Assembly (NCBI RefSeq): GCF_000302595.1
Contig: NZ_JH947126.1
Coordinates: 897,223-961,222 of the forward strand
Source of the DNA: Pedobacter arcticus A12
GTDB lineage: Bacteria > Bacteroidota > Bacteroidia > Sphingobacteriales > Sphingobacteriaceae
Reading direction: 5' to 3'
Length of the DNA: 64,000 nt
In this document: positions 1-64,000 of the stretch, piece after piece
Layout: each line of letters opens with the position of its first letter
How positions within the stretch are numbered: the first letter of the stretch is position 1
Program-made: the position numbers and the translations under genes
The notes under the pieces: generated by a model
Database searches by the model: none
Told to the model about the DNA's origin: nothing
What the model saw: only the letters and a program-made list of their open reading frames with translations

Positions 1-217
1 GATTGGATGCAGGTTCGCCCATTCCTTTGGGTTGTTCAGGCAACATGGCGGATATTTCTTTCAGCCTTGCTGGATCCAATGAATATGTTGACTTTATTCT
101 ATATTTATTAATCGGCGCTTTATTTGTCTCTTGTGCAGAAACATTACAAACAGAAAAATAAGCAATGGTTGCTACTCCAATTAATTTAGTTACCACGCGG
201 GTAGTTAATTGCCTCAT
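1..217 (-). CDS. N-terminus of an exported, probably heparinase II/III-like lyase (partial)
   Basis: The start codon (215-217) and 72 codons are visible; the rest lies beyond the left edge. The protein opens with a signal peptide ending near VSAQ, so it is exported. Residues around 57-68 read ISAMLPEQPKGMGEP, closely matching the stretch just before the catalytic toroid of the large heparinase-like protein at 446-4651 (ISAMIPLLPKGMGEP). I infer a second lyase of the same type. It has its own upstream region with the shared two-box promoter element (244-279), so it is probably the first gene of another PUL transcription unit. The family assignment rests on this short match and the context only. 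Confidence 0.6.
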   Translation of the reverse strand, partial: MRQLTTRVVTKLIGVATIAYFSVCNVSAQETNKAPINKYRIKSTYSLDPARLKEISAMLPEQPKGMGEPASN

Positions 218-243
218 AAATGGTTTTATTGGTTATTATTATT

Positions 244-279
244 CTGAATACACCGGAACTCCTATAATGGGTGAATGCT
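244..279 (-). promoter_or_regulatory. Two-box promoter-like element, copy 1 (candidate ECF sigma promoter)
   Basis: Read on the minus strand: AGCATTCACCC, 15 nt, GTGTATTCAG, then 26 nt to the start codon at 217. The same boxes with the same 15-nt gap occur at 6021-6056 and, slightly diverged, at 16030-16065, each 21-28 nt before a PUL gene. The spacing suits -35 and -10 boxes of an ECF sigma factor. Sigma recognition is inference. Confidence 0.6.
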
Positions 280-355
280 ATTCAGAATAATTTAAACGCA
301 GCTCGGGTCATAAATATCAACTTCTTTATATTTTAAAATATTTATAAGTATGTTT

Positions 356-401
356 CCATGTAGAGTCCACGTTTAAATATAAAAATGTGGACTCTACATG
401 G
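356..401 (-). terminator. Strong hairpin downstream of the large heparinase-like gene
   Basis: Perfect inverted repeat with 15-bp arms (356-370 and 387-401) around a 16-nt AT-rich loop, 44 bp past the stop codon of the gene at 446-4651. It is placed to end that transcript before the next unit begins. Confidence 0.7.
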
Positions 402-445
402 ATAAAAAGCAGACTTTCTATTGCTTCATATGGAAATTGGTACGA

Positions 446-3400
446 TTACTTTATAAATTTAATACTTGTCTGTTTGTTATCTTTTAACAGAGTTGCCACA
501 TACACACCTTTCGGAATAGAGGACGAATCAACATTAAACTGATTATAACCTGTTATTAACGTATAATTCCTATCTAATAAAATTTTACCAGAAACATCTG
601 TTATCCTCAAAGTAGCTGTCCCTTCCGATTGAGAGAATACCATAGCGTTTAAAAGTTCGGTAGCATCCATAAAGACAAAAAAGTCTTTATAATCACTCAT
701 TTTTATAGATAGCACCTCTGATTCTGTATAAATTCCGTCCGCGTCTTTCTGTCTTACCTTATAATAATTGGCCCCATTAAATGGATATTTATCTGTAAAA
801 ATATACTGAGAACTTTCAGAAGTGCCAGCTACCGCATCTATTTCACCAATGGGATGAAAGCCAGCAGAAGCATTCTCTGCTCTTAATATTTCATAAGCAT
901 CATCATGCTTTCCAGAGGTTGCTTCCCATTTTAAACTTACTTTCTCGTCTTCTCTTATGATAGAAAAGTTTTTAAAGAGGAATACCGGTGTATCTTGAGC
1001 AGCATCAAATTGTAAATTACTTAATCTCATTTCAGCAGAAATATTATTACTATTTCCTGTTTTACTGGTTTGACTGGTAAATACAAAACCATCAATTACT
1101 TCATCTGCGGGTAACTCATTGGCCAGAAAATTTGTAGAACCGATGTAGGTCAGCTGTTCATCATTTACCCAAATATGATAACTTCTTGCAGGAACAGCGT
1201 ATTCTGTTGCTCCTTTTATATATTTTTCGGATGCAGAAGAGTTGTTGCAATAAAATTCCATGTTATAGGTACCGCCTTTCTTAAAAAAACCAGAGTTAAT
1301 ATCAATAAAAGTGGTGGTTGCGGAAGCGTTGGCTTTATCTCTGAAAGAAAAAGTATATACTGCGGAGGCCATCAACCACCTAAAAGCAGCAAATATCTCT
1401 GGACGGCTGGCGGTTCCAGAACCAGTAATACCACTTGTACCGTTGATCTGGTTCGCAGCAAGCGTTGTACCTGCTGTTTTGCCGATTGCGAATTGCCAGT
1501 TTGCATCTGTAGTAGTACTATCATTAAATGTGAGTTTATAGCTTATTTTTGCTATCGCCGTAGCTACATCAATATCATACATCGCTAACTTGGCAACTTT
1601 CCCGCTATTAGAAGAAGCAAAACGTATTGCCGACCATTCGTTTGTTCCGGTAAGCCACCATTTACCCTTTCCTGCACCATCGGTGATTCCACCTAATCTC
1701 ACACTTCCAGATTCCGGATAAGGCATAAAACCCTTTACACCACCAAAAGTTGTTGTATTTACTATAGTTCCCTGTGTAAATGGTGCACCGCCTAATATCC
1801 CATCACCTGAATTTGTTCCCGAGTTATAATTCCATTGTGTAGTTGGCCGTAACCAATTTCCAGGGATGCCAGCAATGAAACCTGGCTTGCGAAATGTTAG
1901 TGTAATTTCCCCTGCAAGAATTGGTATGTTTAAAGCAATACCTAAACGTGTATATGGCAATCCTCCTTCTTCAGAGATTACTTCCGGAGTAATGGTAAAA
2001 GCACCCGGGACAGCAATGTAGACATAGATTTTCTCTTTCGTTCCTTGTAATTCTATACAGTTTGGAGCAATTAACTGCCAGACCGCTCTTGTGATTAATG
2101 CAGTTTCAAAAGTTTGGGCAGAGGTAAATTCAAAGTTATCTTTTACAGAAACGAAACCAGTATCGGTACGGTTATATGTAAAAGTTCTTTCCAACTTTAC
2201 CAATTGTGGCACCATGTAAGCCGATTTAATATCCATCACTAATTTATCTTCTGCAGTGGCAAAAACTGTATCTAACACTACTGCTTTGGCAAATGCTGAT
2301 GTGGTTTGCAGTTTCCCGGCAACAACAGGAACCGGATGCCCGTATGAATTGATAGTTTTATAGGTATATCGCTCGGAGTTAAAAGTTTTAGCAGTATAAG
2401 GGATTGCGCCCGGATCGCCAATCATCATTTCAGAACCGGACACCACACTAAAAGACCCTACATCATTATGGTTATGCTCCTCATCATTGTTTCCCCCTTT
2501 AAAAACCGCAGCCAGGTTTAAAGTTGTGTTTGCTGCTGGTCTTGAGGTTAACACACCTGCCACATTAAAATAAGAACGAATTCCTATCTGAGAAGATAAA
2601 GCTACCGTGTCCGGAATTAATGATGCAGAATTTGGAAATCCCCACATGATGTCCACAAGCTGAGTACTCGTATTTCCTGTAAAAGTATAGCTATCATATC
2701 TCTTCAAACCCATTCCTAAATTCTTATTTACATAATATAGTAAAGAAGAACTCGGCCCGGTGCCTATAGTACAATCGGCTATTGTGGGGTAAACGTTATT
2801 GATTATTTCACTATTTGGCGCATACTCTGCAATTTTCCTGATCTTTGGACTGTCGAATAAATCAACGTGACCAGAGGTTGCCTGCAAAAGCTGTTCTCTT
2901 AAAATGATATAGCGCCCAAAGCCATAATTATAGTAAGAAAGACCTTCTGTGCAATACCCGTCATTTAAAAATCCAGCAACGCCGTTGTTGGAATAGCGTT
3001 CGCCAATTGCTACGTACGCTGCCCGCTCTATAGGTGCAGGTATAACTGCTAAAGCGGCGCTTACTACTCCAGATATACATACCGGATTATGATTACCTGC
3101 ACTTTTAAGATCACCAAATTCGCCATACGCATTAGCTGTATTTATAGCACTCATCGTAGGATTAAAAATCCTGGTATACAGCGCATTTTTTATCTTCTGA
3201 CGCATTAAAGTATCCAGTTTATCATCTAAAAGATAATAAGTCTGTCCTAAAGTTTGTGCGTAATCCGCCGCACATAATGCAATTGTATATCGTGTACCAT
3301 TAAAGTTATGCTTTGAGCGGTCTTCGCTGGGGAAATTCCATGACTTTTGACCAATAATATCATTGATCGCTTGGTTAATGGCCGGTATATAGGTACCATC

Positions 3401-4651
3401 ATTATAAAAACACTCGGCAAACACAAGTGCCGCTAAAACATAGCGTCTTTTAGCCATGATGGTTTTGGCGGTTTGCGAATCACCTTCTGTCCAATAAGCC
3501 AAATAAATGGAATCTGTAATAGCCGGCAAGGGTTGCGTCAGCGCAAGATTCGCTTCGTTTATCAGTGTCTGAAATTTTCCAGAGGCTAGCAAAGCATTCC
3601 ATGTTGTCCTTTCGTGATAAGGCTCTCCCATTCCTTTGGGAAGCAAAGGAATCATTGCGGAAATTACACTTACTCTAGCAGAATCTAAAACTACTATGGG
3701 TAAAATAGAATCTGCTGGAGTTACTTCTTCTTCGTCAAACCCTAAAGGACTTTCTACATGATTGATAGAAAGATTACCCAATAACAGTTCTGATGAACCG
3801 GCCGGTGTACTGGTAGCGCCTTGGAAAGCAATCCCGTCTAATGTCTGATTCTCTCCAAGCTGCATTCCCGGAAAATCATGCGAAACAGCATCACTCAACC
3901 TTATTCCATTTGCCCAAATATGATAATAATGAGCTGGTATAGAATAAGTTACTGAATCTCTTATATAATCCTGAACGATGGAAGAATTATTATAATAAAA
4001 CTCCATATCATAGATACTGCCTTTACTAAAGGTTATTCCAGTAATTGGCACCTCAATCACTACAGTGGCATCATTACTGGTCTTTAGCGTATAAGTAAAA
4101 TTTAAATTTGTTCCGGCAGTAAGTAAATTCCAACGTACCGTTGAAAAAATTGTAGGGAAACTGGTTACAGATGTAGCAGCAGGCAAGCCTGCTGTATTTC
4201 TGATATGAGTAGTGCCTTTTCCGATAGCCAGCCTCCAATCCAGCGCTGTTGCTGAATTAACATTAAACTCCATTTTACAGAAAAAACTGGCTACGGAAGT
4301 CGCGTTTTCGATATTATAGGCAGAGAGTTTAGAGACTTTACCTGCACTGGAGGAGACATATCTTAATTTTGGAGCAGACGCAGTACCCAATAAATACCAT
4401 TTGCCTGTACCGCTGCCAACGTTTACCAAGCTTACACTTCCTGATGGAGGATAAGGCATAAATCCCCGTACAGATGGACTGGTTGTGGTGTTTATGGCAT
4501 CGGTGGTATATCCGGAATCTCCTAAAAGTCCTGTACCCGTATTAGTTCCTAAATCGTATGTCCAATTATTGCTTGCTTTTGTCCAAATACCCTGACCATA
4601 TAAAAAACTAAAAGAAAGCCAAAAACTTGCAAAAAGTAGAATTCTTTTCAT
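446..4651 (-). CDS. Giant T9SS-secreted heparinase II/III-like polysaccharide lyase
   Basis: 1401 aa. A signal peptide (about 1-20) is followed by a beta-sandwich-like module (about 22-305), an alpha-toroid region (about 315-640) and a heparinase II/III-like C-terminal domain (about 690-925) with the motif DEEHNHNDVGSFSV near residue 722; the histidines and asparagine there fit the family. A second copy of the first module follows at about 929-1217 (both contain GFMPYP and SGSV), then an Fn3-like stretch (about 1225-1320) and a C-terminal sorting domain ending GVYVATLLKDNKQTSIKFIK, typical of T9SS type A signals. It should cleave an acidic polysaccharide by beta-elimination outside the cell. 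It lies 57 bp behind the pyruvyl transferase-like gene, probably in one transcript. Exact PL family and substrate are not determinable from sequence alone. Confidence 0.8.
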   Translation of the reverse strand: MKRILLFASFWLSFSFLYGQGIWTKASNNWTYDLGTNTGTGLLGDSGYTTDAINTTTSPSVRGFMPYPPSGSVSLVNVGSGTGKWYLLGTASAPKLRYVSSSAGKVSKLSAYNIENATSVASFFCKMEFNVNSATALDWRLAIGKGTTHIRNTAGLPAATSVTSFPTIFSTVRWNLLTAGTNLNFTYTLKTSNDATVVIEVPITGITFSKGSIYDMEFYYNNSSIVQDYIRDSVTYSIPAHYYHIWANGIRLSDAVSHDFPGMQLGENQTLDGIAFQGATSTPAGSSELLLGNLSINHVESPLGFDEEEVTPADSILPIVVLDSARVSVISAMIPLLPKGMGEPYHERTTWNALLASGKFQTLINEANLALTQPLPAITDSIYLAYWTEGDSQTAKTIMAKRRYVLAALVFAECFYNDGTYIPAINQAINDIIGQKSWNFPSEDRSKHNFNGTRYTIALCAADYAQTLGQTYYLLDDKLDTLMRQKIKNALYTRIFNPTMSAINTANAYGEFGDLKSAGNHNPVCISGVVSAALAVIPAPIERAAYVAIGERYSNNGVAGFLNDGYCTEGLSYYNYGFGRYIILREQLLQATSGHVDLFDSPKIRKIAEYAPNSEIINNVYPTIADCTIGTGPSSSLLYYVNKNLGMGLKRYDSYTFTGNTSTQLVDIMWGFPNSASLIPDTVALSSQIGIRSYFNVAGVLTSRPAANTTLNLAAVFKGGNNDEEHNHNDVGSFSVVSGSEMMIGDPGAIPYTAKTFNSERYTYKTINSYGHPVPVVAGKLQTTSAFAKAVVLDTVFATAEDKLVMDIKSAYMVPQLVKLERTFTYNRTDTGFVSVKDNFEFTSAQTFETALITRAVWQLIAPNCIELQGTKEKIYVYIAVPGAFTITPEVISEEGGLPYTRLGIALNIPILAGEITLTFRKPGFIAGIPGNWLRPTTQWNYNSGTNSGDGILGGAPFTQGTIVNTTTFGGVKGFMPYPESGSVRLGGITDGAGKGKWWLTGTNEWSAIRFASSNSGKVAKLAMYDIDVATAIAKISYKLTFNDSTTTDANWQFAIGKTAGTTLAANQINGTSGITGSGTASRPEIFAAFRWLMASAVYTFSFRDKANASATTTFIDINSGFFKKGGTYNMEFYCNNSSASEKYIKGATEYAVPARSYHIWVNDEQLTYIGSTNFLANELPADEVIDGFVFTSQTSKTGNSNNISAEMRLSNLQFDAAQDTPVFLFKNFSIIREDEKVSLKWEATSGKHDDAYEILRAENASAGFHPIGEIDAVAGTSESSQYIFTDKYPFNGANYYKVRQKDADGIYTESEVLSIKMSDYKDFFVFMDATELLNAMVFSQSEGTATLRITDVSGKILLDRNYTLITGYNQFNVDSSSIPKGVYVATLLKDNKQTSIKFIK

Positions 4652-4708
4652 AAAAAAATTTAATTTAAAAAAGCAGAGTAGCGCTCCTTATCAAAAGCGT
4701 ACCAATAT

Positions 4709-5992
4709 TTAGCTGTTCATGAGTACATTTTCAATTGTACTCATGGTGTTTTTCTGTACTTGCTGTAAATAAGCTCTGGTTTTATCAAGCTTTGCTAAAG
4801 CCTGGGGGTAATTATGGTGTATCTCCAAAACTTTATTTATGATTTGGGAGGCGGGAGTTTCGTCAATTTCGAAATACCAATCGGCTAATCCAATATCTCT
4901 CCACATTTGGCCTTTACGGGTATCTGTTGGGTGCTTGATATGAATAGCCGGAACTCTTTCTGCAACAGCAATAATGGTAGAGTGAATTTCTAAGCTAACT
5001 ACTGCTCTGGATCTAGCGTAAACTGATGCAGCTTCATCCGTCAACCAAAAACTATCTCGCCAAACTACATTCTTCTTAATTTCATCAGACAGAGGGTCTA
5101 CAATAGTTTCTTTTGCTAACTCTACCTGAAAAGCTACTTCGGGGCAAGCAAGTACCTTCAATCCTGTTTCTTCTACCCAAGAAGTTATAATTGCTCTTAG
5201 CTTAATAGCATCTGCTTCTTTATATTTTAAAGAAACTTCATACTTCCATTTCTCCTCTTCAGAAGGAACATAACCTTTCATTTTCCAGTTAGGGGTATAC
5301 CGTAACCGGGGAATTACACAAATAAATTTGCCTTTTTCAAGTCCAACCGACTCGAGATATTCTTCTGCTTTTTTATCATTATGGAGATTTATCCCAAAGG
5401 TAGAATCGGGACCAAATTCCTGTACGGGGCATTTAAGATTCAAACTTTTCACATATTTTAGAGACTCTGTATCTCTGAAATAGAAAAAAGAGGCATGGTT
5501 AAATAAGTCCTGTAGTTCTGGACTTAGCTCTTGAACGGTATCTCCATAAACACCAAAAGGTTTTTTAGTAGTCTTCCACCACGATCTCAAATCGGTACTT
5601 TTCTCGTAATACCATCCAGAACCGTAAATCATAAGGTGACACTCATCAAAAGCTTTTTGCAGCTCTATAGTATCAGGTTTTCCTTTACCCAAATCAAAAC
5701 GACCATTAACAATCTTTAATTCAGGGTATGTTTTTTTAATTAATTCCTCAACACCATTATCTATTAGAACCGGCCAAAGAACGATTTCTACATCAGGAAT
5801 ATATTTGATAAACAGTTCCATAATACCAAAAACATGGGCTATATCTCCGATATTTATAGTTTGCCAACAATTTCTTAAAAGAATTTTCTTTTTCCCCTTC
5901 TCAAGGGCAAGTACATGAATAGCAGGCATCAACATAGATAAAGTTGCTAAATAAGATGCTTGTCTGATAAAGCTGCGTCGTTTTTCCAGCAT
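4709..5992 (-). CDS. Exported polysaccharide pyruvyl transferase-family protein
   Basis: 427 aa. The N-terminus MLEKRRSFIRQ followed by a hydrophobic stretch looks like a twin-arginine (Tat) signal, and cleavage would fall near VLA at 27-29. After it, ILLRNCWQTINIGDIAH (about 36-52) resembles the start of the polysaccharide pyruvyl transferase fold (PF04230), with further family-like stretches such as GDTVQELSPEL and the C-terminal SLEIHSTIIAVAERVPAIHI. Known members transfer ketal pyruvate to sugars, normally in the cytoplasm. An exported member inside a degradation locus is unusual, so its role here is unknown; it could act on pyruvylated or otherwise decorated glycan. It leads a short transcription unit with the shared promoter element 28 bp upstream. 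Confidence 0.75.
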   Translation of the reverse strand: MLEKRRSFIRQASYLATLSMLMPAIHVLALEKGKKKILLRNCWQTINIGDIAHVFGIMELFIKYIPDVEIVLWPVLIDNGVEELIKKTYPELKIVNGRFDLGKGKPDTIELQKAFDECHLMIYGSGWYYEKSTDLRSWWKTTKKPFGVYGDTVQELSPELQDLFNHASFFYFRDTESLKYVKSLNLKCPVQEFGPDSTFGINLHNDKKAEEYLESVGLEKGKFICVIPRLRYTPNWKMKGYVPSEEEKWKYEVSLKYKEADAIKLRAIITSWVEETGLKVLACPEVAFQVELAKETIVDPLSDEIKKNVVWRDSFWLTDEAASVYARSRAVVSLEIHSTIIAVAERVPAIHIKHPTDTRKGQMWRDIGLADWYFEIDETPASQIINKVLEIHHNYPQALAKLDKTRAYLQQVQKNTMSTIENVLMNS

Positions 5993-6020
5993 AATTATTT
6001 GGTCTTATAAATGGCTTATA

Positions 6021-6056
6021 CTGAATACACTATTCTGGAATAAGAGGGTGAATGCT
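6021..6056 (-). promoter_or_regulatory. Two-box promoter-like element, copy 2
   Basis: Identical boxes to copy 1 (AGCATTCACCC and GTGTATTCAG on the minus strand), with the same 15-nt gap but an unrelated spacer sequence. It lies 28 nt before the pyruvyl transferase-like gene. Conservation of boxes and spacing but not of the spacer is what a sigma-factor site would show. Confidence 0.65.
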
Positions 6057-6111
6057 CAAACAACTTAATTTAAAATTGATAAAGCACCAGACATACTGAA
6101 TAAAATATTTC

Positions 6112-8496
6112 CTATTTTTTCTTTGAAAACTCTACCGCTACAGTTCTTCCCTGCAAGTTTTTCATATCTACAGATAATTTTATTACAGGGCTAATTTGTT
6201 TGATGGTAATATGAGGATCTTTCTTAAGTACTTCTAAAGCGTCACAGTGAATTTCTAACTCCGTATAACTTTCATTTTTCATCGTCGGGTCTGAAAGAGA
6301 AATAATGATACGATTTGATTCTTCTAACACCATTACTGCGGTCTTTTTATTAACTGTTAAATAAGGTTGTCCACCTACAATAGCTATAGTTTGAATACTA
6401 TCTGTCCAAAAATTGGCGGCTAATAAATTAAGTTTATTGTCTCTTACAGCCTGTACACTTGAAGTATTTTCCAAAATTTCTATTTCGGGATTGCGGTTAT
6501 ATTGTTTTACCCTAGTCTGAGAAAAACCGGGTAACAACGCATAGGAGTACGTATTTTCTGCGCTGTTAGTATCTTCTACAGGGCTACCATGGTCTTTCCA
6601 GAGGGTTACATAATTATTATTTATTTCCTTATCAGAATTTACAGGCCTTAAATCTTTCCATGAACCTGTTTGAACCTTTCTTTCGATATTTAATTCTGCT
6701 CCACCCGGGAAATAATAACCAACATCCGAAGCTGGAACATTTCCTTCTAAATGTGCCCATTGAATACCGCTTCGTTTATGTACATTAAAAAGTTGTGGCA
6801 TCACCTCCCCATTTATCGTAAAAATATTCGTGTTCTTCTTACTTAATCTACGCTGTTCGATAGTAGTCACTACATTTTGTTTATCCTTATAAGTGATGCC
6901 TGCACCAAGTGCAACAATTTCGTTATCAAACATAAACCATGATTTTTTAGCAGATAAAGAACTTTCAAAAGGAGCTAGATGCATTCCTGTAACTCCGTAT
7001 TTATCTTGCATAGAGGCACCACCAACCCAATCTATACCATTTGTCTTATTCTGAACTGCTTTACTGTTATCTACTATTGTTGTGCCTGGTAAACGCTGAT
7101 AATTTATAGTAGGCCAAAAATGATCTTCAAATTGTTTTTGATCTGCGGTATATAAGTAAGTCATCCCATCTGAAGTGTGCCATCCTTTAAGGTTTTCTTC
7201 ATTGATGGATTCAAAATTATAAATACGTGATGAATGCATGCTTACCGCAAAAGCATAATTTAATGTGTGCTGTACTGCCCTATCCATATTAGCAAACTGT
7301 TTATAAAGAAGCTGATTGCTTAAAATAGGGATACTTTTATCTTCAACAATGGCTTTTACCATCCTAATCATCGTGATGGAAGATAATATAGAATAGTAAT
7401 TTGAAACCGAGTTATCTTCCATCACGAAAGTCTTCACTAACGACTTTATTTTTGCTGTATGCTGAGGAGGGGCTGTATTTGCTAATAATACCATTGCTTC
7501 TATAACAGAACGGCCTTTCCTATGTTCAGAAACATTACTCCTGGAAATTTCACGTCCCATACTCATACTCATCATTCCTCCTTTATAAATCAGAGGAACA
7601 AATGAGTCGTAAACCCAGTGGTAAACGTTTTCACTCGATGGAACAGCTTTTATAGATGGTAGGAGGTACATAAGTTCGGCCAGCGAGCCTAATAAAGCTG
7701 CGCCATACCCTCCTGCATAAGGATGTTTGTTATGCTGAATAAAAGATCCGTCGTTATAAAAACCGTCGCCCGTTTTAACATATTCAAAAACCTCTTTTAT
7801 TGCGTCACGAGCATATTTTATTTTTGTGGTGTTTCCGGAAAGAATGCCATTCAATATGATAATTCTGCTTACCCACAATAAATTAGCACCTGTATAATTG
7901 CTTACACTTGGTGTACTGTAACTTATGGTCTTAAGATAATTCTCTCGTTGCTTAACACTCAGCTTGTCATACATCATTACCATGATGTTGCATAACCTAT
8001 CAGGACTACCTATACGATAATCCCACCAATTATTATGTCCTCCAGATTTAGGGATGGCCATACGCTCGTTAAATTTATTTGCATATAGCCAGTCCAGTGC
8101 ATTAATAATGTCATTTCTTAAGTTTTCATCTTGATATACCGCTGTGCCTTGCATGGTAAAACCAGTAGTCATTGAAAGTAGCCTGGTATAACAAGTTGTG
8201 ATATCTGCAGATGTTTCAAATTTCAAATCTTTCCAAAGGGTTTTTCTGTTCAAAGTATCACTTACAAATCCTTTTTTCCATGTATTTAAAGCATTTTGAC
8301 TTATCAATTCTATTTTAGATTTTATTAAGGGGTCTTTTAAAGTGTAAGCTCCACCTGTTATAAAATCATAGCATCGTTTTCTTAAAGAGTCTGTATTAAT
8401 ATCATCATTAAAGCTTAACTGTTGTGCAAAGCTATTGCTTGCTGTCAGCATAAAAACAACTGCCAGAATTAGCATTTTTATAATTTTCATCTTCAA
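6112..8496 (-). CDS. Polysaccharide lyase family 8 (chondroitin AC / hyaluronan / xanthan lyase type)
   Basis: 794 aa with a signal peptide ending at SFAQ (about 24-25). The catalytic residues of PL8 are visible with family spacing: Asn in GGHNNWWDY (155/156), H255 and Y264 in SFIQHNKHPYAGGYG (nine apart, as in chondroitinase AC), and R315/R319 in GREISR. The later beta-sandwich part carries LWKDHGSPVEDT, also typical. It cleaves uronic acid linkages by beta-elimination and leaves a 4,5-unsaturated uronate, the substrate of the GH88 enzyme encoded 10 bp upstream in the same operon. The polymer cannot be fixed from sequence; chondroitin/hyaluronan and xanthan lyases share this fold. Confidence 0.92.
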   Translation of the reverse strand: MKMKIIKMLILAVVFMLTASNSFAQQLSFNDDINTDSLRKRCYDFITGGAYTLKDPLIKSKIELISQNALNTWKKGFVSDTLNRKTLWKDLKFETSADITTCYTRLLSMTTGFTMQGTAVYQDENLRNDIINALDWLYANKFNERMAIPKSGGHNNWWDYRIGSPDRLCNIMVMMYDKLSVKQRENYLKTISYSTPSVSNYTGANLLWVSRIIILNGILSGNTTKIKYARDAIKEVFEYVKTGDGFYNDGSFIQHNKHPYAGGYGAALLGSLAELMYLLPSIKAVPSSENVYHWVYDSFVPLIYKGGMMSMSMGREISRSNVSEHRKGRSVIEAMVLLANTAPPQHTAKIKSLVKTFVMEDNSVSNYYSILSSITMIRMVKAIVEDKSIPILSNQLLYKQFANMDRAVQHTLNYAFAVSMHSSRIYNFESINEENLKGWHTSDGMTYLYTADQKQFEDHFWPTINYQRLPGTTIVDNSKAVQNKTNGIDWVGGASMQDKYGVTGMHLAPFESSLSAKKSWFMFDNEIVALGAGITYKDKQNVVTTIEQRRLSKKNTNIFTINGEVMPQLFNVHKRSGIQWAHLEGNVPASDVGYYFPGGAELNIERKVQTGSWKDLRPVNSDKEINNNYVTLWKDHGSPVEDTNSAENTYSYALLPGFSQTRVKQYNRNPEIEILENTSSVQAVRDNKLNLLAANFWTDSIQTIAIVGGQPYLTVNKKTAVMVLEESNRIIISLSDPTMKNESYTELEIHCDALEVLKKDPHITIKQISPVIKLSVDMKNLQGRTVAVEFSKKK

Positions 8497-8506
8497 GATT
8501 TACTAA

Positions 8507-9700
8507 TTACTTTATTAGATTTTTATACCTTAATAATGCCTCTGTATAATAATAATCGGCATAGGTTAAAGGAACATCTATTTCAGATTTATGCGGCATG
8601 CTTCCTACGCTATGTTTTAATAAAAAACCGCCATTTGTACCTACTACCGCTTTATATTCTTTAGTTGACAGTGTTTTTATAATTTGCCTAGCTACTCCCA
8701 AATATTTCTTAGAGACATTTCCTTTGTTATACCCTGCCAGTTCTATTAATGCTGATGCTATTAAAGATCCAGCAGAAGCATCTCTTAGTGCATTTGGAAC
8801 CTCTGGAGCATTAAAATCCCAATAAGGAATTTTATCTGCTGGCAAATTGGGATGATTTAAAATAAAGTTGGCTATGTTATTTGCGAAATCAAGGTACTTT
8901 TTATCTTTTGTCTCACGATACATGGTAGTATAACCATATAATGCCCAACCCTGCCCTCTTGCCCATGAAGACTCATCTGCAACACCCTGATGAGTGCGTT
9001 TAACATTGGTTTCTCCTGTCTCTGGATTGTAATCTACCAAATGGTACGAGCTATAATCTGGGCGAAAATGATTTTTCATGGTTACATCAGCATGCGAAAC
9101 GGCAATTTTATAATAAGAAGAATCTCCAGTTATTTTTGTTGCATAAAACAATAATTCAAGATTCATCATATTATCAATAATCACTAAAAATTCTGATGAC
9201 TTTTTTGAATCCCACGAGCGAATACAGCCTACTCTTGGGTCGAAACGATCACTTAAAGATTTTGCGCTATTTATTAAAATTTGTTTATACTTTTCGTTAG
9301 CCTTTAAACGATTGGCATGGCCAAAGCTACAATACATCATAAAACCAAGATCGTGTGTGGTTTTATTATATTGTTCTTTTTCCAGTAGCTTAAGTCTTCT
9401 TATAGCTTCATTATATAAAACAGTATCTTTACTATTTTCATATAAATAAAGCAATGTCCCTGGGTAAAAACCGCTACACCACCAGGCGGACCCGCTAGTT
9501 ACTAGTTTACCTTTTTCATCAAGTGTTCTAGGTAACTCATTTAGCGGAATCTGAGTTTTAAAAAATTTATATTGAGCATCCGCATCTTTAAAATCTTCAT
9601 TTATTAGATTTAATAATCCTTTATTTGATGAATTATCTTCTTGAGCGTTGCTAGAGTTTACTGCTAATAAAGCAATAAAAAACAAATAGTACCTGATCAT
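8507..9700 (-). CDS. GH88 unsaturated glucuronyl hydrolase
   Basis: 397 aa, signal peptide about 1-20 (ending NAQ). It removes the unsaturated uronic acid that lyases leave on oligosaccharide ends, by hydration of the double bond. Two aspartates fit the known catalytic pair: D117 in HDLGFMMYCSFG and D176 in IIDNMMNLELL. Other GH88 signatures are SAWWCSGFYPG (71-81) and ADESSWARGQGWALYGY. The signal peptide suggests periplasmic action on oligosaccharides imported by SusC/SusD. It lies between the DUF5017 lipoprotein (40 bp) and PL8 (10 bp) genes, consistent with one operon. Confidence 0.93.
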   Translation of the reverse strand: MIRYYLFFIALLAVNSSNAQEDNSSNKGLLNLINEDFKDADAQYKFFKTQIPLNELPRTLDEKGKLVTSGSAWWCSGFYPGTLLYLYENSKDTVLYNEAIRRLKLLEKEQYNKTTHDLGFMMYCSFGHANRLKANEKYKQILINSAKSLSDRFDPRVGCIRSWDSKKSSEFLVIIDNMMNLELLFYATKITGDSSYYKIAVSHADVTMKNHFRPDYSSYHLVDYNPETGETNVKRTHQGVADESSWARGQGWALYGYTTMYRETKDKKYLDFANNIANFILNHPNLPADKIPYWDFNAPEVPNALRDASAGSLIASALIELAGYNKGNVSKKYLGVARQIIKTLSTKEYKAVVGTNGGFLLKHSVGSMPHKSEIDVPLTYADYYYTEALLRYKNLIK

Positions 9701-9740
9701 ATTATTATAATCTGTGTTTTCTTTTTTTTTAATAATATTA

Positions 9741-10679
9741 CTAATTAACCAAAATGGTTATTTCTTTAACGGTTTCTTTTAGATTTTTAGAATTTGCATT
9801 TGCAGCTACAAAGCTTACATTGTAAGTCCCCGGTGTTTCAAATGCATACTGGAAATCATTTACCGGCGAAGCCGTATCTTTAATTGTAAGACCTGTATCT
9901 GGAGCTATTCTATTGATATAAAGTGGTTTTGTAACCACCCAATCTTCGGTTGCTACCCAACCAGAGCCACGTCCAGTAATGGTAAGTTCGGCAGGTGCAA
10001 TAACCCAGTTAAGACTAGGATTAGTAATACTGGTGGCAACCCAACCTGCTGTTCCAATATTTGCAAGGTCAAAAATCCTCGAAGGAGTAGTGTTATTTAT
10101 ATTGAAACTTTTAATTACCCATGTCCCCTGCCCGGCAGATGCCGCTACATTATATCTGAATGCTATAAAAATGGGTTTATTACTCTCTGTTGATGAAACA
10201 TACTGGTTTAAATCTACTATACCAGAAGGCACAACATTAGCACCAGTAGACAAATTTATATTCGCTGTTATATCTGTCCATGTAGCGGACTTTAATGCTA
10301 CGGCAGAGTTAACTCCGGTGAAATCAGTTGAAACCCAAACTGTAAATCCGTTTGCTTGAGTAGTTTTTACTGCATTAGTAGTAGAAAACTCCAAAGTTGT
10401 TTTCCCGTCTTCTATGCTTGCTCTTTTACGGTATTTAAATTCCTTATTAGGTTCTCCTGAATAAAATGTAATAAGGTTTGGGTGTCCAGAAAATTTAAAA
10501 TTGATACTATCGCCTACATTTACTGTAGTTGCAGATGCCTCTATAGCAAAAGAAGGCTCACTTACTTCTGTATCTCTACATGCACAAATCATAGAGATAG
10601 CAACAAATAGTATGAATATAAATGACTTACGTTGTAAAATCATAATTAATGCTTTTGAAATAAAACTAACTTTTTTCAT
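9741..10679 (-). CDS. DUF5017-type surface lipoprotein, putative glycan-binding
   Basis: 312 aa. A hydrophobic N-terminus runs into MICAC, so C34 is a likely lipidated cysteine. The rest is beta-rich and carries the DUF5017-like stretch NFKFSGHPNLITFYSGE. The family is found next to SusD genes, where it is thought to take the surface glycan-binding slot, and the position here (third gene, 28 bp behind susD) agrees. Two starts are possible: the one given, or the Met at 10643, which would give a more usual lipoprotein signal length. Binding specificity is unknown. Confidence 0.72.
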   Translation of the reverse strand: MKKVSFISKALIMILQRKSFIFILFVAISMICACRDTEVSEPSFAIEASATTVNVGDSINFKFSGHPNLITFYSGEPNKEFKYRKRASIEDGKTTLEFSTTNAVKTTQANGFTVWVSTDFTGVNSAVALKSATWTDITANINLSTGANVVPSGIVDLNQYVSSTESNKPIFIAFRYNVAASAGQGTWVIKSFNINNTTPSRIFDLANIGTAGWVATSITNPSLNWVIAPAELTITGRGSGWVATEDWVVTKPLYINRIAPDTGLTIKDTASPVNDFQYAFETPGTYNVSFVAANANSKNLKETVKEITILVN

Positions 10680-10707
10680 ATATCACTCAAATTTATTTAA
10701 TCTAATA

Positions 10708-12540
10708 CTACCATCCTGGATTTTGGGTTGCCAGTTTATTTAACGATAATTCGCTTGCCGGAATAGGAAAAAGCTGATGTCTCTGATCTATATTATCTCC
10801 GGCCCGGGATAAAAACTTAAAAGAAGCTGGGTATATGGTTGGGCTACTTATTGTTATTTCGTTAGCAACTTCTTTTATACGCGTAATAAAAATACCCCAG
10901 CGTTTAAGATCATGATTACGTAATACTTCATAACATAATTCGCGACTTCGTTCTTCTTTTATAGCCTCTATAAATGTAGTGTATGATGCAGTTTTTGCCG
11001 ATGATAAATTGGGAGAAACAGCGGTTATAGTAGCCGTTGCAAGCGCATTACTTCCTGTTCCGCCAGTTGGAACTGTAATAGTTATAGTGGGTGCTGATGT
11101 ATAAAATTTTCCTCCACTCGTAATATTAATAGCAGAAATTTTATCACCTGTTAAAACTGCTACTGCAGCTGCTCCAGTGCCTCCACCGCCAGATATGGTA
11201 ATTACAGGCATATTACCAGCACTATAGTTAACGCCTTGGTTGGTAACTGTAATTCTGTTTAGGGTATCTCCAAAAAGAAATGTTCCGTAACCTCTTTTTC
11301 TTACTAAATTAACAGTATCAACCATTAAAGGGTCCGCTGCCTTTTTCATTTCTGTAATTGCTTCTGCTCTCATTAAAAGAATATCTGAATAGCGCAACAT
11401 TGGAATATTTGTAGGACCGAAGTTTTTAGATTTTGGAGACGGTTCGTATTCACGACGCCATTTTCCGGGGAAACGATTGTACAATGTGGTTACCGCAGCT
11501 TTTACACTACCATTGTAACGGAAAGGAGATATGCACCAGTCGCGTCTATAATCTGTAGCATCATATAAATTGTAAAGTTTCGCAGTTGCATAAAAAGCAC
11601 CGTAACCATAACCCGGGTTTTGAAGGTCTGTAGAAATAATCTGACCAAAAGTACTCAGCCATGAACCTTCTTGGTATGCACCGGTATTATTGTTGTTCCC
11701 ATACGCTTCTATTTCCCAAATACATTCTTTAATATCATAAATATCAGCTGTATGATTAATAAATATTTGGCGATAATCATTATTTAATGCATGTTCTCCA
11801 CTATTAATCACCTTGCTGGTCCATTTAGCAGCTTCAGCATATCTGCTTTCATCTTTTAGCGGAAATCCTGCCATAGTTAGATTCACACGAGCTAATATAC
11901 CCTGTACAGCTGTTTTAGAAATACGACCACTAAATCCTAATGTTGAAATTTTAGCAACTAATGACTCGGCTGCTGTCATATCTTTTATAATCTGATCATA
12001 AACTGCTCCTACAGATGACCTTGCCATATTTACATTTACAGCTGAGGATTTTGAAGGGATTAATCTAAGCGGTACACCACCCCAGTTATCAACCAAGACA
12101 AAATAATAGTATCCTCTAAGAAATAATGCTTCTCCTCTATATTGTTCTCTTAATATTTCATCCATTTGAGGTTTATCAATATTTGCAAGTAAAGTATTAG
12201 CTCTATTTATACCCAGATAGCATGCATCCCACAAACCAGATACTGCGGCATCAGAAGCGGAATAATTATACACCATCGTTCCAGTTAGTCCGGTTCCGGA
12301 AGTAGCAGATCTTAAGACTTCATCATTTGCATTGGTAAGACTCCCAATAAGATTTAGATGGTACATTGCCTCTGTTCCTAAAGGAGCGTATACTCCTGTA
12401 AGCGCCGATTTTATATGTTCTTCCTTTGTATAATATTCCTCAGGATCTAGAAAATCTTTAGGAGTGGTTTCTAAAATATCTTTGCAGGAACCCATAATAA
12501 AAAGGATTAATACTGCTAATGTTTTACTAATATGTTTCAT
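10708..12540 (-). CDS. SusD/RagB-family outer-membrane glycan-binding lipoprotein with a glycine-rich insertion
   Basis: 610 aa lipoprotein (lipobox IMGSC, C19) with family features from N-terminus (FLDPEEYYTKEEHIKSALTGVY) to C-terminus (EERSRELCYEVLRNHDLKRWG ... LFPIPASELSLN). It caps the SusC transporter, encoded 27 bp upstream, and captures oligosaccharides at the surface. Between about residues 428 and 508 sits an unusual insertion of two repeats of the type GVNYSAGNMPVITISGGGG and GKFYTSAPTITITVPTGG, a pattern I associate with beta-structured adhesive or phage-tail-like modules and not with SusD. It splits the segment joining the RKRGYGTF region to the conserved FIEAIKEERSRE helix. Confidence 0.93.
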   Translation of the reverse strand: MKHISKTLAVLILFIMGSCKDILETTPKDFLDPEEYYTKEEHIKSALTGVYAPLGTEAMYHLNLIGSLTNANDEVLRSATSGTGLTGTMVYNYSASDAAVSGLWDACYLGINRANTLLANIDKPQMDEILREQYRGEALFLRGYYYFVLVDNWGGVPLRLIPSKSSAVNVNMARSSVGAVYDQIIKDMTAAESLVAKISTLGFSGRISKTAVQGILARVNLTMAGFPLKDESRYAEAAKWTSKVINSGEHALNNDYRQIFINHTADIYDIKECIWEIEAYGNNNNTGAYQEGSWLSTFGQIISTDLQNPGYGYGAFYATAKLYNLYDATDYRRDWCISPFRYNGSVKAAVTTLYNRFPGKWRREYEPSPKSKNFGPTNIPMLRYSDILLMRAEAITEMKKAADPLMVDTVNLVRKRGYGTFLFGDTLNRITVTNQGVNYSAGNMPVITISGGGGTGAAAVAVLTGDKISAINITSGGKFYTSAPTITITVPTGGTGSNALATATITAVSPNLSSAKTASYTTFIEAIKEERSRELCYEVLRNHDLKRWGIFITRIKEVANEITISSPTIYPASFKFLSRAGDNIDQRHQLFPIPASELSLNKLATQNPGW

Positions 12541-12567
12541 TTCTTATATATTAAACGACAGACCTAT

Positions 12568-15500
12568 TTATAATGTAACATTTAAGCCAAAAGTAAATGT
12601 TAAGGCTCTTGGAAAAGGAGAATAATCAAATCCTGTTGTTAATGCTGAGTTCTTGGTAGAAACCTCGGGATCTTGACCGGAATAATTTGTCCAGGTATAA
12701 ATATTTTGCGCCGATGAATAAACCCTAAGTGCACTTATTTTAAGAGATTTTGCATACTTAACAGGTAAATTATAACCTAATGACACAGTTTTCAAACGAA
12801 GGTAAGAGCCGTCTTCCACTACACGGGAAGAATAAGCGTAAGGTCCTTGTCCACCTACCCGGAAATTTTTACTTTCCTGATTAGTTTCGCTCCAACGATC
12901 TATATAAGACGCGTATTGATTTTGATGCGATCTTGCCACGCTGGAACCTTCAAAAAAGAGTCTATTAGCATTAAAAACATCATTTCCATAAGACCATTGG
13001 AAGAAAACATTCAGATCGAACTGTTTGTATTCGAAGTTATTACTAAAACCACCAGTATGAATTGGGTAAGGATTCCCAATCATGGTATAATCATCACTAT
13101 TTAAAATACCATCGCCATTTAAATCTTTATATTTCACGTCTCCGGGTCGGATACTAGCCCTGGTACCTCCATTTGTTGCCACTTCGTCTTTAAGTGAGGG
13201 TGTTCCATTAGGAAGGTAGTTAAAATCAGATTTTTGATAAACACCCTCCCAAACGAAGCCATAGAAACGACCGATTGGATCTCCTTTTTTGGCAATGTAT
13301 AAGGGCATTTTAAAACCACTATCCCATCCAACTGAGGTCGTTATTGCCTCCTGATTTTCTGTAAGATCAATAACTTTATTTTTATTAAATGATATATTAA
13401 AATTAGAACTCCATTTAAAATCTTTCTTTTGAATATTAACAGTTGTTAAACTAAATTCCCATCCACGATTTTGTACTTCGCCAATATTTTTAAAGGTACT
13501 TAATATCCCTACGCTACCCGGAAGACCTGAATTCAATAATAAATCGTAAGTTTTTTTAATATAAAAATCTGTAGTAAACTGGATCCTTCCTTTAAAAAGA
13601 TCCAAATCCAATCCGGCATCAAACTGTCCTGTACTCTCCCATTTCAAATCATTATTAGATAAAGCCGTAAGAACGCTACCTGGGGTTACTCCATTATTAA
13701 AAGCATAAGCCGCATTTGTGGGCATGGCCTGTATAGCTCGGAACGCATAATCTGTAACCCTGTTATTGCCGGTTACTCCATATCCTGCTCTTAGTTTTGC
13801 ATCGTAAACAAATGGTAAGCTTTTCATAAAATCTTCACCACTAAAACGCCATGCTAGTGACCCTGAAGGGAAATAACTCCATTGGTTACCTAGAGCAAAA
13901 CGGGAAGAACCATCAGTACGGAAACTGGCAGTAGCATAATATTTAGATTTATAGTTATACATTGCTCTTCCTAAAAAAGATGCCTGCTTACTTTCTGTTA
14001 GAGATGATTGAAGAGCGCTAAGTACTCCCTCGTCTAATCCATAAACACCCAGTTCCTCATTAGGCACACTAAATGCTGTTGCTCCAAATATGTTCCCACT
14101 TCTTTTTTGATAGGTAAAACCTCCTACTAAATTTAAGCGATGCACTTTATTAAAAACTTTTGAATAGGTTAAAGTATTCTCATTTAAAAAATTATCTGTT
14201 TGCACAGTTGAAATTGAGCCATAGGGACCTCCTTTAGAGCTTGCACTAAATAAACTGCCTTGATATGTATTTGAATTATAAAATACATCTCTACGGCTGG
14301 CGGATTTGTTTACTCCACCAGTGATTCGGAGTTTTAAGTTTTTAGTGATCATATACTCTGCAAAGAGATTAGCAAAAAAGGTATTTGTCACCAATTTATT
14401 CGATGTATTTATAGCAGTTTTCTTAGGATTTGTACGGTAATCACTAGTTTCCTCTATACTTGGATCAATTAATTCTTCCAATAAATCCTCGTCGCTTACA
14501 TTACCAGATACTGGCCTATAAGCCCATATACTAGACATGATACTTAATGAACTGGTGTTTCCGAAACTGCTACTGGCTAACACACCATAACTATCTGTTC
14601 CGCTATAATTTAAGTTTACCCCTACTTTCAATTTGTTATTGATAGCCTGATCCAAAACCACTCTTCCTTGGTAACGATTAAAACCAGTATTCAGAATAAT
14701 ACCATCTTGGTTAAGTATGGATCCTGAAATAGAATATTTTGTTTTGCTTGTTCCACCGTTAATACTTATATAATTATTTTGCATAGGGGCCGACTTAAAA
14801 ACTTCATCCTGCCAATTTATACCAGGCGAAAGTTTATATCTATCATCATCAACTACAGGACCATAGATACTAATAGCACCTGCACTATTCACCTCTCGCT
14901 GTAATTTCACAAAGTCATAAGCCTCCATCAACTTTATTTCCTTAATTACTTTTTGCACACCATAGTAGCCATTATAGTTAATTACTGGCTCACCAACTTT
15001 CCCTCTTTTAGTAGTAATTATGATTACACCATTGGCCCCTCTTGCTCCATAAATTGCCGTTGCCGAAGCGTCTTTCAAAATTTCTATAGACTCAATATCC
15101 GCAGGGTTTAAAGTATTGTTGTCAACATCCTCTAAAGGGAAACCATCTATTACATATAAAGGAGAGTTGTCTTGGGTAATAGAGTTATTTCCTCTAATAA
15201 CGATACTACTTGCTGAACCGGGCTGACCATCTGGAGAGCTCACTTCTACCCCGGCAACTCGACCAGCAAGAGCTTCTTCAAAAGACCTTACCGGAGCTTT
15301 CTCTAAGTCTTTCATAACCACTGTTCCTACAGCACCTGTTAAATCTCTTTTGGTTGTAGTTCCATATCCGATAACCACGATTTCATCCAATCCGGTTAAT
15401 TTCTCTTTAAGAACAACATTGATGTTTTTTAGGTCATTCACTGCAATTTCCTGTGTTTCAAATCCCATATAGGTAAACTCTAAATTTGCATCCTGGCCAG

Positions 15501-16008
15501 ATACAGAAATAGAATAATTGCCTTTGGCATCCGAAACAGCAGTAGAGGTACCGTTTTTCTGCTTTATAATCACTCCGGGTAAAGGAATATTTTTAACATC
15601 TATAATGATTCCTTTTACTATGAAAGAACTTTTACTAGCACTGCCCCCTCCTACAGATACTTTTTTTTCTAATACAATAACTTTGTCTCTTCTAATTTGG
15701 TAACTAATGTTCTTATTTTTAAGCAAATAATTAAGAACCTCATTTAAGGGAGCATTATTAAAATTAACTGATACTTTTTCTTTGTCATTTAAAACCAGAT
15801 TGGTATAGAAAACAATTAATCCTGTTTCTTTTTTAATCTGTTGAAAAGCCTGCTGAAGTGTGATATTTGTTCCTTTTACACTTAGTTTTTGCAAAACTGG
15901 CTTTTCTTGTGAAAAAGCTGCTTCATTAAATAGCATAAAAAAAACAATTCCTATCAGGGTAGAAAAAAAGTAAAAATAGTTACGGCCTGTAAAACTTAAT
16001 TTTGGCAT
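12568..16008 (-). CDS. SusC/RagA-family TonB-dependent transporter with an STN signalling domain
   Basis: 1146 aa. A signal peptide is followed by an STN domain (about 38-112), a carboxypeptidase-regulatory-like beta-sandwich (about 128-210; PLPGVIIKQKNGTSTAVSD), the SusC signature GLDEIVVIGYGTTTKRDLTG, the plug (about 215-335; PLYVIDGFP and ATAIYGARGANGVIIITTK) and a 22-strand barrel ending TFTFGLNVTL. It imports oligosaccharides with energy from TonB. The STN domain is the part that signals to FecR-type anti-sigma factors, and a fecR gene lies immediately upstream, so import is probably coupled to transcription. The start is preceded by the shared promoter element. Confidence 0.95.
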   Translation of the reverse strand: MPKLSFTGRNYFYFFSTLIGIVFFMLFNEAAFSQEKPVLQKLSVKGTNITLQQAFQQIKKETGLIVFYTNLVLNDKEKVSVNFNNAPLNEVLNYLLKNKNISYQIRRDKVIVLEKKVSVGGGSASKSSFIVKGIIIDVKNIPLPGVIIKQKNGTSTAVSDAKGNYSISVSGQDANLEFTYMGFETQEIAVNDLKNINVVLKEKLTGLDEIVVIGYGTTTKRDLTGAVGTVVMKDLEKAPVRSFEEALAGRVAGVEVSSPDGQPGSASSIVIRGNNSITQDNSPLYVIDGFPLEDVDNNTLNPADIESIEILKDASATAIYGARGANGVIIITTKRGKVGEPVINYNGYYGVQKVIKEIKLMEAYDFVKLQREVNSAGAISIYGPVVDDDRYKLSPGINWQDEVFKSAPMQNNYISINGGTSKTKYSISGSILNQDGIILNTGFNRYQGRVVLDQAINNKLKVGVNLNYSGTDSYGVLASSSFGNTSSLSIMSSIWAYRPVSGNVSDEDLLEELIDPSIEETSDYRTNPKKTAINTSNKLVTNTFFANLFAEYMITKNLKLRITGGVNKSASRRDVFYNSNTYQGSLFSASSKGGPYGSISTVQTDNFLNENTLTYSKVFNKVHRLNLVGGFTYQKRSGNIFGATAFSVPNEELGVYGLDEGVLSALQSSLTESKQASFLGRAMYNYKSKYYATASFRTDGSSRFALGNQWSYFPSGSLAWRFSGEDFMKSLPFVYDAKLRAGYGVTGNNRVTDYAFRAIQAMPTNAAYAFNNGVTPGSVLTALSNNDLKWESTGQFDAGLDLDLFKGRIQFTTDFYIKKTYDLLLNSGLPGSVGILSTFKNIGEVQNRGWEFSLTTVNIQKKDFKWSSNFNISFNKNKVIDLTENQEAITTSVGWDSGFKMPLYIAKKGDPIGRFYGFVWEGVYQKSDFNYLPNGTPSLKDEVATNGGTRASIRPGDVKYKDLNGDGILNSDDYTMIGNPYPIHTGGFSNNFEYKQFDLNVFFQWSYGNDVFNANRLFFEGSSVARSHQNQYASYIDRWSETNQESKNFRVGGQGPYAYSSRVVEDGSYLRLKTVSLGYNLPVKYAKSLKISALRVYSSAQNIYTWTNYSGQDPEVSTKNSALTTGFDYSPFPRALTFTFGLNVTL

Positions 16009-16029
16009 ATTTATATCTAATTGGTTAAG

Positions 16030-16065
16030 CTAACTACACAAATAAACACCAATTGGGTGAAGGCT
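16030..16065 (-). promoter_or_regulatory. Two-box promoter-like element, copy 3, before susC
   Basis: Minus strand AGCCTTCACCC, 15 nt, GTGTAGTTAG, then 21 nt to the susC start. It matches copies 1 and 2 in 10 of 11 and 8 of 10 box positions with identical spacing. Its place between fecR and susC is where a FecR-controlled ECF promoter is expected. Confidence 0.6.
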
Positions 16066-16133
16066 AGGTGTGAATTTTCTGAATTAATTCAGGATTGGAA
16101 AAGGAAAGGTTTTAATTCTGGAATAGGAACATT

Positions 16134-17267
16134 CTATTTAATATGCAAAATATTTCCAGAATAACTATATTCTATTTTTGCAGATGTTTTCAGGTCTTTT
16201 AAAAAGTCAGATAGTTGCCCCTTTTCTAAAATTCCGGTAATTTGATAATCTTTTAATTCGGGATTGTCGAAAACGACATCTACATCAAACCATCTAGATA
16301 TTACTTCTTTAAGGCTGCCAAGAGGAGTGTTCTGTAAATAATAAATACCATCTATCCAGGAAAGTACGTTTTCCTGATTAAATTCCTGAAGAACGAATCC
16401 TTTATCAGGATTAAACTGCGCTTCATATCCGGATATTAATGAGATTGTTTTACCTTTCTGACTACTCAAATTCACTTTACCCTTCACTAAGGATGTTATA
16501 ATAAGATTTGGATTATAAGTATTTACATTAAAGCATGTACCTACAACGCGTATACTTATTTGCTTTGTACGCACAATAAAAGGATGGGCTGCATTTTTTG
16601 CAACTTCAAAATATGCCTCACCTTCTACAGTTACTTCACGCGTAGTTCCTTTAAACTTAAAAGGAAACGTTAATGTAGATTGCGAATTTAGCCAAACCCG
16701 AGTGCCATCCGACAATACAATTTTATAATCTTTCTTTGCTGGCACAGTGAGCACATTCATGGCCGAGGAAACTTCTCCTTCTGTTCCTTCAAGAGTACTC
16801 TTTTTTGTTAAAATCCTAAATTTGCCAATAGCAATAGTATCACTAGAAGTATCATTTAACAATTCTACAGATGTTCCATTGCTTAACTTTAGGCTTACAG
16901 TTACGGATTTATCATGAGTAACCTGATTTTTATTTCCAGGTATTATATTTTGTTTAGGGTGCCATAATACGGTTAACACGACTACACTAGTTATTGTAGC
17001 TGCGATTAGCCATGGCGTTAAATTTGAAAGACGTTGATTTCGCTTCAACTTAAGTTTTAGTTCCTCAAGTGCAACATCTTCATCTGTCTCTTTCAGAAAA
17101 TCTTTAATATGGCTGTTATTACTTTCTTCCTCTAATGCATGGACAATTTTTCGGGCATTGGCATCTAACTCTAAAAGTTCTTGAAAACCTAATTCATCTT
17201 CTTCTGTAAACATCCCCGAAAGACGTTCTATGTATAATTGACGAATTTTATCGTATTTAGAAATCAT
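16134..17267 (-). CDS. FecR-family anti-sigma factor
   Basis: 377 aa. The cytoplasmic N-terminus (about 1-80) would hold a sigma factor. One membrane helix follows at about 83-102 (LTPWLIAATITSVVVLTVLW), and the periplasmic FecR domain (about 125-290) carries VPAKKDYKIVLSDGTRVWLN, TREVTVEGEAYFEVAKNAAHPFIV and VRVVGTCFNVN-like motifs; a DUF4974-like C-terminus ends YSYSGNILHIK. It would relay SusC/STN occupancy to an ECF sigma factor. Normally the sigma gene lies just upstream; here none is visible, and the upstream DNA is a non-coding stretch and then mobile-element remains. The partner must be elsewhere, or it was lost. Confidence 0.93.
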   Translation of the reverse strand: MISKYDKIRQLYIERLSGMFTEEDELGFQELLELDANARKIVHALEEESNNSHIKDFLKETDEDVALEELKLKLKRNQRLSNLTPWLIAATITSVVVLTVLWHPKQNIIPGNKNQVTHDKSVTVSLKLSNGTSVELLNDTSSDTIAIGKFRILTKKSTLEGTEGEVSSAMNVLTVPAKKDYKIVLSDGTRVWLNSQSTLTFPFKFKGTTREVTVEGEAYFEVAKNAAHPFIVRTKQISIRVVGTCFNVNTYNPNLIITSLVKGKVNLSSQKGKTISLISGYEAQFNPDKGFVLQEFNQENVLSWIDGIYYLQNTPLGSLKEVISRWFDVDVVFDNPELKDYQITGILEKGQLSDFLKDLKTSAKIEYSYSGNILHIK

Positions 17268-17628
17268 GCCACTCTAAAAGTACCTTCTTCTCAAAAGATC
17301 ACTAATTAAACAATTTATTGTAATAAAACGAAGAAACCAATTTGGCATTAACAAAATATCAATTATTTATTACTGACTATCATTTTGGATGTAATTAAGA
17401 CCATAGAATTAATTACATTCAATAATGAATTCATTAAAGTATAGATTTCTTTTTCACTTAATAGACGAAAATTCTTTTCCTCAATACAACCTATCAAAGA
17501 TAAGTTTATTTAAATCTTTAAATAAACCTTACGTAAATAAAATGCTATAAGGAACGAATGCTCATTTTCAATTTCATTTTGTGGCTCTTACTGTCCGATA
17601 ATACTAGGGAAATCCTGAAAAGATATTA
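17268..17628. other. Non-coding stretch upstream of fecR; expected ECF sigma gene absent
   Basis: About 360 AT-rich bases with no credible reading frame and no recognisable sigma-factor remnant on either strand. I found no copy of the shared PUL promoter element or of the tRNA-Pro att core here. The junction between PUL and mobile DNA probably lies in this stretch. Confidence 0.6.
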
Positions 17629-17872
17629 TTAGATTTGATCAATTAGTATTACAAGTTTTTGAAAATTCAATTTACACTCTTTAATAAAGCTGTAGACAGG
17701 CATTGAATTACCCAAACTTTGCTGTAACCCCTCTTTTGTGTTAGAATATAATTTATCAGCCTTAAGACCTAATACTGGAATATTAGAATGAATACATTTT
17801 TCATATAGATCCTTTAAGAACAACGGTCTTTCCAAAACCAGCTCTAATATAACACAAAACCTGAAATCTATT
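17629..17872 (-). pseudogene. Remnant of a STAND/NACHT-like NTPase
   Basis: On the minus strand one frame reads YIRAGFGKT, a Walker A-like motif. A shift of one base continues as LFLKDLYEKCIHSNIPVLGL, then KADKLYSNTKEGLQQSLG, and ends KLVILIDQI followed by a stop. Walker A, then a lysine-rich helix, then a hydrophobic strand ending in ILIDQ (Walker B-like) is the order in NACHT/STAND ATPases, many of which are antiphage sensors. Only about 80 codons survive, without start, with a frameshift and truncated at the Walker B. I infer the debris of a large defence-type NTPase. Confidence 0.5.
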
Positions 17873-17946
17873 TTAGTTGACTTAAAGTGCCATAAAAAAT
17901 AATCGAGTTAATTATAACGCTTATAAACAAGAGTGTCTTATGGACT

Positions 17947-18945
17947 TTATAATAATTGCCTCTTCAAATCTTCCTTGCTCGGTAAATACAACTTATATTC
18001 CCTCGCAAAAATCTGTTCATTATTTTCCGGCAGTGTAAACTCCACAACAGTTTTGCTTTCCTGTTTGCAAAGAATGATGCCAATAGTCGGGTTTTCATCT
18101 GGAGATTTAATTTTACGGTCATGGTAGTTCACATACATCTGCATCTGACCAATATCCTGATGGGTCAATTTGCCGATTTTCAAATCTATCAGAACGAAAC
18201 ATTTTAATAAACGATTGTAAAAGGAAAGGTCAATGTAAAAATGGTCACCATCTAAAGTTATTCTTTTCTGTCTGCTCTCAAATAAAAAGCCTTTGCCCAA
18301 TTCAAGCATAAACTGTTCAAGTTTATCAATGATGGCTTTTTCCAAATCGCTTTCAGAATAATGGTAATCTTCTTTTAAATTCAAAAATTCTAAAACAAAT
18401 GGAGATTTCAAGGTATCTATAGGGCTTTCTGAAATTCTACCTTTCTGTGAACTTGCAATAATTTCATTGTGGTCTTTACTTAATGCTAACCCCTCATACA
18501 AAGAAGAATTGTATTGTCTTTTGAGTTCTCTTACCGACCAATTATTTTGATCACTTTCAGCTTCGTAGAAATATCGTTCCGCTTTATCCTTAATTTTTAG
18601 AAGTTGAACATAGTGAGACCAGCTTAACTTGAAAGGGAGTTCAGAAATCCGAGACACCGTCTCGGAATTTCCGTATTCAATATAAAACAGCCTCATCGAT
18701 TCCAAGTTATCTACTGAATAACCTCGTCCAAATTCGTTTGTTAAGCTAGTGCTCAACAATTTTAGGGTTTGCTTAGCGTAAGTGGCTCGTTCTGCGCCAT
18801 CCTGTTCATCCTCAACAATCATTTTTCCGATATGGTAATAGGTAAACACCATGGCAGTATTTACTTGCCTCGCAATAGACCTTCTCGATTCTTCAATAAG
18901 ACCCCTTACAGCATTGAATAATTTATCCGTTTTTAACGCTTTCAT
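17947..18945 (-). CDS. DUF1016 (YhcG-type) PD-(D/E)XK nuclease-domain protein
   Basis: 332 aa, apparently full length. The N-terminal DUF1016 helical region (about 1-150) contains ARQVNTAMVFTYYHIGKMIV and LSWSHYVQLLKIKD; the C-terminal nuclease fold (about 190-320) has FYIDLSFYNRLLKCFVLIDL, where the D..D-L-K arrangement fits a PD-(D/E)XK core. The family is frequent in integrons, islands and restriction-associated loci, but its role is not settled. The start codon overlaps the stop of the recombinase gene by one base (TAATG), so the two are probably translationally coupled, and AAGGAGG just upstream resembles a ribosome binding site. Confidence 0.85.
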   Translation of the reverse strand: MKALKTDKLFNAVRGLIEESRRSIARQVNTAMVFTYYHIGKMIVEDEQDGAERATYAKQTLKLLSTSLTNEFGRGYSVDNLESMRLFYIEYGNSETVSRISELPFKLSWSHYVQLLKIKDKAERYFYEAESDQNNWSVRELKRQYNSSLYEGLALSKDHNEIIASSQKGRISESPIDTLKSPFVLEFLNLKEDYHYSESDLEKAIIDKLEQFMLELGKGFLFESRQKRITLDGDHFYIDLSFYNRLLKCFVLIDLKIGKLTHQDIGQMQMYVNYHDRKIKSPDENPTIGIILCKQESKTVVEFTLPENNEQIFAREYKLYLPSKEDLKRQLL

Positions 18946-20263
18946 TATAACGCCCTCCTTAAAATCTCGTGTTTATCATTTTCCAGTTTGCTCTTAAGTA
19001 CATCCATATCGAAGCTTACTTTGTGTTCTACCACCTTTGCGTAGATCTGGGTAGTTCTTATAGAGGTATGCCCAAGCATTTTACTTACGGTTTCGATAGG
19101 TACGCCATTGGAAAGCGTAACCGAGGTTGCGAAAGTATGACGAGCCAAGTGAAAAGTTAAATTTTTGTGGATACCACATATATCGCCAATCTCTTTTAGG
19201 TAGCTGTTGAGCTTTTGGTTAGAAATTCCAGGAAAGAGTGTTCCCTGGGCGACGGACCGTGGGTGGTTTTTGTATTGTTCTACGATAGCTAACGCTTTAG
19301 GAAGTAAAGGAACGTTTACGGCTGTATCGGTTTTTCGCGAAGCGTTTTTATCCATTTGTTTCCATCGATACCTTTTATCACGTTATGCGGAGTGAGTTGC
19401 ATTACGTCAATGTAAGCCATTCCTGTATAGCAACTGAAAACAAAAACATCTCTGGCAAACTGAATTCGTGGAATTTTGATTTCTTTATCCTCAATAGCGA
19501 ACAGCTCCTCTTTTGTTAGAAAACCCCGCTCTACTTTGTTGAATTTCAATTTGAACATCACAAAAGGGTCTTTATCCAGCCATTCCATTTTTACGCCGAG
19601 TCTTATCACTTTCCGGAATCTCTCCAGATGTTTCATTACCCCATTATTAGTCATTCCTTTTTGATGATCTACGGGCTGGTGTTTTCTTAAAAAATATTCA
19701 AAAAGCGTAATGAACTCATAATTCAATTCTGTAAGATATAAGTCTTCTTTTTTGAACTGCTTGGCAACAAACTCTTTGAGGTACTTTTCGGTGGTATAAT
19801 AGTTCTTCATTGTACCAATCGCCAACACTTCTATCATGTGCAAGTTATGGTAGTCCATCAGACTGTTCAGGGTGTGTTTCTGTTCTTCTACTCCCAAGAA
19901 CCTGTTCTTTACTGCATCAGCATTTACAAATTCGCTCTCCAATACAAATTCTTGATAGGAAGATGTTAGCTTACTTCGAATTTCTTCCAAATAACTATTG
20001 AGTGCTTTTAAAGAATCGTTTTTGGGCTTTGCCATTCCCTTTGCTTCATTCCACTCTTCAACCGCAACCGACCTCTTCAGTGACATTTCGCTACGGGTTT
20101 TGTTGACTACAATTCTTACATAGATTGCAGATTTTCCTTTTCCACCACGGCTACTTCTAAGTACATAGTGGATTCCGAATGTGTTTTTCGTTCTCATTTT
20201 TTTAATTTTTAATACATGGATTGTTTTAAATTTATTTTTCAAAACAGTTCGCAGGAAAATCAA
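18945..20263 (-). pseudogene. Tyrosine recombinase/integrase of element B, split by one frameshift
   Basis: Two overlapping frames together make one integrase. The N-terminal part (19316-20263) has the arm-binding and SAM-like core domains and ends KWIKTLREKPIQP; the C-terminal part (18945-19355) reads SRKTDTAVNVPLLPKALAIV and carries HLARHTFATSV, MLGHTSIRTTQIYAK with the catalytic H-x-x-R and tyrosine. The intact integrase at 39812-41038 shows how they should join (WIKTSRQKTSTPVTVPLLPK). One added A in the run of five A (minus strand GCGAAAAACCG) restores the frame exactly. As written it is broken; a sequencing error in the homopolymer or programmed slippage cannot be excluded. The Met start of the core may be the internal MRTKNTFGIHY. 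Confidence 0.85.
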
Positions 20264-20432
20264 AAAAGTGATTCATATGAATACATTTCAGTTTAAAAAT
20301 TATTATGTAAAATTCAGTATTACTGATAGTTAAACCGTTTTCCGTGAACAAATCTAATATTTAAAAGTGTTCACTCTATTGTTCACATGACAGGTAGATT
20401 ATGATGTACTAAGATAGACTGTTAAAAAACAG

Positions 20433-20466
20433 AAAACCCTCTAAATTATGATATTTAGAGGGTTTT
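20433..20466. terminator. Hairpin terminator beside the left att site
   Basis: Perfect 14-bp arms (20433-20446, 20453-20466) with a 6-nt loop, A-rich on one side and T-rich on the other, so it can work in both directions. The hairpin downstream of tRNA-Pro (41499-41532) has the same arm and loop lengths and nearly the same sequence, and the distance to the att core is almost equal (23 and 22 nt). It looks like a duplicated tRNA terminator. Confidence 0.75.
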
Positions 20467-20489
20467 GTACTCATTTAGACTGTGTCTCA

Positions 20490-20502
20490 GTCGGGATGGC
20501 AG
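20490..20502. other. Attachment-site repeat (left end of element A)
   Basis: GTCGGGATGGCAG is identical to 41555-41567, the 3' end of tRNA-Pro. With the matching hairpins it marks both ends of a roughly 21-kb integrative element. Confidence 0.7.
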
Positions 20503-20704
20503 TACGCCAAACTAATTCCTTAAATTATTGATTATAAGATATATACATCAATTAAACCCAGACTAGGAAGCCTAATAGGACACTTTTATTTTATTGCCTA
20601 TTAACCTAATTTGAACTCTTTAATTGTTATTTAATCTGATTTTCAATGAACATTTATGCTAAAATAAATAATCTATTACTGAATTACAAGCAAATTTAAT
20701 TGAG
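20503..20704. other. Left-end non-coding region of element A with an integrase arm-like repeat
   Basis: No gene seen. AATAGGACAC at 20574-20583 matches the repeat that occurs four times near the other end (41164-41453), as expected for recombinase arm sites present at both ends of an element. Confidence 0.5.
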
Positions 20705-21526
20705 CTATAAATTATCTTTCATTCCATCCAGCATTGCTTGCCACCAAGCTGTTGGACGTTTCGCCAATATTTGCTCAATACGTTGACTTAACTGTTCGGA
20801 ACCTTCTAATAATTGTTTTATTTTTCTTCCGATTACCCTACTACATACCAATTGCAAATAATCGCTTTGATCGCTGTTATATGAATCCATAATATCGAAA
20901 TGCTCGTCGTAGATGTTGCCTGAATATAAGTCGAAATATACGTTTATGATATGCTCAATGTCGGAAATATCTTTTGTTCGTTGTGGTCTGTCGCTATTAG
21001 CAAGTAACTTTAGCAGTATTATTCCTTCCATAGTGCACACTTTGACGGTAAAGTTGCTTTCTACTTTAATGTCATTGACAAAAGGATAAATCTCCTTAAA
21101 ACCTGGCATGTTCAAAATGAAGGTTGGGTCTTTCAGATTAACTGTTCTATTGATGCTTTCTATTGCGCCAAAAGGAAGTAAATCGAGCTCAATTGCACTT
21201 TTGTAATAAAGCTTTATGGCTTCCGTAGGATCAGCAGTGAAATTTCCTGTGGAGATCAACGCTTTTTTTAATTCGTTGTACTGACCTGCATCATTAATTG
21301 TTATGGCAATATCAATATCCTCAGTTTTTCTTAACGCCTCAGCTTCTATATCTGCCGACAAGTGAATATCCCTAGCTACAGCACCCACCAAATAATAATC
21401 TATTCCAAAGTCTTTAAAAACAGCCTCCATGTTCTTTAGCATTTCAACAAAAACTGGACTTAATAATAACTTATTCAAGGTGCTGTGTTTTAATTCGATC
21501 GGCGGTTTCTTGGTTACGGCTATCAA
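20705..21526 (-). CDS. AbiEii/AbiGii-type nucleotidyltransferase toxin
   Basis: 273 aa. The nucleotidyltransferase core shows YYLVGAVARDIHL (G48, R52) and RKTEDIDIAI, where D70 and D72 would bind metal, followed by the third acidic position in IELDLLPFG. This is the toxin of type IV toxin-antitoxin (AbiE) systems; relatives stop growth by NTP transfer to tRNA or other targets and abort phage infection. Its start overlaps the end of the upstream AbiEi-like gene by 56 bp, so the two are co-transcribed and probably coupled. It is the leftmost cargo of element A. Confidence 0.85.
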   Translation of the reverse strand: MIAVTKKPPIELKHSTLNKLLLSPVFVEMLKNMEAVFKDFGIDYYLVGAVARDIHLSADIEAEALRKTEDIDIAITINDAGQYNELKKALISTGNFTADPTEAIKLYYKSAIELDLLPFGAIESINRTVNLKDPTFILNMPGFKEIYPFVNDIKVESNFTVKVCTMEGIILLKLLANSDRPQRTKDISDIEHIINVYFDLYSGNIYDEHFDIMDSYNSDQSDYLQLVCSRVIGRKIKQLLEGSEQLSQRIEQILAKRPTAWWQAMLDGMKDNL

Positions 21527-22463
21527 AACTAGTGATTAAATCGGCGTAAGCCAACAACGGAGGTACAACTCCTATATCTATACCTTCACTCTTCCAAAAT
21601 TGTGTTAAGATTTCTACATTGCCATCGATATCCGGCACAAGTTTTAAACTCTTCATCAATTTAGCTCTATTTTCAAGTGTGTAAATCGTGAACTTTTCCG
21701 GTTGTAGAAATTTGGTTAATAATGCACCAGCGTTTTCTCCGCCCCAATTAAAATCTTCTTTTGGTATAGCTTTCCAGGCTTTTACTGTTTCTTTATCCAA
21801 AAACCGAAAATTCCCAACTAGTTGTTTAGGACGCAAATTTGATTTATAGGCTTCTGCCCATCTTTCTATCAAACGGTTTTGATTCTCAATAAAGTAATTT
21901 TTATCCTCATTAGTATTTCCAATTTTCAAAAAACCTTCAACAGTCAGCTCTTTCAAAAGTCCGCCAATATTCCCTAAAGCAATTCCTGCTTCATCAGCAA
22001 TCATCCGGTAAGATTTATTTAATAAATCTGGGAATCTTAAAATTGCAAATGTAAATTTCAATCCTGCTGGTTTCCATAATTTTCCTTCAGTAGAAATTCG
22101 ACTTTCGGTAACCTGCTGGTCGTTGATGTAGATGAAAATTTTTGGTGTGCTAATGAAACAATTGCCGGCAACTTCTAAATAATTTACATTCTTTTTTTTT
22201 AGCTCCTGTTTGATTGGCATAGGAATGTATTGACTAATCAATAAACTCGGCATGCTGACTTTTTTATCACGCTTTAAAGAAAGAGGAAGATTGTGTGCTC
22301 TCAACTCATTCCTAATCTGAATACTAAAAGTCTCTGTGTGGTTTTTGAACTCGATTTCAAGTGATTCTTCAGAACTATTCCCTACAGTTTTATTCTTAAT
22401 TTTTGCATCTGTTATCTGAGATAGCTTTTCAATAGCTTTTTGTAAAGTTTCCTGCTCTTTCAT
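21471..22463 (-). CDS. AbiEi-family antitoxin / transcriptional regulator
   Basis: 330 aa from the start chosen here. The N-terminal part has IKQELKKKNVNYLEVAGNCF and a winged-helix segment (SYRMIADEAGIALGNIGGLL); the C-terminal part (WGGENAGALLTKFLQPEKFTIY) is the conserved AbiEi antitoxin region. It should neutralise the AbiEii toxin encoded directly downstream and repress the shared promoter. An upstream ATG at 22499 is possible, but it would put a perfect palindrome (22479-22499) inside the gene; the Met at 22463 leaves that palindrome in the promoter, so I prefer it. Confidence 0.82.
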   Translation of the reverse strand: MKEQETLQKAIEKLSQITDAKIKNKTVGNSSEESLEIEFKNHTETFSIQIRNELRAHNLPLSLKRDKKVSMPSLLISQYIPMPIKQELKKKNVNYLEVAGNCFISTPKIFIYINDQQVTESRISTEGKLWKPAGLKFTFAILRFPDLLNKSYRMIADEAGIALGNIGGLLKELTVEGFLKIGNTNEDKNYFIENQNRLIERWAEAYKSNLRPKQLVGNFRFLDKETVKAWKAIPKEDFNWGGENAGALLTKFLQPEKFTIYTLENRAKLMKSLKLVPDIDGNVEILTQFWKSEGIDIGVVPPLLAYADLITSFDSRNQETADRIKTQHLE

Positions 22464-22478
22464 GTTCACAATTCTACA

Positions 22479-22499
22479 ATGTTCATGATTCATGAACAT
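22479..22499. promoter_or_regulatory. Palindromic operator candidate of the AbiE operon
   Basis: ATGTTCATGA, a central T, and TCATGAACAT form a 21-bp palindrome 15 bp before the AbiEi start codon. Related half-sites (TGTTCA, TGAACA) flank it at about 22463-22468 and 22510. AbiEi proteins are known to bind inverted repeats in their own promoter. Confidence 0.6.
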
Positions 22500-22559
22500 T
22501 CAAATTTAATGAACAATATTTATATTTGCAAGAGTTAATATCGTCATAGGTGTGCGAAT

Positions 22560-22697
22560 GTCTTTTTAGGAAATACTGAACGGAGGTACGAAGTGAAGTT
22601 TTTCCTGTTCGCAGGCAAAAGCGGGCGAAAGAATGAATGCAGCTTGCGGAACGAATGAAAGAACCTGCTTTTGCAGATGGGTTTTTTCTCTCACGGT
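22560..22697 (-). ncRNA. Conserved structured block behind relaxase copy 1 (RNA or transfer-site candidate)
   Basis: About 130 bp that strongly resemble 35888-36007, which lies in the same place behind relaxase copy 2. Shared hairpins: CCTG-TTCG-CAGG here versus CCTG-TGCG-CAGG there, and CTGC-AAAA-GCAG (minus strand) versus CGGC-AGAA-GCCG. The second pair changes both sides of a stem base pair, which points to RNA or single-strand structure. Function unknown. Confidence 0.4.
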
Positions 22698-23675
22698 TTA
22701 CGATTTATGAGACCGATATTTCTTTTTCTTCTTACCCTTATAAAATTCCTTCTGTTCCACTTCCGGTTCTACCCTCAATAAACTTTCCAGTAAACCTTCG
22801 TTTGGATTGCTTTTGAAAAAGCCGTTCATAAAGCTTAAACTCTTTTCCATCGAGATTTGTTTCGCTAGTTGGAAAGCTATTGGTTTCGCATGTGGATTAA
22901 TTTCAACGCCTTTTTCCAAAACGTCGAGTTTTTCCTTTTGTTCCAAATTGCCGTTCTTCTGAATGATAGCATAACTCGCTGTTTCTTTAAACGCTCGTTT
23001 AAAATCAAACACTTTATCAAACAGCTCCTCGCCACATTGTTTAAAAGCAACCCGATTAAACTGCCCCAATTTTTGAGAATGACTTTCGTTTTTACCTCTG
23101 GAATTATTCAGTGGACTAAGTTTGATTCTATCCGTGATATCCTTACGGCTTACAATAATCTGAATATGCATCTGCTCGCCATCTTTCTTTTCGCCACGTT
23201 TACGCTCTCCGTTCTTTACCTCTTTATCTGTATGACTGAAATATCTGAAATTCTCTAATTTTCCAAACCACAGCAAATCTTCATTACTTTCAACTCCCGG
23301 ACGTTTAAAGTTTTTGGCATATTCATCCATTACTCTTTCTGCGTATCTTTTCAGTTCAGCTTTTGCCTCTAGCTCTCCAAAATTTTCCAGCAGATGCCTA
23401 ATTTCTTTTTGACTGGGACTGATGTTGATAAGGTAAAACTTAGTGTCGTTTTTACCGAGTTTAGAAAAGTTGTTGTCTAATGCTCTTCTCACTTCATAAG
23501 CTTCTGCGGTTTTCTGTTTTGAGCTGAACCAAACTTCTAAAGAATCTTTCAATTCCTTTCTGTTTTCTTTCTCGAGATATTGCACCAACCCACCGCTAGT
23601 TCCTTTGTTGCTCAGCAATGGCGTACCAATCGAGTCGGTAAGTAAAATGCTGGGACATACATCTATTCGCACCAC
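22698..23675 (-). pseudogene. DUF5712-type relaxase, copy 1, with a replaced 5' end
   Basis: 325 codons. From NKGTSGGLVQYLEKENRKEL onward it parallels the intact relaxase at 36008-36952 for its whole length (NISPSQKEIRHLLENFG, KNFKRPGVESNEDLLWFGKL, HIQIIVSRKDITDRIKLSP). The first nine or so native residues (MHINITTQG) are gone; in their place the frame runs antisense through an integrase 3' end (23611-23754), and only GTG codons are available as starts. No BfmA-like gene precedes it. It is probably a non-functional leftover of an older element, although most of the protein could still be made. Confidence 0.75.
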
Positions 23676-23754
23676 TCAGGTTTATGCTAAAGTCGTGGAA
23701 AGCAAATTGAGTGAAGATATGAGGCAGTTAAAGTTGAAGATGGCTATGGGTTGA
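23611..23754 (+). pseudogene. 3' remnant of a tyrosine recombinase
   Basis: Plus strand reads LSNGVPIESVSKMLGHTSIR, then TTQVYAKVVESKLSED, and ends KMAMG with a stop: the last 47 residues of a Bacteroidota integrase including the catalytic tyrosine. Relaxase copies 1 and 2 are alike up to TTGTTGCT (ending about 23612) and diverge there, so this is the breakpoint of a recombination that joined the two genes tail to head. Confidence 0.85.
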
Positions 23755-24337
23755 AATGCTCGGGTGTAGCCGTAATAATGGTATAAAGAATCCTCAAAAA
23801 CTGTTAAATAAAATCTAGATCATCTAAAAAAGAAGATTTCTTTTTAGATTGGGATGATTATAGTTATGGCGCGACCGTAAGTTAGAGTACTAGGTCCAGC
23901 ATTGATTTAGGAAACAATTTCGGATTTTTGCGGATTATGAAACGATTAATGGCCAAAGATCAAAACATCTTAGGGTTCCTTCCTAAAACGTTTACTAACT
24001 TATGTGATGAATTCTGTTCATTTTGTGATAGAGATGAAGACTATTAGCTGAAGGAAGAATTTATTGATCAATATAGTGGCACTTTTTATGAGTTGGGTGA
24101 TATTGCCAATCTGTGAATTGAATCCTTTGGATGAGAATTGTAGTCTATATTATATAACTAGCGATAAGTGCCCCAAAATAATAAACGATTTGAAAAATTG
24201 TATTGGTTGCAATTGCTTATCTATGCAATTCACGTATTCAATACAAAATTTGCAATATAATTATTCAAATGAGTAATTTTAACACCTTGATATTTTAAAT
24301 AGTAGCAAAACGACGAATACGTTACAAAATTAATTAC
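23755..24337. other. Non-coding scar region
   Basis: About 580 bases without a convincing gene. An imperfect inverted repeat with arms of 12-13 bp (23822-23849) could be a terminator. A 36-codon frame at 23938-24048 on the plus strand (ending CSFCDRDEDY) and a 70-codon frame at 24064-24276 have no recognisable family and look accidental or degenerate. Confidence 0.5.
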
Positions 24338-24589
24338 ATGACGATACTGATTCCATTTAAAGAAGACATTAGCGAAATATTAAAGTTTGGCATAGAGCAA
24401 TCAAAATACTTAAAGGGACGATTCATAGGTAACACAAGCAATGGAAATTTTGACTTCGTCTCACCAGCGGGTAAATTCAAAGGTACATATGTTGTTAAAG
24501 GATCGCAGATTGAAATAACATTTGATAATAAGCCATTTCTAATTCCTAATTTTATAATTAAGAATTTCCTTCAAAAATATATTAAATAA
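24338..24589 (+). CDS. Small hypothetical protein, beta-rich
   Basis: 83 aa, no signal peptide or membrane segment. The centre reads SNGNFDFVSPAGKFKGTY, then VVKGSQIEITFDNKPFLIP, and the end is basic (FLQKYIK). The alternating pattern suggests a small beta-sheet protein, and I have a weak memory of similar stand-alone hypothetical proteins. It faces the GTPase operon tail-to-tail with 12 bp between stop codons and stands alone on the plus strand. Function unknown; it may be unrelated cargo. Confidence 0.5.
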   Translation: MTILIPFKEDISEILKFGIEQSKYLKGRFIGNTSNGNFDFVSPAGKFKGTYVVKGSQIEITFDNKPFLIPNFIIKNFLQKYIK

Positions 24590-24601
24590 GCATTAGCATT
24601 T

Positions 24602-27226
24602 CTAATCATTTTCAAATTTATTTAACATTTTGATTATAGGCTTTGGAAGTTTTACTTTTGAAATTCTGAGTTCTTCATTAGCCTGCCTTAAAAACTTTTT
24701 CCCTTTTTTGGTATCACTTAAAATTGAAACTGTTTCTTTTAAAATCCCACTCTTTTGCGCAATTTGGATTAACCCTAATCTTGACCAATTAGATTCAAGA
24801 TACCTTTCAATCAAATCGTGTCTTAGTGTTTTGCATTTGTCCCAATCAGAAAAAACCCAGTACGCCAGTTTCTGAGCAAAATTTCTTCCTTGTCGAAATA
24901 TTTCGTATGTTAATGGAAAGGAAGCTAAAATTAATTCAGTTGGATCTGCTTGACTTTTATTAAATCCATAGCCAAGTATGTAGATCGCTGCTTTGCTTTG
25001 TTTTTCAACATCTTTTGAAGCATACATTAGACTAATCCAATAACCAACGATATTTACGTTGAGTTTGCCCGGTAACTTATCAGCTAATTTCTCACTAACT
25101 AGGTCGACATGTTCAATCAAGCTGTATTTCACTTCGACACCTGATGTCATTAACAATTCAAAAATTGAAGAAAGCCTTGAAAGTGATTTATTAGAATCAA
25201 AAACTATCAATACAAGCGAGTTTGCAACGATACGATCTAGCTTACTTAGGATAGATTTTAAGGAGTTTGCATTTTCATAATCGTCAAAACACTTTACTAA
25301 AAAATCTACTAATCTTTCACTAGCAATGGAGCTGAGTGCTTTTGACGTAAATTGCGATAATATGTCTAAAATCGATTCTTCAGAAATATCCGATAAAAAC
25401 AACAATTCAGCTAGTTTAACTCTATCAAAGTGTTTTTTAGAAATCAATATTTCACAAATCCCAAGGAATAACTTGCTATCCTTAGCGAGAACAATTAAAG
25501 TTTCATTATTTAAATTTTTAAATAATTCTACACATACTTTTTCTCTAGTCGAAGATTGGATTCGATTATCGAAATAGAACTTCCTTATCATTCCAGGATG
25601 GGCATAAAGAAGCTTAATTAACAGTTCATCGCTTTTTCCATCCCTGTTGTTTTCGATAATTAAATCCAGTAGAAACCAAAATGACTCATAACTTATAGCT
25701 GATTTTAAAATTAAATCATCAAATTCTCGATATTCAAATGAAGTATTCTCTGCAATTGCTTTTAAAATATGACGATGTTGCTCAGAATTTGCATTTCTTA
25801 AGAGGGTTTCAGCGACACTTTTATGTGCGAATGAAGAAATATGCGGATATAAATTATTTATAGCTCTACTAACAGATTTTTCATCTCTCAGGGATAGGCA
25901 TCTTTCAATTATTGTACTTAATGAGTTAGAACTATATTCAAATCTCGTCATTACTGATTCAGCAAAATCACTGCTTGTCGCTAAAAGTAGTAATCCTAGC
26001 TTATCAGATATTTTTTTATCAAAAATAATTTTTTGGATGAAAGGTGCTTTAGCTAGACCATCACCAATTCCTGCAAAGAGCAATGCGGGAATTCGCTCAA
26101 TTGATGGGCTAAAATCTGAAATGAAATTTAAGGCACTTTTAGGATCTAAGACTGTCAGAGACTTGATAGCTTGTTGTACTTCAGTCATCATTTCTCTACC
26201 CATAAGTTTGCTTTTATGTTTTAACAATAGTCCAGAGTAGAACTGCCAAGCTTCTTGGTTATCTAGGTTATTTAATGCAGTGGAAACGTTTCGCTTTATA
26301 ATAGTTTCTAAGGTCTGGTATAAAACATTTGCTTGACCTGGTTGAGAATTGATAATGTCTAGAAGACCTAGTATTGCCAGTGGTGAGGAATCTCTTGTCG
26401 CACGTATGTATAGCTCCTCCCAAAGTAGACTTATCCTTAAAAGATTTTCATTTCCAGAACTTTCGAAGTTGAAAACCGCTGAAGTTTTTTCGTCAATCAC
26501 GGAGGGATGATCACTTTGAAAAATGCGAGCCGCAAGATCATTTGTCCAATGATGTCTAGCAATTTTTCTGCTATCAACTGCCCCATCAATTCGTCTACCA
26601 ACCCAGTCGCTAAAGCGTGTCCGCATATTATTAGTAGAAAATTGTAAATCGAATGGTCGATTTGAAATTGATCGAGGGGCTAACGAATAAGTACAGGTTG
26701 CAAAACTTCGCTTTAGAGATGGCCAAAACACCGAATATAATCGAATGACCAAAGTCTCGACCTCCTTGCAATCAAAAATAACTATAGGTTTGCGTTGTTC
26801 TAAAAACAATGCTTCGGTTAATTCACCGATTGGGGCATTCGTAACCTGTGGAATAGGTTTGATTTGTTGATGGGAATGAATCGAAGGGGGATTTAAATCT
26901 AACGATGACTCTCTTAGTGAATTAAAGGCTAAAAGTGCAAGATTTTCCGTCTCCCATTCATCTATTTTAAAAATGATGCTCTTAGTTAGAACACATCCTG
27001 CACGAGGAGCAGATAAATCCTGCCATGTTCTTGCGACAACAAAAAAATTCTCAGAGGGTACTGGGTAGAAAGTGAAATATGGATCAAAAGTCTCTCCAGG
27101 TCTTAGTTGTCCCGATATATCAGATAGCCTATCAACCATATCTTGATCAATTCTTTCCAATTGAATTGATGAAGCAGTTAATTGATGCCCGTTTTTGTAT
27201 TTATGTATTTGAAAATTATAAGACAT
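24602..27226 (-). CDS. GAP1-type GTPase-associated protein of a conflict system
   Basis: 874 aa from the Met at 27226 (MSYNFQIHKYKNGHQ); an in-frame Met at 27265 would overlap the upstream gene and looks less likely. The N-terminal domain (about 1-140) has NGHQLTASSIQL, RLSDISGQL, YFTFYPVPSENFFVVARTWQ and APRAGCVLTKSIIF, the pattern I recognise as GAP1-N1 (GTPase-associated protein 1, N-terminal domain type 1). The rest, about 700 residues, is almost entirely helical and repeat-like, probably the GAP1 middle and C-terminal scaffold. It is the last gene of a five-gene operon, 8 bp behind the first GTPase gene. I infer a regulator, scaffold or effector platform for the GTPases; no catalytic motif is visible. 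Confidence 0.72.
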   Translation of the reverse strand: MSYNFQIHKYKNGHQLTASSIQLERIDQDMVDRLSDISGQLRPGETFDPYFTFYPVPSENFFVVARTWQDLSAPRAGCVLTKSIIFKIDEWETENLALLAFNSLRESSLDLNPPSIHSHQQIKPIPQVTNAPIGELTEALFLEQRKPIVIFDCKEVETLVIRLYSVFWPSLKRSFATCTYSLAPRSISNRPFDLQFSTNNMRTRFSDWVGRRIDGAVDSRKIARHHWTNDLAARIFQSDHPSVIDEKTSAVFNFESSGNENLLRISLLWEELYIRATRDSSPLAILGLLDIINSQPGQANVLYQTLETIIKRNVSTALNNLDNQEAWQFYSGLLLKHKSKLMGREMMTEVQQAIKSLTVLDPKSALNFISDFSPSIERIPALLFAGIGDGLAKAPFIQKIIFDKKISDKLGLLLLATSSDFAESVMTRFEYSSNSLSTIIERCLSLRDEKSVSRAINNLYPHISSFAHKSVAETLLRNANSEQHRHILKAIAENTSFEYREFDDLILKSAISYESFWFLLDLIIENNRDGKSDELLIKLLYAHPGMIRKFYFDNRIQSSTREKVCVELFKNLNNETLIVLAKDSKLFLGICEILISKKHFDRVKLAELLFLSDISEESILDILSQFTSKALSSIASERLVDFLVKCFDDYENANSLKSILSKLDRIVANSLVLIVFDSNKSLSRLSSIFELLMTSGVEVKYSLIEHVDLVSEKLADKLPGKLNVNIVGYWISLMYASKDVEKQSKAAIYILGYGFNKSQADPTELILASFPLTYEIFRQGRNFAQKLAYWVFSDWDKCKTLRHDLIERYLESNWSRLGLIQIAQKSGILKETVSILSDTKKGKKFLRQANEELRISKVKLPKPIIKMLNKFEND

Positions 27227-27234
27227 TATAAATA

Positions 27235-28080
27235 TTAACTCAAAAGCCAACTTATTGGTTGGCACACATCATTATTGTGCTTCAAATTACCGTTATGATC
27301 TCTTTCCACCACATAGCCTGTCTGATCGATTCCTTTCTCAAGGAATGAATTCACAAATGTATCCTCCTTCAAATCTCCACCTACAATACTGCTTCCAAAT
27401 AATTTAATTTCCAAACTATCTATATCGGAAAGCCTGCCTGCGAAAAGCGGGAATTCATTCATCAAATACTCCTCAGGCCCTTTTTTAGCTTCCTCAACAT
27501 CCAGCAAGTCCCAAGCTGTGATGATAATTGAGACTTTGGGTTTTGGATTGCTTTTTCTATTAATGTTTTGATCGATAAACCTTAATAGTTCCATTAAGAC
27601 AATTTGAGTCGGAAGTGCGTCATCTTTTTCTTTATCTCCATAACCCATTTTTAAATAATCCTGCGATGTAACCCAATTTAAGGGTGTGATGTTATTTTCA
27701 GAATGTGCTCTAATAAATAAGATAGCAGAATCAGCACTTTTTAGCGTTTTAAGCCATTTCTCTGGAATTTCCAATGTAGATACGGCCTTTGCCCATATTT
27801 CACCAAGAATATCCGGCACTACAATATCAGCTGAAAGACTTTCATCTTTTGATTTAACTGAAACATGAAATTCGCGGTTCTTCTCTTCAGGTTCTGTGCG
27901 AGGAACAAATTCTCCTTGAAGTAAATGTTCAGCAATACTTTCTACATATCTTATATCATTCGGTGTGGTAGCCGAAATAAGGTCAAAGTTTTGACTTTCT
28001 AGAGCCAGCCATAAACGGGCTAAATAATTAGATTTACCAGAATCTGGGCCACCAACTAAAATAATCGATTTTTGTTTCAT
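27235..28080 (-). CDS. TRAFAC-like GTPase, double-GTPase system partner 1
   Basis: 281 aa. Walker A is GGPDSGKS (10-17), the G3 position is VVPDILGE (DxxG, about 88-95) and a G4-like motif is ITAWDLLD. The sequence after Walker A (NYLARLWLAL) and the C-terminal layout match the DO-GTPase1 family as I know it, which occurs as one half of paired GTPases beside GAP1 proteins. It acts in the cytoplasm. Its start overlaps the stop of the second GTPase gene by one base (TAATG), indicating coupled synthesis, probably in fixed ratio. Confidence 0.75.
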   Translation of the reverse strand: MKQKSIILVGGPDSGKSNYLARLWLALESQNFDLISATTPNDIRYVESIAEHLLQGEFVPRTEPEEKNREFHVSVKSKDESLSADIVVPDILGEIWAKAVSTLEIPEKWLKTLKSADSAILFIRAHSENNITPLNWVTSQDYLKMGYGDKEKDDALPTQIVLMELLRFIDQNINRKSNPKPKVSIIITAWDLLDVEEAKKGPEEYLMNEFPLFAGRLSDIDSLEIKLFGSSIVGGDLKEDTFVNSFLEKGIDQTGYVVERDHNGNLKHNNDVCQPISWLLS

Positions 28081-29084
28081 TAGTTATTTTTGATGATGAA
28101 TTTTAAAATATGTCTGTCATCGGGCATTGAGGGTTGAGAAGGCCAAAATTCGGAATTTGTAAATTCTGTCGTATTTAAAAGGTCTTCCACTAACTCCTTT
28201 ATGCCAAAACCGGCTGGCTTACCCTCGTTATCTGAAAAAGAAGCAATTTCTCGAACAGTTATATTGAAACCTTTGGCTAATGTTTGCAAAGTAGATAAAT
28301 GCTCTACAACTGATGCAGTTTTGTCAGAATGTGTGACAACAATTGTGACGTCTGGCATTTTTCCACCTAAATACTCTACAATCCGTTTTATAACAAGTGA
28401 AGCTCGGTGTACAACTTGCTGCCTTTTTTTCAACACAGAGAGTTCTTCCGCATTTAATGTTAACCAAATTCTATCGGCAGCTTTCAAAAACTCTAACCTA
28501 TCTACTCTATTGGTTTCCAATAATGAAGTTGTCCATTCTCCTGGCAAATCTGTTAAAAGCAAGTCCATCGCTGTGTTATCAATCGATCTTTGTAGGCGTA
28601 GATGGAGGTATCCAGCTATCCTTTCATCTTGAAGTTTAGTGTGAGCAGTTAATTGGTCAGGAAGTTGACCTTGATTCCATCTCCTTGCACCTCTACTTAT
28701 TTCTTCAAATGCCATTATTGATTTTGAGTCTAAAAATTGAAAGCCTTCAAGTTTACTGTGTGCTAGTAGCAAATAAAGACTGACTAGACTTGCGGTCTTT
28801 CCAGTTCCTGGTACTCCAAGAATGCCAATAACTTTGCAATATCGGTTACGTGTTAATTTTTGAGTATCATTAGTTGTTAATGTTAAACTTGAAGAAAATC
28901 TCTCCATCTCTTCTGGAGCAGAAAGTACAATTTTTCCTAGCTTGATTTCTTCAATCGGTAAATCGGCAATCGATTCTAAACGTTGAGGGCAAGTTAAAGC
29001 ATCATTATTAAAAACACATTGCCCTGTTTGAGAGAAGGTGCAGTTCGCCTTTTTACAAATTTTCTCAAGTTCACCAGCTATCAT
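28080..29084 (-). CDS. TRAFAC-like GTPase, double-GTPase system partner 2, with N-terminal cysteine cluster
   Basis: 334 aa. The first 33 residues hold four cysteines (C10, C15, C23, C32), a likely metal-binding knuckle. Walker A is GVPGTGKT (90-97), G3 is LLTDLPGEW and the G4-like motif is VVTHSDKT. This resembles the DO-GTPase2 family. The gene overlaps its upstream neighbour by four bases (ATGA) and its downstream neighbour by one. Two different GTPases encoded back to back suggest a heterodimer whose nucleotide state controls the effector; that is inference from gene order and from the family. Confidence 0.75.
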   Translation of the reverse strand: MIAGELEKICKKANCTFSQTGQCVFNNDALTCPQRLESIADLPIEEIKLGKIVLSAPEEMERFSSSLTLTTNDTQKLTRNRYCKVIGILGVPGTGKTASLVSLYLLLAHSKLEGFQFLDSKSIMAFEEISRGARRWNQGQLPDQLTAHTKLQDERIAGYLHLRLQRSIDNTAMDLLLTDLPGEWTTSLLETNRVDRLEFLKAADRIWLTLNAEELSVLKKRQQVVHRASLVIKRIVEYLGGKMPDVTIVVTHSDKTASVVEHLSTLQTLAKGFNITVREIASFSDNEGKPAGFGIKELVEDLLNTTEFTNSEFWPSQPSMPDDRHILKFIIKNN

Positions 29085-30103
29085 TCCGCAAAATTATTAA
29101 TATTCGTCAATGAGAATTCTACTAACAAACGGGCTGCCCACTCGTGAAGTGTTCTTTTTGTGGCAAGTCCAGGAACTTTATCCTTGCTAATTATCAATGA
29201 ACTAATTGGGAAAATCTTAGGAAATGTGGTAATTTCGTTTTTAGTAAGAGCAGAAATAATTTTATCAATTTGTGCTTCTAGTTGCTCTCTAATCTCAGTA
29301 CCATTCAGTTCAGTATTTAATTCGCAATTTCTGCAAGCAATGTATGTATGGGCTTTTGATGGAAAGCGCTTCAATAAATTACCAATTTCTAAACTGCTAA
29401 TTACAGATGATTGAACTGGATTTAAAGTAGACAATTGTTGGTCGAGTATGTCACTCCAACCTCCTAACACCCACCATAGAACATCTATTTCTTCCCTATC
29501 TAGGTAAGCGTTAAAACGGAAAGCGTCAACAAGCTTGCCATAAGATGCTTCAGTTCCACTTACTACAGATGCAAAAGTGTTTTCGGTAAGGACAATTTGT
29601 GAACGTAGTTTTGTCTCTTTGCGTTCACGTGAGGTGAGTGAAATGTCAGTAGCTATTTTAGTTGCAACAGCAATAAGTTCTTTCCGAAGTGTTTCTAACT
29701 TTTCCTTTCCCTTCAGTGGTTGCGCAAAAGATAACGCATTCCAAAAGGCAACAGCCATAATGAAATCAGGTGTTGGCTTCTGCCCAAATGATTTAGTCTT
29801 TTCTAAATACTGCGCCGTTGCTAACAGGGTACATGTAAGCAGTTGTAGAGATTCTTCTTCAGGAACAAAGGCGGCACTGCTTTTTTTCAAAGCTGGAACG
29901 GATACAGCATTTACAAAATCATTCGGCTTGTCAGGGGTTTCTAAAGCATCCAGTAGACCATTAATGAATTCATATATGTCCGATATATTAGTTTTTTTCT
30001 TAATTACAGCTTCAATTGCATTTATAGCAGTAATTCTTTTTGAGACGTATTCATCGGTTGGGTTAGTAATGAAAATTCTAATATGTTTTGCAATATCTAC
30101 CAT
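29081..30103 (-). CDS. All-helical GTPase-system protein (GASH-like)
   Basis: 340 aa, no signal peptide, no membrane helix, no catalytic motif. The predicted structure is helical throughout; recognisable stretches are VPEEESLQLLTCTLLATAQY, EIDVLWWVLGGWSDIL and the C-terminal TKRTLHEWAARLLVEF. The placement, directly upstream of a double-GTPase pair, fits the GTPase-associated system helical domain (GASH), and I assign it on this basis and on the general pattern, without a diagnostic motif. It may bridge effector and GTPases. It starts 4 bp after the metallophosphoesterase gene ends. Confidence 0.6.
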   Translation of the reverse strand: MVDIAKHIRIFITNPTDEYVSKRITAINAIEAVIKKKTNISDIYEFINGLLDALETPDKPNDFVNAVSVPALKKSSAAFVPEEESLQLLTCTLLATAQYLEKTKSFGQKPTPDFIMAVAFWNALSFAQPLKGKEKLETLRKELIAVATKIATDISLTSRERKETKLRSQIVLTENTFASVVSGTEASYGKLVDAFRFNAYLDREEIDVLWWVLGGWSDILDQQLSTLNPVQSSVISSLEIGNLLKRFPSKAHTYIACRNCELNTELNGTEIREQLEAQIDKIISALTKNEITTFPKIFPISSLIISKDKVPGLATKRTLHEWAARLLVEFSLTNINNFAE

Positions 30104-30107
30104 AGTT

Positions 30108-31430
30108 TTAAGCTTTATTTAAGATTTCGTTAATTTTTTCGTGTATCATTTGCAGTTTTCCATCACTGACTAGTTTGTCAAAAATCATTCGCTCAAGAGA
30201 ATGTGTCAATCTATCCGATTGGGTTGCTGGAATTGCATTAAGTTCGGTTAAGACAATTAATCTTTCAGAGCTTGATAAATCTCTAAAATACTTTAGCAAT
30301 ACTAATTGAAATTCTTTTTCTTCCAAAACACCTCCTGTTTTATTAACCACGGAGAATTCCATAGTCGACGTTTCAAATACATTTGATTTTTCGCGTTCTT
30401 CATTTAAATTCGGTTGGGAAACCACATTTAACGGTAGTTTTTTAAAGTTTGGACAATTCAAAACATAGGTTTGTACTCCATCAGAAAAATTTATTTTATC
30501 GGCAGTAAAATGTTTTTTATCGTTATCCCAACACCGCCCGTGTATCTTAATAACGAGCGAATCGGTTTCTTCCTGCCAACTTAATTCCAAAATATTGTAA
30601 CTAAAATTAAATCCTGTCTCAGGCGCAGGAGGTACTGCTGCACCTGAAGCTAACATTAATAGATTGCCATTATCTTCAACGGGAAGAGATTCATGAGATG
30701 GAGTATGCTCATGTCCAGATATAAATACTCTAGCTCTTGCTTTTATATATTTACTTGCGTCATCCGAATCCTGTAACCAGTGTAATGGATGGTGTGCAAT
30801 AACTATTGTCTCAAGTCCCGGTTCATTCGGAATCACTCTTTGCCTTTTTCCCAAAATCAACCCACCTTCTTCAATTTCGCTTCTAGAACAAATCAAAGCT
30901 GTGTTCATACCTAGGAATTTTAATCTTCTATCTGGTGCAATTTCAACAATTCGATGTTTGGTTAATTTACCGTCAGTGTCTAATGGACAATCATATCCTT
31001 CCGCGAATTCTCGATAGGATTCAAACTGTTTGTAAAGAAAATCTCTGTCGGCTTCTTTTTCCAAATATTTATCTAGTGCGTCGTCACCATTTGAAATAAT
31101 GTCGTCAATGATATTTTGGGTTATTGGAGTTATTTTTTCTCGATCTACATCGTGATTTCCAGGAACGACTTGGACTGCTGTGAGTGGGCATCCAACAGCG
31201 GCGGTTAACCTATCAAGCCACTTACCAGCAATATCATATTCGTTATTTTTACCTGCATAAGCAATGTCTCCAGAAATAATTATACCAGTGGCTTTGTTAG
31301 TTTCAAAATTGCCAACATAGTCATGAGCGTCAGTCAATAATTGCTCCTTAACGTCATCATGAGTATAGACGTCGCCACCTTTCTCTTGACCAAAATGTAT
31401 ATCAGATAAATGAATGTAAATTAATGACAT
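30108..31430 (-). CDS. Calcineurin-like metallophosphoesterase with a C-terminal helical adaptor, likely effector
   Basis: 440 aa from the Met at 31430 (MSLIYIHLSDIHFGQ); an upstream in-frame Met at 31463 is less like the family start. All metal-binding motifs are present: DIH (10-12), SGDIAY, PGNHDVD, IAHHPLHW and SGHEHTP, so the enzyme should be active on phosphodiesters or phosphomonoesters. A linker follows, then a helical C-terminal domain (about 360-440; EKEFQLVLLKYFRDLSSSER) resembling the small effector-associated adaptor domains of conflict systems. As first gene of the operon it probably carries the toxic or signalling activity controlled by the GTPases. Substrate (nucleic acid, nucleotide or other) is unknown. 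Confidence 0.8.
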   Translation of the reverse strand: MSLIYIHLSDIHFGQEKGGDVYTHDDVKEQLLTDAHDYVGNFETNKATGIIISGDIAYAGKNNEYDIAGKWLDRLTAAVGCPLTAVQVVPGNHDVDREKITPITQNIIDDIISNGDDALDKYLEKEADRDFLYKQFESYREFAEGYDCPLDTDGKLTKHRIVEIAPDRRLKFLGMNTALICSRSEIEEGGLILGKRQRVIPNEPGLETIVIAHHPLHWLQDSDDASKYIKARARVFISGHEHTPSHESLPVEDNGNLLMLASGAAVPPAPETGFNFSYNILELSWQEETDSLVIKIHGRCWDNDKKHFTADKINFSDGVQTYVLNCPNFKKLPLNVVSQPNLNEEREKSNVFETSTMEFSVVNKTGGVLEEKEFQLVLLKYFRDLSSSERLIVLTELNAIPATQSDRLTHSLERMIFDKLVSDGKLQMIHEKINEILNKA

Positions 31431-31548
31431 TGAATTATAAGTTAAATACCTAATAATCAACAATGAAAATTGATATTAAGTGGGCATTATTAAATTTAAA
31501 CATAGCGAATATAAGTAATTTAGCTTCGAAAGCTAGATAAGACATTAT

Positions 31549-31647
31549 CTAAATCAAGTTAACCTTAACAACTTCCTTTCCCTGATATTTGTCCAGTAAT
31601 TCACTGGTAATTTCAGCTCCCTCATTTCTGAACTCGGATGAATTTTG
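31549..31647 (-). pseudogene. Degenerate protein tail between operons
   Basis: A 32-residue frame reads NSSEFRNEGAEITSELLDKY then QGKEVVKVNLI and a stop. A stop codon precedes it directly, and coding-like sequence (ILKDFDKIHP) continues upstream only in another frame. It looks like the frameshifted end of a lost gene; family not recognised. Confidence 0.3.
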
Positions 31648-31734
31648 TCAAAATCTTTTAATATTGCTTTGAGATATTAGCTCAAGAGCTTTACTCTTAG
31701 CGGAGCACTGTGCCCTGTTCGTTGGTCATCATAG

Positions 31735-32685
31735 CTACACTATTAGTCCTAATTGTTTTCCTATATCATGGTATAATTTTGCCAATGGTCTTTTGTGCAG
31801 TTCTTTTTCCGAGACATAATTACCCATAATCATCCTGTCAATTTCATTATCACTGAATTTTAAACCTTTCTTTTTATATTGTCTTAAATATTTACGGTAA
31901 TTTTCTACATATTTTGACTTACTTAGAATAATCAGTTCCACTACGTGATCCCTGTGTTTATCATACAGCTCCTGAAGTTTGAACATTTTAAGATTACCGT
32001 TTATTTTTTTAGAAAAGGAAAGTGTTATGCTTTCGGGGTCAGTAAGGGTATTAAGAACATTCCCTGTTTTAAGTTCATATCGAAATATAAAGTCTGAGTG
32101 TTTTATTTCATAGGGATTGCGTACACCGAAAGCTCTAGGGTCATTCTGGTTTTTTGTATCTAACCCATTACAGACCTGACAACTAGGAATAAGATTGTAA
32201 TAGGATACGCCAAGAAATGGATATTTGCTTTTTGGCATAAAGTGATCAATTTCAGGCTTTATTTTATTCTTTTTCTCGAGAGAAAAGGTGTAAGTACGGT
32301 TGCAGTAAGCGCAGGTATCCATTCCGATTCTTTCGATGAATTCGAGTTTTTTGAAGCTTTCATGGTCATAACTGCTTTTAATAAATAGGTTGTACAAAAC
32401 CCTATTGGCATCAGATGTGCTGTCCAGAATATTCGGAATCCTTGTTCGCAGTTTCTTAATGATACTGCGGAACTTTTCAGGTCTAGCTGTTATAAGTTCT
32501 TTAAGGTTGGCCTCTGTCTGAAGGTTTTTTAAATACACCAATAGCACATTGTCAACCGAATACTTTACTTTATTAATGGTGACCTTTCGGGACTTAATAA
32601 TATTTCTTAATCTTGCCTGCAGCTGATCGCTCAATGCCAGATAGTGCTGTTCAGCATTATTGTCAGCGTAAGATATATTAATCAT
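31735..32685 (-). CDS. HNH endonuclease, Septu PtuB-like
   Basis: 316 aa. The HNH/zinc core lies at about 125-173: CAYC (C125, C128), PEIDHFMPKSKYPFLGVSYY with D147 and H148, N164, and CQVCN (C169, C172, N173). Together these give the two zinc-holding pairs and the H-N-N catalytic set. The gene starts inside the end of the ATPase gene (8-bp overlap), so the two form one unit. ATPase plus HNH nuclease is the layout of the Septu antiphage system (PtuA/PtuB), in which the ATPase controls the nuclease. The assignment is by architecture; overall similarity to characterised PtuB cannot be judged here. Confidence 0.8.
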   Translation of the reverse strand: MINISYADNNAEQHYLALSDQLQARLRNIIKSRKVTINKVKYSVDNVLLVYLKNLQTEANLKELITARPEKFRSIIKKLRTRIPNILDSTSDANRVLYNLFIKSSYDHESFKKLEFIERIGMDTCAYCNRTYTFSLEKKNKIKPEIDHFMPKSKYPFLGVSYYNLIPSCQVCNGLDTKNQNDPRAFGVRNPYEIKHSDFIFRYELKTGNVLNTLTDPESITLSFSKKINGNLKMFKLQELYDKHRDHVVELIILSKSKYVENYRKYLRQYKKKGLKFSDNEIDRMIMGNYVSEKELHKRPLAKLYHDIGKQLGLIV

Positions 32686-34603
32686 TTTTAAGCCTCCTTA
32701 ATTCTTCTTCGAGCTCAAAGATCCTATTTTCTTTGGAAAATTTTGAATGAAATAAATCCAGAACCTTCATACGGATGAACGGTTCACCAATAATTTCGAT
32801 TATGCTTAACAGCTTGTCTTTGTCTTTCTTAAGCGCATCCTTATCCAGTTTATTTATTTCGCCAATGAGTTTGTTAATGATTCCGTGAGAAAAAGAGCCA
32901 ATAGTTCCTTCTTTTAGGAAGAAGCTATTTGCCAGTAAATCATGAATGTTTCCTCCGAATGTTTTCGGACATTTCGATTTTTCTAACATATTTCCATTAT
33001 CTGTGAGGAAGAGAATGTTTGAATCTGGAATATCAGTGAGCACAAATGGAGAATGGGTAAGAAAACAAATGTTTATACCCCGAATTTTCTTTAGTCCAAG
33101 ATTTTTGATTCCGCTGAGAATAGTTGAGACGTACTTTCTCTGCATTTCAGGGTGAGCATATAGTTCGACCTCTTCTAAAAAAATATTTACATTTCTGTAG
33201 GCTGTTCTTTTTGAGGTATTTGAATAAACCGATTCAATATTTAGCAGGTGGTATAATAGTGAATTGGTTGAGTAGGTAAGTTGCTTTTCTCCAGAACTTA
33301 ATGAACTGAAAGGGATAGTCTTTTTTCCACGAGTAGTTTTAAGGAAGATCTCAACTTCAAAAACTGGTGGAGGTACCAGGTCTATAGTTTCAATTTTTTT
33401 CTTGCGATTTTCATTTACCCCGAATATTTTTTTATCAAGATCTGTTAAATCTAGATCTTGATCTTCATATCCGAAATGTTCCTCATTTAGAAAGTTTATC
33501 GTTTGACGAAGCTTCAGTGTGATATGACTCGGTTCTTTTAGTAAATTACTAATCCATTTATCCTGTTTAGTTGAATCAAATTTTTTGCCTTTTTCGAAAA
33601 ACACAAGCTCCCTCTTAAAGTATTTGATCGCTATGCGGACTGTTTTATAGATTAGGTAATCATAAACTTCTTTGTATTTTGCCTTAGGATTTTCATCATA
33701 TGCGAACCCGTAAATTACCGCAAGCCTTTTTAGAAAAGTGACTTTCGCGTCTTCTGTGAAAATATCCCTGACAGCAACTTTTACATCTACCGATTCCATT
33801 TTCCCGTCTGGGCCTTTTCTTTCCTCGGTGGTACTATAGATTGGAATTCCCTCAATTCCAATCCTTTTTTTAAGCTTGATAAATTCAACCTCAGCACCGT
33901 CGGAGAGTTTCCTTATATCTTTGTTCTTATTCTGCATCGCAAGTGCTAGATTGGCAATAAGACGTGATTTTATTAAATGCTTTTCATTATCAATCGCAAT
34001 GTCATTTGATTCCCTAAAGGGATTAAGTACTAAGGGTGTTTGGTATCCATCATTTTTATGAAAAACCCCGCTTAGCCAGTCGCCCTCACTCGCAAAATCT
34101 CCCGAATTATATGCATAATGAGAATAATTGACTGCAATGGTGTAGAAGAAATTACGAAGATCAAAATTCTCAACAGATTCATTGATCTTCTTCGTGTCTT
34201 TATTCTTTTTATAAAAGTTTATCACTCTTCCTTTAAGACGACATTTATAAAATTCACCGTCAGTCTCAAAATAAAGATCAAGATTCACCTTGGCAATAAA
34301 GAAGAGCCTATGGTCAGACTTCATATGCAAAAAGGCAATATTATTAATAGCCCTCATTATAAGTTCAATCAAACTGCTCTTTCCAGAACCATTTTTCCCG
34401 ACAATTGCAGAAATGTTTACGGTAAGTTGCTCGGAGATTTTTTCACTAAAAAAAAAGTCTTGGACTAACTCTCGCTCAAAAGTTAGATTATCGTGGGAAT
34501 CAATTTCATATTCAGTGTAAAACCTATAAAGGTTATTACTTTTTAATACCTTAAGGAAATTTGGATCACAACCCCTAAGTGGTCGGACGGCAATAATTTT
34601 CAT
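32678..34603 (-). CDS. AAA/ABC-type ATPase, Septu PtuA-like
   Basis: 641 aa from the Met at 34603 (MKIIAVRPLRGCDPNF); a longer start at 34672 is possible but adds an implausible hydrophobic lead. Walker A GKNGSGKS (about 69-76), an ABC-like signature FSSLSSGEKQLTYS near 435 and Walker B IFLEEVELYAHPE near 474 followed by FLTHSPFVLTDIP make a complete SMC/Rad50-like ATPase of the AAA_15/AAA_21 kind. With the overlapping HNH gene it matches Septu-type defence. The related OLD-type nucleases carry a Toprim domain instead, which I do not see. Confidence 0.82.
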   Translation of the reverse strand: MKIIAVRPLRGCDPNFLKVLKSNNLYRFYTEYEIDSHDNLTFERELVQDFFFSEKISEQLTVNISAIVGKNGSGKSSLIELIMRAINNIAFLHMKSDHRLFFIAKVNLDLYFETDGEFYKCRLKGRVINFYKKNKDTKKINESVENFDLRNFFYTIAVNYSHYAYNSGDFASEGDWLSGVFHKNDGYQTPLVLNPFRESNDIAIDNEKHLIKSRLIANLALAMQNKNKDIRKLSDGAEVEFIKLKKRIGIEGIPIYSTTEERKGPDGKMESVDVKVAVRDIFTEDAKVTFLKRLAVIYGFAYDENPKAKYKEVYDYLIYKTVRIAIKYFKRELVFFEKGKKFDSTKQDKWISNLLKEPSHITLKLRQTINFLNEEHFGYEDQDLDLTDLDKKIFGVNENRKKKIETIDLVPPPVFEVEIFLKTTRGKKTIPFSSLSSGEKQLTYSTNSLLYHLLNIESVYSNTSKRTAYRNVNIFLEEVELYAHPEMQRKYVSTILSGIKNLGLKKIRGINICFLTHSPFVLTDIPDSNILFLTDNGNMLEKSKCPKTFGGNIHDLLANSFFLKEGTIGSFSHGIINKLIGEINKLDKDALKKDKDKLLSIIEIIGEPFIRMKVLDLFHSKFSKENRIFELEEELRRLKND

Positions 34604-34855
34604 TGGAAAGTGATAATTGAAAATTTTTAATTTTATGATTAAGAATCCGAAAAATACGTATAAAAATTCCAATATTTCTTTTTACTTGTCCGCTTTTCAG
34701 ACAATTTTCGTTTATGCATATAAGTATGGGCTTTTTTGTAAGAACTGCCGGTTTGTTAGGTTCTTCCTTTTGGTTTCGTTGCTTAGGGTTAAGCTATTCA
34801 CATTAGCCAGTTCCGCTTTTTTGGCTGTAATATTTTTTCCTCAATTAGTTAAAGA

Positions 34856-35648
34856 ATGAAGACTGCAGATTTATATAGCAGGGTAAGTACAGATGAACAG
34901 GCCGACACGGGATATTCATGAAGAGAAAATCAGGAGCGCTTAATAAATATTAACGGGTTTGCAATTCATAAAGTAATATATGAAGATCATTCTGTTAAAA
35001 CTTTCTTCGTCCATCCTGGATTAAGCTGCTAGTCGAACTGAGAAAGACCAAAGGAAAGCCAAGCGTTGTTTTACCAATGGGATCGTTTCAGCCGAAATGC
35101 AGGTAATGCCTATGAATTGATTAATACCTTAAGAAGTCTTGGAGTTGAACCTCAGGCTGTAGAACAACCCTTAGAACTTTCTGCACCTGAAAATAAAATC
35201 ATGCTTGCTTCTTATCTGGCAGCACTGGAAGTGGGAGATGATTGGAGAACATTGAATACTTTCAATGGTATGCGAAGAGCAAAAAAAGAAAGCTGGTGGA
35301 TGAGTACTGCGCCATTAGGTTATATTAATATAACTTCAGAGCACAAGGTGAAAAGTATATTAAACCTAAAAGTCGGAAGCGGAGTTAATGAAATTGGTGT
35401 TCCTTGAAATCGCTAACGGGGTTTATGCTCTAGACCAAATCAGGAAAATGGCTAATAAGAAGGGGAATCCCTGTCGTTTAATTAAAAACCCAATTTGTTG
35501 CGGTAAAATTGTCGTAACTGCATATAAAGATCTAAAATATGCAGATCGGCAACATGAACCAATAAGTCTTTTTTATGATGTACAGGATGTTCTAAGTGGC
35601 AAGAAACCTAAGAATTTAGTCGATCGATCCCGGAAAATTGGGTTTTGA
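34856..35648 (+). pseudogene. Serine recombinase/resolvase pseudogene
   Basis: Starts MKTADLYSRVSTDEQADTGY with the catalytic serine in YSRVST, then an in-frame TGA, then QERLINI, NGFAIHKVIYEDHSVKTF, a frameshift into RPSWIKLLVELRKTKGKPS, another into WDRFSRNAGNAYELINTLRS and LGVEPQAVEQPLELSAPENK, a further shift, and a recombinase-domain part (IANGVYALDQIRKMANKKGN, VQDVLSGKKPKN). Everything matches a large serine recombinase of Bacteroidota in order, but it is broken in at least four places and lacks the C-terminal zinc ribbon. It is the only substantial plus-strand gene of element A, a trace of an earlier element. Confidence 0.88.
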
Positions 35649-36007
35649 GGAAATGCGATATAGAACTCTTCAGACCAATGTTTTTACTTATGCTATCCTT
35701 TTGATTAACAGTAATTAGAAGGCATAAAAAAAGGAAGTCCTGATTTTCAGAACCTTTCCCTTATGCTAGCTCGTAGGTTAATCGAACACCTTTTTATTTC
35801 TGCTACATATCAATAGTTTGCAAAGATTATTTCTTTAACTAACCAAATGGCTCATTGATATTTTGATAGTATTAACTTTATAAATTCTTGGAAAACACTG
35901 AACGGACGCACGGAGTGAAGGTTTTCCTGTGCGCAGGCAAAAGCGGGTGAAGGAAAAGTGGAGTTTACGGAACGAATGACAGAACCGGCTTCTGCCGATG
36001 GGGTATT
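35649..36007 (-). other. Non-coding region with the conserved structured block behind relaxase copy 2
   Basis: 35649-35887 shows no gene. 35888-36007 is the counterpart of 22560-22697: it contains GGAAAAC ... GTTTTCC (about 35890-35926), the CCTG-TGCG-CAGG hairpin and CGGC-AGAA-GCCG (minus strand). It may be an untranslated 3' RNA structure, a terminator or part of a transfer site. Confidence 0.45.
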
Positions 36008-36952
36008 TTACGACTGATGAGAGCGGTATTTTTTCTTCTTCTTTTTACTTTGATAAAACTCCTTCTGTTCCATTTCCGGCTCAACTTTCAACAAGCTTTC
36101 CAATAAACCCTCCTGTGAATTGGTTTTGAAAAAATCGCTGAAAAACGCTGGGTTTCTTTCCATAGAAATTTCTTTAGCCAGTTTAAAGGCAAGTGATTTT
36201 GCGTTGGGGTTGATTGCAATTCCTTTTGTTAGAACATCTAGCTTTTCTTTCTGCTGTAAACTTCCATTCTTTTGGATCATCGCATAACTTGCGGTTTCTT
36301 TGAACGCCCGAGTAAAACTGAATGTTTTATCAAACAATTCTTCACCGCATTGTTTGAAAGCAACACGGTTAAACTGACCCAGTTTCTGCGAATGATTTTC
36401 GTTTTTTCCTCTGGAAGTGTTCATCGGGCTGAGCTTGATCTTATCGGTAATATCTTTTCGGCTAACGATGATCTGGATGTGCATCTGCTCGCCGTCTTTC
36501 TTTTCACCGCGTATGCGCTCTCCGTTCTTTACTTCTCTATCCGTATGATTGAAATACCTAAAATTCTCCAACTTCCCAAACCAAAGCAGATCGCGGTTGC
36601 TTTCTACTCCGGGACGTTTAAAGTTTTTGGCATATTCATCCATTACTTTTTCTGCATATTTCTTCAGCTCGGCTTTTGCACCTTGCACTCCAAATTTATC
36701 CAATAAATGCCGAATCTCTTTTTGACTGGGACTGATGTTGACCAAGAAAAATTTGGCATCTGCTTTACCGAGTTTAGAAACATTGTTGTCCAATGCTCTC
36801 CTGACTTCATAAGCTTCCGTGGTTTGCTGTTGAGAACTGAACCAATTTTCAGGAGCATCTTTCAGCTCTTTTCTGTTTTCCTTTTCCAGATATTGCACCA
36901 AGCTACCGCTACTTCCCTTGTTGCTTCCCTGTGTCGTGATGTTGATGTGCAT
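36008..36952 (-). CDS. DUF5712-type mobilization relaxase (MobB/BfmC-like role)
   Basis: 314 aa. The N-terminus MHINITTQGSNKGSSGSLVQ and the segments NISPSQKEIRHLLDKFG, RPGVESNRDLLWFGKLENFR and MHIQIIVSRKDITDKI are characteristic of the DUF5712 family found in Bacteroidota mobile elements. The HIQIIVSR strand with a histidine may be the metal-binding strand of a relaxase; the assignment as nicking enzyme rests on that and on context. The basic C-terminus ends KKKKKYRSHQS. It starts one base after the stop of the BfmA-like gene, so the two are coupled. Its product would nick oriT for transfer by a helper conjugative element, since no transfer apparatus is encoded here. Confidence 0.72.
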   Translation of the reverse strand: MHINITTQGSNKGSSGSLVQYLEKENRKELKDAPENWFSSQQQTTEAYEVRRALDNNVSKLGKADAKFFLVNISPSQKEIRHLLDKFGVQGAKAELKKYAEKVMDEYAKNFKRPGVESNRDLLWFGKLENFRYFNHTDREVKNGERIRGEKKDGEQMHIQIIVSRKDITDKIKLSPMNTSRGKNENHSQKLGQFNRVAFKQCGEELFDKTFSFTRAFKETASYAMIQKNGSLQQKEKLDVLTKGIAINPNAKSLAFKLAKEISMERNPAFFSDFFKTNSQEGLLESLLKVEPEMEQKEFYQSKKKKKKYRSHQS

Positions 36953-36953
36953 A

Positions 36954-37496
36954 TCAAAGCATTTTTATATTGGCTATTGTTGTCTGAGAAAGTTCCGCTT
37001 TATCTTTCGCCGAAGTCATCATACCAAAAGCATCTCTAGCCGTAACATAATTATTGAAGATATACAGAAACTGTGATTTCAGATTTTCTTTGGTGCTCAT
37101 GCTCTGGCTGATTTTGATCATCAGCTTCCGGTTTTCTTCACTTTCGCTTTTTTGATGTTGTTGATGGTCTTGCGTTTTCCGATTCTGCACCAAGATGTCC
37201 TCCGTAAAATGATTGGTCAAAAGTTGCAGACCTTTGATCATCCGGTCGGCATCCCGTTTGATCGGAATCAACAGTTCGCTTTCCTGAGTCTTGATAAAGC
37301 CGATATAATCTTTGTGGTTTTTCAGCAAAGTGTTCTTTAGCAGTTCGTCATTGATATCATTCGGGTCTTTCTTGCAGGAGTAGAAATAATCCACCATCTG
37401 CATAAAGGTATCTACTTTGGTTCTTCCCAGTTTGAACGCTATCTTCTTTAGTTTCTCGTCGGTTTTCAACGGAAATCTGATTGTTTTTACATTCAT
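36954..37496 (-). CDS. BfmA/BtgA-like mobilization accessory protein
   Basis: 180 aa from the Met at 37496 (MNVKTIRFPLKTDEKLKKIA); a longer frame starts at 37568 but would run into the oriT-like region. The N-terminal VKTIRFPLKTDEKLKKIAFK and LGRTKVDTFMQMVDYFY fit a ribbon-helix-helix DNA-binding domain, as in BfmA/BtgA, which bind oriT with the relaxase. The C-terminal half is helical, probably a coiled coil (HQQHQKSESEENRKLM). Stop and the next start are one base apart. Confidence 0.72.
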   Translation of the reverse strand: MNVKTIRFPLKTDEKLKKIAFKLGRTKVDTFMQMVDYFYSCKKDPNDINDELLKNTLLKNHKDYIGFIKTQESELLIPIKRDADRMIKGLQLLTNHFTEDILVQNRKTQDHQQHQKSESEENRKLMIKISQSMSTKENLKSQFLYIFNNYVTARDAFGMMTSAKDKAELSQTTIANIKML

Positions 37497-37582
37497 AAAT
37501 ATTTCTCGTAGGTATCTGTTTTTCTTAATGGAATATACCGCTCGGTATACTGTTTTGTCCGTTTCCAAGGCGCAATGCCAGC

Positions 37583-37652
37583 AAAGTATCCCCGGAGGAT
37601 ACTTTCAACCCCCTCAGTGATAGCTTAGGGCAAGAAAAGTAGGGCTCTGCCC
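37583..37652. other. Candidate origin of transfer (oriT)
   Basis: Two inverted repeats directly upstream of the mobilization operon: AAAGTATCC, 5 nt, GGATACTTT (37583-37605) and GGGC, 3 nt, GCCC (37642-37652). Inverted repeats next to the RHH/relaxase genes are the usual layout of oriT. No nick site can be identified from sequence alone. Confidence 0.4.
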
Positions 37653-37717
37653 AACTTCCGCTTGCTCCTTAAAATAGGACCGTCCGTCTAAATAGTTTGT
37701 GGAAAATCAAAGCGCAA

Positions 37718-37990
37718 TTATTCAGATGCTCCATTGCCTTCCAATAAACCGATGATGTCTTCACGTTTGTAATAAAGCGAACCTCCAATTTTGGTAAAAG
37801 TTAAAGTACCGTTTACACGAAGCGTCTGCAAAGTTCCGGGAGAAATATTCAAGAACTTGCGTACTTCGTAACTCTTGAGCCATTCTTTAGGTGCTTCAAA
37901 TTTTCCGGGTCTGATGATTTTGTGGATCTCGGTAAGCAGTTCCGCTTTGAACTGATAAAGGTCTTCTTTGGTTAGAATTTCTACTGACAT
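37718..37990 (-). CDS. Excisionase-like helix-turn-helix protein
   Basis: 90 aa from the Met at 37990 (MSVEILTKEDLYQFKAELLT). The C-terminal half, EWLKSYEVRKFLNISPGTLQ then TLRVNGTLTFTKIGGSLYYK, is the MerR-like winged helix-turn-helix of the HTH_17/excisionase group common in Bacteroidota mobile elements. It may help excision of element A or regulate the mobilization genes. A longer frame to 38074 is unlikely to be used. Confidence 0.75.
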   Translation of the reverse strand: MSVEILTKEDLYQFKAELLTEIHKIIRPGKFEAPKEWLKSYEVRKFLNISPGTLQTLRVNGTLTFTKIGGSLYYKREDIIGLLEGNGASE

Positions 37991-38546
37991 AGTATTGTTT
38001 TTGTAGGTTCGTAAAATGCGCTGAGTGCGGACTGAATTTTTGCCATAAAGGCTTTTATTTCCTATCCATATCAACTGTTATCTTCTTCAAAATTCGGAAC
38101 TGCTTTTGGATAAACATCACAACCTCAACCGGAGTTGTGAAGTTTTTTTATGATTGTTTTTTCCTTTTCTAAAAGCCAACCCGTAAAGAAAAACGGTCTC
38201 CAAAATTGGCTCTTACAAAGTTAAAAAGAATGGATGGGTTTATCCTAGCTAAAAAATGGACAGGATATTGAATCGTTTTTATGAGAAAAGTTGTGAATAT
38301 TCTTGAGAAATTGAACACCTAAAAGTCAAATCAATATGATTTATAAAGTCAATTTTCTTTACATACCGGATTGCATATGTAAAGACTTTTGAGTTTTCTT
38401 TACGTATGAAAGAGTGATCAATAAAAAACTTGATTTAGGAATTGAAACAGAGATAATAAAACACTTGAGATATTTTACCGGTCAATAGATCGTTCTAAAA
38501 TATATATTTTACGGGTATTAACCATCTTTATTCCCAATGTTTTCGA
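37991..38546. other. Non-coding region between excisionase-like and Fic genes
   Basis: No gene seen in about 555 bases. It has a perfect inverted repeat CTTTACATA, 10 nt, TATGTAAAG (38357-38384), followed by a related CTTTACGTATGAAAG, which could be a protein-binding site. A TCACAAC/GTTGTGA hairpin followed by T's lies near 38125-38150. Confidence 0.5.
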
Positions 38547-39647
38547 TTATCTCCCTAAAAAATCTTCCTTTATCCTGTAACTGGTACTTCTTCCAGCACC
38601 TTCTTGTATGAGGATGTCTTTTTTTAATAAATCTTGAATATCCCTCAAAGCAGTATCTGTTGAGGTTTTTGTCATTTTAGCCCATTTGGAAACGTTTAAT
38701 TTCCCAAAGAAATCGTCTAATAAAACCTGTAGCATTTTTTGCTGTCTGGCGTTAAAATCTAATGACTGATGTACTTCCCAAAACCTAGCTCTTTCTAATG
38801 CCTTTTCGATGGTTTTTTCTGTGCTTTCCATAGAATGGTAAAGGCAATCTAAAAACCAATCTAACCACGCGGTAATGTCTAAATCATCTTTTTGCGTACT
38901 TTCAAGAATTGAATAATAGTTATTTCTCTCCTTTTGGATTTGGGCAGACATTGAATAAAAACGCTGGGAGCTTTGATCTGCTCGAGCCAGTAGTAGATCG
39001 GCAATGGCTCTGGCGGTACGTCCATTACCATCATCGAATGGGTGTATAGTCACAAACCACAGATGTGCTATTGCCGCTTTAATTACCGCATCCATTTCTT
39101 CTTTACCATTTAACCACATTAGAAAGGTTTGCATTTCCTTATCTAATCTACTAGCTTCCGGTGCTTCAAAATGGACAATTTCTTTACCCATATATCCAGA
39201 AGTTACTTGCATTGGGTGTTCTCGCCAAGCGCCAACATTTATTTTGTACATTCCACTTCTTCCAGTAGGGAATAATGCGGCATGCCAACCAAACAGGCGT
39301 TCTTCTGTTAACTCGTCCGTATAGTTTTGTGTTGCATCCAACATCATTTCTACCACACCCTCCACATTACGTTCAGCATGTATGGTTCCGGCAACTTCTA
39401 TTCCCAGCCGTCTTGCAATTGAAGACCTAACTTGTTCTGGGTTCAATAGCTCTCCTTCAATTTCGCTGGATTTTAAGACATCTTGAGTTAGGGTATATAA
39501 CAACGTCTCTTCTTGGAACCTAAACCCCAAAGCCTTGACCTGCCCTAAAATTTTACCTTGTTGATGTCTAACTTTACCAAGCTTTGCTGATAAAACATCT
39601 GAGTTCCATTGAAAATCTGGCCACTGTTTTAAAAAGTGTATGTACAT
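38547..39647 (-). CDS. Fic-family protein with DUF4172 N-terminus (class II, self-inhibited)
   Basis: 366 aa from MYIHFLKQWPDFQW at 39647 (another Met lies two codons upstream). The N-terminal DUF4172-like segment is followed by an inhibitory motif SSEIEG (60-65; [S/T]xxxE[G/N]), the Fic core with HPFDDGNGRTAR (H202) and a C-terminal winged helix (LNVSKWAKMTKTSTDTALRD). The core is complete, so AMPylation or a related transfer is likely, with the N-terminal helix holding the enzyme off. The winged helix suggests DNA binding and self-regulation, which fits the operator repeats directly upstream. Such proteins often act as toxins or regulators on mobile elements; its target is unknown. Confidence 0.9.
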   Translation of the reverse strand: MYIHFLKQWPDFQWNSDVLSAKLGKVRHQQGKILGQVKALGFRFQEETLLYTLTQDVLKSSEIEGELLNPEQVRSSIARRLGIEVAGTIHAERNVEGVVEMMLDATQNYTDELTEERLFGWHAALFPTGRSGMYKINVGAWREHPMQVTSGYMGKEIVHFEAPEASRLDKEMQTFLMWLNGKEEMDAVIKAAIAHLWFVTIHPFDDGNGRTARAIADLLLARADQSSQRFYSMSAQIQKERNNYYSILESTQKDDLDITAWLDWFLDCLYHSMESTEKTIEKALERARFWEVHQSLDFNARQQKMLQVLLDDFFGKLNVSKWAKMTKTSTDTALRDIQDLLKKDILIQEGAGRSTSYRIKEDFLGR

Positions 39648-39660
39648 AATCATTGCAAAT

Positions 39661-39742
39661 ATGCGGTAAATATAAAATTTAATTACCGCATTTTTAAAAC
39701 CATGCATATTTTATGCGGTAATTATCGTGGGTAATTACCGCA
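39661..39742. promoter_or_regulatory. Tandem palindromic operator upstream of the Fic gene
   Basis: Four octamers in alternating orientation: TGCGGTAA (39662-39669), TTACCGCA (39683-39690), TGCGGTAA (39714-39721) and TTACCGCA (39735-39742). The two pairs have 13-nt gaps and are repeated 52 bp apart, about five helical turns, so a dimeric regulator would bind the same face of the DNA. Autoregulation by the Fic winged helix is inference. Confidence 0.7.
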
Positions 39743-39811
39743 ATTATGCGTTGAATGCTAATTTAAATTGATAAGATGAGCCGATTATTTTTATTAATCG
39801 GCTCATTGATC

Positions 39812-41038
39812 TCAGCCTAAAATCTTTCTTAGAGAAGCCATATCGCTCCCAAGTTTACTTTCTACAACCTTAGCGTAAATTTGTGTTGTACTCAATTTTG
39901 TATGGCCAAGCATCTTACTGATTGATTCAATAGGAACTCCGTTTGTAAGCGTTATGGTTGTCGCAAAAGTATGCCGAGCAATATGAAATGTAAGCGGTTT
40001 GGTGATTTCACAAGCAGTTGCAATTTCTTTGAGGTAGCTGTTCAGTTTTTGGTTGGAATAAGTTGGCAATAGTTTCCCTTCAGAGAGTGCTTTAGGATGC
40101 TCCTTATATTTTTCGATAATGTCGATAGCTTTAGGCAGTAAAGGAACAGTTACTGGTGTACTGGTTTTTTGTCGGGAAGTTTTTATCCATAGCTCGCCAT
40201 CTTCTATGTTTACGACATTTGAAGGCAAAAGATTAAAGACATCTATATACGCCAATCCTGTGTAACAACTGAAAACAAAAAGATCTCTTACAGTCTGCAA
40301 GCTCGAACGTGTAAAAGTATGCTCTTCCAATCTCTTAAGTTCTTGTTTAGTCAGAAATTCACGTTCGGTTTTCTCAAACTTCAATTTATAAGCATGGAAA
40401 GGGTCTTTTTCTATCCACTCATGTTTTAGCGATAAATTAATCATCTTGAAAAATCGCTCTAAATGTTTCATGACGCCATTGTTCTGCAAAGCGATTTTTC
40501 CTTGCTTATTTTTAAGCCGGCGAAGGAAAAAATCAAAATCCATAATAAACTTATAATTCAGTTCGGAAAGATATTTGTCATTTGTGCCGTATTTCTCTTT
40601 CAGAAATTTTTTAAGGTATTTCTGCGTGGTGTAGTAGTTTTTCATTGTACCCCAAACCAAAATGCTACCTTCTTCCTGATTGTGAAGCTCAATTAATTTA
40701 AGGATGGTAAATTCCTGCTTATCCCCTCCGATAAATTTATTCTTAACGAGTTCAGCGGTAATCAAGGTTTTCTGCAATACCAATTCCTGGTAGGTGGCAA
40801 CAATTCCAGACCGAAATTCTTCTAGATAGTTGTTCAGTTTGACAATTTCTGGTTTAGTCCCTTTCGCAATTCCTCTCTTTGCATTCCAATTAATTTCAGA
40901 TATGTTTTGTTTGAGCGCCATGTCTGAGCGTTTTCCATTTACTGTGATTCGAACATAGATAGGCGCTTTGCCCTCTTTATCTTTTCTATTCTTTCTAATA
41001 AAAAAGAACATTCCAAAGGTATTTTGTGGTGTATTCAT
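39812..41038 (-). CDS. Tyrosine recombinase/integrase of element A
   Basis: 408 aa, intact. An N-terminal arm-binding domain (FGMFFFIRKNRKDKEGKAPI), a SAM-like core-binding domain (about 110-215) and a catalytic domain with HIARHTFATTITLTNG (H-x-x-R, about 351-354), MLGHTKLSTTQIYAK with the nucleophilic tyrosine near 386. At box I the usual arginine is replaced (CYTGLAYIDV), as known for Bacteroidota integrases such as IntDOT. It catalyses integration and excision at tRNA-Pro, 0.5 kb away. It is a clear relative of the broken integrase at 18945-20263. Confidence 0.93.
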   Translation of the reverse strand: MNTPQNTFGMFFFIRKNRKDKEGKAPIYVRITVNGKRSDMALKQNISEINWNAKRGIAKGTKPEIVKLNNYLEEFRSGIVATYQELVLQKTLITAELVKNKFIGGDKQEFTILKLIELHNQEEGSILVWGTMKNYYTTQKYLKKFLKEKYGTNDKYLSELNYKFIMDFDFFLRRLKNKQGKIALQNNGVMKHLERFFKMINLSLKHEWIEKDPFHAYKLKFEKTEREFLTKQELKRLEEHTFTRSSLQTVRDLFVFSCYTGLAYIDVFNLLPSNVVNIEDGELWIKTSRQKTSTPVTVPLLPKAIDIIEKYKEHPKALSEGKLLPTYSNQKLNSYLKEIATACEITKPLTFHIARHTFATTITLTNGVPIESISKMLGHTKLSTTQIYAKVVESKLGSDMASLRKILG

Positions 41039-41163
41039 AACATTTGAAGCTTAAAATGACTGATTATAAAGGAAAAAAATCTAAAACCAGTCAAAATTTT
41101 TTAATTAAAACTCTAATTATCAGTCATTTACTATTCCAAAACTGCAATAAAAACAGGTAGCCG

Positions 41164-41453
41164 AATAGGACACCGAATGATTATTCAAGTAGCCGTAAAA
41201 GCACTTCTGAGGCATTTTTCTAGGTTTTCTAGTTAAAGGGATAATTCCTAGGACATTTTGTTTTGAACTCATATCATTTAATTTGTTTATAAATGATTGG
41301 TTTTGAAGTTGCCCCTTTTTAATAGGACACCCTGTTTATATTAAACAACCACAAAACCAATCAAAATTAACTAGTAAATAATTGAATATCAGATATTTAA
41401 AATATTATAAGTCCAAATATAGAGAATAAAAATAGGACACCGAATAGGACACC
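41164..41453. repeat. Integrase arm-site-like direct repeats
   Basis: AATAGGACACC occurs four times in the same orientation (41164-41174, 41321-41331, 41431-41441, 41443-41453) between the integrase gene and tRNA-Pro, and once more as AATAGGACAC at 20574-20583 near the opposite end. No gene is present in 41039-41555. The distribution at both ends is that of arm-type recombinase sites. Confidence 0.6.
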
Positions 41454-41498
41454 TTTACATTGGTTTTAATTGATATATATTGGTTTGATAAAAATGAA

Positions 41499-41532
41499 AA
41501 AACCCCTTAAATCATACAATTTAAGGGGTTTT
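41499..41532. terminator. Hairpin terminator downstream of tRNA-Pro
   Basis: Perfect 14-bp arms (41499-41512, 41519-41532) with a 6-nt loop and flanking A/T runs, 23 bp past the tRNA 3' end; near-copy of the hairpin at 20433-20466. Confidence 0.8.
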
Positions 41533-41554
41533 AGTGACTTTTCGTAGCCTAAAA

Positions 41555-41567
41555 GTCGGGATGGCAG
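41555..41567. other. Attachment-site repeat (tRNA end of element A)
   Basis: GTCGGGATGGCAG overlapping the tRNA-Pro 3' end, identical to 20490-20502. Integration restores the tRNA, so the gene stays functional. Confidence 0.7.
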
Positions 41568-41629
41568 GATTCGAACCTGCGGCCTCCTGCTCCCAAAGCA
41601 GGCGCGATACCGGGCTACGCTACATCCCG
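41556..41629 (-). tRNA. tRNA-Pro (anticodon TGG)
   Basis: 74 nt on the minus strand, CCA not encoded. Acceptor arms CGGGATG and CATCCCG pair fully, the anticodon stem CCTGC/GCAGG encloses the loop TTTGGGA with anticodon TGG, and the T-loop is GTTCGAATC-like. Its 3' end is the integration target of element A. Confidence 0.97.
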
Positions 41630-41884
41630 ATTATTCATCGTTGGGAGTGCAAATGTAGCTTTTTTATCATTAGCTCCAAATTTATTTTTACAAAAAATAA
41701 GCTTTAAATGCTTAATCATTTAACATTTAGCTTAATCAACTGATTTTTAGAATATTAATTTCCAAAAAATTCTCAGCAATTTCTGTAAAAAACTAAACCT
41801 ATCGCTTTACGTTAAAATTGACACGATAAATGCCAGTTTAAATCTTATTTCTTTAATTTTGGATTTTAGTATCAGAACGCAACT

Positions 41885-42613
41885 ATGAATGTAGAATTGT
41901 TTATTCCTTGCTTTGTTGACCAGCTTTACCCAGAAACAGCAAAAAACACCTATAAGATTTTACAAAAAGCAGGATGTAATGTAATTTATAATCCGGAACA
42001 GACTTGTTGTGGTCAGCCGGCTTATAATGCGGGCTTTTGGGACGATGCAAAGGAAGTTGGCAGTAAATTTCTGAATGATTTTTCTGAACAGAATTACATC
42101 GTTTCTCCATCTGCTTCCTGTACTGGAATGGTAAAAAATTCTTATAACGATTTATTCTTTAACACCTCCATCCATAACAAGTGTAGAAATATCCAAAGCC
42201 ATATTTACGAACTATCTGATTTTCTAATCAATGTATTAAAGAAGGATTATTTTGGGGCTGAGCTACTGGGAAAAGCTGTTTTCCACGATTCATGTAGTGG
42301 ATTAAGAGAATGTAACATAAAAGAAGAGCCTCGGAAGTTGCTTTCTAAAGTTTTAGGTTTGGAAGTGGTAGAGATGAAAGACAGTGATGTTTGTTGTGGA
42401 TTTGGGGGAACTTTCGCGGTGAAATTTGATGGAATTTCTACCGCTATGGCCGAACAAAAGGTTCAGAACGCTTTAGACACGGGCGCAGAAATCATCATTT
42501 CAACTGACACATCTTGTTTATTACAACTACAAGCTTACATCGATAAAAATAATATTCAAATTAAAACGATGCACCTTGCGGATGTTTTAGCCACGGGTTG
42601 GGGAAATGTTTAA
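41885..42613 (+). CDS. LutA/LldE-like (Fe-S)-binding protein of lactate utilization
   Basis: 242 aa. Two CCG domains are visible: CFVDQLYPE with QTCCGQPAYNAGF (about 9-52), and HDSCSGLRE with SDVCCGFGGTFAVKF (about 138-182). These cysteines hold a cluster in LutA/LldE-type subunits, which move electrons from L-lactate oxidation. The partner genes (lutB, lutC) are not adjacent here, so the exact role is less sure. A TAATTTTG box (41854-41861), like the Bacteroidota -7 consensus TAnnTTTG, sits 23 bp before the start; a clear -33 box is missing. The 3' end overlaps the convergent CHAT gene by 27 bp. Confidence 0.82.
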   Translation: MNVELFIPCFVDQLYPETAKNTYKILQKAGCNVIYNPEQTCCGQPAYNAGFWDDAKEVGSKFLNDFSEQNYIVSPSASCTGMVKNSYNDLFFNTSIHNKCRNIQSHIYELSDFLINVLKKDYFGAELLGKAVFHDSCSGLRECNIKEEPRKLLSKVLGLEVVEMKDSDVCCGFGGTFAVKFDGISTAMAEQKVQNALDTGAEIIISTDTSCLLQLQAYIDKNNIQIKTMHLADVLATGWGNV

Positions 42614-45271
42614 TCGTTTTTTACGATAAAAAAACACTACAATACCAAGTAAAATCGATAAAGAAACACCACTATAAACTAGAAAGTGGCCAGGCTCTTC
42701 TATCGTCACCCCAAAATCTTCACCGGTATAAATCAAGCTATCCCAATAATAGGGCAATAATACCATCTGATTTTTATGCTTTTGTTTAAGCCATTGTAAC
42801 TTGGTTTTTGCCAACGTACCTGCTGTGGTTTTTCGTTGTAACAAAGTTCGATAATAGTTCACCATCAAATCTGCTCCCGATTGATCATTTACATTCCATA
42901 AGCTTGAAATCACACCTTTTGAACCCGCAGCAATAAAACCTCGAGAAAAACTAAGTACGCCCTCACCCGATAGATAAGCGCCATCAGCAGTTTGACAAGC
43001 ACTTAATACGACCAGTTCTGGTACTTTTTGTTGACTCGCTAATTCCAAAAGATAAAATCTATCGTGGTACAACTCTAAAACGGGTTCTTTTAAGCTATCT
43101 GTAAGATATGAATGACTACTAAGGTGCAAAATATCAGAATGGTTAATAGCCTGTTTAAAATTATCAACGGTGGCATCCTCATTTTTAAAAAAATCTCCTT
43201 TAATAAACCTCTTCAACGCATCATATTCGGCAACCACCGCTGGGATTTCATTTTTTGAGGACCCTGTTCGCGATAAAAATATGCCTGTAAATTGGTATCT
43301 GTAAGCTGTTTTAGATCGCTTTACTGACGGGATAGAACTTAGCGAGAAACCATAACTTATTTCAACTTTCTTAATTAAAAAAGGCCATTGTGCTACGTTT
43401 TTAGCCACACCAGATTCAGTAATCAGACTTTCAAAAGGTAGAAAATTCAAAATTCCATCTTTTATAAGTAATACTTTTTGGTTATTGATATTGACTTGGG
43501 AAAATAGTAGCTTTTGGATATTATTTGACGCATTATAAAAAGCTTGAGGATTGTTAATCATTTCTGCAGGGCCATTATAAAAGTACTTCTCTAAGTAATG
43601 ACCAACCGAGGCTGAAAGCTGTTTAGTAGTTCCAAGTTTAATAACCTGACTCACTTTATGATGGTTCGCAATAATCATATAGCTATTTCTATCTCCACAG
43701 AAAAAAATAATTGCTTGCTTTTCTACCGGTATTTTTTGCAGTATTTGCGTGGCTTTAAGCGTTAAACTAGGGTTTTTCTGATTCAATTGTTTCTGTAGGC
43801 TGGAAAGCTGAAACTCTAGATCGGCTATTTTTTTTAAGATAACAGTATTTGAATTGCTTTGCTTTTGTTTTTGATAGTACGACAAAAGCTGTTGGATTTT
43901 AATCTTTTGCTGTTGTAGCGGATTTTTCTTTCTTTTAGAATCGCTTGACTGACTTGCATTGAGTTCATCAAACAAAATTCGGGACTTTGTTTGCTCAGAA
44001 AACATGAGGATATGGTTAGCATACACAGCATCCTTAGTCTTAACCCATAACTCATACGATTTCTCAATAACCAGTTCTGCCAAAGCTTTGGACTCTGCTT
44101 GAAGTCGCTCCTTTGAAACATCATATGTGTATTCTTTCCTCAGCTCTTCGGCAACGGCAAAAGCTAAAATAGATGCCTGTAACGACTGCTTTTTATCACC
44201 TAAACGCGCTAACACTTCGGCTTTACCCATTAAAGCAGCCTGTAGCTTATTTTCGCCGAAAAGCGTACGCTCATCTGGCAAATCGTTGGGTTTTAATAAT
44301 TTAAACTCTGGCAATAAGTAAATCAAGGCTTGATTATACTGTGAAAGTGCTTGCTGATAGTCTTTTTGGACTAAATAAACGCTTCCTAATTGGTTAATGA
44401 GATAAGTAAGTTCCCTTTTTCGCCCACCACCCAAAAGCGAGTATATTAATTTTTGTGCATTTTTATAAAAATTTTTGGCCGATTCTAAATTCTCTTGATT
44501 GAGCTGAATATCTCCAGCGAGCGTATAAGCGCTCAGCAACCAATATGCGGTGGAGCTATTTAATTTCTGGAGTTTTAAATGCCTAATCGCGGTAGAAACA
44601 AAACCTTCGGCCTTAGCGTAATCTTTATTCTCATTGCTGATATCGGCCATGTTAGATAACAGCAAACCGTAGATCGCACTTTTTTTATCAGCTATTTTCA
44701 AACCCGCTAATGCTGATTGCTCTGCATTTCTCAAGTCGTTTTTTGAGCGATAGGAAGTAGATAAATTACAATAGGCTGAGGTTGCGAGGTCTAACTTGTT
44801 TTGCTTTAGAGCCAGATTCAAACTCCGTTTTTGGATGTAAATCGCTCGCTCATAATCGCCCAAACGGGTGTAATTGTTAGATAGTGGCTTTAAAATGTAT
44901 TCTTCGATATCTAAACCAGTTGGATGTTTTTCCGAGAATTCATAAGCGTTCTCGTAACAAGTAATAGACGCCAGTATATCACCGTTTTGAAGTTGATAGT
45001 AACCTTGGTTAACCAGTAAAAACAACCACGATTCATTTTCTTGTTGAGTTTTTGGTGCTCTCCAAGCTAACTTATTGGTTTGCATTAGAAACAACAATCG
45101 TTCTGACGGTTGAATTAAAGCAAAATCGACCCTGCTATCTATCCATTTTGCTAAACTATCCTCGGTCTTAAATACACTGAGTTTCTTTTGAAATACAGCA
45201 TCAGTATTTTGTCCAAAAGTTGTGGAAAAAGTTATAAAAATACAGAAGATGAATATTGAAATTCTCGCCAA
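42587..45271 (-). CDS. CHAT-domain protein with TPR repeats and a C-terminal membrane anchor
   Basis: 894 aa. Signal peptide (ends TTFGQ), then TPR-like helical repeats (about 60-420; NNYTRLGDYERAIYIQKRSL and similar), a coiled-coil stretch (about 430-500) and a CHAT domain (about 590-850), a caspase-like protease fold. The dyad is visible: His in ILHLSSHSY (near 718) and Cys in LVVLSACQT (near 760), followed by SFSRGFIAAGSKGVISSLW. A membrane helix and basic tail close the protein (FLVYSGVSLSILLGIVVFFY). It would act in the periplasm or at the membrane; substrate unknown. It lies 28 bp behind a PKD protein gene, so the two may be partners. Confidence 0.88.
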   Translation of the reverse strand: MARISIFIFCIFITFSTTFGQNTDAVFQKKLSVFKTEDSLAKWIDSRVDFALIQPSERLLFLMQTNKLAWRAPKTQQENESWLFLLVNQGYYQLQNGDILASITCYENAYEFSEKHPTGLDIEEYILKPLSNNYTRLGDYERAIYIQKRSLNLALKQNKLDLATSAYCNLSTSYRSKNDLRNAEQSALAGLKIADKKSAIYGLLLSNMADISNENKDYAKAEGFVSTAIRHLKLQKLNSSTAYWLLSAYTLAGDIQLNQENLESAKNFYKNAQKLIYSLLGGGRKRELTYLINQLGSVYLVQKDYQQALSQYNQALIYLLPEFKLLKPNDLPDERTLFGENKLQAALMGKAEVLARLGDKKQSLQASILAFAVAEELRKEYTYDVSKERLQAESKALAELVIEKSYELWVKTKDAVYANHILMFSEQTKSRILFDELNASQSSDSKRKKNPLQQQKIKIQQLLSYYQKQKQSNSNTVILKKIADLEFQLSSLQKQLNQKNPSLTLKATQILQKIPVEKQAIIFFCGDRNSYMIIANHHKVSQVIKLGTTKQLSASVGHYLEKYFYNGPAEMINNPQAFYNASNNIQKLLFSQVNINNQKVLLIKDGILNFLPFESLITESGVAKNVAQWPFLIKKVEISYGFSLSSIPSVKRSKTAYRYQFTGIFLSRTGSSKNEIPAVVAEYDALKRFIKGDFFKNEDATVDNFKQAINHSDILHLSSHSYLTDSLKEPVLELYHDRFYLLELASQQKVPELVVLSACQTADGAYLSGEGVLSFSRGFIAAGSKGVISSLWNVNDQSGADLMVNYYRTLLQRKTTAGTLAKTKLQWLKQKHKNQMVLLPYYWDSLIYTGEDFGVTIEEPGHFLVYSGVSLSILLGIVVFFYRKKRLNISPTRG

Positions 45272-45299
45272 AACCAGGTAAATATTTAGCTAAAAGTAG

Positions 45300-47312
45300 C
45301 TAAAATTTCCAGCTTAGGTAAGTAAAAAGTCTTTCGTCCTTTACCGAAAACGAATGGATATACCTAAAACCTAAAGCCGGACCTTTACGTACCAAGCCAA
45401 CTTGCACATCTACGAAACCTGCAGTTGCAAGCTCCGAAAAATTATAGTTTTGTTTAGCTAATAGAATTTGATCGGTAAAATTACTGACCTCTCCTGTCTG
45501 ATTGTTACGTTGCACCAGAAATGACCGTTGATAGTTGTTAGTGCGCTGATTAATAGTTAAAGAAAGAATTCCTCCCGCCCCTATTCCGACAAAAGAATTA
45601 AGATTGTATCGCAACTGCAGAGGCACCAAATCTATATTTAAATGGTTGGATTGCTGGTAAAACTCTCTACCAGTAATTAAATAACTGCTTTTTACATCAT
45701 TTATATTAATTACAGTATCTCTGTCGAGTTTTGTAGTGCCCTTAAGCTCATTAGAATAATTATAATACCCTAAATAAATTTCTGCTTGTAGGTATTTTCT
45801 GTACGGAGAAAATGGTGAAATACTAAAGCCCAACGAATAGCTTTTATCGCCATAATCGTTCAAATTTTTATTGCTACCCAACATTCCGTAGCCCGTGATT
45901 ACACCCGGTGAAATGCCAGGTTGGAATTTCCCTTTTGATTGATTGGTGTAAATAGGCTCGTTCTTATCAAAAATTATTGCGGCGCCACTATCAAAAGGCT
46001 TTTTCTTTGGTTTTTTAATAAATTTGATACTGTATTCCACAAAGCCTTTGGTAGAGTCGGCATCGTTTACACCGTCTTGTTGCATTCCTTTGAGGTAAAT
46101 ATTTCTGAAGACAAAATTCACGCTATCCTTATTTGTTAAGGTATCCATAACAGAGCCAGTTAGGTAGCTGGAATCTCGTAACGCAACTTTAGGGTTGGTA
46201 TCTAAAATTTTAATCGATGATTTATCTAAGTTCTCTGGAATCTTTACGCCAACATTCACCATTTTAGCTGGACCTTTTCCCGTATTTTGGAAGCGGACTT
46301 TATAGTTTAACCGTCTATTTTTGCCCATGAAACGGTAATTCATGGAACGGTTGCGCAACATCATTTTATTTGGATCATGAGAGGCTACAATCTGTAATTC
46401 CAAATCGTAAACGTTTACGTCTGCCGTTGGGTTATCTGGAATAACCATGGCAGAAATAGTAACCACCGCGTTCGTATCTGCTAGCATTTCGGGCGTAGTT
46501 TTCATGCTAAAAAACATAAAACGTTCTTCCGCTTGTCCAAGGTTATCGTAAGTCCAAGCGTCCATATTGCGGTACTTAGCAACACGCTCTTTTATCAATT
46601 CCGATTTACTTTTCAAATCGAATGCATTCAAATCATTAGATGGTCCGTTTTGCGCATAATATTTTTGGCTAGGCATATAATGGTTTGCCATCTGTAGAAA
46701 ATTCGTGTTTTCTGTTTTCTTTTCACCGTGATGCAACCTTACGGTATCTATCAAAAAATTATCCTTGGCAAATTCCTTATCGTTGTAAAACAAAACCACT
46801 TTCCCTTTGCCTTGTAAACTGCCAAGCATAAAATCCATTTTATAGCCTAAAATCAACACCATTTCCTCGTCGGGCTTTGGCATATTATTGGTCTTTAAGG
46901 CTAAATTTTCGTCGGTTTTGAAAAATTTTGTTGCATTAGCCAATTTGGTTGGATTGGCGTTTTGCTTAATATTGATGGTTCCTGGGCGACGTGGCGGTGG
47001 TTTTCCATCATCGTAGTTGTTAGTTGCAAATAAACGTGGGTGGTAAATCCCTTTTGTTTTATAAATATGCTGGGGCTCTTTTTGAAAAGAGAATGCTCCA
47101 TCTCCAAACTCCCAAAAATACGTGTAAAATGGTTCTGGCGCCCCAGCGATTGGTCTAAGCGGGCGTAGTTCTGATGTGAATCTCACAGAATCGCCTTTGA
47201 ATGCATAATTAATTTTAACTGGAATTGTATCCGTAGGATGAACCTGGGCATTCGCTTTATCCACAGCAAAACCAAAAAAGAATATGATTATATAAACCAG
47301 AAATTTACGCAT
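45300..47312 (-). CDS. PKD-domain outer-membrane-associated protein
   Basis: 670 aa from the Met at 47312 (MRKFLVYIIIFFFGFA), which starts a clean signal peptide ending NAQ. A PKD domain follows (about 45-100; YFWEFGDGAFSFQKEPQHIY, TKGIYHPRLFATN), then beta-rich domains including a DUF11-like segment (KVRFQNTGKGPAKMVNVGVK). The C-terminal quarter alternates aromatic and polar residues and ends RLFTYLSWKF, typical of an outer-membrane beta-barrel. No T9SS sorting domain is seen. Role unknown; it is probably co-transcribed with the downstream CHAT gene. Confidence 0.75.
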   Translation of the reverse strand: MRKFLVYIIIFFFGFAVDKANAQVHPTDTIPVKINYAFKGDSVRFTSELRPLRPIAGAPEPFYTYFWEFGDGAFSFQKEPQHIYKTKGIYHPRLFATNNYDDGKPPPRRPGTINIKQNANPTKLANATKFFKTDENLALKTNNMPKPDEEMVLILGYKMDFMLGSLQGKGKVVLFYNDKEFAKDNFLIDTVRLHHGEKKTENTNFLQMANHYMPSQKYYAQNGPSNDLNAFDLKSKSELIKERVAKYRNMDAWTYDNLGQAEERFMFFSMKTTPEMLADTNAVVTISAMVIPDNPTADVNVYDLELQIVASHDPNKMMLRNRSMNYRFMGKNRRLNYKVRFQNTGKGPAKMVNVGVKIPENLDKSSIKILDTNPKVALRDSSYLTGSVMDTLTNKDSVNFVFRNIYLKGMQQDGVNDADSTKGFVEYSIKFIKKPKKKPFDSGAAIIFDKNEPIYTNQSKGKFQPGISPGVITGYGMLGSNKNLNDYGDKSYSLGFSISPFSPYRKYLQAEIYLGYYNYSNELKGTTKLDRDTVININDVKSSYLITGREFYQQSNHLNIDLVPLQLRYNLNSFVGIGAGGILSLTINQRTNNYQRSFLVQRNNQTGEVSNFTDQILLAKQNYNFSELATAGFVDVQVGLVRKGPALGFRYIHSFSVKDERLFTYLSWKF

Positions 47313-47417
47313 GTAAATAAATTTATAAAATTTAAATGACAACAAGGTATCTAATACTTATAAAGTAAGCCTATGATTTGTTACCTGTCTTCCAAAAGAA
47401 AGTTATAAAAAACTTGA

Positions 47418-48458
47418 TTAGCTTACTTTATAAACTGTTATCGATTTAAATTCCTCTCCAGCTTTCAACACCGTTGAAGGGAAGTTTTGTTGATTTGGAG
47501 AGTTTGGGTGATGTTGTGTTTCAAAGCAAAAGCCCGTTCTTTCGCTGTAAGAAGTGCCCCTTTTTCCTTTATCACCAGCTAAATAGTTGCCGGTATAAAA
47601 CTGCATCCCGGGTTCTGTGGTATAAATTTCAAGCGTTAAACTTGTTTGATCTCCCTTTGCGGAAGCGGCAAAATTCATAATCTCTGTTTGATTAATGGCA
47701 AAAGAATGGTCGTAGCCGTTACCGAACTTTAACTGTTCATTTTCCAAATGAATATCCTGTTCTATTGTTTTACCTTCCCTAAAATCAAAGGGTGTATTTG
47801 CTACATCTTCAAACTCGCCTTTTGGGATACAATTTTCCTTAATGGGCAAAAACTCATCCGCATTAATGCAAATCTCGTGGTTTAAAATTGACCCGCTTTC
47901 TTCCCCATTCAAATTGAAGTAAGCGTGATTTGTTAGGTTAATAACGGTATCCTTATCCGTTTTAGCGCTATAATTAACAATCAGTTCGTTATCATCTGTA
48001 AGCGTAAAGCTCACCTCGCAGGTTAAATCCCCAGGAAAACCTCCTTCCCCATCCGGACTTAATATTGCCAGTTTTATGCTATTCTCTTTCACTTCTTTTA
48101 CGTCCCAAACTTTGTTGTGAAAAGCGATGTTTCCACTGTGCAAACTGTTACCGCCATTGTTGGCATCTAACTGATATCTTTCACCGTTTAATGTAAATTT
48201 CGCGTCTTCTATACGGTTTGCAAATCGACCAACGGTAACTCCGTAATAAAGTTCGTTCTGCTTGGAAATATATTCTTCTAATGAATTAAAGCCGAGCGTA
48301 ATGTCAACAGGTATGTTTTTTTTTGAAACAATAAAGTGCGTTATTCTTGCTCCATAATTACATATTCCAACATTTATCTCCTCATTTTTTAACCAAAATA
48401 ATGCAACCTGCTTATTACCGATACTCTGTTGAAATGCTTTCTGTATATTCTCTAACAT
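47418..48458 (-). CDS. galM: Aldose 1-epimerase (galactose mutarotase)
   Basis: 346 aa, cytoplasmic, close to the family length. Catalytic and sugar-contacting residues are visible: the arginine and histidine in VTVGRFANRIEDA and GNSLHSG, the acid-base histidine in VINLTNHAYFNLNG, and the glutamate in RTGFCFETQHHPNSPNQ. It interconverts alpha and beta anomers of hexoses. Divergently transcribed from rnr with 181 bp between. Confidence 0.92.
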   Translation of the reverse strand: MLENIQKAFQQSIGNKQVALFWLKNEEINVGICNYGARITHFIVSKKNIPVDITLGFNSLEEYISKQNELYYGVTVGRFANRIEDAKFTLNGERYQLDANNGGNSLHSGNIAFHNKVWDVKEVKENSIKLAILSPDGEGGFPGDLTCEVSFTLTDDNELIVNYSAKTDKDTVINLTNHAYFNLNGEESGSILNHEICINADEFLPIKENCIPKGEFEDVANTPFDFREGKTIEQDIHLENEQLKFGNGYDHSFAINQTEIMNFAASAKGDQTSLTLEIYTTEPGMQFYTGNYLAGDKGKRGTSYSERTGFCFETQHHPNSPNQQNFPSTVLKAGEEFKSITVYKVS

Positions 48459-48639
48459 AGGTTTTGTAAATTGATATCGCTAAAATAAAAAATTGGATCA
48501 GTTTTAGAAGATTAAAACTTTTTTACAGGTAAAACTTAAGAAAAAATAAATGTTAAACGAATATTAAAAGATTTATAAAAGCTAAAAATTAAAACATAAT
48601 CTCTATTTTGAGCTTTAAAATAAGATAACAATTATCTCA

Positions 48640-50772
48640 ATGTCAAATCACCAAGGAAATTCCATAAAAAAGATTTTAACCGAGTTAATCTCAAACGTAC
48701 TGGAAAAATCGGGCAACAAGCCTATGAACCACCGCCAAATAGCAAATAAGTTAAATATTATAGATCCAGATTCTAAGACCACAATTTTAGAAGTTTTGGA
48801 AAGCCAAACCGAAAAAGGCGTTTTTTTAGAAATAGGCAAAGGGAAGTATAAACTACACGAGGTAAAAGCGTTTTTAACAGGAAAAATAGCGATGTCAAAC
48901 GATGGTTCGGCATTTGTAATTCCGGACGATGAGCTTGAAAAAGATATTTACATAGCACCAAGAAAGGTGAGAACAGCCTTACACGGCGATAAAGTAAAAA
49001 TCCACGTTTACGAAAGTAGTAAGGGAAAACGTAAGGAAGGCGAGGTAGTGGAAATTTTGGAACGCGTTAAAATGGAGTTTACCGGCATCGTTAAACTGAG
49101 TCAGCATTTTGCTTTTTTTATCCCCGATGACCGTAAAATGTTGCATGATATTTTTATCCCGTTGGAGGATTTGAATGGTGCAAGAAACGGCGTAAAAGCT
49201 TTAGCAAGAATTGTAGATTGGCCAGCAGGCGCTAAAAACCCTGTAGGAATTATCAAGAGTGTTTTAGGAAAACAAGGCGAGAACAACACCGAAATGAACG
49301 CTATTTTAGCAGAATACGGTTTTCCATTAGCTTTTCCAGACGAAGTTGAAAAAGAGGCTCAGGAAATTTCGCCCGAGATTACAGCAGAAGAAATTGCTAA
49401 ACGACGTGATTTTAGAAAAACCTTAACTTTTACCATCGATCCGTTTGATGCCAAAGATTTTGATGATGCCATTTCTTTTAAAACTTTAGAAAACGGGAAT
49501 TACGAAGTTGGTGTGCACATTGCAGATGTTTCGCATTATTTGATTCCGGACAGTATTTTGGATAAGGAAGCTTATGACCGTGGAACTTCGGTTTACCTGG
49601 TTGATCGAGTGATCCCGATGTTGCCTGAAGTTTTATCAAATAATTTATGTTCGTTACGCCCTAAAGAAGAAAAACTGTGCTTTTCTGCAGTTTTTGAGAT
49701 GGACGAGACCGCAAATATTGTTGGCGAGTGGTTCGGTAAAACCGTGATATATAGCGACCACAGATTCGCTTATGAAGAAGTTCAGGAAATTATCGAGAAT
49801 AAAGCCGGTGACTATGCCGAAGAAATTTTAAAACTGAACCATTTAGCACATATTTTAAGAGATAAGAAATTTAAACATGGCGCCATTAGTTTTGAGTCAA
49901 CAGAAGTTAAGTTTAAGCTTGATGAACATGGAAAACCTATCGGAGTTTATGTAAAAGAACGTAAAGATGCGCACAAACTGATTGAGGATTTTATGCTTTT
50001 GGCAAATAAGAAAGTCGCGGAGTTTATTGCTAAAAAAGGAAAAGGAAAACATAAATATACGTTTGTTTACCGGGCGCATGATTCGCCAAAGCCAGATAGC
50101 TTAGTTGCTTTTGCAGTGTTTGCCTCGAAATTCGGGCATAAAATCTCCACTAAGTCTGATAGAGACACCGCAAGAAGCCTGAATAAATTAATGGCTGATG
50201 TGGAAGGGACAAAAGAGCAGAACGTGTTAACGCAGTTGGCTATACGTTCCATGGCGAAGGCCATTTATACTACAAAAAGCAGTAGTCATTATGGCTTGGC
50301 GTTTGATTTTTACACCCACTTCACCTCTCCTATCCGTCGTTATCCCGACATTATGGTTCACCGATTGTTAGAGTATTATTTAGCCGGTGGCGATAGTGTA
50401 AATGCAGATCATTATGAAAAAATGTGCCAGCATGCCTCGCAGATGGAGAAAAAAGCCGCTGATGCAGAACGAGCTTCTATCAAATACAAACAAGCTGAAT
50501 ACTTGGAAGATAATATCGGACAAATTTACATGGGTATTATTTCTGGCGTTACCGAATGGGGAATGTATGTAGAAATCCAGGAAAACAAATGCGAGGGTAT
50601 GATTAGGCTACGTGACATTTCTGATGATTTTTACGTTTTAGACGAGAAGAATTATTGCATCATTGGGCAAAAGAAAAAGCGCACTTACCAACTTGGCGAC
50701 GAGGTCAAAATTAAAGTGAAACGTGTTGATTTAGCGAAAAGACAGATAGACTTTAGTTTGATTGTGGAGTAG
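48640..50772 (+). CDS. rnr: Ribonuclease R (RNB-family 3'-5' exoribonuclease)
   Basis: 710 aa. An N-terminal winged helix (about 25-70), cold-shock domains (about 78-230; GSAFVIPDDELEKDIYIAPR), the RNB catalytic domain (about 255-590) with the metal site TFTIDPFDAKDFDDAISFK, and a C-terminal S1 domain (about 625-708; GVTEWGMYVEIQENKCEG). It degrades structured RNA processively from the 3' end. TSPIRRYPDIMVHRLL is a further family signature. Complete. Confidence 0.96.
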   Translation: MSNHQGNSIKKILTELISNVLEKSGNKPMNHRQIANKLNIIDPDSKTTILEVLESQTEKGVFLEIGKGKYKLHEVKAFLTGKIAMSNDGSAFVIPDDELEKDIYIAPRKVRTALHGDKVKIHVYESSKGKRKEGEVVEILERVKMEFTGIVKLSQHFAFFIPDDRKMLHDIFIPLEDLNGARNGVKALARIVDWPAGAKNPVGIIKSVLGKQGENNTEMNAILAEYGFPLAFPDEVEKEAQEISPEITAEEIAKRRDFRKTLTFTIDPFDAKDFDDAISFKTLENGNYEVGVHIADVSHYLIPDSILDKEAYDRGTSVYLVDRVIPMLPEVLSNNLCSLRPKEEKLCFSAVFEMDETANIVGEWFGKTVIYSDHRFAYEEVQEIIENKAGDYAEEILKLNHLAHILRDKKFKHGAISFESTEVKFKLDEHGKPIGVYVKERKDAHKLIEDFMLLANKKVAEFIAKKGKGKHKYTFVYRAHDSPKPDSLVAFAVFASKFGHKISTKSDRDTARSLNKLMADVEGTKEQNVLTQLAIRSMAKAIYTTKSSSHYGLAFDFYTHFTSPIRRYPDIMVHRLLEYYLAGGDSVNADHYEKMCQHASQMEKKAADAERASIKYKQAEYLEDNIGQIYMGIISGVTEWGMYVEIQENKCEGMIRLRDISDDFYVLDEKNYCIIGQKKKRTYQLGDEVKIKVKRVDLAKRQIDFSLIVE

Positions 50773-50891
50773 AGATACTTGTTTGAGAGTAAGGAATAAC
50801 GAACAAAGAGTAAAGATGAGAGCTAACCTCCATGTTTTTTAAGGAAAATAAAACACTATTTTCGCACCAATACGCACACATCAAAATCGTA

Positions 50892-51866
50892 ATGCATAGC
50901 ATCAAAGAATTACAACAAATTATAGACACAGCAGTTAAGGAAATACATTATCCAACAACGCCAAACGAATTATACGAACCTATTGCCTATTTAATGGCTT
51001 TAGGTGGAAAACGGTTAAGGCCTGCTTTGGTTTTGATGGCTACTGATTTATTCGGGGGAGATATTGAAGATGCAAAGGCTCCGGCTTTGGCCATTGAAAT
51101 GTTCCACAATTTCACCTTGATGCATGACGATATTATGGACAATGCACCGATTCGTCGCGGACAGCCAACTGTTCACGAAAAGTGGAGCAATTCTGTTGCT
51201 ATTCTATCGGGCGATGTGATGTTTGTAAAAGCTTATCGGCTGATGATTCAGGTTAAACCTGAGATTTTGACTGCCGTTTTAGAAGTTTTCAATAAAACAG
51301 CAATAGAAGTTTGCGAAGGTCAGCAGATTGATATGAACTTTGAATTACGCAAAGAAGTATCGATTGAAGAATACTTGGAAATGATCCGCTTAAAAACTGC
51401 GGTTTTATTGGGTGGTGCGTTAAAAATCGGTGCTTTAATTGGCGATGCTTCTGCACAAAATGCCAACTTACTTTACCAGTTTGGCGAAAACTTAGGTTTG
51501 GCCTTTCAGCTCCAGGATGATATTTTGGACGTTTATGGAGATCCAGAAAAGTTTGGAAAACAGGTGGGTGGCGATATCATGTCAAACAAAAAAACCTTTT
51601 TACTGATTAAAGCTTTAGAACTGGCCCAAGGCGATGACCTGATAAATTTAACCGCTTGGATCAATAAAAAAGATTTTGTTCCAGAAGAAAAAGTGGAAGC
51701 GGTTAAAACGTTGTACAACCGTTTAAATATCCGAACCTTGTCTGAAGAAGTGATGCAACAATACGCAAAACTAGCTTTAGATGCATTTGAGAAAATTGAT
51801 ACTCCTATAGAAAATAAAAAAACACTTTTGAGCTTTGCGGAGATGTTAGTTGAGCGGGAAAATTAA
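50892..51866 (+). CDS. Polyprenyl (E-type prenyl) diphosphate synthase
   Basis: 324 aa from the Met at 50892 (MHSIKELQQIIDTAVKEI); an earlier in-frame Met at 50832 adds an atypical lead. Both aspartate-rich motifs are present: LMHDDIMDNAPIRRG (first, DDxxD) and QLQDDILDVYGD (second), with GGKRLRPALVLMA before them. It chains isopentenyl diphosphate units into a polyprenyl diphosphate, most likely for the menaquinone side chain. The bulky residues before the first motif, which set product length, do not allow me to name the chain. Confidence 0.92.
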   Translation: MHSIKELQQIIDTAVKEIHYPTTPNELYEPIAYLMALGGKRLRPALVLMATDLFGGDIEDAKAPALAIEMFHNFTLMHDDIMDNAPIRRGQPTVHEKWSNSVAILSGDVMFVKAYRLMIQVKPEILTAVLEVFNKTAIEVCEGQQIDMNFELRKEVSIEEYLEMIRLKTAVLLGGALKIGALIGDASAQNANLLYQFGENLGLAFQLQDDILDVYGDPEKFGKQVGGDIMSNKKTFLLIKALELAQGDDLINLTAWINKKDFVPEEKVEAVKTLYNRLNIRTLSEEVMQQYAKLALDAFEKIDTPIENKKTLLSFAEMLVEREN

Positions 51867-51997
51867 TTTTGAATAAATGAAGGATAGAATGAGTGAATGC
51901 TCGGGCTATTTTGAATGAGAGAAGAAGGGAATGGCTTTGTAATTTTGTAGGAGCGAATGATTGAGCGCCTCACAATTTTGAACGGAGAATGAAAACG

Positions 51998-52876
51998 CTA
52001 TTTATTTTCTTTTGATTCCCAAGGATGAATTAGTTGGTCTTTCAATTTTTTCGGGAAATCTTCGTCGCCTTCAAACCCGAGCTCAATATCTCTTCCGTTC
52101 TCGGGCATATAAACGGTTCTGAAGATATAATCCCACAGGCTCAAACTTATTCCATAATTAACGCCATAAGTGCCTGCCGGTAATTTCTTCACGTGATGCC
52201 AGATGTGCATCTTAGGGTTGTTTAAAACATATTTAAACGGGCCATATGAAAGATTTAGGTTAGAATGGTTCAAATGTCCAATAGCCGTAGCGAAAATATG
52301 GACGATAAAAAAATCTTTAAGACCAAAACCAATCATCGCTAAAGGAATATATTGCGCTGTTTTATAGAAAATCGATTCCATCCAATGAAAGCGTAAATGT
52401 GCAGCAAATCCCATTTCCTTTACAGAGTGATGGACTTTATGAAATTCCCACATCCAAGAATATCTGTGCAACATTCTGTGGACATTCCAATGGATAAAAT
52501 CAGCGACGACAAAAAGAACAAATAGCTGTACCCACTTTGGAAGCTCGTGAACTTGTATAGCCACCATGTTCTTTATTCCAAATAATCCTAAAAAATCAGT
52601 AAAAGCCTCAACAGCAATGTTTGAGATGGCGTTATAGGCAATTAACGAGAATAGGAAAAAATTAAAAAACATGTAAAAACCGTCCATCCAAAAATCCTGA
52701 CGGAAAACTGATTGGTTTTTACGCCAAGGGATAATGATTTCTAAAAGCCAAATCCCCAGAGAAAGCATGATCAACCAGTAAAAATAGTTATGCCAGCTCG
52801 GGTTTAAAATCTCTCCAGTTAGGTAGTTCCAATAACCAGAATATGACCCTAAAAATATCTCAACGTATTTATACAT
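51998..52876 (-). CDS. Sterol desaturase/fatty acid hydroxylase-family membrane protein
   Basis: 292 aa from the Met at 52876. Several membrane helices (about 25-45, 65-90, 115-130, 165-185) and the histidine clusters of a di-iron site: HWNVHRMLHR, HKVHH, HLNHSNL and HIWHHVKK. The family introduces hydroxyl groups or double bonds in lipids; bacterial members include fatty acid and carotenoid hydroxylases. Substrate unknown. Confidence 0.88.
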   Translation of the reverse strand: MYKYVEIFLGSYSGYWNYLTGEILNPSWHNYFYWLIMLSLGIWLLEIIIPWRKNQSVFRQDFWMDGFYMFFNFFLFSLIAYNAISNIAVEAFTDFLGLFGIKNMVAIQVHELPKWVQLFVLFVVADFIHWNVHRMLHRYSWMWEFHKVHHSVKEMGFAAHLRFHWMESIFYKTAQYIPLAMIGFGLKDFFIVHIFATAIGHLNHSNLNLSYGPFKYVLNNPKMHIWHHVKKLPAGTYGVNYGISLSLWDYIFRTVYMPENGRDIELGFEGDEDFPKKLKDQLIHPWESKENK

Positions 52877-52936
52877 GGTTATTAGCAAATAACAAACTAA
52901 GTTTTGGTTTTAGCTTTCGGATTCACAGCACAAGTA

Positions 52937-53122
52937 TTATTTACCTAAACAATTGAGGTTAAATATTGATTGATACAAAAAGAAACCAGCTAACAAAAGT
53001 AGCACATATTGTTGATTTGCAATAGCTCCAAATCCAAGAGTGACAGCCATCAGAAATTTGATGGTTCGCATAAAATTCCAACTATGAAGATGTTTGTGGT
53101 AAGTATTTAGGATGTTTTGCAT
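52937..53122 (-). CDS. Small DUF2892-like (YgaP-type) membrane protein
   Basis: 61 aa with NFMRTIKFLMAVTLGFGAIA, then two hydrophobic segments and the ending FNLNCLGK. This matches the short two-helix proteins common in Bacteroidota (NFMR start, cysteine near the end) that resemble the membrane part of YgaP. Role unknown. Confidence 0.65.
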   Translation of the reverse strand: MQNILNTYHKHLHSWNFMRTIKFLMAVTLGFGAIANQQYVLLLLAGFFLYQSIFNLNCLGK

Positions 53123-53187
53123 TTGAACAACCTACGCAAATTAAGACTGGCAGCAGTCATTTTATCGTTAAATTCAACTGTGCTTTT

Positions 53188-56100
53188 TCAGCCAATAATC
53201 TTCAACAGCTCTTCTTTCGAAAACGCACTAACAAATTCGTTATCAGAAGGAATCACATTCTGGAAAAGTTCCCTCTTTCTTTGTTGCAATTCTAGCATTT
53301 TTTCTTCTACGGTATTGTTGCAGATTAAGCGAATGGCAACTACTTTTTTGGTTTGCCCGATACGATGCACCCGATCTATCGCCTGATTCTCAACCGCCGG
53401 ATTCCACCAAGGGTCAATCAAATAAACATAATCTGCTTCCGTTAAATTTAGGCCAACACCACCTGCTTTTAAGCTTACCAAAAACACTTTAATGCTTTCA
53501 TCAGTTTGAAACCCCTCCACTACCGATTTTCTGTTTTGCGTTTGCCCGGTTAAATAGCTGAAAGCAATATTTTCCTGCATTAGTTGAGCTTTGACCAAAT
53601 CCAACATCCCAACAAATTGGGAGAAAACTAAAATTTTGTGATTCGGCGAGTGCTCTTTAATTTGTGAAATCAACATATCGATTTTCACGGACTGATCTCC
53701 CGGTAAACGGTCGCCTTTCAACAGTTTTGGAGAATTGCAAATCTGCCTTAATCGAGTTAAACCTTTTAAAACATTCATGCTGTCTCTTCGCAATTCTTCA
53801 TTGGTTATTGCCGAAATATATTCGCGGAACTCTTTTTCATAAGCTTCGTAAATTCGTCGCTGTTCGGTTTCCATTTCGCAATAAATTACCATTTCCGTCT
53901 TTTCCGGAAGTTGCAAATCCACTTCGCTTTTGGTACGTCTTAATATAAACGGCTTTACTTTTTGGTGCAATGCCGAAGCCTTTTTACCGTCTTTAAACAT
54001 ATCAATCGGCATGGCGTAGATATCTTTAAAGTAACGTTTACTGCCTAATAAACCCGGACAAGCAAAAGAAAGCTGACCGTATAAATCGTAAGTATTATTT
54101 TCTATCGGTGTTCCGGTGATGGCTACTTTATTTCTGGATTGTAGCAATCTCGCCGCTTTATACCTTTGCGATTCGGGATTTTTAATCGCCTGTGATTCAT
54201 CTAAAAAGATATAGTTGAATAGATAGTTTTTTAGAAAATTGACATCGGACAAAAGCGTTCCATACGTAGTAATCACCACCTGATAGTCACCAAAATTATC
54301 AATGCTTTTTTGTCTTTGATCTCCGTAAAGCGTAAGGACTTTCAAATTGGGCGCAAAATTTTCAAACTCGGCCTGCCAGTTAAAAATAAGCGATGTTGGC
54401 AACACGAGCAAGTTGGTGTTTTGCTTTGATTTTTGTTGTTGCAACAGGATAAACGCGATAATCTGGACGGTTTTACCCAAACCCATGTCATCCGCTAAAA
54501 TCCCACCAAAATTAAATTCATCCAAAAAATTGAGCCAGTTTAAACCTTGTTTTTGGTAATCACGCAGTTCAGTTTGCAATCCTTTTGGCACTTCCACTTT
54601 GCCTATTCGATCAAAATCTACAAACTGCTTTTTGTAATATTTAAGTTCTTCGCTGGCTTTCTCATCCAGCATCTCCGCATCAAACAATTCATCAACAGTA
54701 GTAAAATTAATCTTTGGGATTTGTAACGTTTCCTCATCAATCACCTCGCCAACATTAAAATAGTCAGCAAACTTACTTATCCACTCCTCAGGTAAAATCC
54801 CCAAAGTTCCATCATCTAGTTTCACGTATTTGTGTTTATTTCTGATGGCTTTGTGCAGATGCTTTAAACTTGCTTTCTTTACGCCAAAGCCAGCTTTTAT
54901 GTTGACATTAAACCAGTTTAAACCACTGATAATTTTAATGGTTATTTTAGCTTTATTTAAGTTTAAAGCATTGTTTTCCAATTCATTAAATCCTAAAATT
55001 GTAATATCACGATTTTGCCATTCTTCAAACGTATTTAAAAACCATTCTTCATTTAAAAAATGCTTTTTGTGTAAGTAAAAATAATGCAGGCCATTTTCCA
55101 ACTGCTCGGCAAAATAAGCGTGTTGCTTGGTGAGCAAAGCGATAAAGTCAACTTCTTTTTCATCGTCCCGAGTCACCAAAAACTCTTTGTTTCCTTTACC
55201 TAAACCATAGACCTGTTTTCTGCTCCGCACCTGCACTTCCGCTTCTCCATAGCGCATCACGGGGATAACCATTACGTGTTCACCAAAATCAGACAGGTAA
55301 ATAATCTTCTCTGTTGGCGCTAAAAACCCGTTGCTTTTGAGCTGCGCTTGCGACGCTATTTTTAGGTATTTATAATGGATATCAACTTGGTCTTCTATAT
55401 TCTCCAAAAACGTCCTTTTAAAATTGAGGTACTTAGATTGATGAATCTGCATCCCGGCTGGATGCTGTTTTAACCAAGAGATAACCGCCAATTTTTGTGG
55501 ATGTTCCACCAAGTAAAAATCGTTTCCACGTGTAATAAAACTATCGTAGCGTAGGTGAATATCACTTAATTCGTATTGCTTTCCGCCGATTGAAACACTA
55601 GCATTGATGTGATAGAAATCGCCGTTTTGTAAAACCTCCATCTTAATTTCAAAGTTGGCTTTACGCAAATTTATCATGGTTAAAATACTTGCACTTATTT
55701 GGTCAGCTTTACCATTCTGATGTTGAAAAACACAATAATTGTTTGGGTTTTCAACAATTGCTCTTAAGGCTTTCAATTCGGTTGCGGTGATTTGTTGCTC
55801 AACCGGATTTGCAAACTTCTGTAAAGCCGAAAAAAACTTAATCTCTTCAGGTCGGTCGGTGTTCCAGATAAAATCTAAAGGATTTAGGGGAACGAGTGGA
55901 TTTTTGACACTTCCATCCTTGGTCAAATTGGCTTCGTAAAAATCGATACATAAGTGACGGTAATATTTATGCTGTTTTAAAACGATGATTTTTGTTTTAT
56001 CAAAGTTTTGGATTTGGGGAGAAAAAGGAGAGACGACTTCCGCAAGTTTTGTTTTCAAAGCTTTTAAAGCAAATGAATTTAGCGGAACAATTTGTGGATT

Positions 56101-56559
56101 TTTCGCTTTAACGGAATAGCTATTGTCTTCAAAAATCAGCTCAAAATAAATGGATAAATCTTCTTCGTTTTCCAATCCGTAAGCTGAAGCTTCTGCTTTA
56201 AAAATTTGGTTGCGCTGTTTTTTATAAAAGAAAACTCGGTACTCTGGTTTATTGCAGATGGTTAAAATTGCCTTTGCTTGGTAATCACACAAAAACTGAT
56301 CGGAATGATTAAAACCGCAATCACAGCTTAATAACAATTGCTTCTCACCTTTTACCAAGGTTACAATCGGACTTGCTTTTTTACCATCCCCTATCTCGAA
56401 CGAAGCTTGATTTATTTGGATATTTAAGGGATGAACTTTTAAATTGGAGGCTATTATTTCAGATTTTAAATACTTTAAAACCTGTTGCTCAGAGAAATCC
56501 TCAAAACTAAAATCTTCGAATACGAAACGGTGGGTTTGAGGATGGGATTCTTTGGGCAT
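53188..56559 (-). CDS. SNF2-family DEAD/DEAH helicase with a SWIM-like zinc region
   Basis: 1123 aa. Near the N-terminus a SWIM-like zinc motif ([19 protein letters not shown]; about 72-95), then a long bacterial SNF2-associated region (about 150-640), and the motor: Walker [33 protein letters not shown], and the C-terminal helicase part [19 protein letters not shown] and [20 protein letters not shown]. It should be a DNA-dependent ATPase that remodels protein-DNA complexes. Complete and stand-alone. Confidence 0.93.
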   Translation of the reverse strand: [1123 protein letters not shown]

Positions 56560-56609
56560 TAATTGTTTTTTTCTTTCGGGGCAATTTAGTAAAATCTTCC
56601 TTTGTTACC

Positions 56610-57650
56610 GCGTCATGGCGAAGCGAAGCGCCGGAATGCGTAAGGGTGCTGTGGCAATCCCCGCGTTTTTTTATGCACTAACTTATGTCCAAGCATGGTC
56701 TTTCGCAGAAGACCCCTGCGTTTGTTTTTAATTTATTCTTTTAAGAAATTTCTTATTAACTATCATAATCTCCCCGGCTCATTGCCGCCGGAAAGCTAGT
56801 GACTTTTTTTTCCGCAAAAAAAGTAACCAAAAAAACTCTCGCCTGCGCCCTTTGCTACAAAGGAAGTGCTTTTAGTTCTTCATCAATATCGCAAAGACCA
56901 AGGGCGAACTTATCGGTTATGAAAGGGTTGTGCTTTTAAGAGCTCGTTATTTTAAAATCTTCGAGTCCAAGCAGGGTTTCTCTTTTCGAGAACCCTGCGT
57001 TTGCTTTTACTGCGTCATTGCGAAGCAAAGCTGTCGGCTGTGTATGGGCGCTGTGGCAATCCCCGCGTTTTTTTTGCACTAACTTTTGTCTTTTTTTAAT
57101 TAAAGTAGAATTTTGTTTTGAAATCTCCCCGGCTCATTGCCGCCGGAAAGGCTAGTAACTTTTTTTTCCGCAAAAAAGTAACCAAAAAAACTCTCGCCTG
57201 CGCCCTTTGCTACAAAGGAAGTGCTTTTAGTTCTTCATCAATATCGCAAAGACCAAGGGCGAACTTATCGGTTATGAAAGGGTTGTGCTTTTAAGAGCTC
57301 GTTATTTTAAAATCTTCGAGTCCAAGCAGGGTTTCTCTTTTCGAGAACCCTGCGTTTGCTTTTACTGCGTCATTGCGAAGCAAAGCTGTCGGCTGTGTAT
57401 GGGCGCTGTGGCAATCCCCGCGTTTTTTTTGCACTAACTTTTGTCTTTTTTTAATTAAAGTAGAATTTTGTTTTGAAATCTCCCCGGCTCATTGCCGCCG
57501 GAAAGGCTAGTAACTTTTTTTTCCGCAAAAAAGTAACCAAAAAAACTCTCGCCTGCGCCCTTTGCTACAAAGGAAGTGCTTTTAGTTCTTCATCAATACC
57601 GCAAAGACCAAGGGCGAACTTATCGGTTATGAATGGTAGTGCTTTTATTC
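56610..57650. repeat. 355-bp tandem repeat array
   Basis: Units start at 56767, 57122 and 57477 (two full copies of exactly 355 bp, third copy truncated near 57640), preceded by a diverged partial unit (about 56610-56766). Each contains inverted segments (CCGGCTCATTGCCGCCGG; GGGTTTCTC ... GAGAACCC; TCATTGCGAAGCAAAG) and no gene. Copies 1-3 are nearly identical, so the duplication is recent. The remaining bases up to 58044 are non-coding. Confidence 0.9.
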
Positions 57651-57946
57651 TAAACTATTTTTCAAAATTATTCTTGTATTGGATTAGCAGAGCCACTATG
57701 AAATCCGGCATCTGAATATTTGGATTGGAGCCGAATAAATCTTTTGTAGTTCCTTTGTTAAACCACAGGCGTCAGCAATCCGCAGAAATGGTGTAGAAAA
57801 TTTGTTAAACCACTGCCGTTCCCACGACTTGGATTGCGCTCAAAGATTTATTGAGGTGGAATGAACAAAGATTCTGAAGCCTTGATTTTATTCAATTAAT
57901 TTATTGTTTTTATAGGCTTTCATGTGTTCGCTCCGCTCGGGTTTTG

Positions 57947-57974
57947 GTTCTTTTTTCATCAAGGAAAAAAGAAC
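57947..57974. terminator. Hairpin in the tail of the RF3 gene region
   Basis: GTTCTTTTTT (57947-57956), 8 nt, AAAAAAGAAC (57965-57974): a perfect 10-bp stem with T-run, about 140 bp past the RF3 stop. It may end that transcript or belong to the dispersed repeats around it. Confidence 0.45.
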
Positions 57975-58044
57975 TTGAGCTTGTCCCGCTCAAGAGGGAC
58001 GGAAAGCATGTGTGGAAGCCTAAACGCAGTATATCCACCCAGCG

Positions 58045-58104
58045 AAACAAACAAACAAACAAACAAACAAACAAACAAACAAACAAACAAACAAACAAAC
58101 AAAC
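58045..58104. repeat. Tetranucleotide microsatellite, (AAAC)15
   Basis: Fifteen perfect copies of AAAC (GTTT on the minus strand), ending 6 bp before the RF3 stop codon region at 58111. Perfect long tetranucleotide runs vary in length by slipped-strand mispairing. Confidence 0.97.
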
Positions 58105-58110
58105 CAAATC

Positions 58111-59712
58111 TTACTTCTTATCCATCAAACTCCATTCAGAAGTATCATGGAAACTAACTTCAGGATACTGCTTGGTAGCATACTCAATATCCCAAGCAGA
58201 ACCTGCTAAAAACACCGGTTTACTTTCTTTATCGTAAGCTATTTTTGAACTATGTCTTAAAATAAATTTCTTCAATTCCTCTTCAGAAGTCGCGGAAACC
58301 CATTTTGCCTTCGTGATGTTCATGTGGCGGAAAGTACAGGCAGCGCCATATTCGTTCAATAATCTGAACTGAATAACCTCAAACTGCAACTCTCCGACTG
58401 TACCAACAATCTTGCGGTTTCCCGGATTTTGGATAAACAGCTGCGCAACACCTTCATCACTCAACTGGTGAATTCCTTTTTCCAGTTGTTTGGTTTTAAA
58501 AGGATCATTATTTTCTAATTCTCTGAAAATTTCTGGCGAAAAACTCGGAATACCCACAAACTGCAAGCTTTCTCCCTCTGTTAAAGTATCGCCAATTTTA
58601 AAGTTTCCAGAATCATATAAACCAATTACATCACCCGGGTAAGCTTCTTCAACTAAACTTTTACTGTCAGCCATAAAACTGGTTGGCGAAGCAAATTTTA
58701 GCTTTTTGTTCAATCTGTTATGATGATAAAAAGTGTTTCGTTTGAACGTTCCAGAGCAAATCCGGCAAAAAGCAATTCTATCACGATGGTTTGGGTCTAA
58801 ATTGGCGTGAATTTTAAACACAAATCCGGTAAACTTAGGTTCAGAACTTTCTACTTTTCTGGTGTCTGTTTCGCGACCTTGAGGAGTTGGCGCAATTTCA
58901 ATAAAGGTTTCCAACAATTCCTGAACACCAAAATTATTAATGGCACTTCCAAAAAATACCGGAGCTAAATAACCTGCTAAGTATAAACTTCTGTCAAACG
59001 GTTCTGCAACGGTTTCAATCAACTCCACATCATCTCTCAATTTAGCAGCAAGTCTATCACCCACCAATTGATCAACCTGCGGATCTGCTAAATCTGCAAT
59101 GCTGATTTGGTCTTTTTCTATCGATTTTTTGTTGGCACCGAAAAGATTTAAAATTTTGTTGTTTAACTGATAAACACCTTTGAATGAATGTCCGATACCG
59201 ATTGGCCAACTTAACGGGCGGGTAGAAATATTGAGTTCTTTTTCTAATTCTTCCAACAGATCGAAAGGGTCTTTACCTTCACGGTCCATTTTATTGATGA
59301 AAATAATAACCGGCGTATGGCGCATTCTACAAACCTGCATCAGTTTTTTAGTTTGTTCCTCTACCCCTTTTACGCAATCCACCACTAAAATAACCGAATC
59401 GACAGCCGTTAATGTACGGTAAGTATCTTCCGCGAAATCCTTGTGACCCGGCGTATCCAAAATATTGATTTTGGCATTTTTATATTCGAAACCCATTACA
59501 GAAGTCGCCACGGAAATTCCACGTTGCTTTTCAATCTCCATAAAATCGGAGGTTGCCGTTTTTTCGTCTTTATTTCGCTTAACCGTTCCCGCTTTTTGGA
59601 TAGCACCACCAAACAAAAGCAACTTCTCTGTTAAAGTAGTTTTTCCTGCATCGGGGTGACTAATAATTCCAAAAGTACGTCTCTTGGCTATTTCTGTTTG
59701 TAATGTTGTCAT
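58111..59712 (-). CDS. prfC: Peptide chain release factor 3
   Basis: 533 aa. A translational GTPase with G1 [15 protein letters not shown], the switch region [19 protein letters not shown]3 DTPGHKDF and G4 [11 protein letters not shown]; the C-terminal RF3 domain includes [14 protein letters not shown]. It recycles RF1 and RF2 from the ribosome after peptide release. Full length. The microsatellite (AAAC)15 lies immediately behind its stop codon. Confidence 0.96.
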
Positions 59713-60031
59713 AATTTGAAGAGCCGTTTTTGTTTCTTGCTTAATGAAATGTAACGGTTTTTAATTTTAAACGGTTTGTTTAAAATTTGCGCAAATATAA
59801 GAGAAAAAATTGGAGGGATGAGATTTGGATTTCTGGGGCAGTTACTAATTTATTCTAAAGTATTTTTTCGGAAACTAAAAGAAAAACGAGCGTTTCATAA
59901 CGTAAAAATTAAATATATTGCAAAATAATTGATTTAGAATCTCCTTAAATTTGAATTACTTTCAAAAGATTTTGCTGATATGATTTTCTAAGTTAAGTTT
60001 TCTCTAACCTTTATTAATAATTAAAATTCTA
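59713..60031. other. Intergenic region between RF3 and SIR2 genes
   Basis: 319 AT-rich bases that must hold both divergent promoters. I see no gene, no clear promoter consensus and no direct repeat that would mark an insertion. Confidence 0.5.
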
Positions 60032-61654
60032 ATGACAGAAATTGTAAAGTCTACAAAACAAGAATTCAAGAGAAAACTTAGAGATATTTTAGTTGATTCA
60101 CAACGACCTCCATTTTTATTTGTTGGATCAGGTATATCAATTAGATATTATTCAATCCCAACATGGATGGACTTACTGGAGGCATTTGTTGAAGATAACC
60201 GGGAATGTTTTGATTATAAGTTTGGTTATTATTCATCAAAGTGTTCTAATGACCCGCTACGAATTGCGTCGAAGTTAGCAGAAGAGTTTCATGAATATTG
60301 GTGGAAATCAGAAAAATACAATCTTAGTCGCGAAAAGCATCAGCAAATTGCTGGACAAGATACTGAAATAGCTTTTAAAATTGAGCTATCAAATTTTGTC
60401 GAAAGGTCGATAAAACATAGTGAAGAATTGCTAAGTGAAATTGATATTCTCTCGTCAGCGGTTATCAGTGGTATTTTGACAACAAATTGGGATGATTTCA
60501 TGCAAAACACCTTTACGGATTTTCAAGTTGAAATCGGGCAAAAGGAAGCTATTTTTGCTGACCAAAGAGCAATTGGCGAACTTTATAAAATCCACGGATG
60601 TACATCAAAGCCAGAATCGCTTGTTGTAACAACTGCAGATTACCATAAGTTTATTGCAAGCAATCACTATCTCAACGCAAAGCTTTTGACCCTCTTTGCA
60701 GAATACCCAATTATGTTTGTAGGTTATTCCCTCTCGGACCATAATATAGAGTTGATTATAAAAAATTTGATTTCGTGTTTGGATAAGGATTTATTTCATG
60801 TTGAGAAACTAAAAAACAGATTGTTCTTTGTTGAATGGCAAACAAAACCATGTGAACCATCATTAGAACACTCTACCTATACAATGGCTTCAATCACAAT
60901 TCCTTTAATAAAAATTAAGGTTCATGATTATATAGATGTTTGGGAAGTTTTATCCCAGCTACCTAGAACACTTTCCGTAAAGACACTACGTCAATTACAA
61001 AGCATGGTTTTCGATTTTGTAACAACTTCAAAACCTATGGGAAAAGTTTTTGTCAACGGAATTGACGAATTAGATAAAATCGAGAATTTAGAAGTTGTTG
61101 TTGGGTTTGGTAATATTTCGAAACTCGAAGATAAGGGAATTATTGGTTTAAAAACTGGTGATTTGATGGAAGATATTCTATTCGACCAAATTTCTTCACA
61201 CAATTATTCGGAAATTGTTGAAAAATTATTACCATCGGTAGTGCATCAAAACACCTTCGTACCGTTTTTTAAATATCAGCGTGGATATAAGAACTTAAAT
61301 AAAGACAATTCTTTAAAACAACATGCTGGTACAAATTTCACATTATCTAGGTCCGCCTCGATATCGATGGATGATTATCGAGTAGATTCGATGAAAACAA
61401 AAACTATGAAGCTAGTGAGAAAATATAATACTTTATCCGATCTTATTGATGACTGCTCTGAAATACACGCGATACAACGTATACCGTATTTGAGTCAAGA
61501 AAAAATCGATACAAATGTCTTACTAACTTTTTTGAAAAAAAACTGGGAGGAGCTCGGAAAAAAAGAGCACCCATATTCAACACATATTAGAAAGTGCATT
61601 TGCATACTTGATTTTTTAACTTATGCTTATCAAGAAGATAAAAATAACAACTAA
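60032..61654 (+). CDS. Stand-alone SIR2-domain protein, putative antiphage NADase
   Basis: 540 aa. The SIR2-like NAD-binding domain (about 25-260) shows FLFVGSGISIRYYS, GILTTNWDDFMQNTF with the Asn-Asp pair, YKIHGCTS with the catalytic His and IMFVGYSLSDHNIEL. The remaining 280 residues form an unrecognised C-terminal domain, presumably the phage sensor or oligomerisation part. Known SIR2 defence proteins deplete NAD+ on infection. It is too short for DSR1/DSR2 and lacks an obvious SLOG domain as in ThsA, and no Argonaute or HerA partner is adjacent. It interrupts housekeeping genes and is probably a single-gene defence insertion. Confidence 0.82.
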   Translation: MTEIVKSTKQEFKRKLRDILVDSQRPPFLFVGSGISIRYYSIPTWMDLLEAFVEDNRECFDYKFGYYSSKCSNDPLRIASKLAEEFHEYWWKSEKYNLSREKHQQIAGQDTEIAFKIELSNFVERSIKHSEELLSEIDILSSAVISGILTTNWDDFMQNTFTDFQVEIGQKEAIFADQRAIGELYKIHGCTSKPESLVVTTADYHKFIASNHYLNAKLLTLFAEYPIMFVGYSLSDHNIELIIKNLISCLDKDLFHVEKLKNRLFFVEWQTKPCEPSLEHSTYTMASITIPLIKIKVHDYIDVWEVLSQLPRTLSVKTLRQLQSMVFDFVTTSKPMGKVFVNGIDELDKIENLEVVVGFGNISKLEDKGIIGLKTGDLMEDILFDQISSHNYSEIVEKLLPSVVHQNTFVPFFKYQRGYKNLNKDNSLKQHAGTNFTLSRSASISMDDYRVDSMKTKTMKLVRKYNTLSDLIDDCSEIHAIQRIPYLSQEKIDTNVLLTFLKKNWEELGKKEHPYSTHIRKCICILDFLTYAYQEDKNNN

Positions 61655-61899
61655 AAATATTTCTCAAACTGGTTTAAGTGTTCGCTTTGTCAGCGACCTC
61701 TTAAATCCAAATATTTAGTAGAGGACTGTGTCAGGTATAAAAAATAGACTTTTCAAATCATCGATAGAACAATATTATCAGTCTAGAAATTTGCTTTGGA
61801 AAACCGGACATAGTCCTCTCCATCCTAAAAGCATTTCAGCGACCCTGAAGAAGGAACATTGAAATGAGCATCATGAAATTAAAAATCAATTAAACAACA

Positions 61900-62385
61900 A
61901 TGCTCAAAAAAATCGGTTTTGGTGGCGGTTGTCATTGGTGTACAGAAGCCTATTTTCAATCTTTAAAAGGCGTAGAAAGAGTAGAACAAGGTTGGATAAA
62001 TTCTATCCCTCCAAATAATGCTTTTTCGGAAGCTGTAATTGTACACTTCGACACAGAAATTATTCCGCTCAAAGTTTTAATCGGCATCCATTTACACACC
62101 CACGCATCCACAAAAAACCATAGCTTTCGGGAGAAATATCGTTCTGCAGTTTATGTTTTCGATGGAGAAATTGAAGAAGCGCAAAAACTCAGCGAAACTT
62201 ATCAAACAGATTTTAACGAACCCATTATTACGAAATCCCTTGTGTTCGGTCAGTTTAAATTAAATTCAGAAGAACACTTAAATTATTACAACAAACACAA
62301 AGAAGGTGTGTTTTGCGAGCGGTATATCTCGCCAAAACTAAAGCTCATCGAAAAAGAATACAGCGCATACTTGAAACAAGGTTGA
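61900..62385 (+). CDS. msrA: Peptide methionine (S)-S-oxide reductase
   Basis: 161 aa. The active-site segment GFGGGCHWCTEAYFQSLKGV has the catalytic Cys (C11) and Glu (E16); the usual Phe after the Cys is His here and a second Cys follows (C14). RSAVYVFDGE (YRSAVYV) and HLNYYNKHK complete the family pattern. It repairs oxidised methionine. Single gene, 245 bp after the SIR2 gene. Confidence 0.9.
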   Translation: MLKKIGFGGGCHWCTEAYFQSLKGVERVEQGWINSIPPNNAFSEAVIVHFDTEIIPLKVLIGIHLHTHASTKNHSFREKYRSAVYVFDGEIEEAQKLSETYQTDFNEPIITKSLVFGQFKLNSEEHLNYYNKHKEGVFCERYISPKLKLIEKEYSAYLKQG

Positions 62386-62399
62386 GCAAATAGATATTT

Positions 62400-62600
62400 A
62401 AGTCCAAGCAGGGTTTCTCCAATGTCGTTAAGTTAAGGGAAAATTCGTCACGTTGAGGTAACGAAACGTCTCATTTGCAAGGTCTGCACATAGCGTTTGC
62501 TACCTATTTGTGAGATGTTTCACTGTCGTTCAACATGACGGTGTCGCTTAAATAACGAGATTTAGGGTTTCTGCTTTTGAGAACCCTGCGTTTGTTATTT
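62400..62600. repeat. Dispersed REP-like repeats, one nested in another
   Basis: GTCCAAGCAGGGTTTCTC ... GAGAACCCTGCGTTTG is the same unit as inside the 355-bp array, but here it is split by a different inverted repeat with arms at 62446-62473 and 62511-62540 (GTTGA ... CGTCTCA against TGAGATG ... CAACATGACG). Such elements are common between genes of this group; no gene is present from 62386 to 62639. Confidence 0.75.
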
Positions 62601-62639
62601 ACGGGCAAATCTTAAATCATCAAAATCAATTCTTCTCCC

Positions 62640-64000
62640 CTACTTATTATTCAGCTTATTAAACTCTTTAAACAGTTCCAACAAGTTCATCACAGATTTA
62701 ACTAAATCATTGGTTTCCAACAATAAAGAAAAATAAAGTTTACTGTTTTTTGGGCTAGTTTCCGTGGTTCTAATTCTTTTGATCTGTTTGGTTATCAGTT
62801 CAGAAACGGTATCTAAAACCACATCCTTTTCGCTCAAAATATGGTCTATCTTATAAAAAGCTTCCGTTTTAAAACTATCCTCTAACAATTGTAATAACTG
62901 TTGCAATTGCGTATCAATTGTTTTAAGATCAGTGACCTGATTTAGCTTAAGTTGCTTGTGGTTGTTATGAACGTGAGCGTAGCTGTTTGCCGTCATAAAG
63001 TCGATAGACTGAACCATGTCTTGCAGGTAACCCAAAATAAGGATGTAAAATTTACTGGCTTCCACAGAGTTATCGTCCAAGTTTTTAACAAAGTAAAAAA
63101 CATTGCTCTTTAATTCATCTATCTCTTTCTCTAGCTTTTTCTGGTCTTTTTTGTTCTTTTTTAACTTGGCTAAATCATGCTGACTTAGATTATCGATAAG
63201 ATCTGTATATAAAGCACTAATTTTAAAGAACACTTTTGCAATTTGAGCAGAACTTTCTTTGATCATCTCGTTTACCGTTCCTACGTCTTCCCTACGCAAA
63301 CTCTTGATTTCTGTTTCAACTTGGACTTTTTGTTTGTGCTTTCTAGCACTTTTATAAAGCATAATCCCAAGCATTGATAGCAAACCAACAAAAGCGAAAA
63401 CCTCTCCAATTTTCAAGATATAAGCAACAACAAGCGCCATAATAAAAGCGATGATTGCCGTTACAAACCAACCGCCTATTACTTTAAAAACGCCCGCAAT
63501 TCTATAAACTGCACTTTCTCTGTCCCAAGCTCTATCTGCAAATGAAGTTCCCATGGCAACCATAAACGTAACATAGGTTGTAGAAAGAGGCAATTTCATC
63601 GACGTACCAATAGAAATCAAGATACTGGCAACCATCAGGTTTACCGAAGCTCTCACCATATCAAAAGCAGGCTCATCGTCTGACTTTTTAATTGGCTTTT
63701 TCACACTTTCAAACCTTCTATCAATTTTAATCTGTAAGCGCTTTGGCAAAAAGTAATTCATTCCACCGCCAATGTAAACCGCTAAACGGACAATAGCTCT
63801 AGAGACGGTAGTTGGCGTAAATTTTTCAACACCATCTCCTTGCCGAGACAGGTTTACGCCCGTTTCAATTACGCTTCTCGCTTTTTTAGAGGTCCAAAGT
63901 GTAATCACCATAATTACACCGGCCGCTAATAAAAAATAAAATGGGGCAACGATATTATCATTTGCCAACCCACCCATCATAAAATCATCACCAGAAACGC
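62640..64000 (-). CDS. PiT-family inorganic phosphate transporter with PhoU-like C-terminus (partial)
   Basis: Runs off the right edge: the frame continues upstream of the first Met as VSGDDF, so the true start lies beyond 64000. The visible part holds membrane helices (about residues 10-30, 115-135, 165-190, 195-215), the transporter signature SIGTSMKLPLSTTYVTFMVA and then a cytoplasmic helical PhoU-like domain (about 235-446). This fusion is usual in Bacteroidota. It imports phosphate with a cation. The N-terminal signature half cannot be seen. Confidence 0.9.
   Translation of the reverse strand, partial: VSGDDFMMGGLANDNIVAPFYFLLAAGVIMVITLWTSKKARSVIETGVNLSRQGDGVEKFTPTTVSRAIVRLAVYIGGGMNYFLPKRLQIKIDRRFESVKKPIKKSDDEPAFDMVRASVNLMVASILISIGTSMKLPLSTTYVTFMVAMGTSFADRAWDRESAVYRIAGVFKVIGGWFVTAIIAFIMALVVAYILKIGEVFAFVGLLSMLGIMLYKSARKHKQKVQVETEIKSLRREDVGTVNEMIKESSAQIAKVFFKISALYTDLIDNLSQHDLAKLKKNKKDQKKLEKEIDELKSNVFYFVKNLDDNSVEASKFYILILGYLQDMVQSIDFMTANSYAHVHNNHKQLKLNQVTDLKTIDTQLQQLLQLLEDSFKTEAFYKIDHILSEKDVVLDTVSELITKQIKRIRTTETSPKNSKLYFSLLLETNDLVKSVMNLLELFKEFNKLNNK

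Follow-up and report, generated by a model that had tools for sequence, protein, structure and literature searches.

The stretch of DNA that was analysed, a 64-kb window from Pedobacter arcticus A12, raises the question of whether a two-part sequence that recurs before its polysaccharide genes is the promoter of an ECF sigma factor and, if so, which sigma factor of this genome reads it and how many gene groups it serves.

A two-part motif upstream of polysaccharide genes

The preliminary description had placed three copies of the sequence at 244-279, 6021-6056 and 16030-16065, and all three were found exactly there. The two boxes are 15 nt apart at 3/3 sites, as had been described, and the distances from box to start codon, given as 21-28 nt, are 26, 28 and 21 nt for sites 1, 2 and 3, respectively. 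The counts of matching positions reported for the third site (10/11 and 8/10) agree with ours, and the spacers are indeed unrelated, with pairwise identities of 1, 4 and 5 of 15 among the three sites. The boxes themselves, written as AGCATTCACCC and GTGTATTCAG, are present, but they had been drawn too long, because a fourth site and the sites of relatives share only TTCACCC and GTGTA. The core motif at all three places is TTCACCC-N15-GTGTA, on the minus strand and upstream of start codons. The sites and the surrounding genes are as follows.

C2:892892-892918: site 4, the fourth exact copy, just left of the window
2..217, minus strand: 5' end of a 647-aa lyase gene (whole gene L006:15496-17439), with site 1 at its head
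249..275, minus strand: core of site 1, 31 nt upstream of the ATG (217) of the 647-aa heparinase-like lyase gene
446..4651, minus strand: 1401-aa heparinase II/III-like lyase with a Por secretion tail
4709..5992, minus strand: polysaccharide pyruvyl transferase family protein, with site 2 at its head
6026..6052, minus strand: core of site 2, 33 nt upstream of the ATG (5992) of the pyruvyl-transferase/1401-aa lyase unit
6112..8496, minus strand: PL8 polysaccharide lyase
8507..9700, minus strand: GH88-like protein (unsaturated uronyl hydrolase family)
9741..10679, minus strand: DUF5017 protein
10708..12540, minus strand: SusD-like protein
12568..16008, minus strand: SusC/RagA TonB-linked transporter with an N-terminal STN signalling domain
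16035..16061, minus strand: core of site 3, 26 nt upstream of the ATG (16008) of the STN-SusC gene
16134..17267, minus strand: FecR-type anti-sigma factor with FecR and FecR_C domains

FecR and STN-SusC, both of which the locus had been said to encode, were recovered by domain matches, the STN domain of SusC scoring 48.8 bits against a cut-off of 28.4. The score of the Por secretion tail of the 1401-aa lyase was below the Pfam cut-off but above that of NCBIfam. The 647-aa lyase gene crosses the left edge of the window, and a second pyruvyl-transferase gene comes after it; sites 1 and 2 each head a unit with a lyase and a pyruvyl-transferase gene, in reversed order. The island also contains a gene of the IclR family.

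When up to three mismatches were allowed, the 36-nt motif was found three times in the window and not once in 100 dinucleotide shuffles. The genome-wide search that had been proposed used the pattern TTCACCC-N18..19-GTGTA, the spacing of which was wrong, and N17-20 yielded no match in the genome. With N14-16, exactly four exact matches were obtained in the whole 4.23 Mb genome, all of them with N15, compared with two for a control pattern. All four are located on one strand of a single 20-kb stretch inside the polysaccharide island. At N15 with at most one mismatch, 11 matches were found genome-wide (including the four exact ones) versus 18 for the control; therefore, the signal resides in the exact copies. 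A weaker copy, site 5 (TTAACCT), has two mismatches to the core and overlaps the stop codon of the sigma factor gene P0001 at the far end of the island.

All five cluster sites lie outside ORFs, in sense orientation, 26-75 nt upstream of an ATG. By comparison, nine of ten other matches in the genome (one mismatch or the form TTMACCY) fall within ORFs of at least 90 aa. A one-mismatch match at C1:18409 (L052) also lies outside ORFs, but the ORF that starts 70 nt downstream has no match in Pfam, and the site was taken as chance. Any two of the five sites agree in at most 8/15 spacer bases and at most 24/60 flanking bases. Sites 1 and 2 also resemble each other in the flanks outside the core (AGCA..., ...TTCAG), and visual inspection of the plus strand shows a TGAATRC direct repeat at both. 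An exact TAnnTTTG box was not present in the 160 nt upstream of any of the five start codons.

An orphan sigma factor gene 34 kb from fecR

P0001 is an orphan ECF sigma gene at C2:878592-879140, outside the window and 34 kb from the FecR gene within it. The gene is intact, and its product matched Sigma70_r2 and r4_2, both above the cut-off; the best-scoring family was NCBIfam TIGR02985 (Sig70_bacteroi1), at 120.5 bits and thus below the curated cut-off of 126.4. The window FecR is the sole one of the 13 FecR proteins of the genome without an adjoining sigma gene, and a tblastn search with P0001 and the sigmas of relatives (E 0.01; window and 19 kb to the right) revealed no decayed sigma gene beside it. 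The genome contains 27 region-2 sigma matches, and the sigma of this genome that scored next best is 32% identical to P0001. The full motif is present at 0/12 of the other FecR-SusC junctions of the genome, the best of which has three mismatches. The junction of one of these systems (L047) has TTCACCC in its exact form but no -10 box, such that the -35 box alone occurs at 1/12.

Conservation of the arrangement in relatives

Sigma homologues were located at 45 distinct places in other genomes (32 and 13 more), and the junctions at 43 of them (29 and 14 more) were compared, all except those of the second copies of G233 and G099; L196, which is the same locus as G052b, was omitted from the counts. 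The 11 best-scoring homologues (43-61% identity) are each encoded directly before FecR, and the motif follows FecR in 11/11 relatives of the P0001 clade, eight times exactly and three times with one mismatch. Site 3 occupies the same position, the FecR-SusC junction, as in most relatives; in G298, susC is located further downstream of FecR, and an additional ORF separates FecR from the motif in G026. The N15 spacing is common to 5/5 sites in P. arcticus and 11/11 relatives.

For all 11 clade relatives, the best match of the sigma in the P. arcticus genome is P0001 (bit scores 152-220) and that of FecR is the window FecR. In a phylogenetic tree, P0001 and the sigmas of the relatives with a GTGTA promoter form one clade (support 96/92). 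Sigma adjoins fecR in 16/16 loci of relatives, versus the 34 kb in P. arcticus. Six relatives have a copy before FecR that lies over the sigma stop codon in the same register as site 5; this copy is absent in G085 and G076 and poor in G026. Outside the P0001 clade, most of the examined sigma loci retain TTCACCC, and the -10 stretches differ. The conservation of the motif in other genera, beside orthologous sigma and FecR genes, supports the earlier reading of the sites as ECF promoters. In a class-wide sample, a P0001-like sigma (E <=1e-36) was found in 1/395 genomes, namely P. arcticus itself, and the comparative test therefore rests on one family. The SusC relatives in named genomes are at best 42% identical.

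A weight matrix was built from 20 sites of relatives alone and used to scan 119 kb of P. arcticus sequence. It recovered exactly the five sites (scores 17.2-23.4), the next score being 11.0 and that of the reversed control 10.1. Because the training sites had been chosen as the best matches to the P. arcticus core, this test is not wholly independent. When matrices leaving out one relative at a time were applied to 615 kb of the relatives' sequence, one off-place match in G099 scored 18.8, higher than sites 2 and 5, eight further off-place matches scored 13-16, and the pre-FecR site of G099 itself was missed. The proposal that the three units form one regulon gains support from the matrix, but the regulon appears to be larger, with five candidate units instead of three.

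A predicted five-unit regulon and its alternatives

We consider it highly probable that TTCACCC-N15-GTGTA provides the -35 and -10 boxes at which a single FecI-like ECF sigma factor dedicated to this island, P0001, would switch on five units. The sites, their uniqueness, their conserved place in relatives, and the orthology of sigma and FecR are seen directly in the sequence. From these we infer the transcription start, binding, the signalling step and the extent of each unit, as well as the role of P0001 as the sigma that would start transcription at the sites. On glycan uptake, the STN-bearing SusC would signal via the window FecR, which in turn would free P0001, and RNA polymerase with P0001 would start five units on the same strand. 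The predicted units are lyase-pyruvyl transferase (unit 1), pyruvyl transferase-lyase (unit 2), susC-susD-DUF5017-GH88-PL8 (unit 3), a 318-aa gene followed by further PL8, esterase and GH3 genes (unit 4), and an MFS transporter (unit 5).

An alternative is that a DNA-binding regulator uses the sites as operators ahead of ordinary promoters. The IclR-type protein of the island could be such a regulator, and the common flanks and the direct repeat of sites 1 and 2 would fit. However, relatives keep only the two boxes, beside sigma-FecR, an exact TAnnTTTG box is missing from the 160 nt ahead of each of the five starts, and a transcription factor site leaves unexplained why the -10 change tracks the sigma subclades; we regard operators as very improbable. 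The promoter could also be of the right type and be read by another ECF sigma of the genome, if P0001 had decayed or switched to a different partner. The distance of P0001 from FecR and the many further ECF sigma genes would agree with this, but P0001 is intact and falls within the GTGTA clade, the next best-scoring sigma is 32% identical to it, and the full motif is absent from the remaining 12 FecR-SusC junctions, which makes a different sigma very improbable. That the sites arose by chance, or are functionless leftovers of one duplicated promoter stretch, might be suggested by the mirrored gene content behind sites 1 and 2; the low agreement of spacers and flanks between any two sites and the recurrence of the motif at the corresponding position in other genera render this extremely improbable.

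Under the preferred reading of a P0001-dependent promoter, sigma and FecR were probably neighbours in the ancestor, which would have carried one promoter copy for FecR, overlapping the stop codon of sigma, and another after FecR. In P. arcticus, with sigma at the far end, the copy over its stop codon now precedes the transporter gene. More generally, we see about an even chance that the -35 box of this sigma group is fixed (TTCACCC) whereas its -10 box diverges by subclade (GTGTA versus GTCTTA/GCATC-like), so that only the -10 box keeps paralogues within one cell apart, and that an ancestral circuit of two promoters (FecR, SusC) has grown in P. arcticus to five units of one island, sigma and anti-sigma having moved to its opposite ends. 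Comparative footprinting assigns a specific promoter to one group of sigma factors, the orphan FecR gains a named likely sigma, and a five-unit regulon is predicted. The natural divergence of the -10 box among subclades offers a direct test of how PUL sigma factors discriminate between promoters.

Comparison with known systems

FecI/FecR/FecA of E. coli is a cell-surface signalling system consisting of an ECF sigma factor, the FecR anti-sigma factor and an STN-bearing TonB-dependent receptor. The sigma gene is usually located beside fecR in FecI/FecR/STN systems, although this is not essential. The present system combines the same three kinds of components. Unlike the iron system of E. coli, it is associated with SusC/SusD glycan uptake, its sigma gene lies far from fecR, and five candidate promoters occur in one island; the promoter sequence also differs.

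The type of switch is thus already known, the split layout is unusual, and the promoter was not found described in the literature searched. Among the literature matches listed for TTCACCC, none appeared by its title to be a Bacteroidota promoter study, and an earlier published prediction for the sigma group may exist. EcfO of B. fragilis is also a Bacteroidota ECF sigma, the recognition motif of which is said to be known; it differs in serving oxidative stress and not glycan use (PMC7366714). The SM6 promoters of F. psychrophilum, which serve type IX secretion genes among others, have a CGT -10 box; they resemble the present motif as putative Bacteroidota ECF promoters with a GT-containing -10 box, whereas here polysaccharide genes and a defined TTCACCC -35 box are involved (PMC9723704). 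In B. thetaiotaomicron, a non-canonical motif that has TGTT close to -10 and has been linked with SigW-1 and SigH-1 is likewise a proposed ECF promoter for a PUL, with a different -10 box; according to the legend, the SigW-1 motif search was non-significant (PMC12596196). PUL24 of B. thetaiotaomicron, likewise a polysaccharide locus with SusC/SusD, encodes the sigma/anti-sigma pair BT1877/BT1876 (PMC11501099). In the present system the two genes of the pair lie apart, and a promoter motif is defined from several genera.

Motif copies in the window and the genome

The three motif copies of the preliminary description (minus strand, window 249..275, 6026..6052 and 16035..16061; sites 1 to 3) were present as described. 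At a tolerance of three mismatches, the complete 36-nt motif matched the window at exactly these three places, and 100 shuffles gave no match. However, the spacing of 18-19 nt between TTCACCC and GTGTA that had been proposed for a search was incorrect: it is 15 nt, and a genome search with N17-20 yielded 0 matches. With TTCACCC-N14-16-GTGTA, four matches were obtained, all with N15, all on the minus strand and all within C2:892892-913283, on the contig carrying the polysaccharide island, versus two for the reversed control pattern. Three are sites 1 to 3; the remaining exact copy, site 4, is located 4.3 kb beyond the left edge of the window and precedes a gene for 318 aa by 75 nt. No excess was seen genome-wide at up to one mismatch (11 motif matches, four of them exact, versus 18 for the control).

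Twenty sites in relatives (11 after and 9 before FecR, none from the own genome) served to build a weight matrix; because these were the best core match per junction, the test is not fully independent. In a scan of the 119 kb surrounding the island, five sites scored at least 17.2, namely the four exact copies and one new site, with a runner-up at 11.0 and reversed-control scores of up to 10.1:

C2:878569-878595, site 5, TTAACCT-N15-GTGTA, found in the matrix scan

The looser pattern TTMACCY-N15-GTGTA matched the genome nine times, at the five island sites and at four positions inside ORFs, versus once for the control. The five sites have unrelated spacers and flanks, so they are not recent copies.

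The degradation locus also contains two polysaccharide pyruvyl transferase family proteins (window 4709-5992 and, in locus L006, 14194-15465), both with N-termini that by eye resemble export signals and each accompanied by a heparinase-like lyase; it is odd for a biosynthetic family to occur in this catabolic setting. Between the second of these genes and site 4, two overlapping ORFs with one BNR_4 match (L006:13421-14106) are probably a broken gene.

The sigma gene and the orphan FecR

The FecR and STN-SusC parts of a switch, as previously noted for the locus, were both found in the window. No region-2 sigma match was detected there, and sigma queries against the window were also empty. The own genome contains 27 region-2 sigma matches and 17 FecR_C matches, 13 in FecR-sized and four in SusC-sized frames. 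For 12 of the FecR-sized 13, the coordinates place a sigma match within about 1.5 kb, in one case, that of C4:214555, on the opposite strand; the exception is the window's FecR (16134..17267, minus strand). A candidate partner is located 34 kb downstream of it in the contig as assembled:

C2:878592-879140, same strand and contig as the window's FecR, ECF sigma gene P0001, a sigma match with no adjacent FecR

P0001 is intact (182 aa, sigma regions 2 and 4) and adjoins a mannonate-dehydratase-like gene and an MFS transporter gene.

Homologues were sought in overlapping samples of the family (301 genomes; 30 of them, own genome counted, matched at E 1e-30), order (400 genomes; 26 at 1e-38) and class (395 genomes; one at 1e-36, the own genome). 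In all 16 loci taken first, from the family sample, FecR directly follows the sigma gene. P0001 was the best own match of the FecR-adjacent sigma in all 11 relatives of its clade (152-220 bits, against 99 or less for the runner-up), and their FecR likewise matched the window's FecR best (11/11; 210-304, against 164 or less for the runner-up). A tree of 42 sigmas united P0001, whose label in this test was assigned by the analyst, with the GTGTA group in one clade (96/92; recovered in 94% of 200 bootstrap trees). The own sigmas that adjoin a FecR (12, with a long-branch warning among them) fell outside the whole P0001-like group (100/99).

Conserved place and specificity of the motif

TTCACCC-N15-GTGTA follows FecR in all 11 clade loci, which are also the 11 best-scoring sigma homologues (eight exact, three with one mismatch). 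It lies 5' of susC in ten loci; in G298 intervening genes put susC further downstream, and in G026 an extra ORF separates FecR and the site. Two further one-mismatch matches occur elsewhere in the fetched stretches (G019, G099). Among 40 whole genomes, 11 contained the exact motif, with 12 matches in total, versus six for the control. Eight of these genomes are clade members with the match after FecR; the remaining three clade members differ from the motif at one position. G045 has a second exact match inside ORFs, and three of the 29 non-clade genomes have one each, two inside ORFs and one (L181) outside.

Outside the clade, the -35 box is mostly kept but GTGTA is not. TTCACCC follows FecR in 11/11 clade members and 16/18 others (absent in L195 and G068), as well as in nine of 12 loci with usable post-FecR sequence among 14 further ones; no other permutation of its letters occurred in more than 11 of the first 29 junctions, and the one reaching 11 is this site displaced by one base. 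Since many compared sequences are near-copies, the counts are not independent events. Non-clade -10 stretches read GCGTCTTA, GCATCTTA, GGTCTTA, GCATCATA and similar. The region-4 helix NS[LIV]KTHLK is identical throughout the compared sigmas, and the segment linking the two region-2 helices, which corresponds to the loop with which ECF sigma factors read the -10 box, varies (LEGDIK-like versus NTSIK-like). The 12 other own FecR-SusC junctions came no closer than three mismatches to the motif, and one (L047) has TTCACCC alone.

Genome G052 has two sigma-FecR-SusC sets of the P0001-like group (L162/L163 and L152/L153), both with TTCACCC and differing in the -10 stretch (CGTGTA versus ACGGTCATA). 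Several other own FecR-SusC junctions (L035-L047) show, by eye, GC-rich hairpin-like sequences that separate FecR from susC, unlike the window's.

In leave-one-relative-out scans over 615 kb from the relatives, nine off-place matches scored at least 13. Eight of them fell at 13.0-15.9; the ninth, in G099, reached 18.8 and overlaps with the scores of the own sites. The pre-FecR site of G099 was not recovered. Lone matches near 17-19 are thus possible by chance in larger sequence sets. The argument rests on five sites in a single island, of which four are exact, together with the conserved place. No comparable site set was found by matrix scan in the relatives' stretches of 26-80 kb each; the five-unit wiring has so far been seen in the own genome only.

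Separation of the sigma and FecR genes

The P0001 stop codon falls within site 5. In six relatives (G093, G019, G045, G099, G063, G052a), a pre-FecR copy overlaps the sigma stop codon in the same register; in the own genome, the next gene, 48 nt away, is a transporter, not FecR. Site 5 may simply be the ancestral FecR promoter, stranded by rearrangement, and it is a putative promoter of the transporter gene. Genes 5' of the window's FecR encode a YhcG-type nuclease, a tyrosine integrase in two overlapping pieces, AbiE proteins and DUF5712, so mobile DNA abuts the point of the missing sigma:

window 18945-20263, tyrosine integrase, two overlapping ORFs (frame break)
window 20705-31463, AbiEii/AbiEi pair, DUF5712 and GAP1/double-GTPase/GTPase-associated gene set
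window 38547-39707, Fic protein
window 42587-45271, CHAT-TPR protein

The second of these looks like a defence-rich mobile region; the YhcG/DUF1016 nuclease gene adjoins the broken integrase, on the side of the PUL where FecR lies. As a conjecture, the order FecR ... sigma is the remnant expected of a circle opened between sigma and FecR; equally conjectural is a tandem duplication with partial loss.

Putative promoters and relation to known systems

The best account is cell-surface signalling, in which the STN-bearing SusC, FecR and the ECF sigma would act as one surface switch on five promoters. The exact sequence TAnnTTTG, the consensus of the main Bacteroidota sigma according to PMC7366714, is absent within 160 nt 5' of all five start codons. 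The window's FecR has one 235 nt upstream and no ECF motif copy (best, five mismatches). The 300 nt upstream of P0001 contain neither TAnnTTTG nor a matrix match; P0001 is possibly expressed by readthrough from upstream units, where by coordinates a 290-nt gap separates IclR and SDR genes.

Literature searches, whose scope did not extend to the main ECF classification, surfaced no TTCACCC-type promoter among the results listed. None was found in the accessible portions of PMC3878776, PMC7366714, PMC12596196, PMC9723704 and PMC11501099, which treat ECF control in Bacteroidota. The switch type itself, an ECF sigma with FecR and an STN-SusC, is already known.
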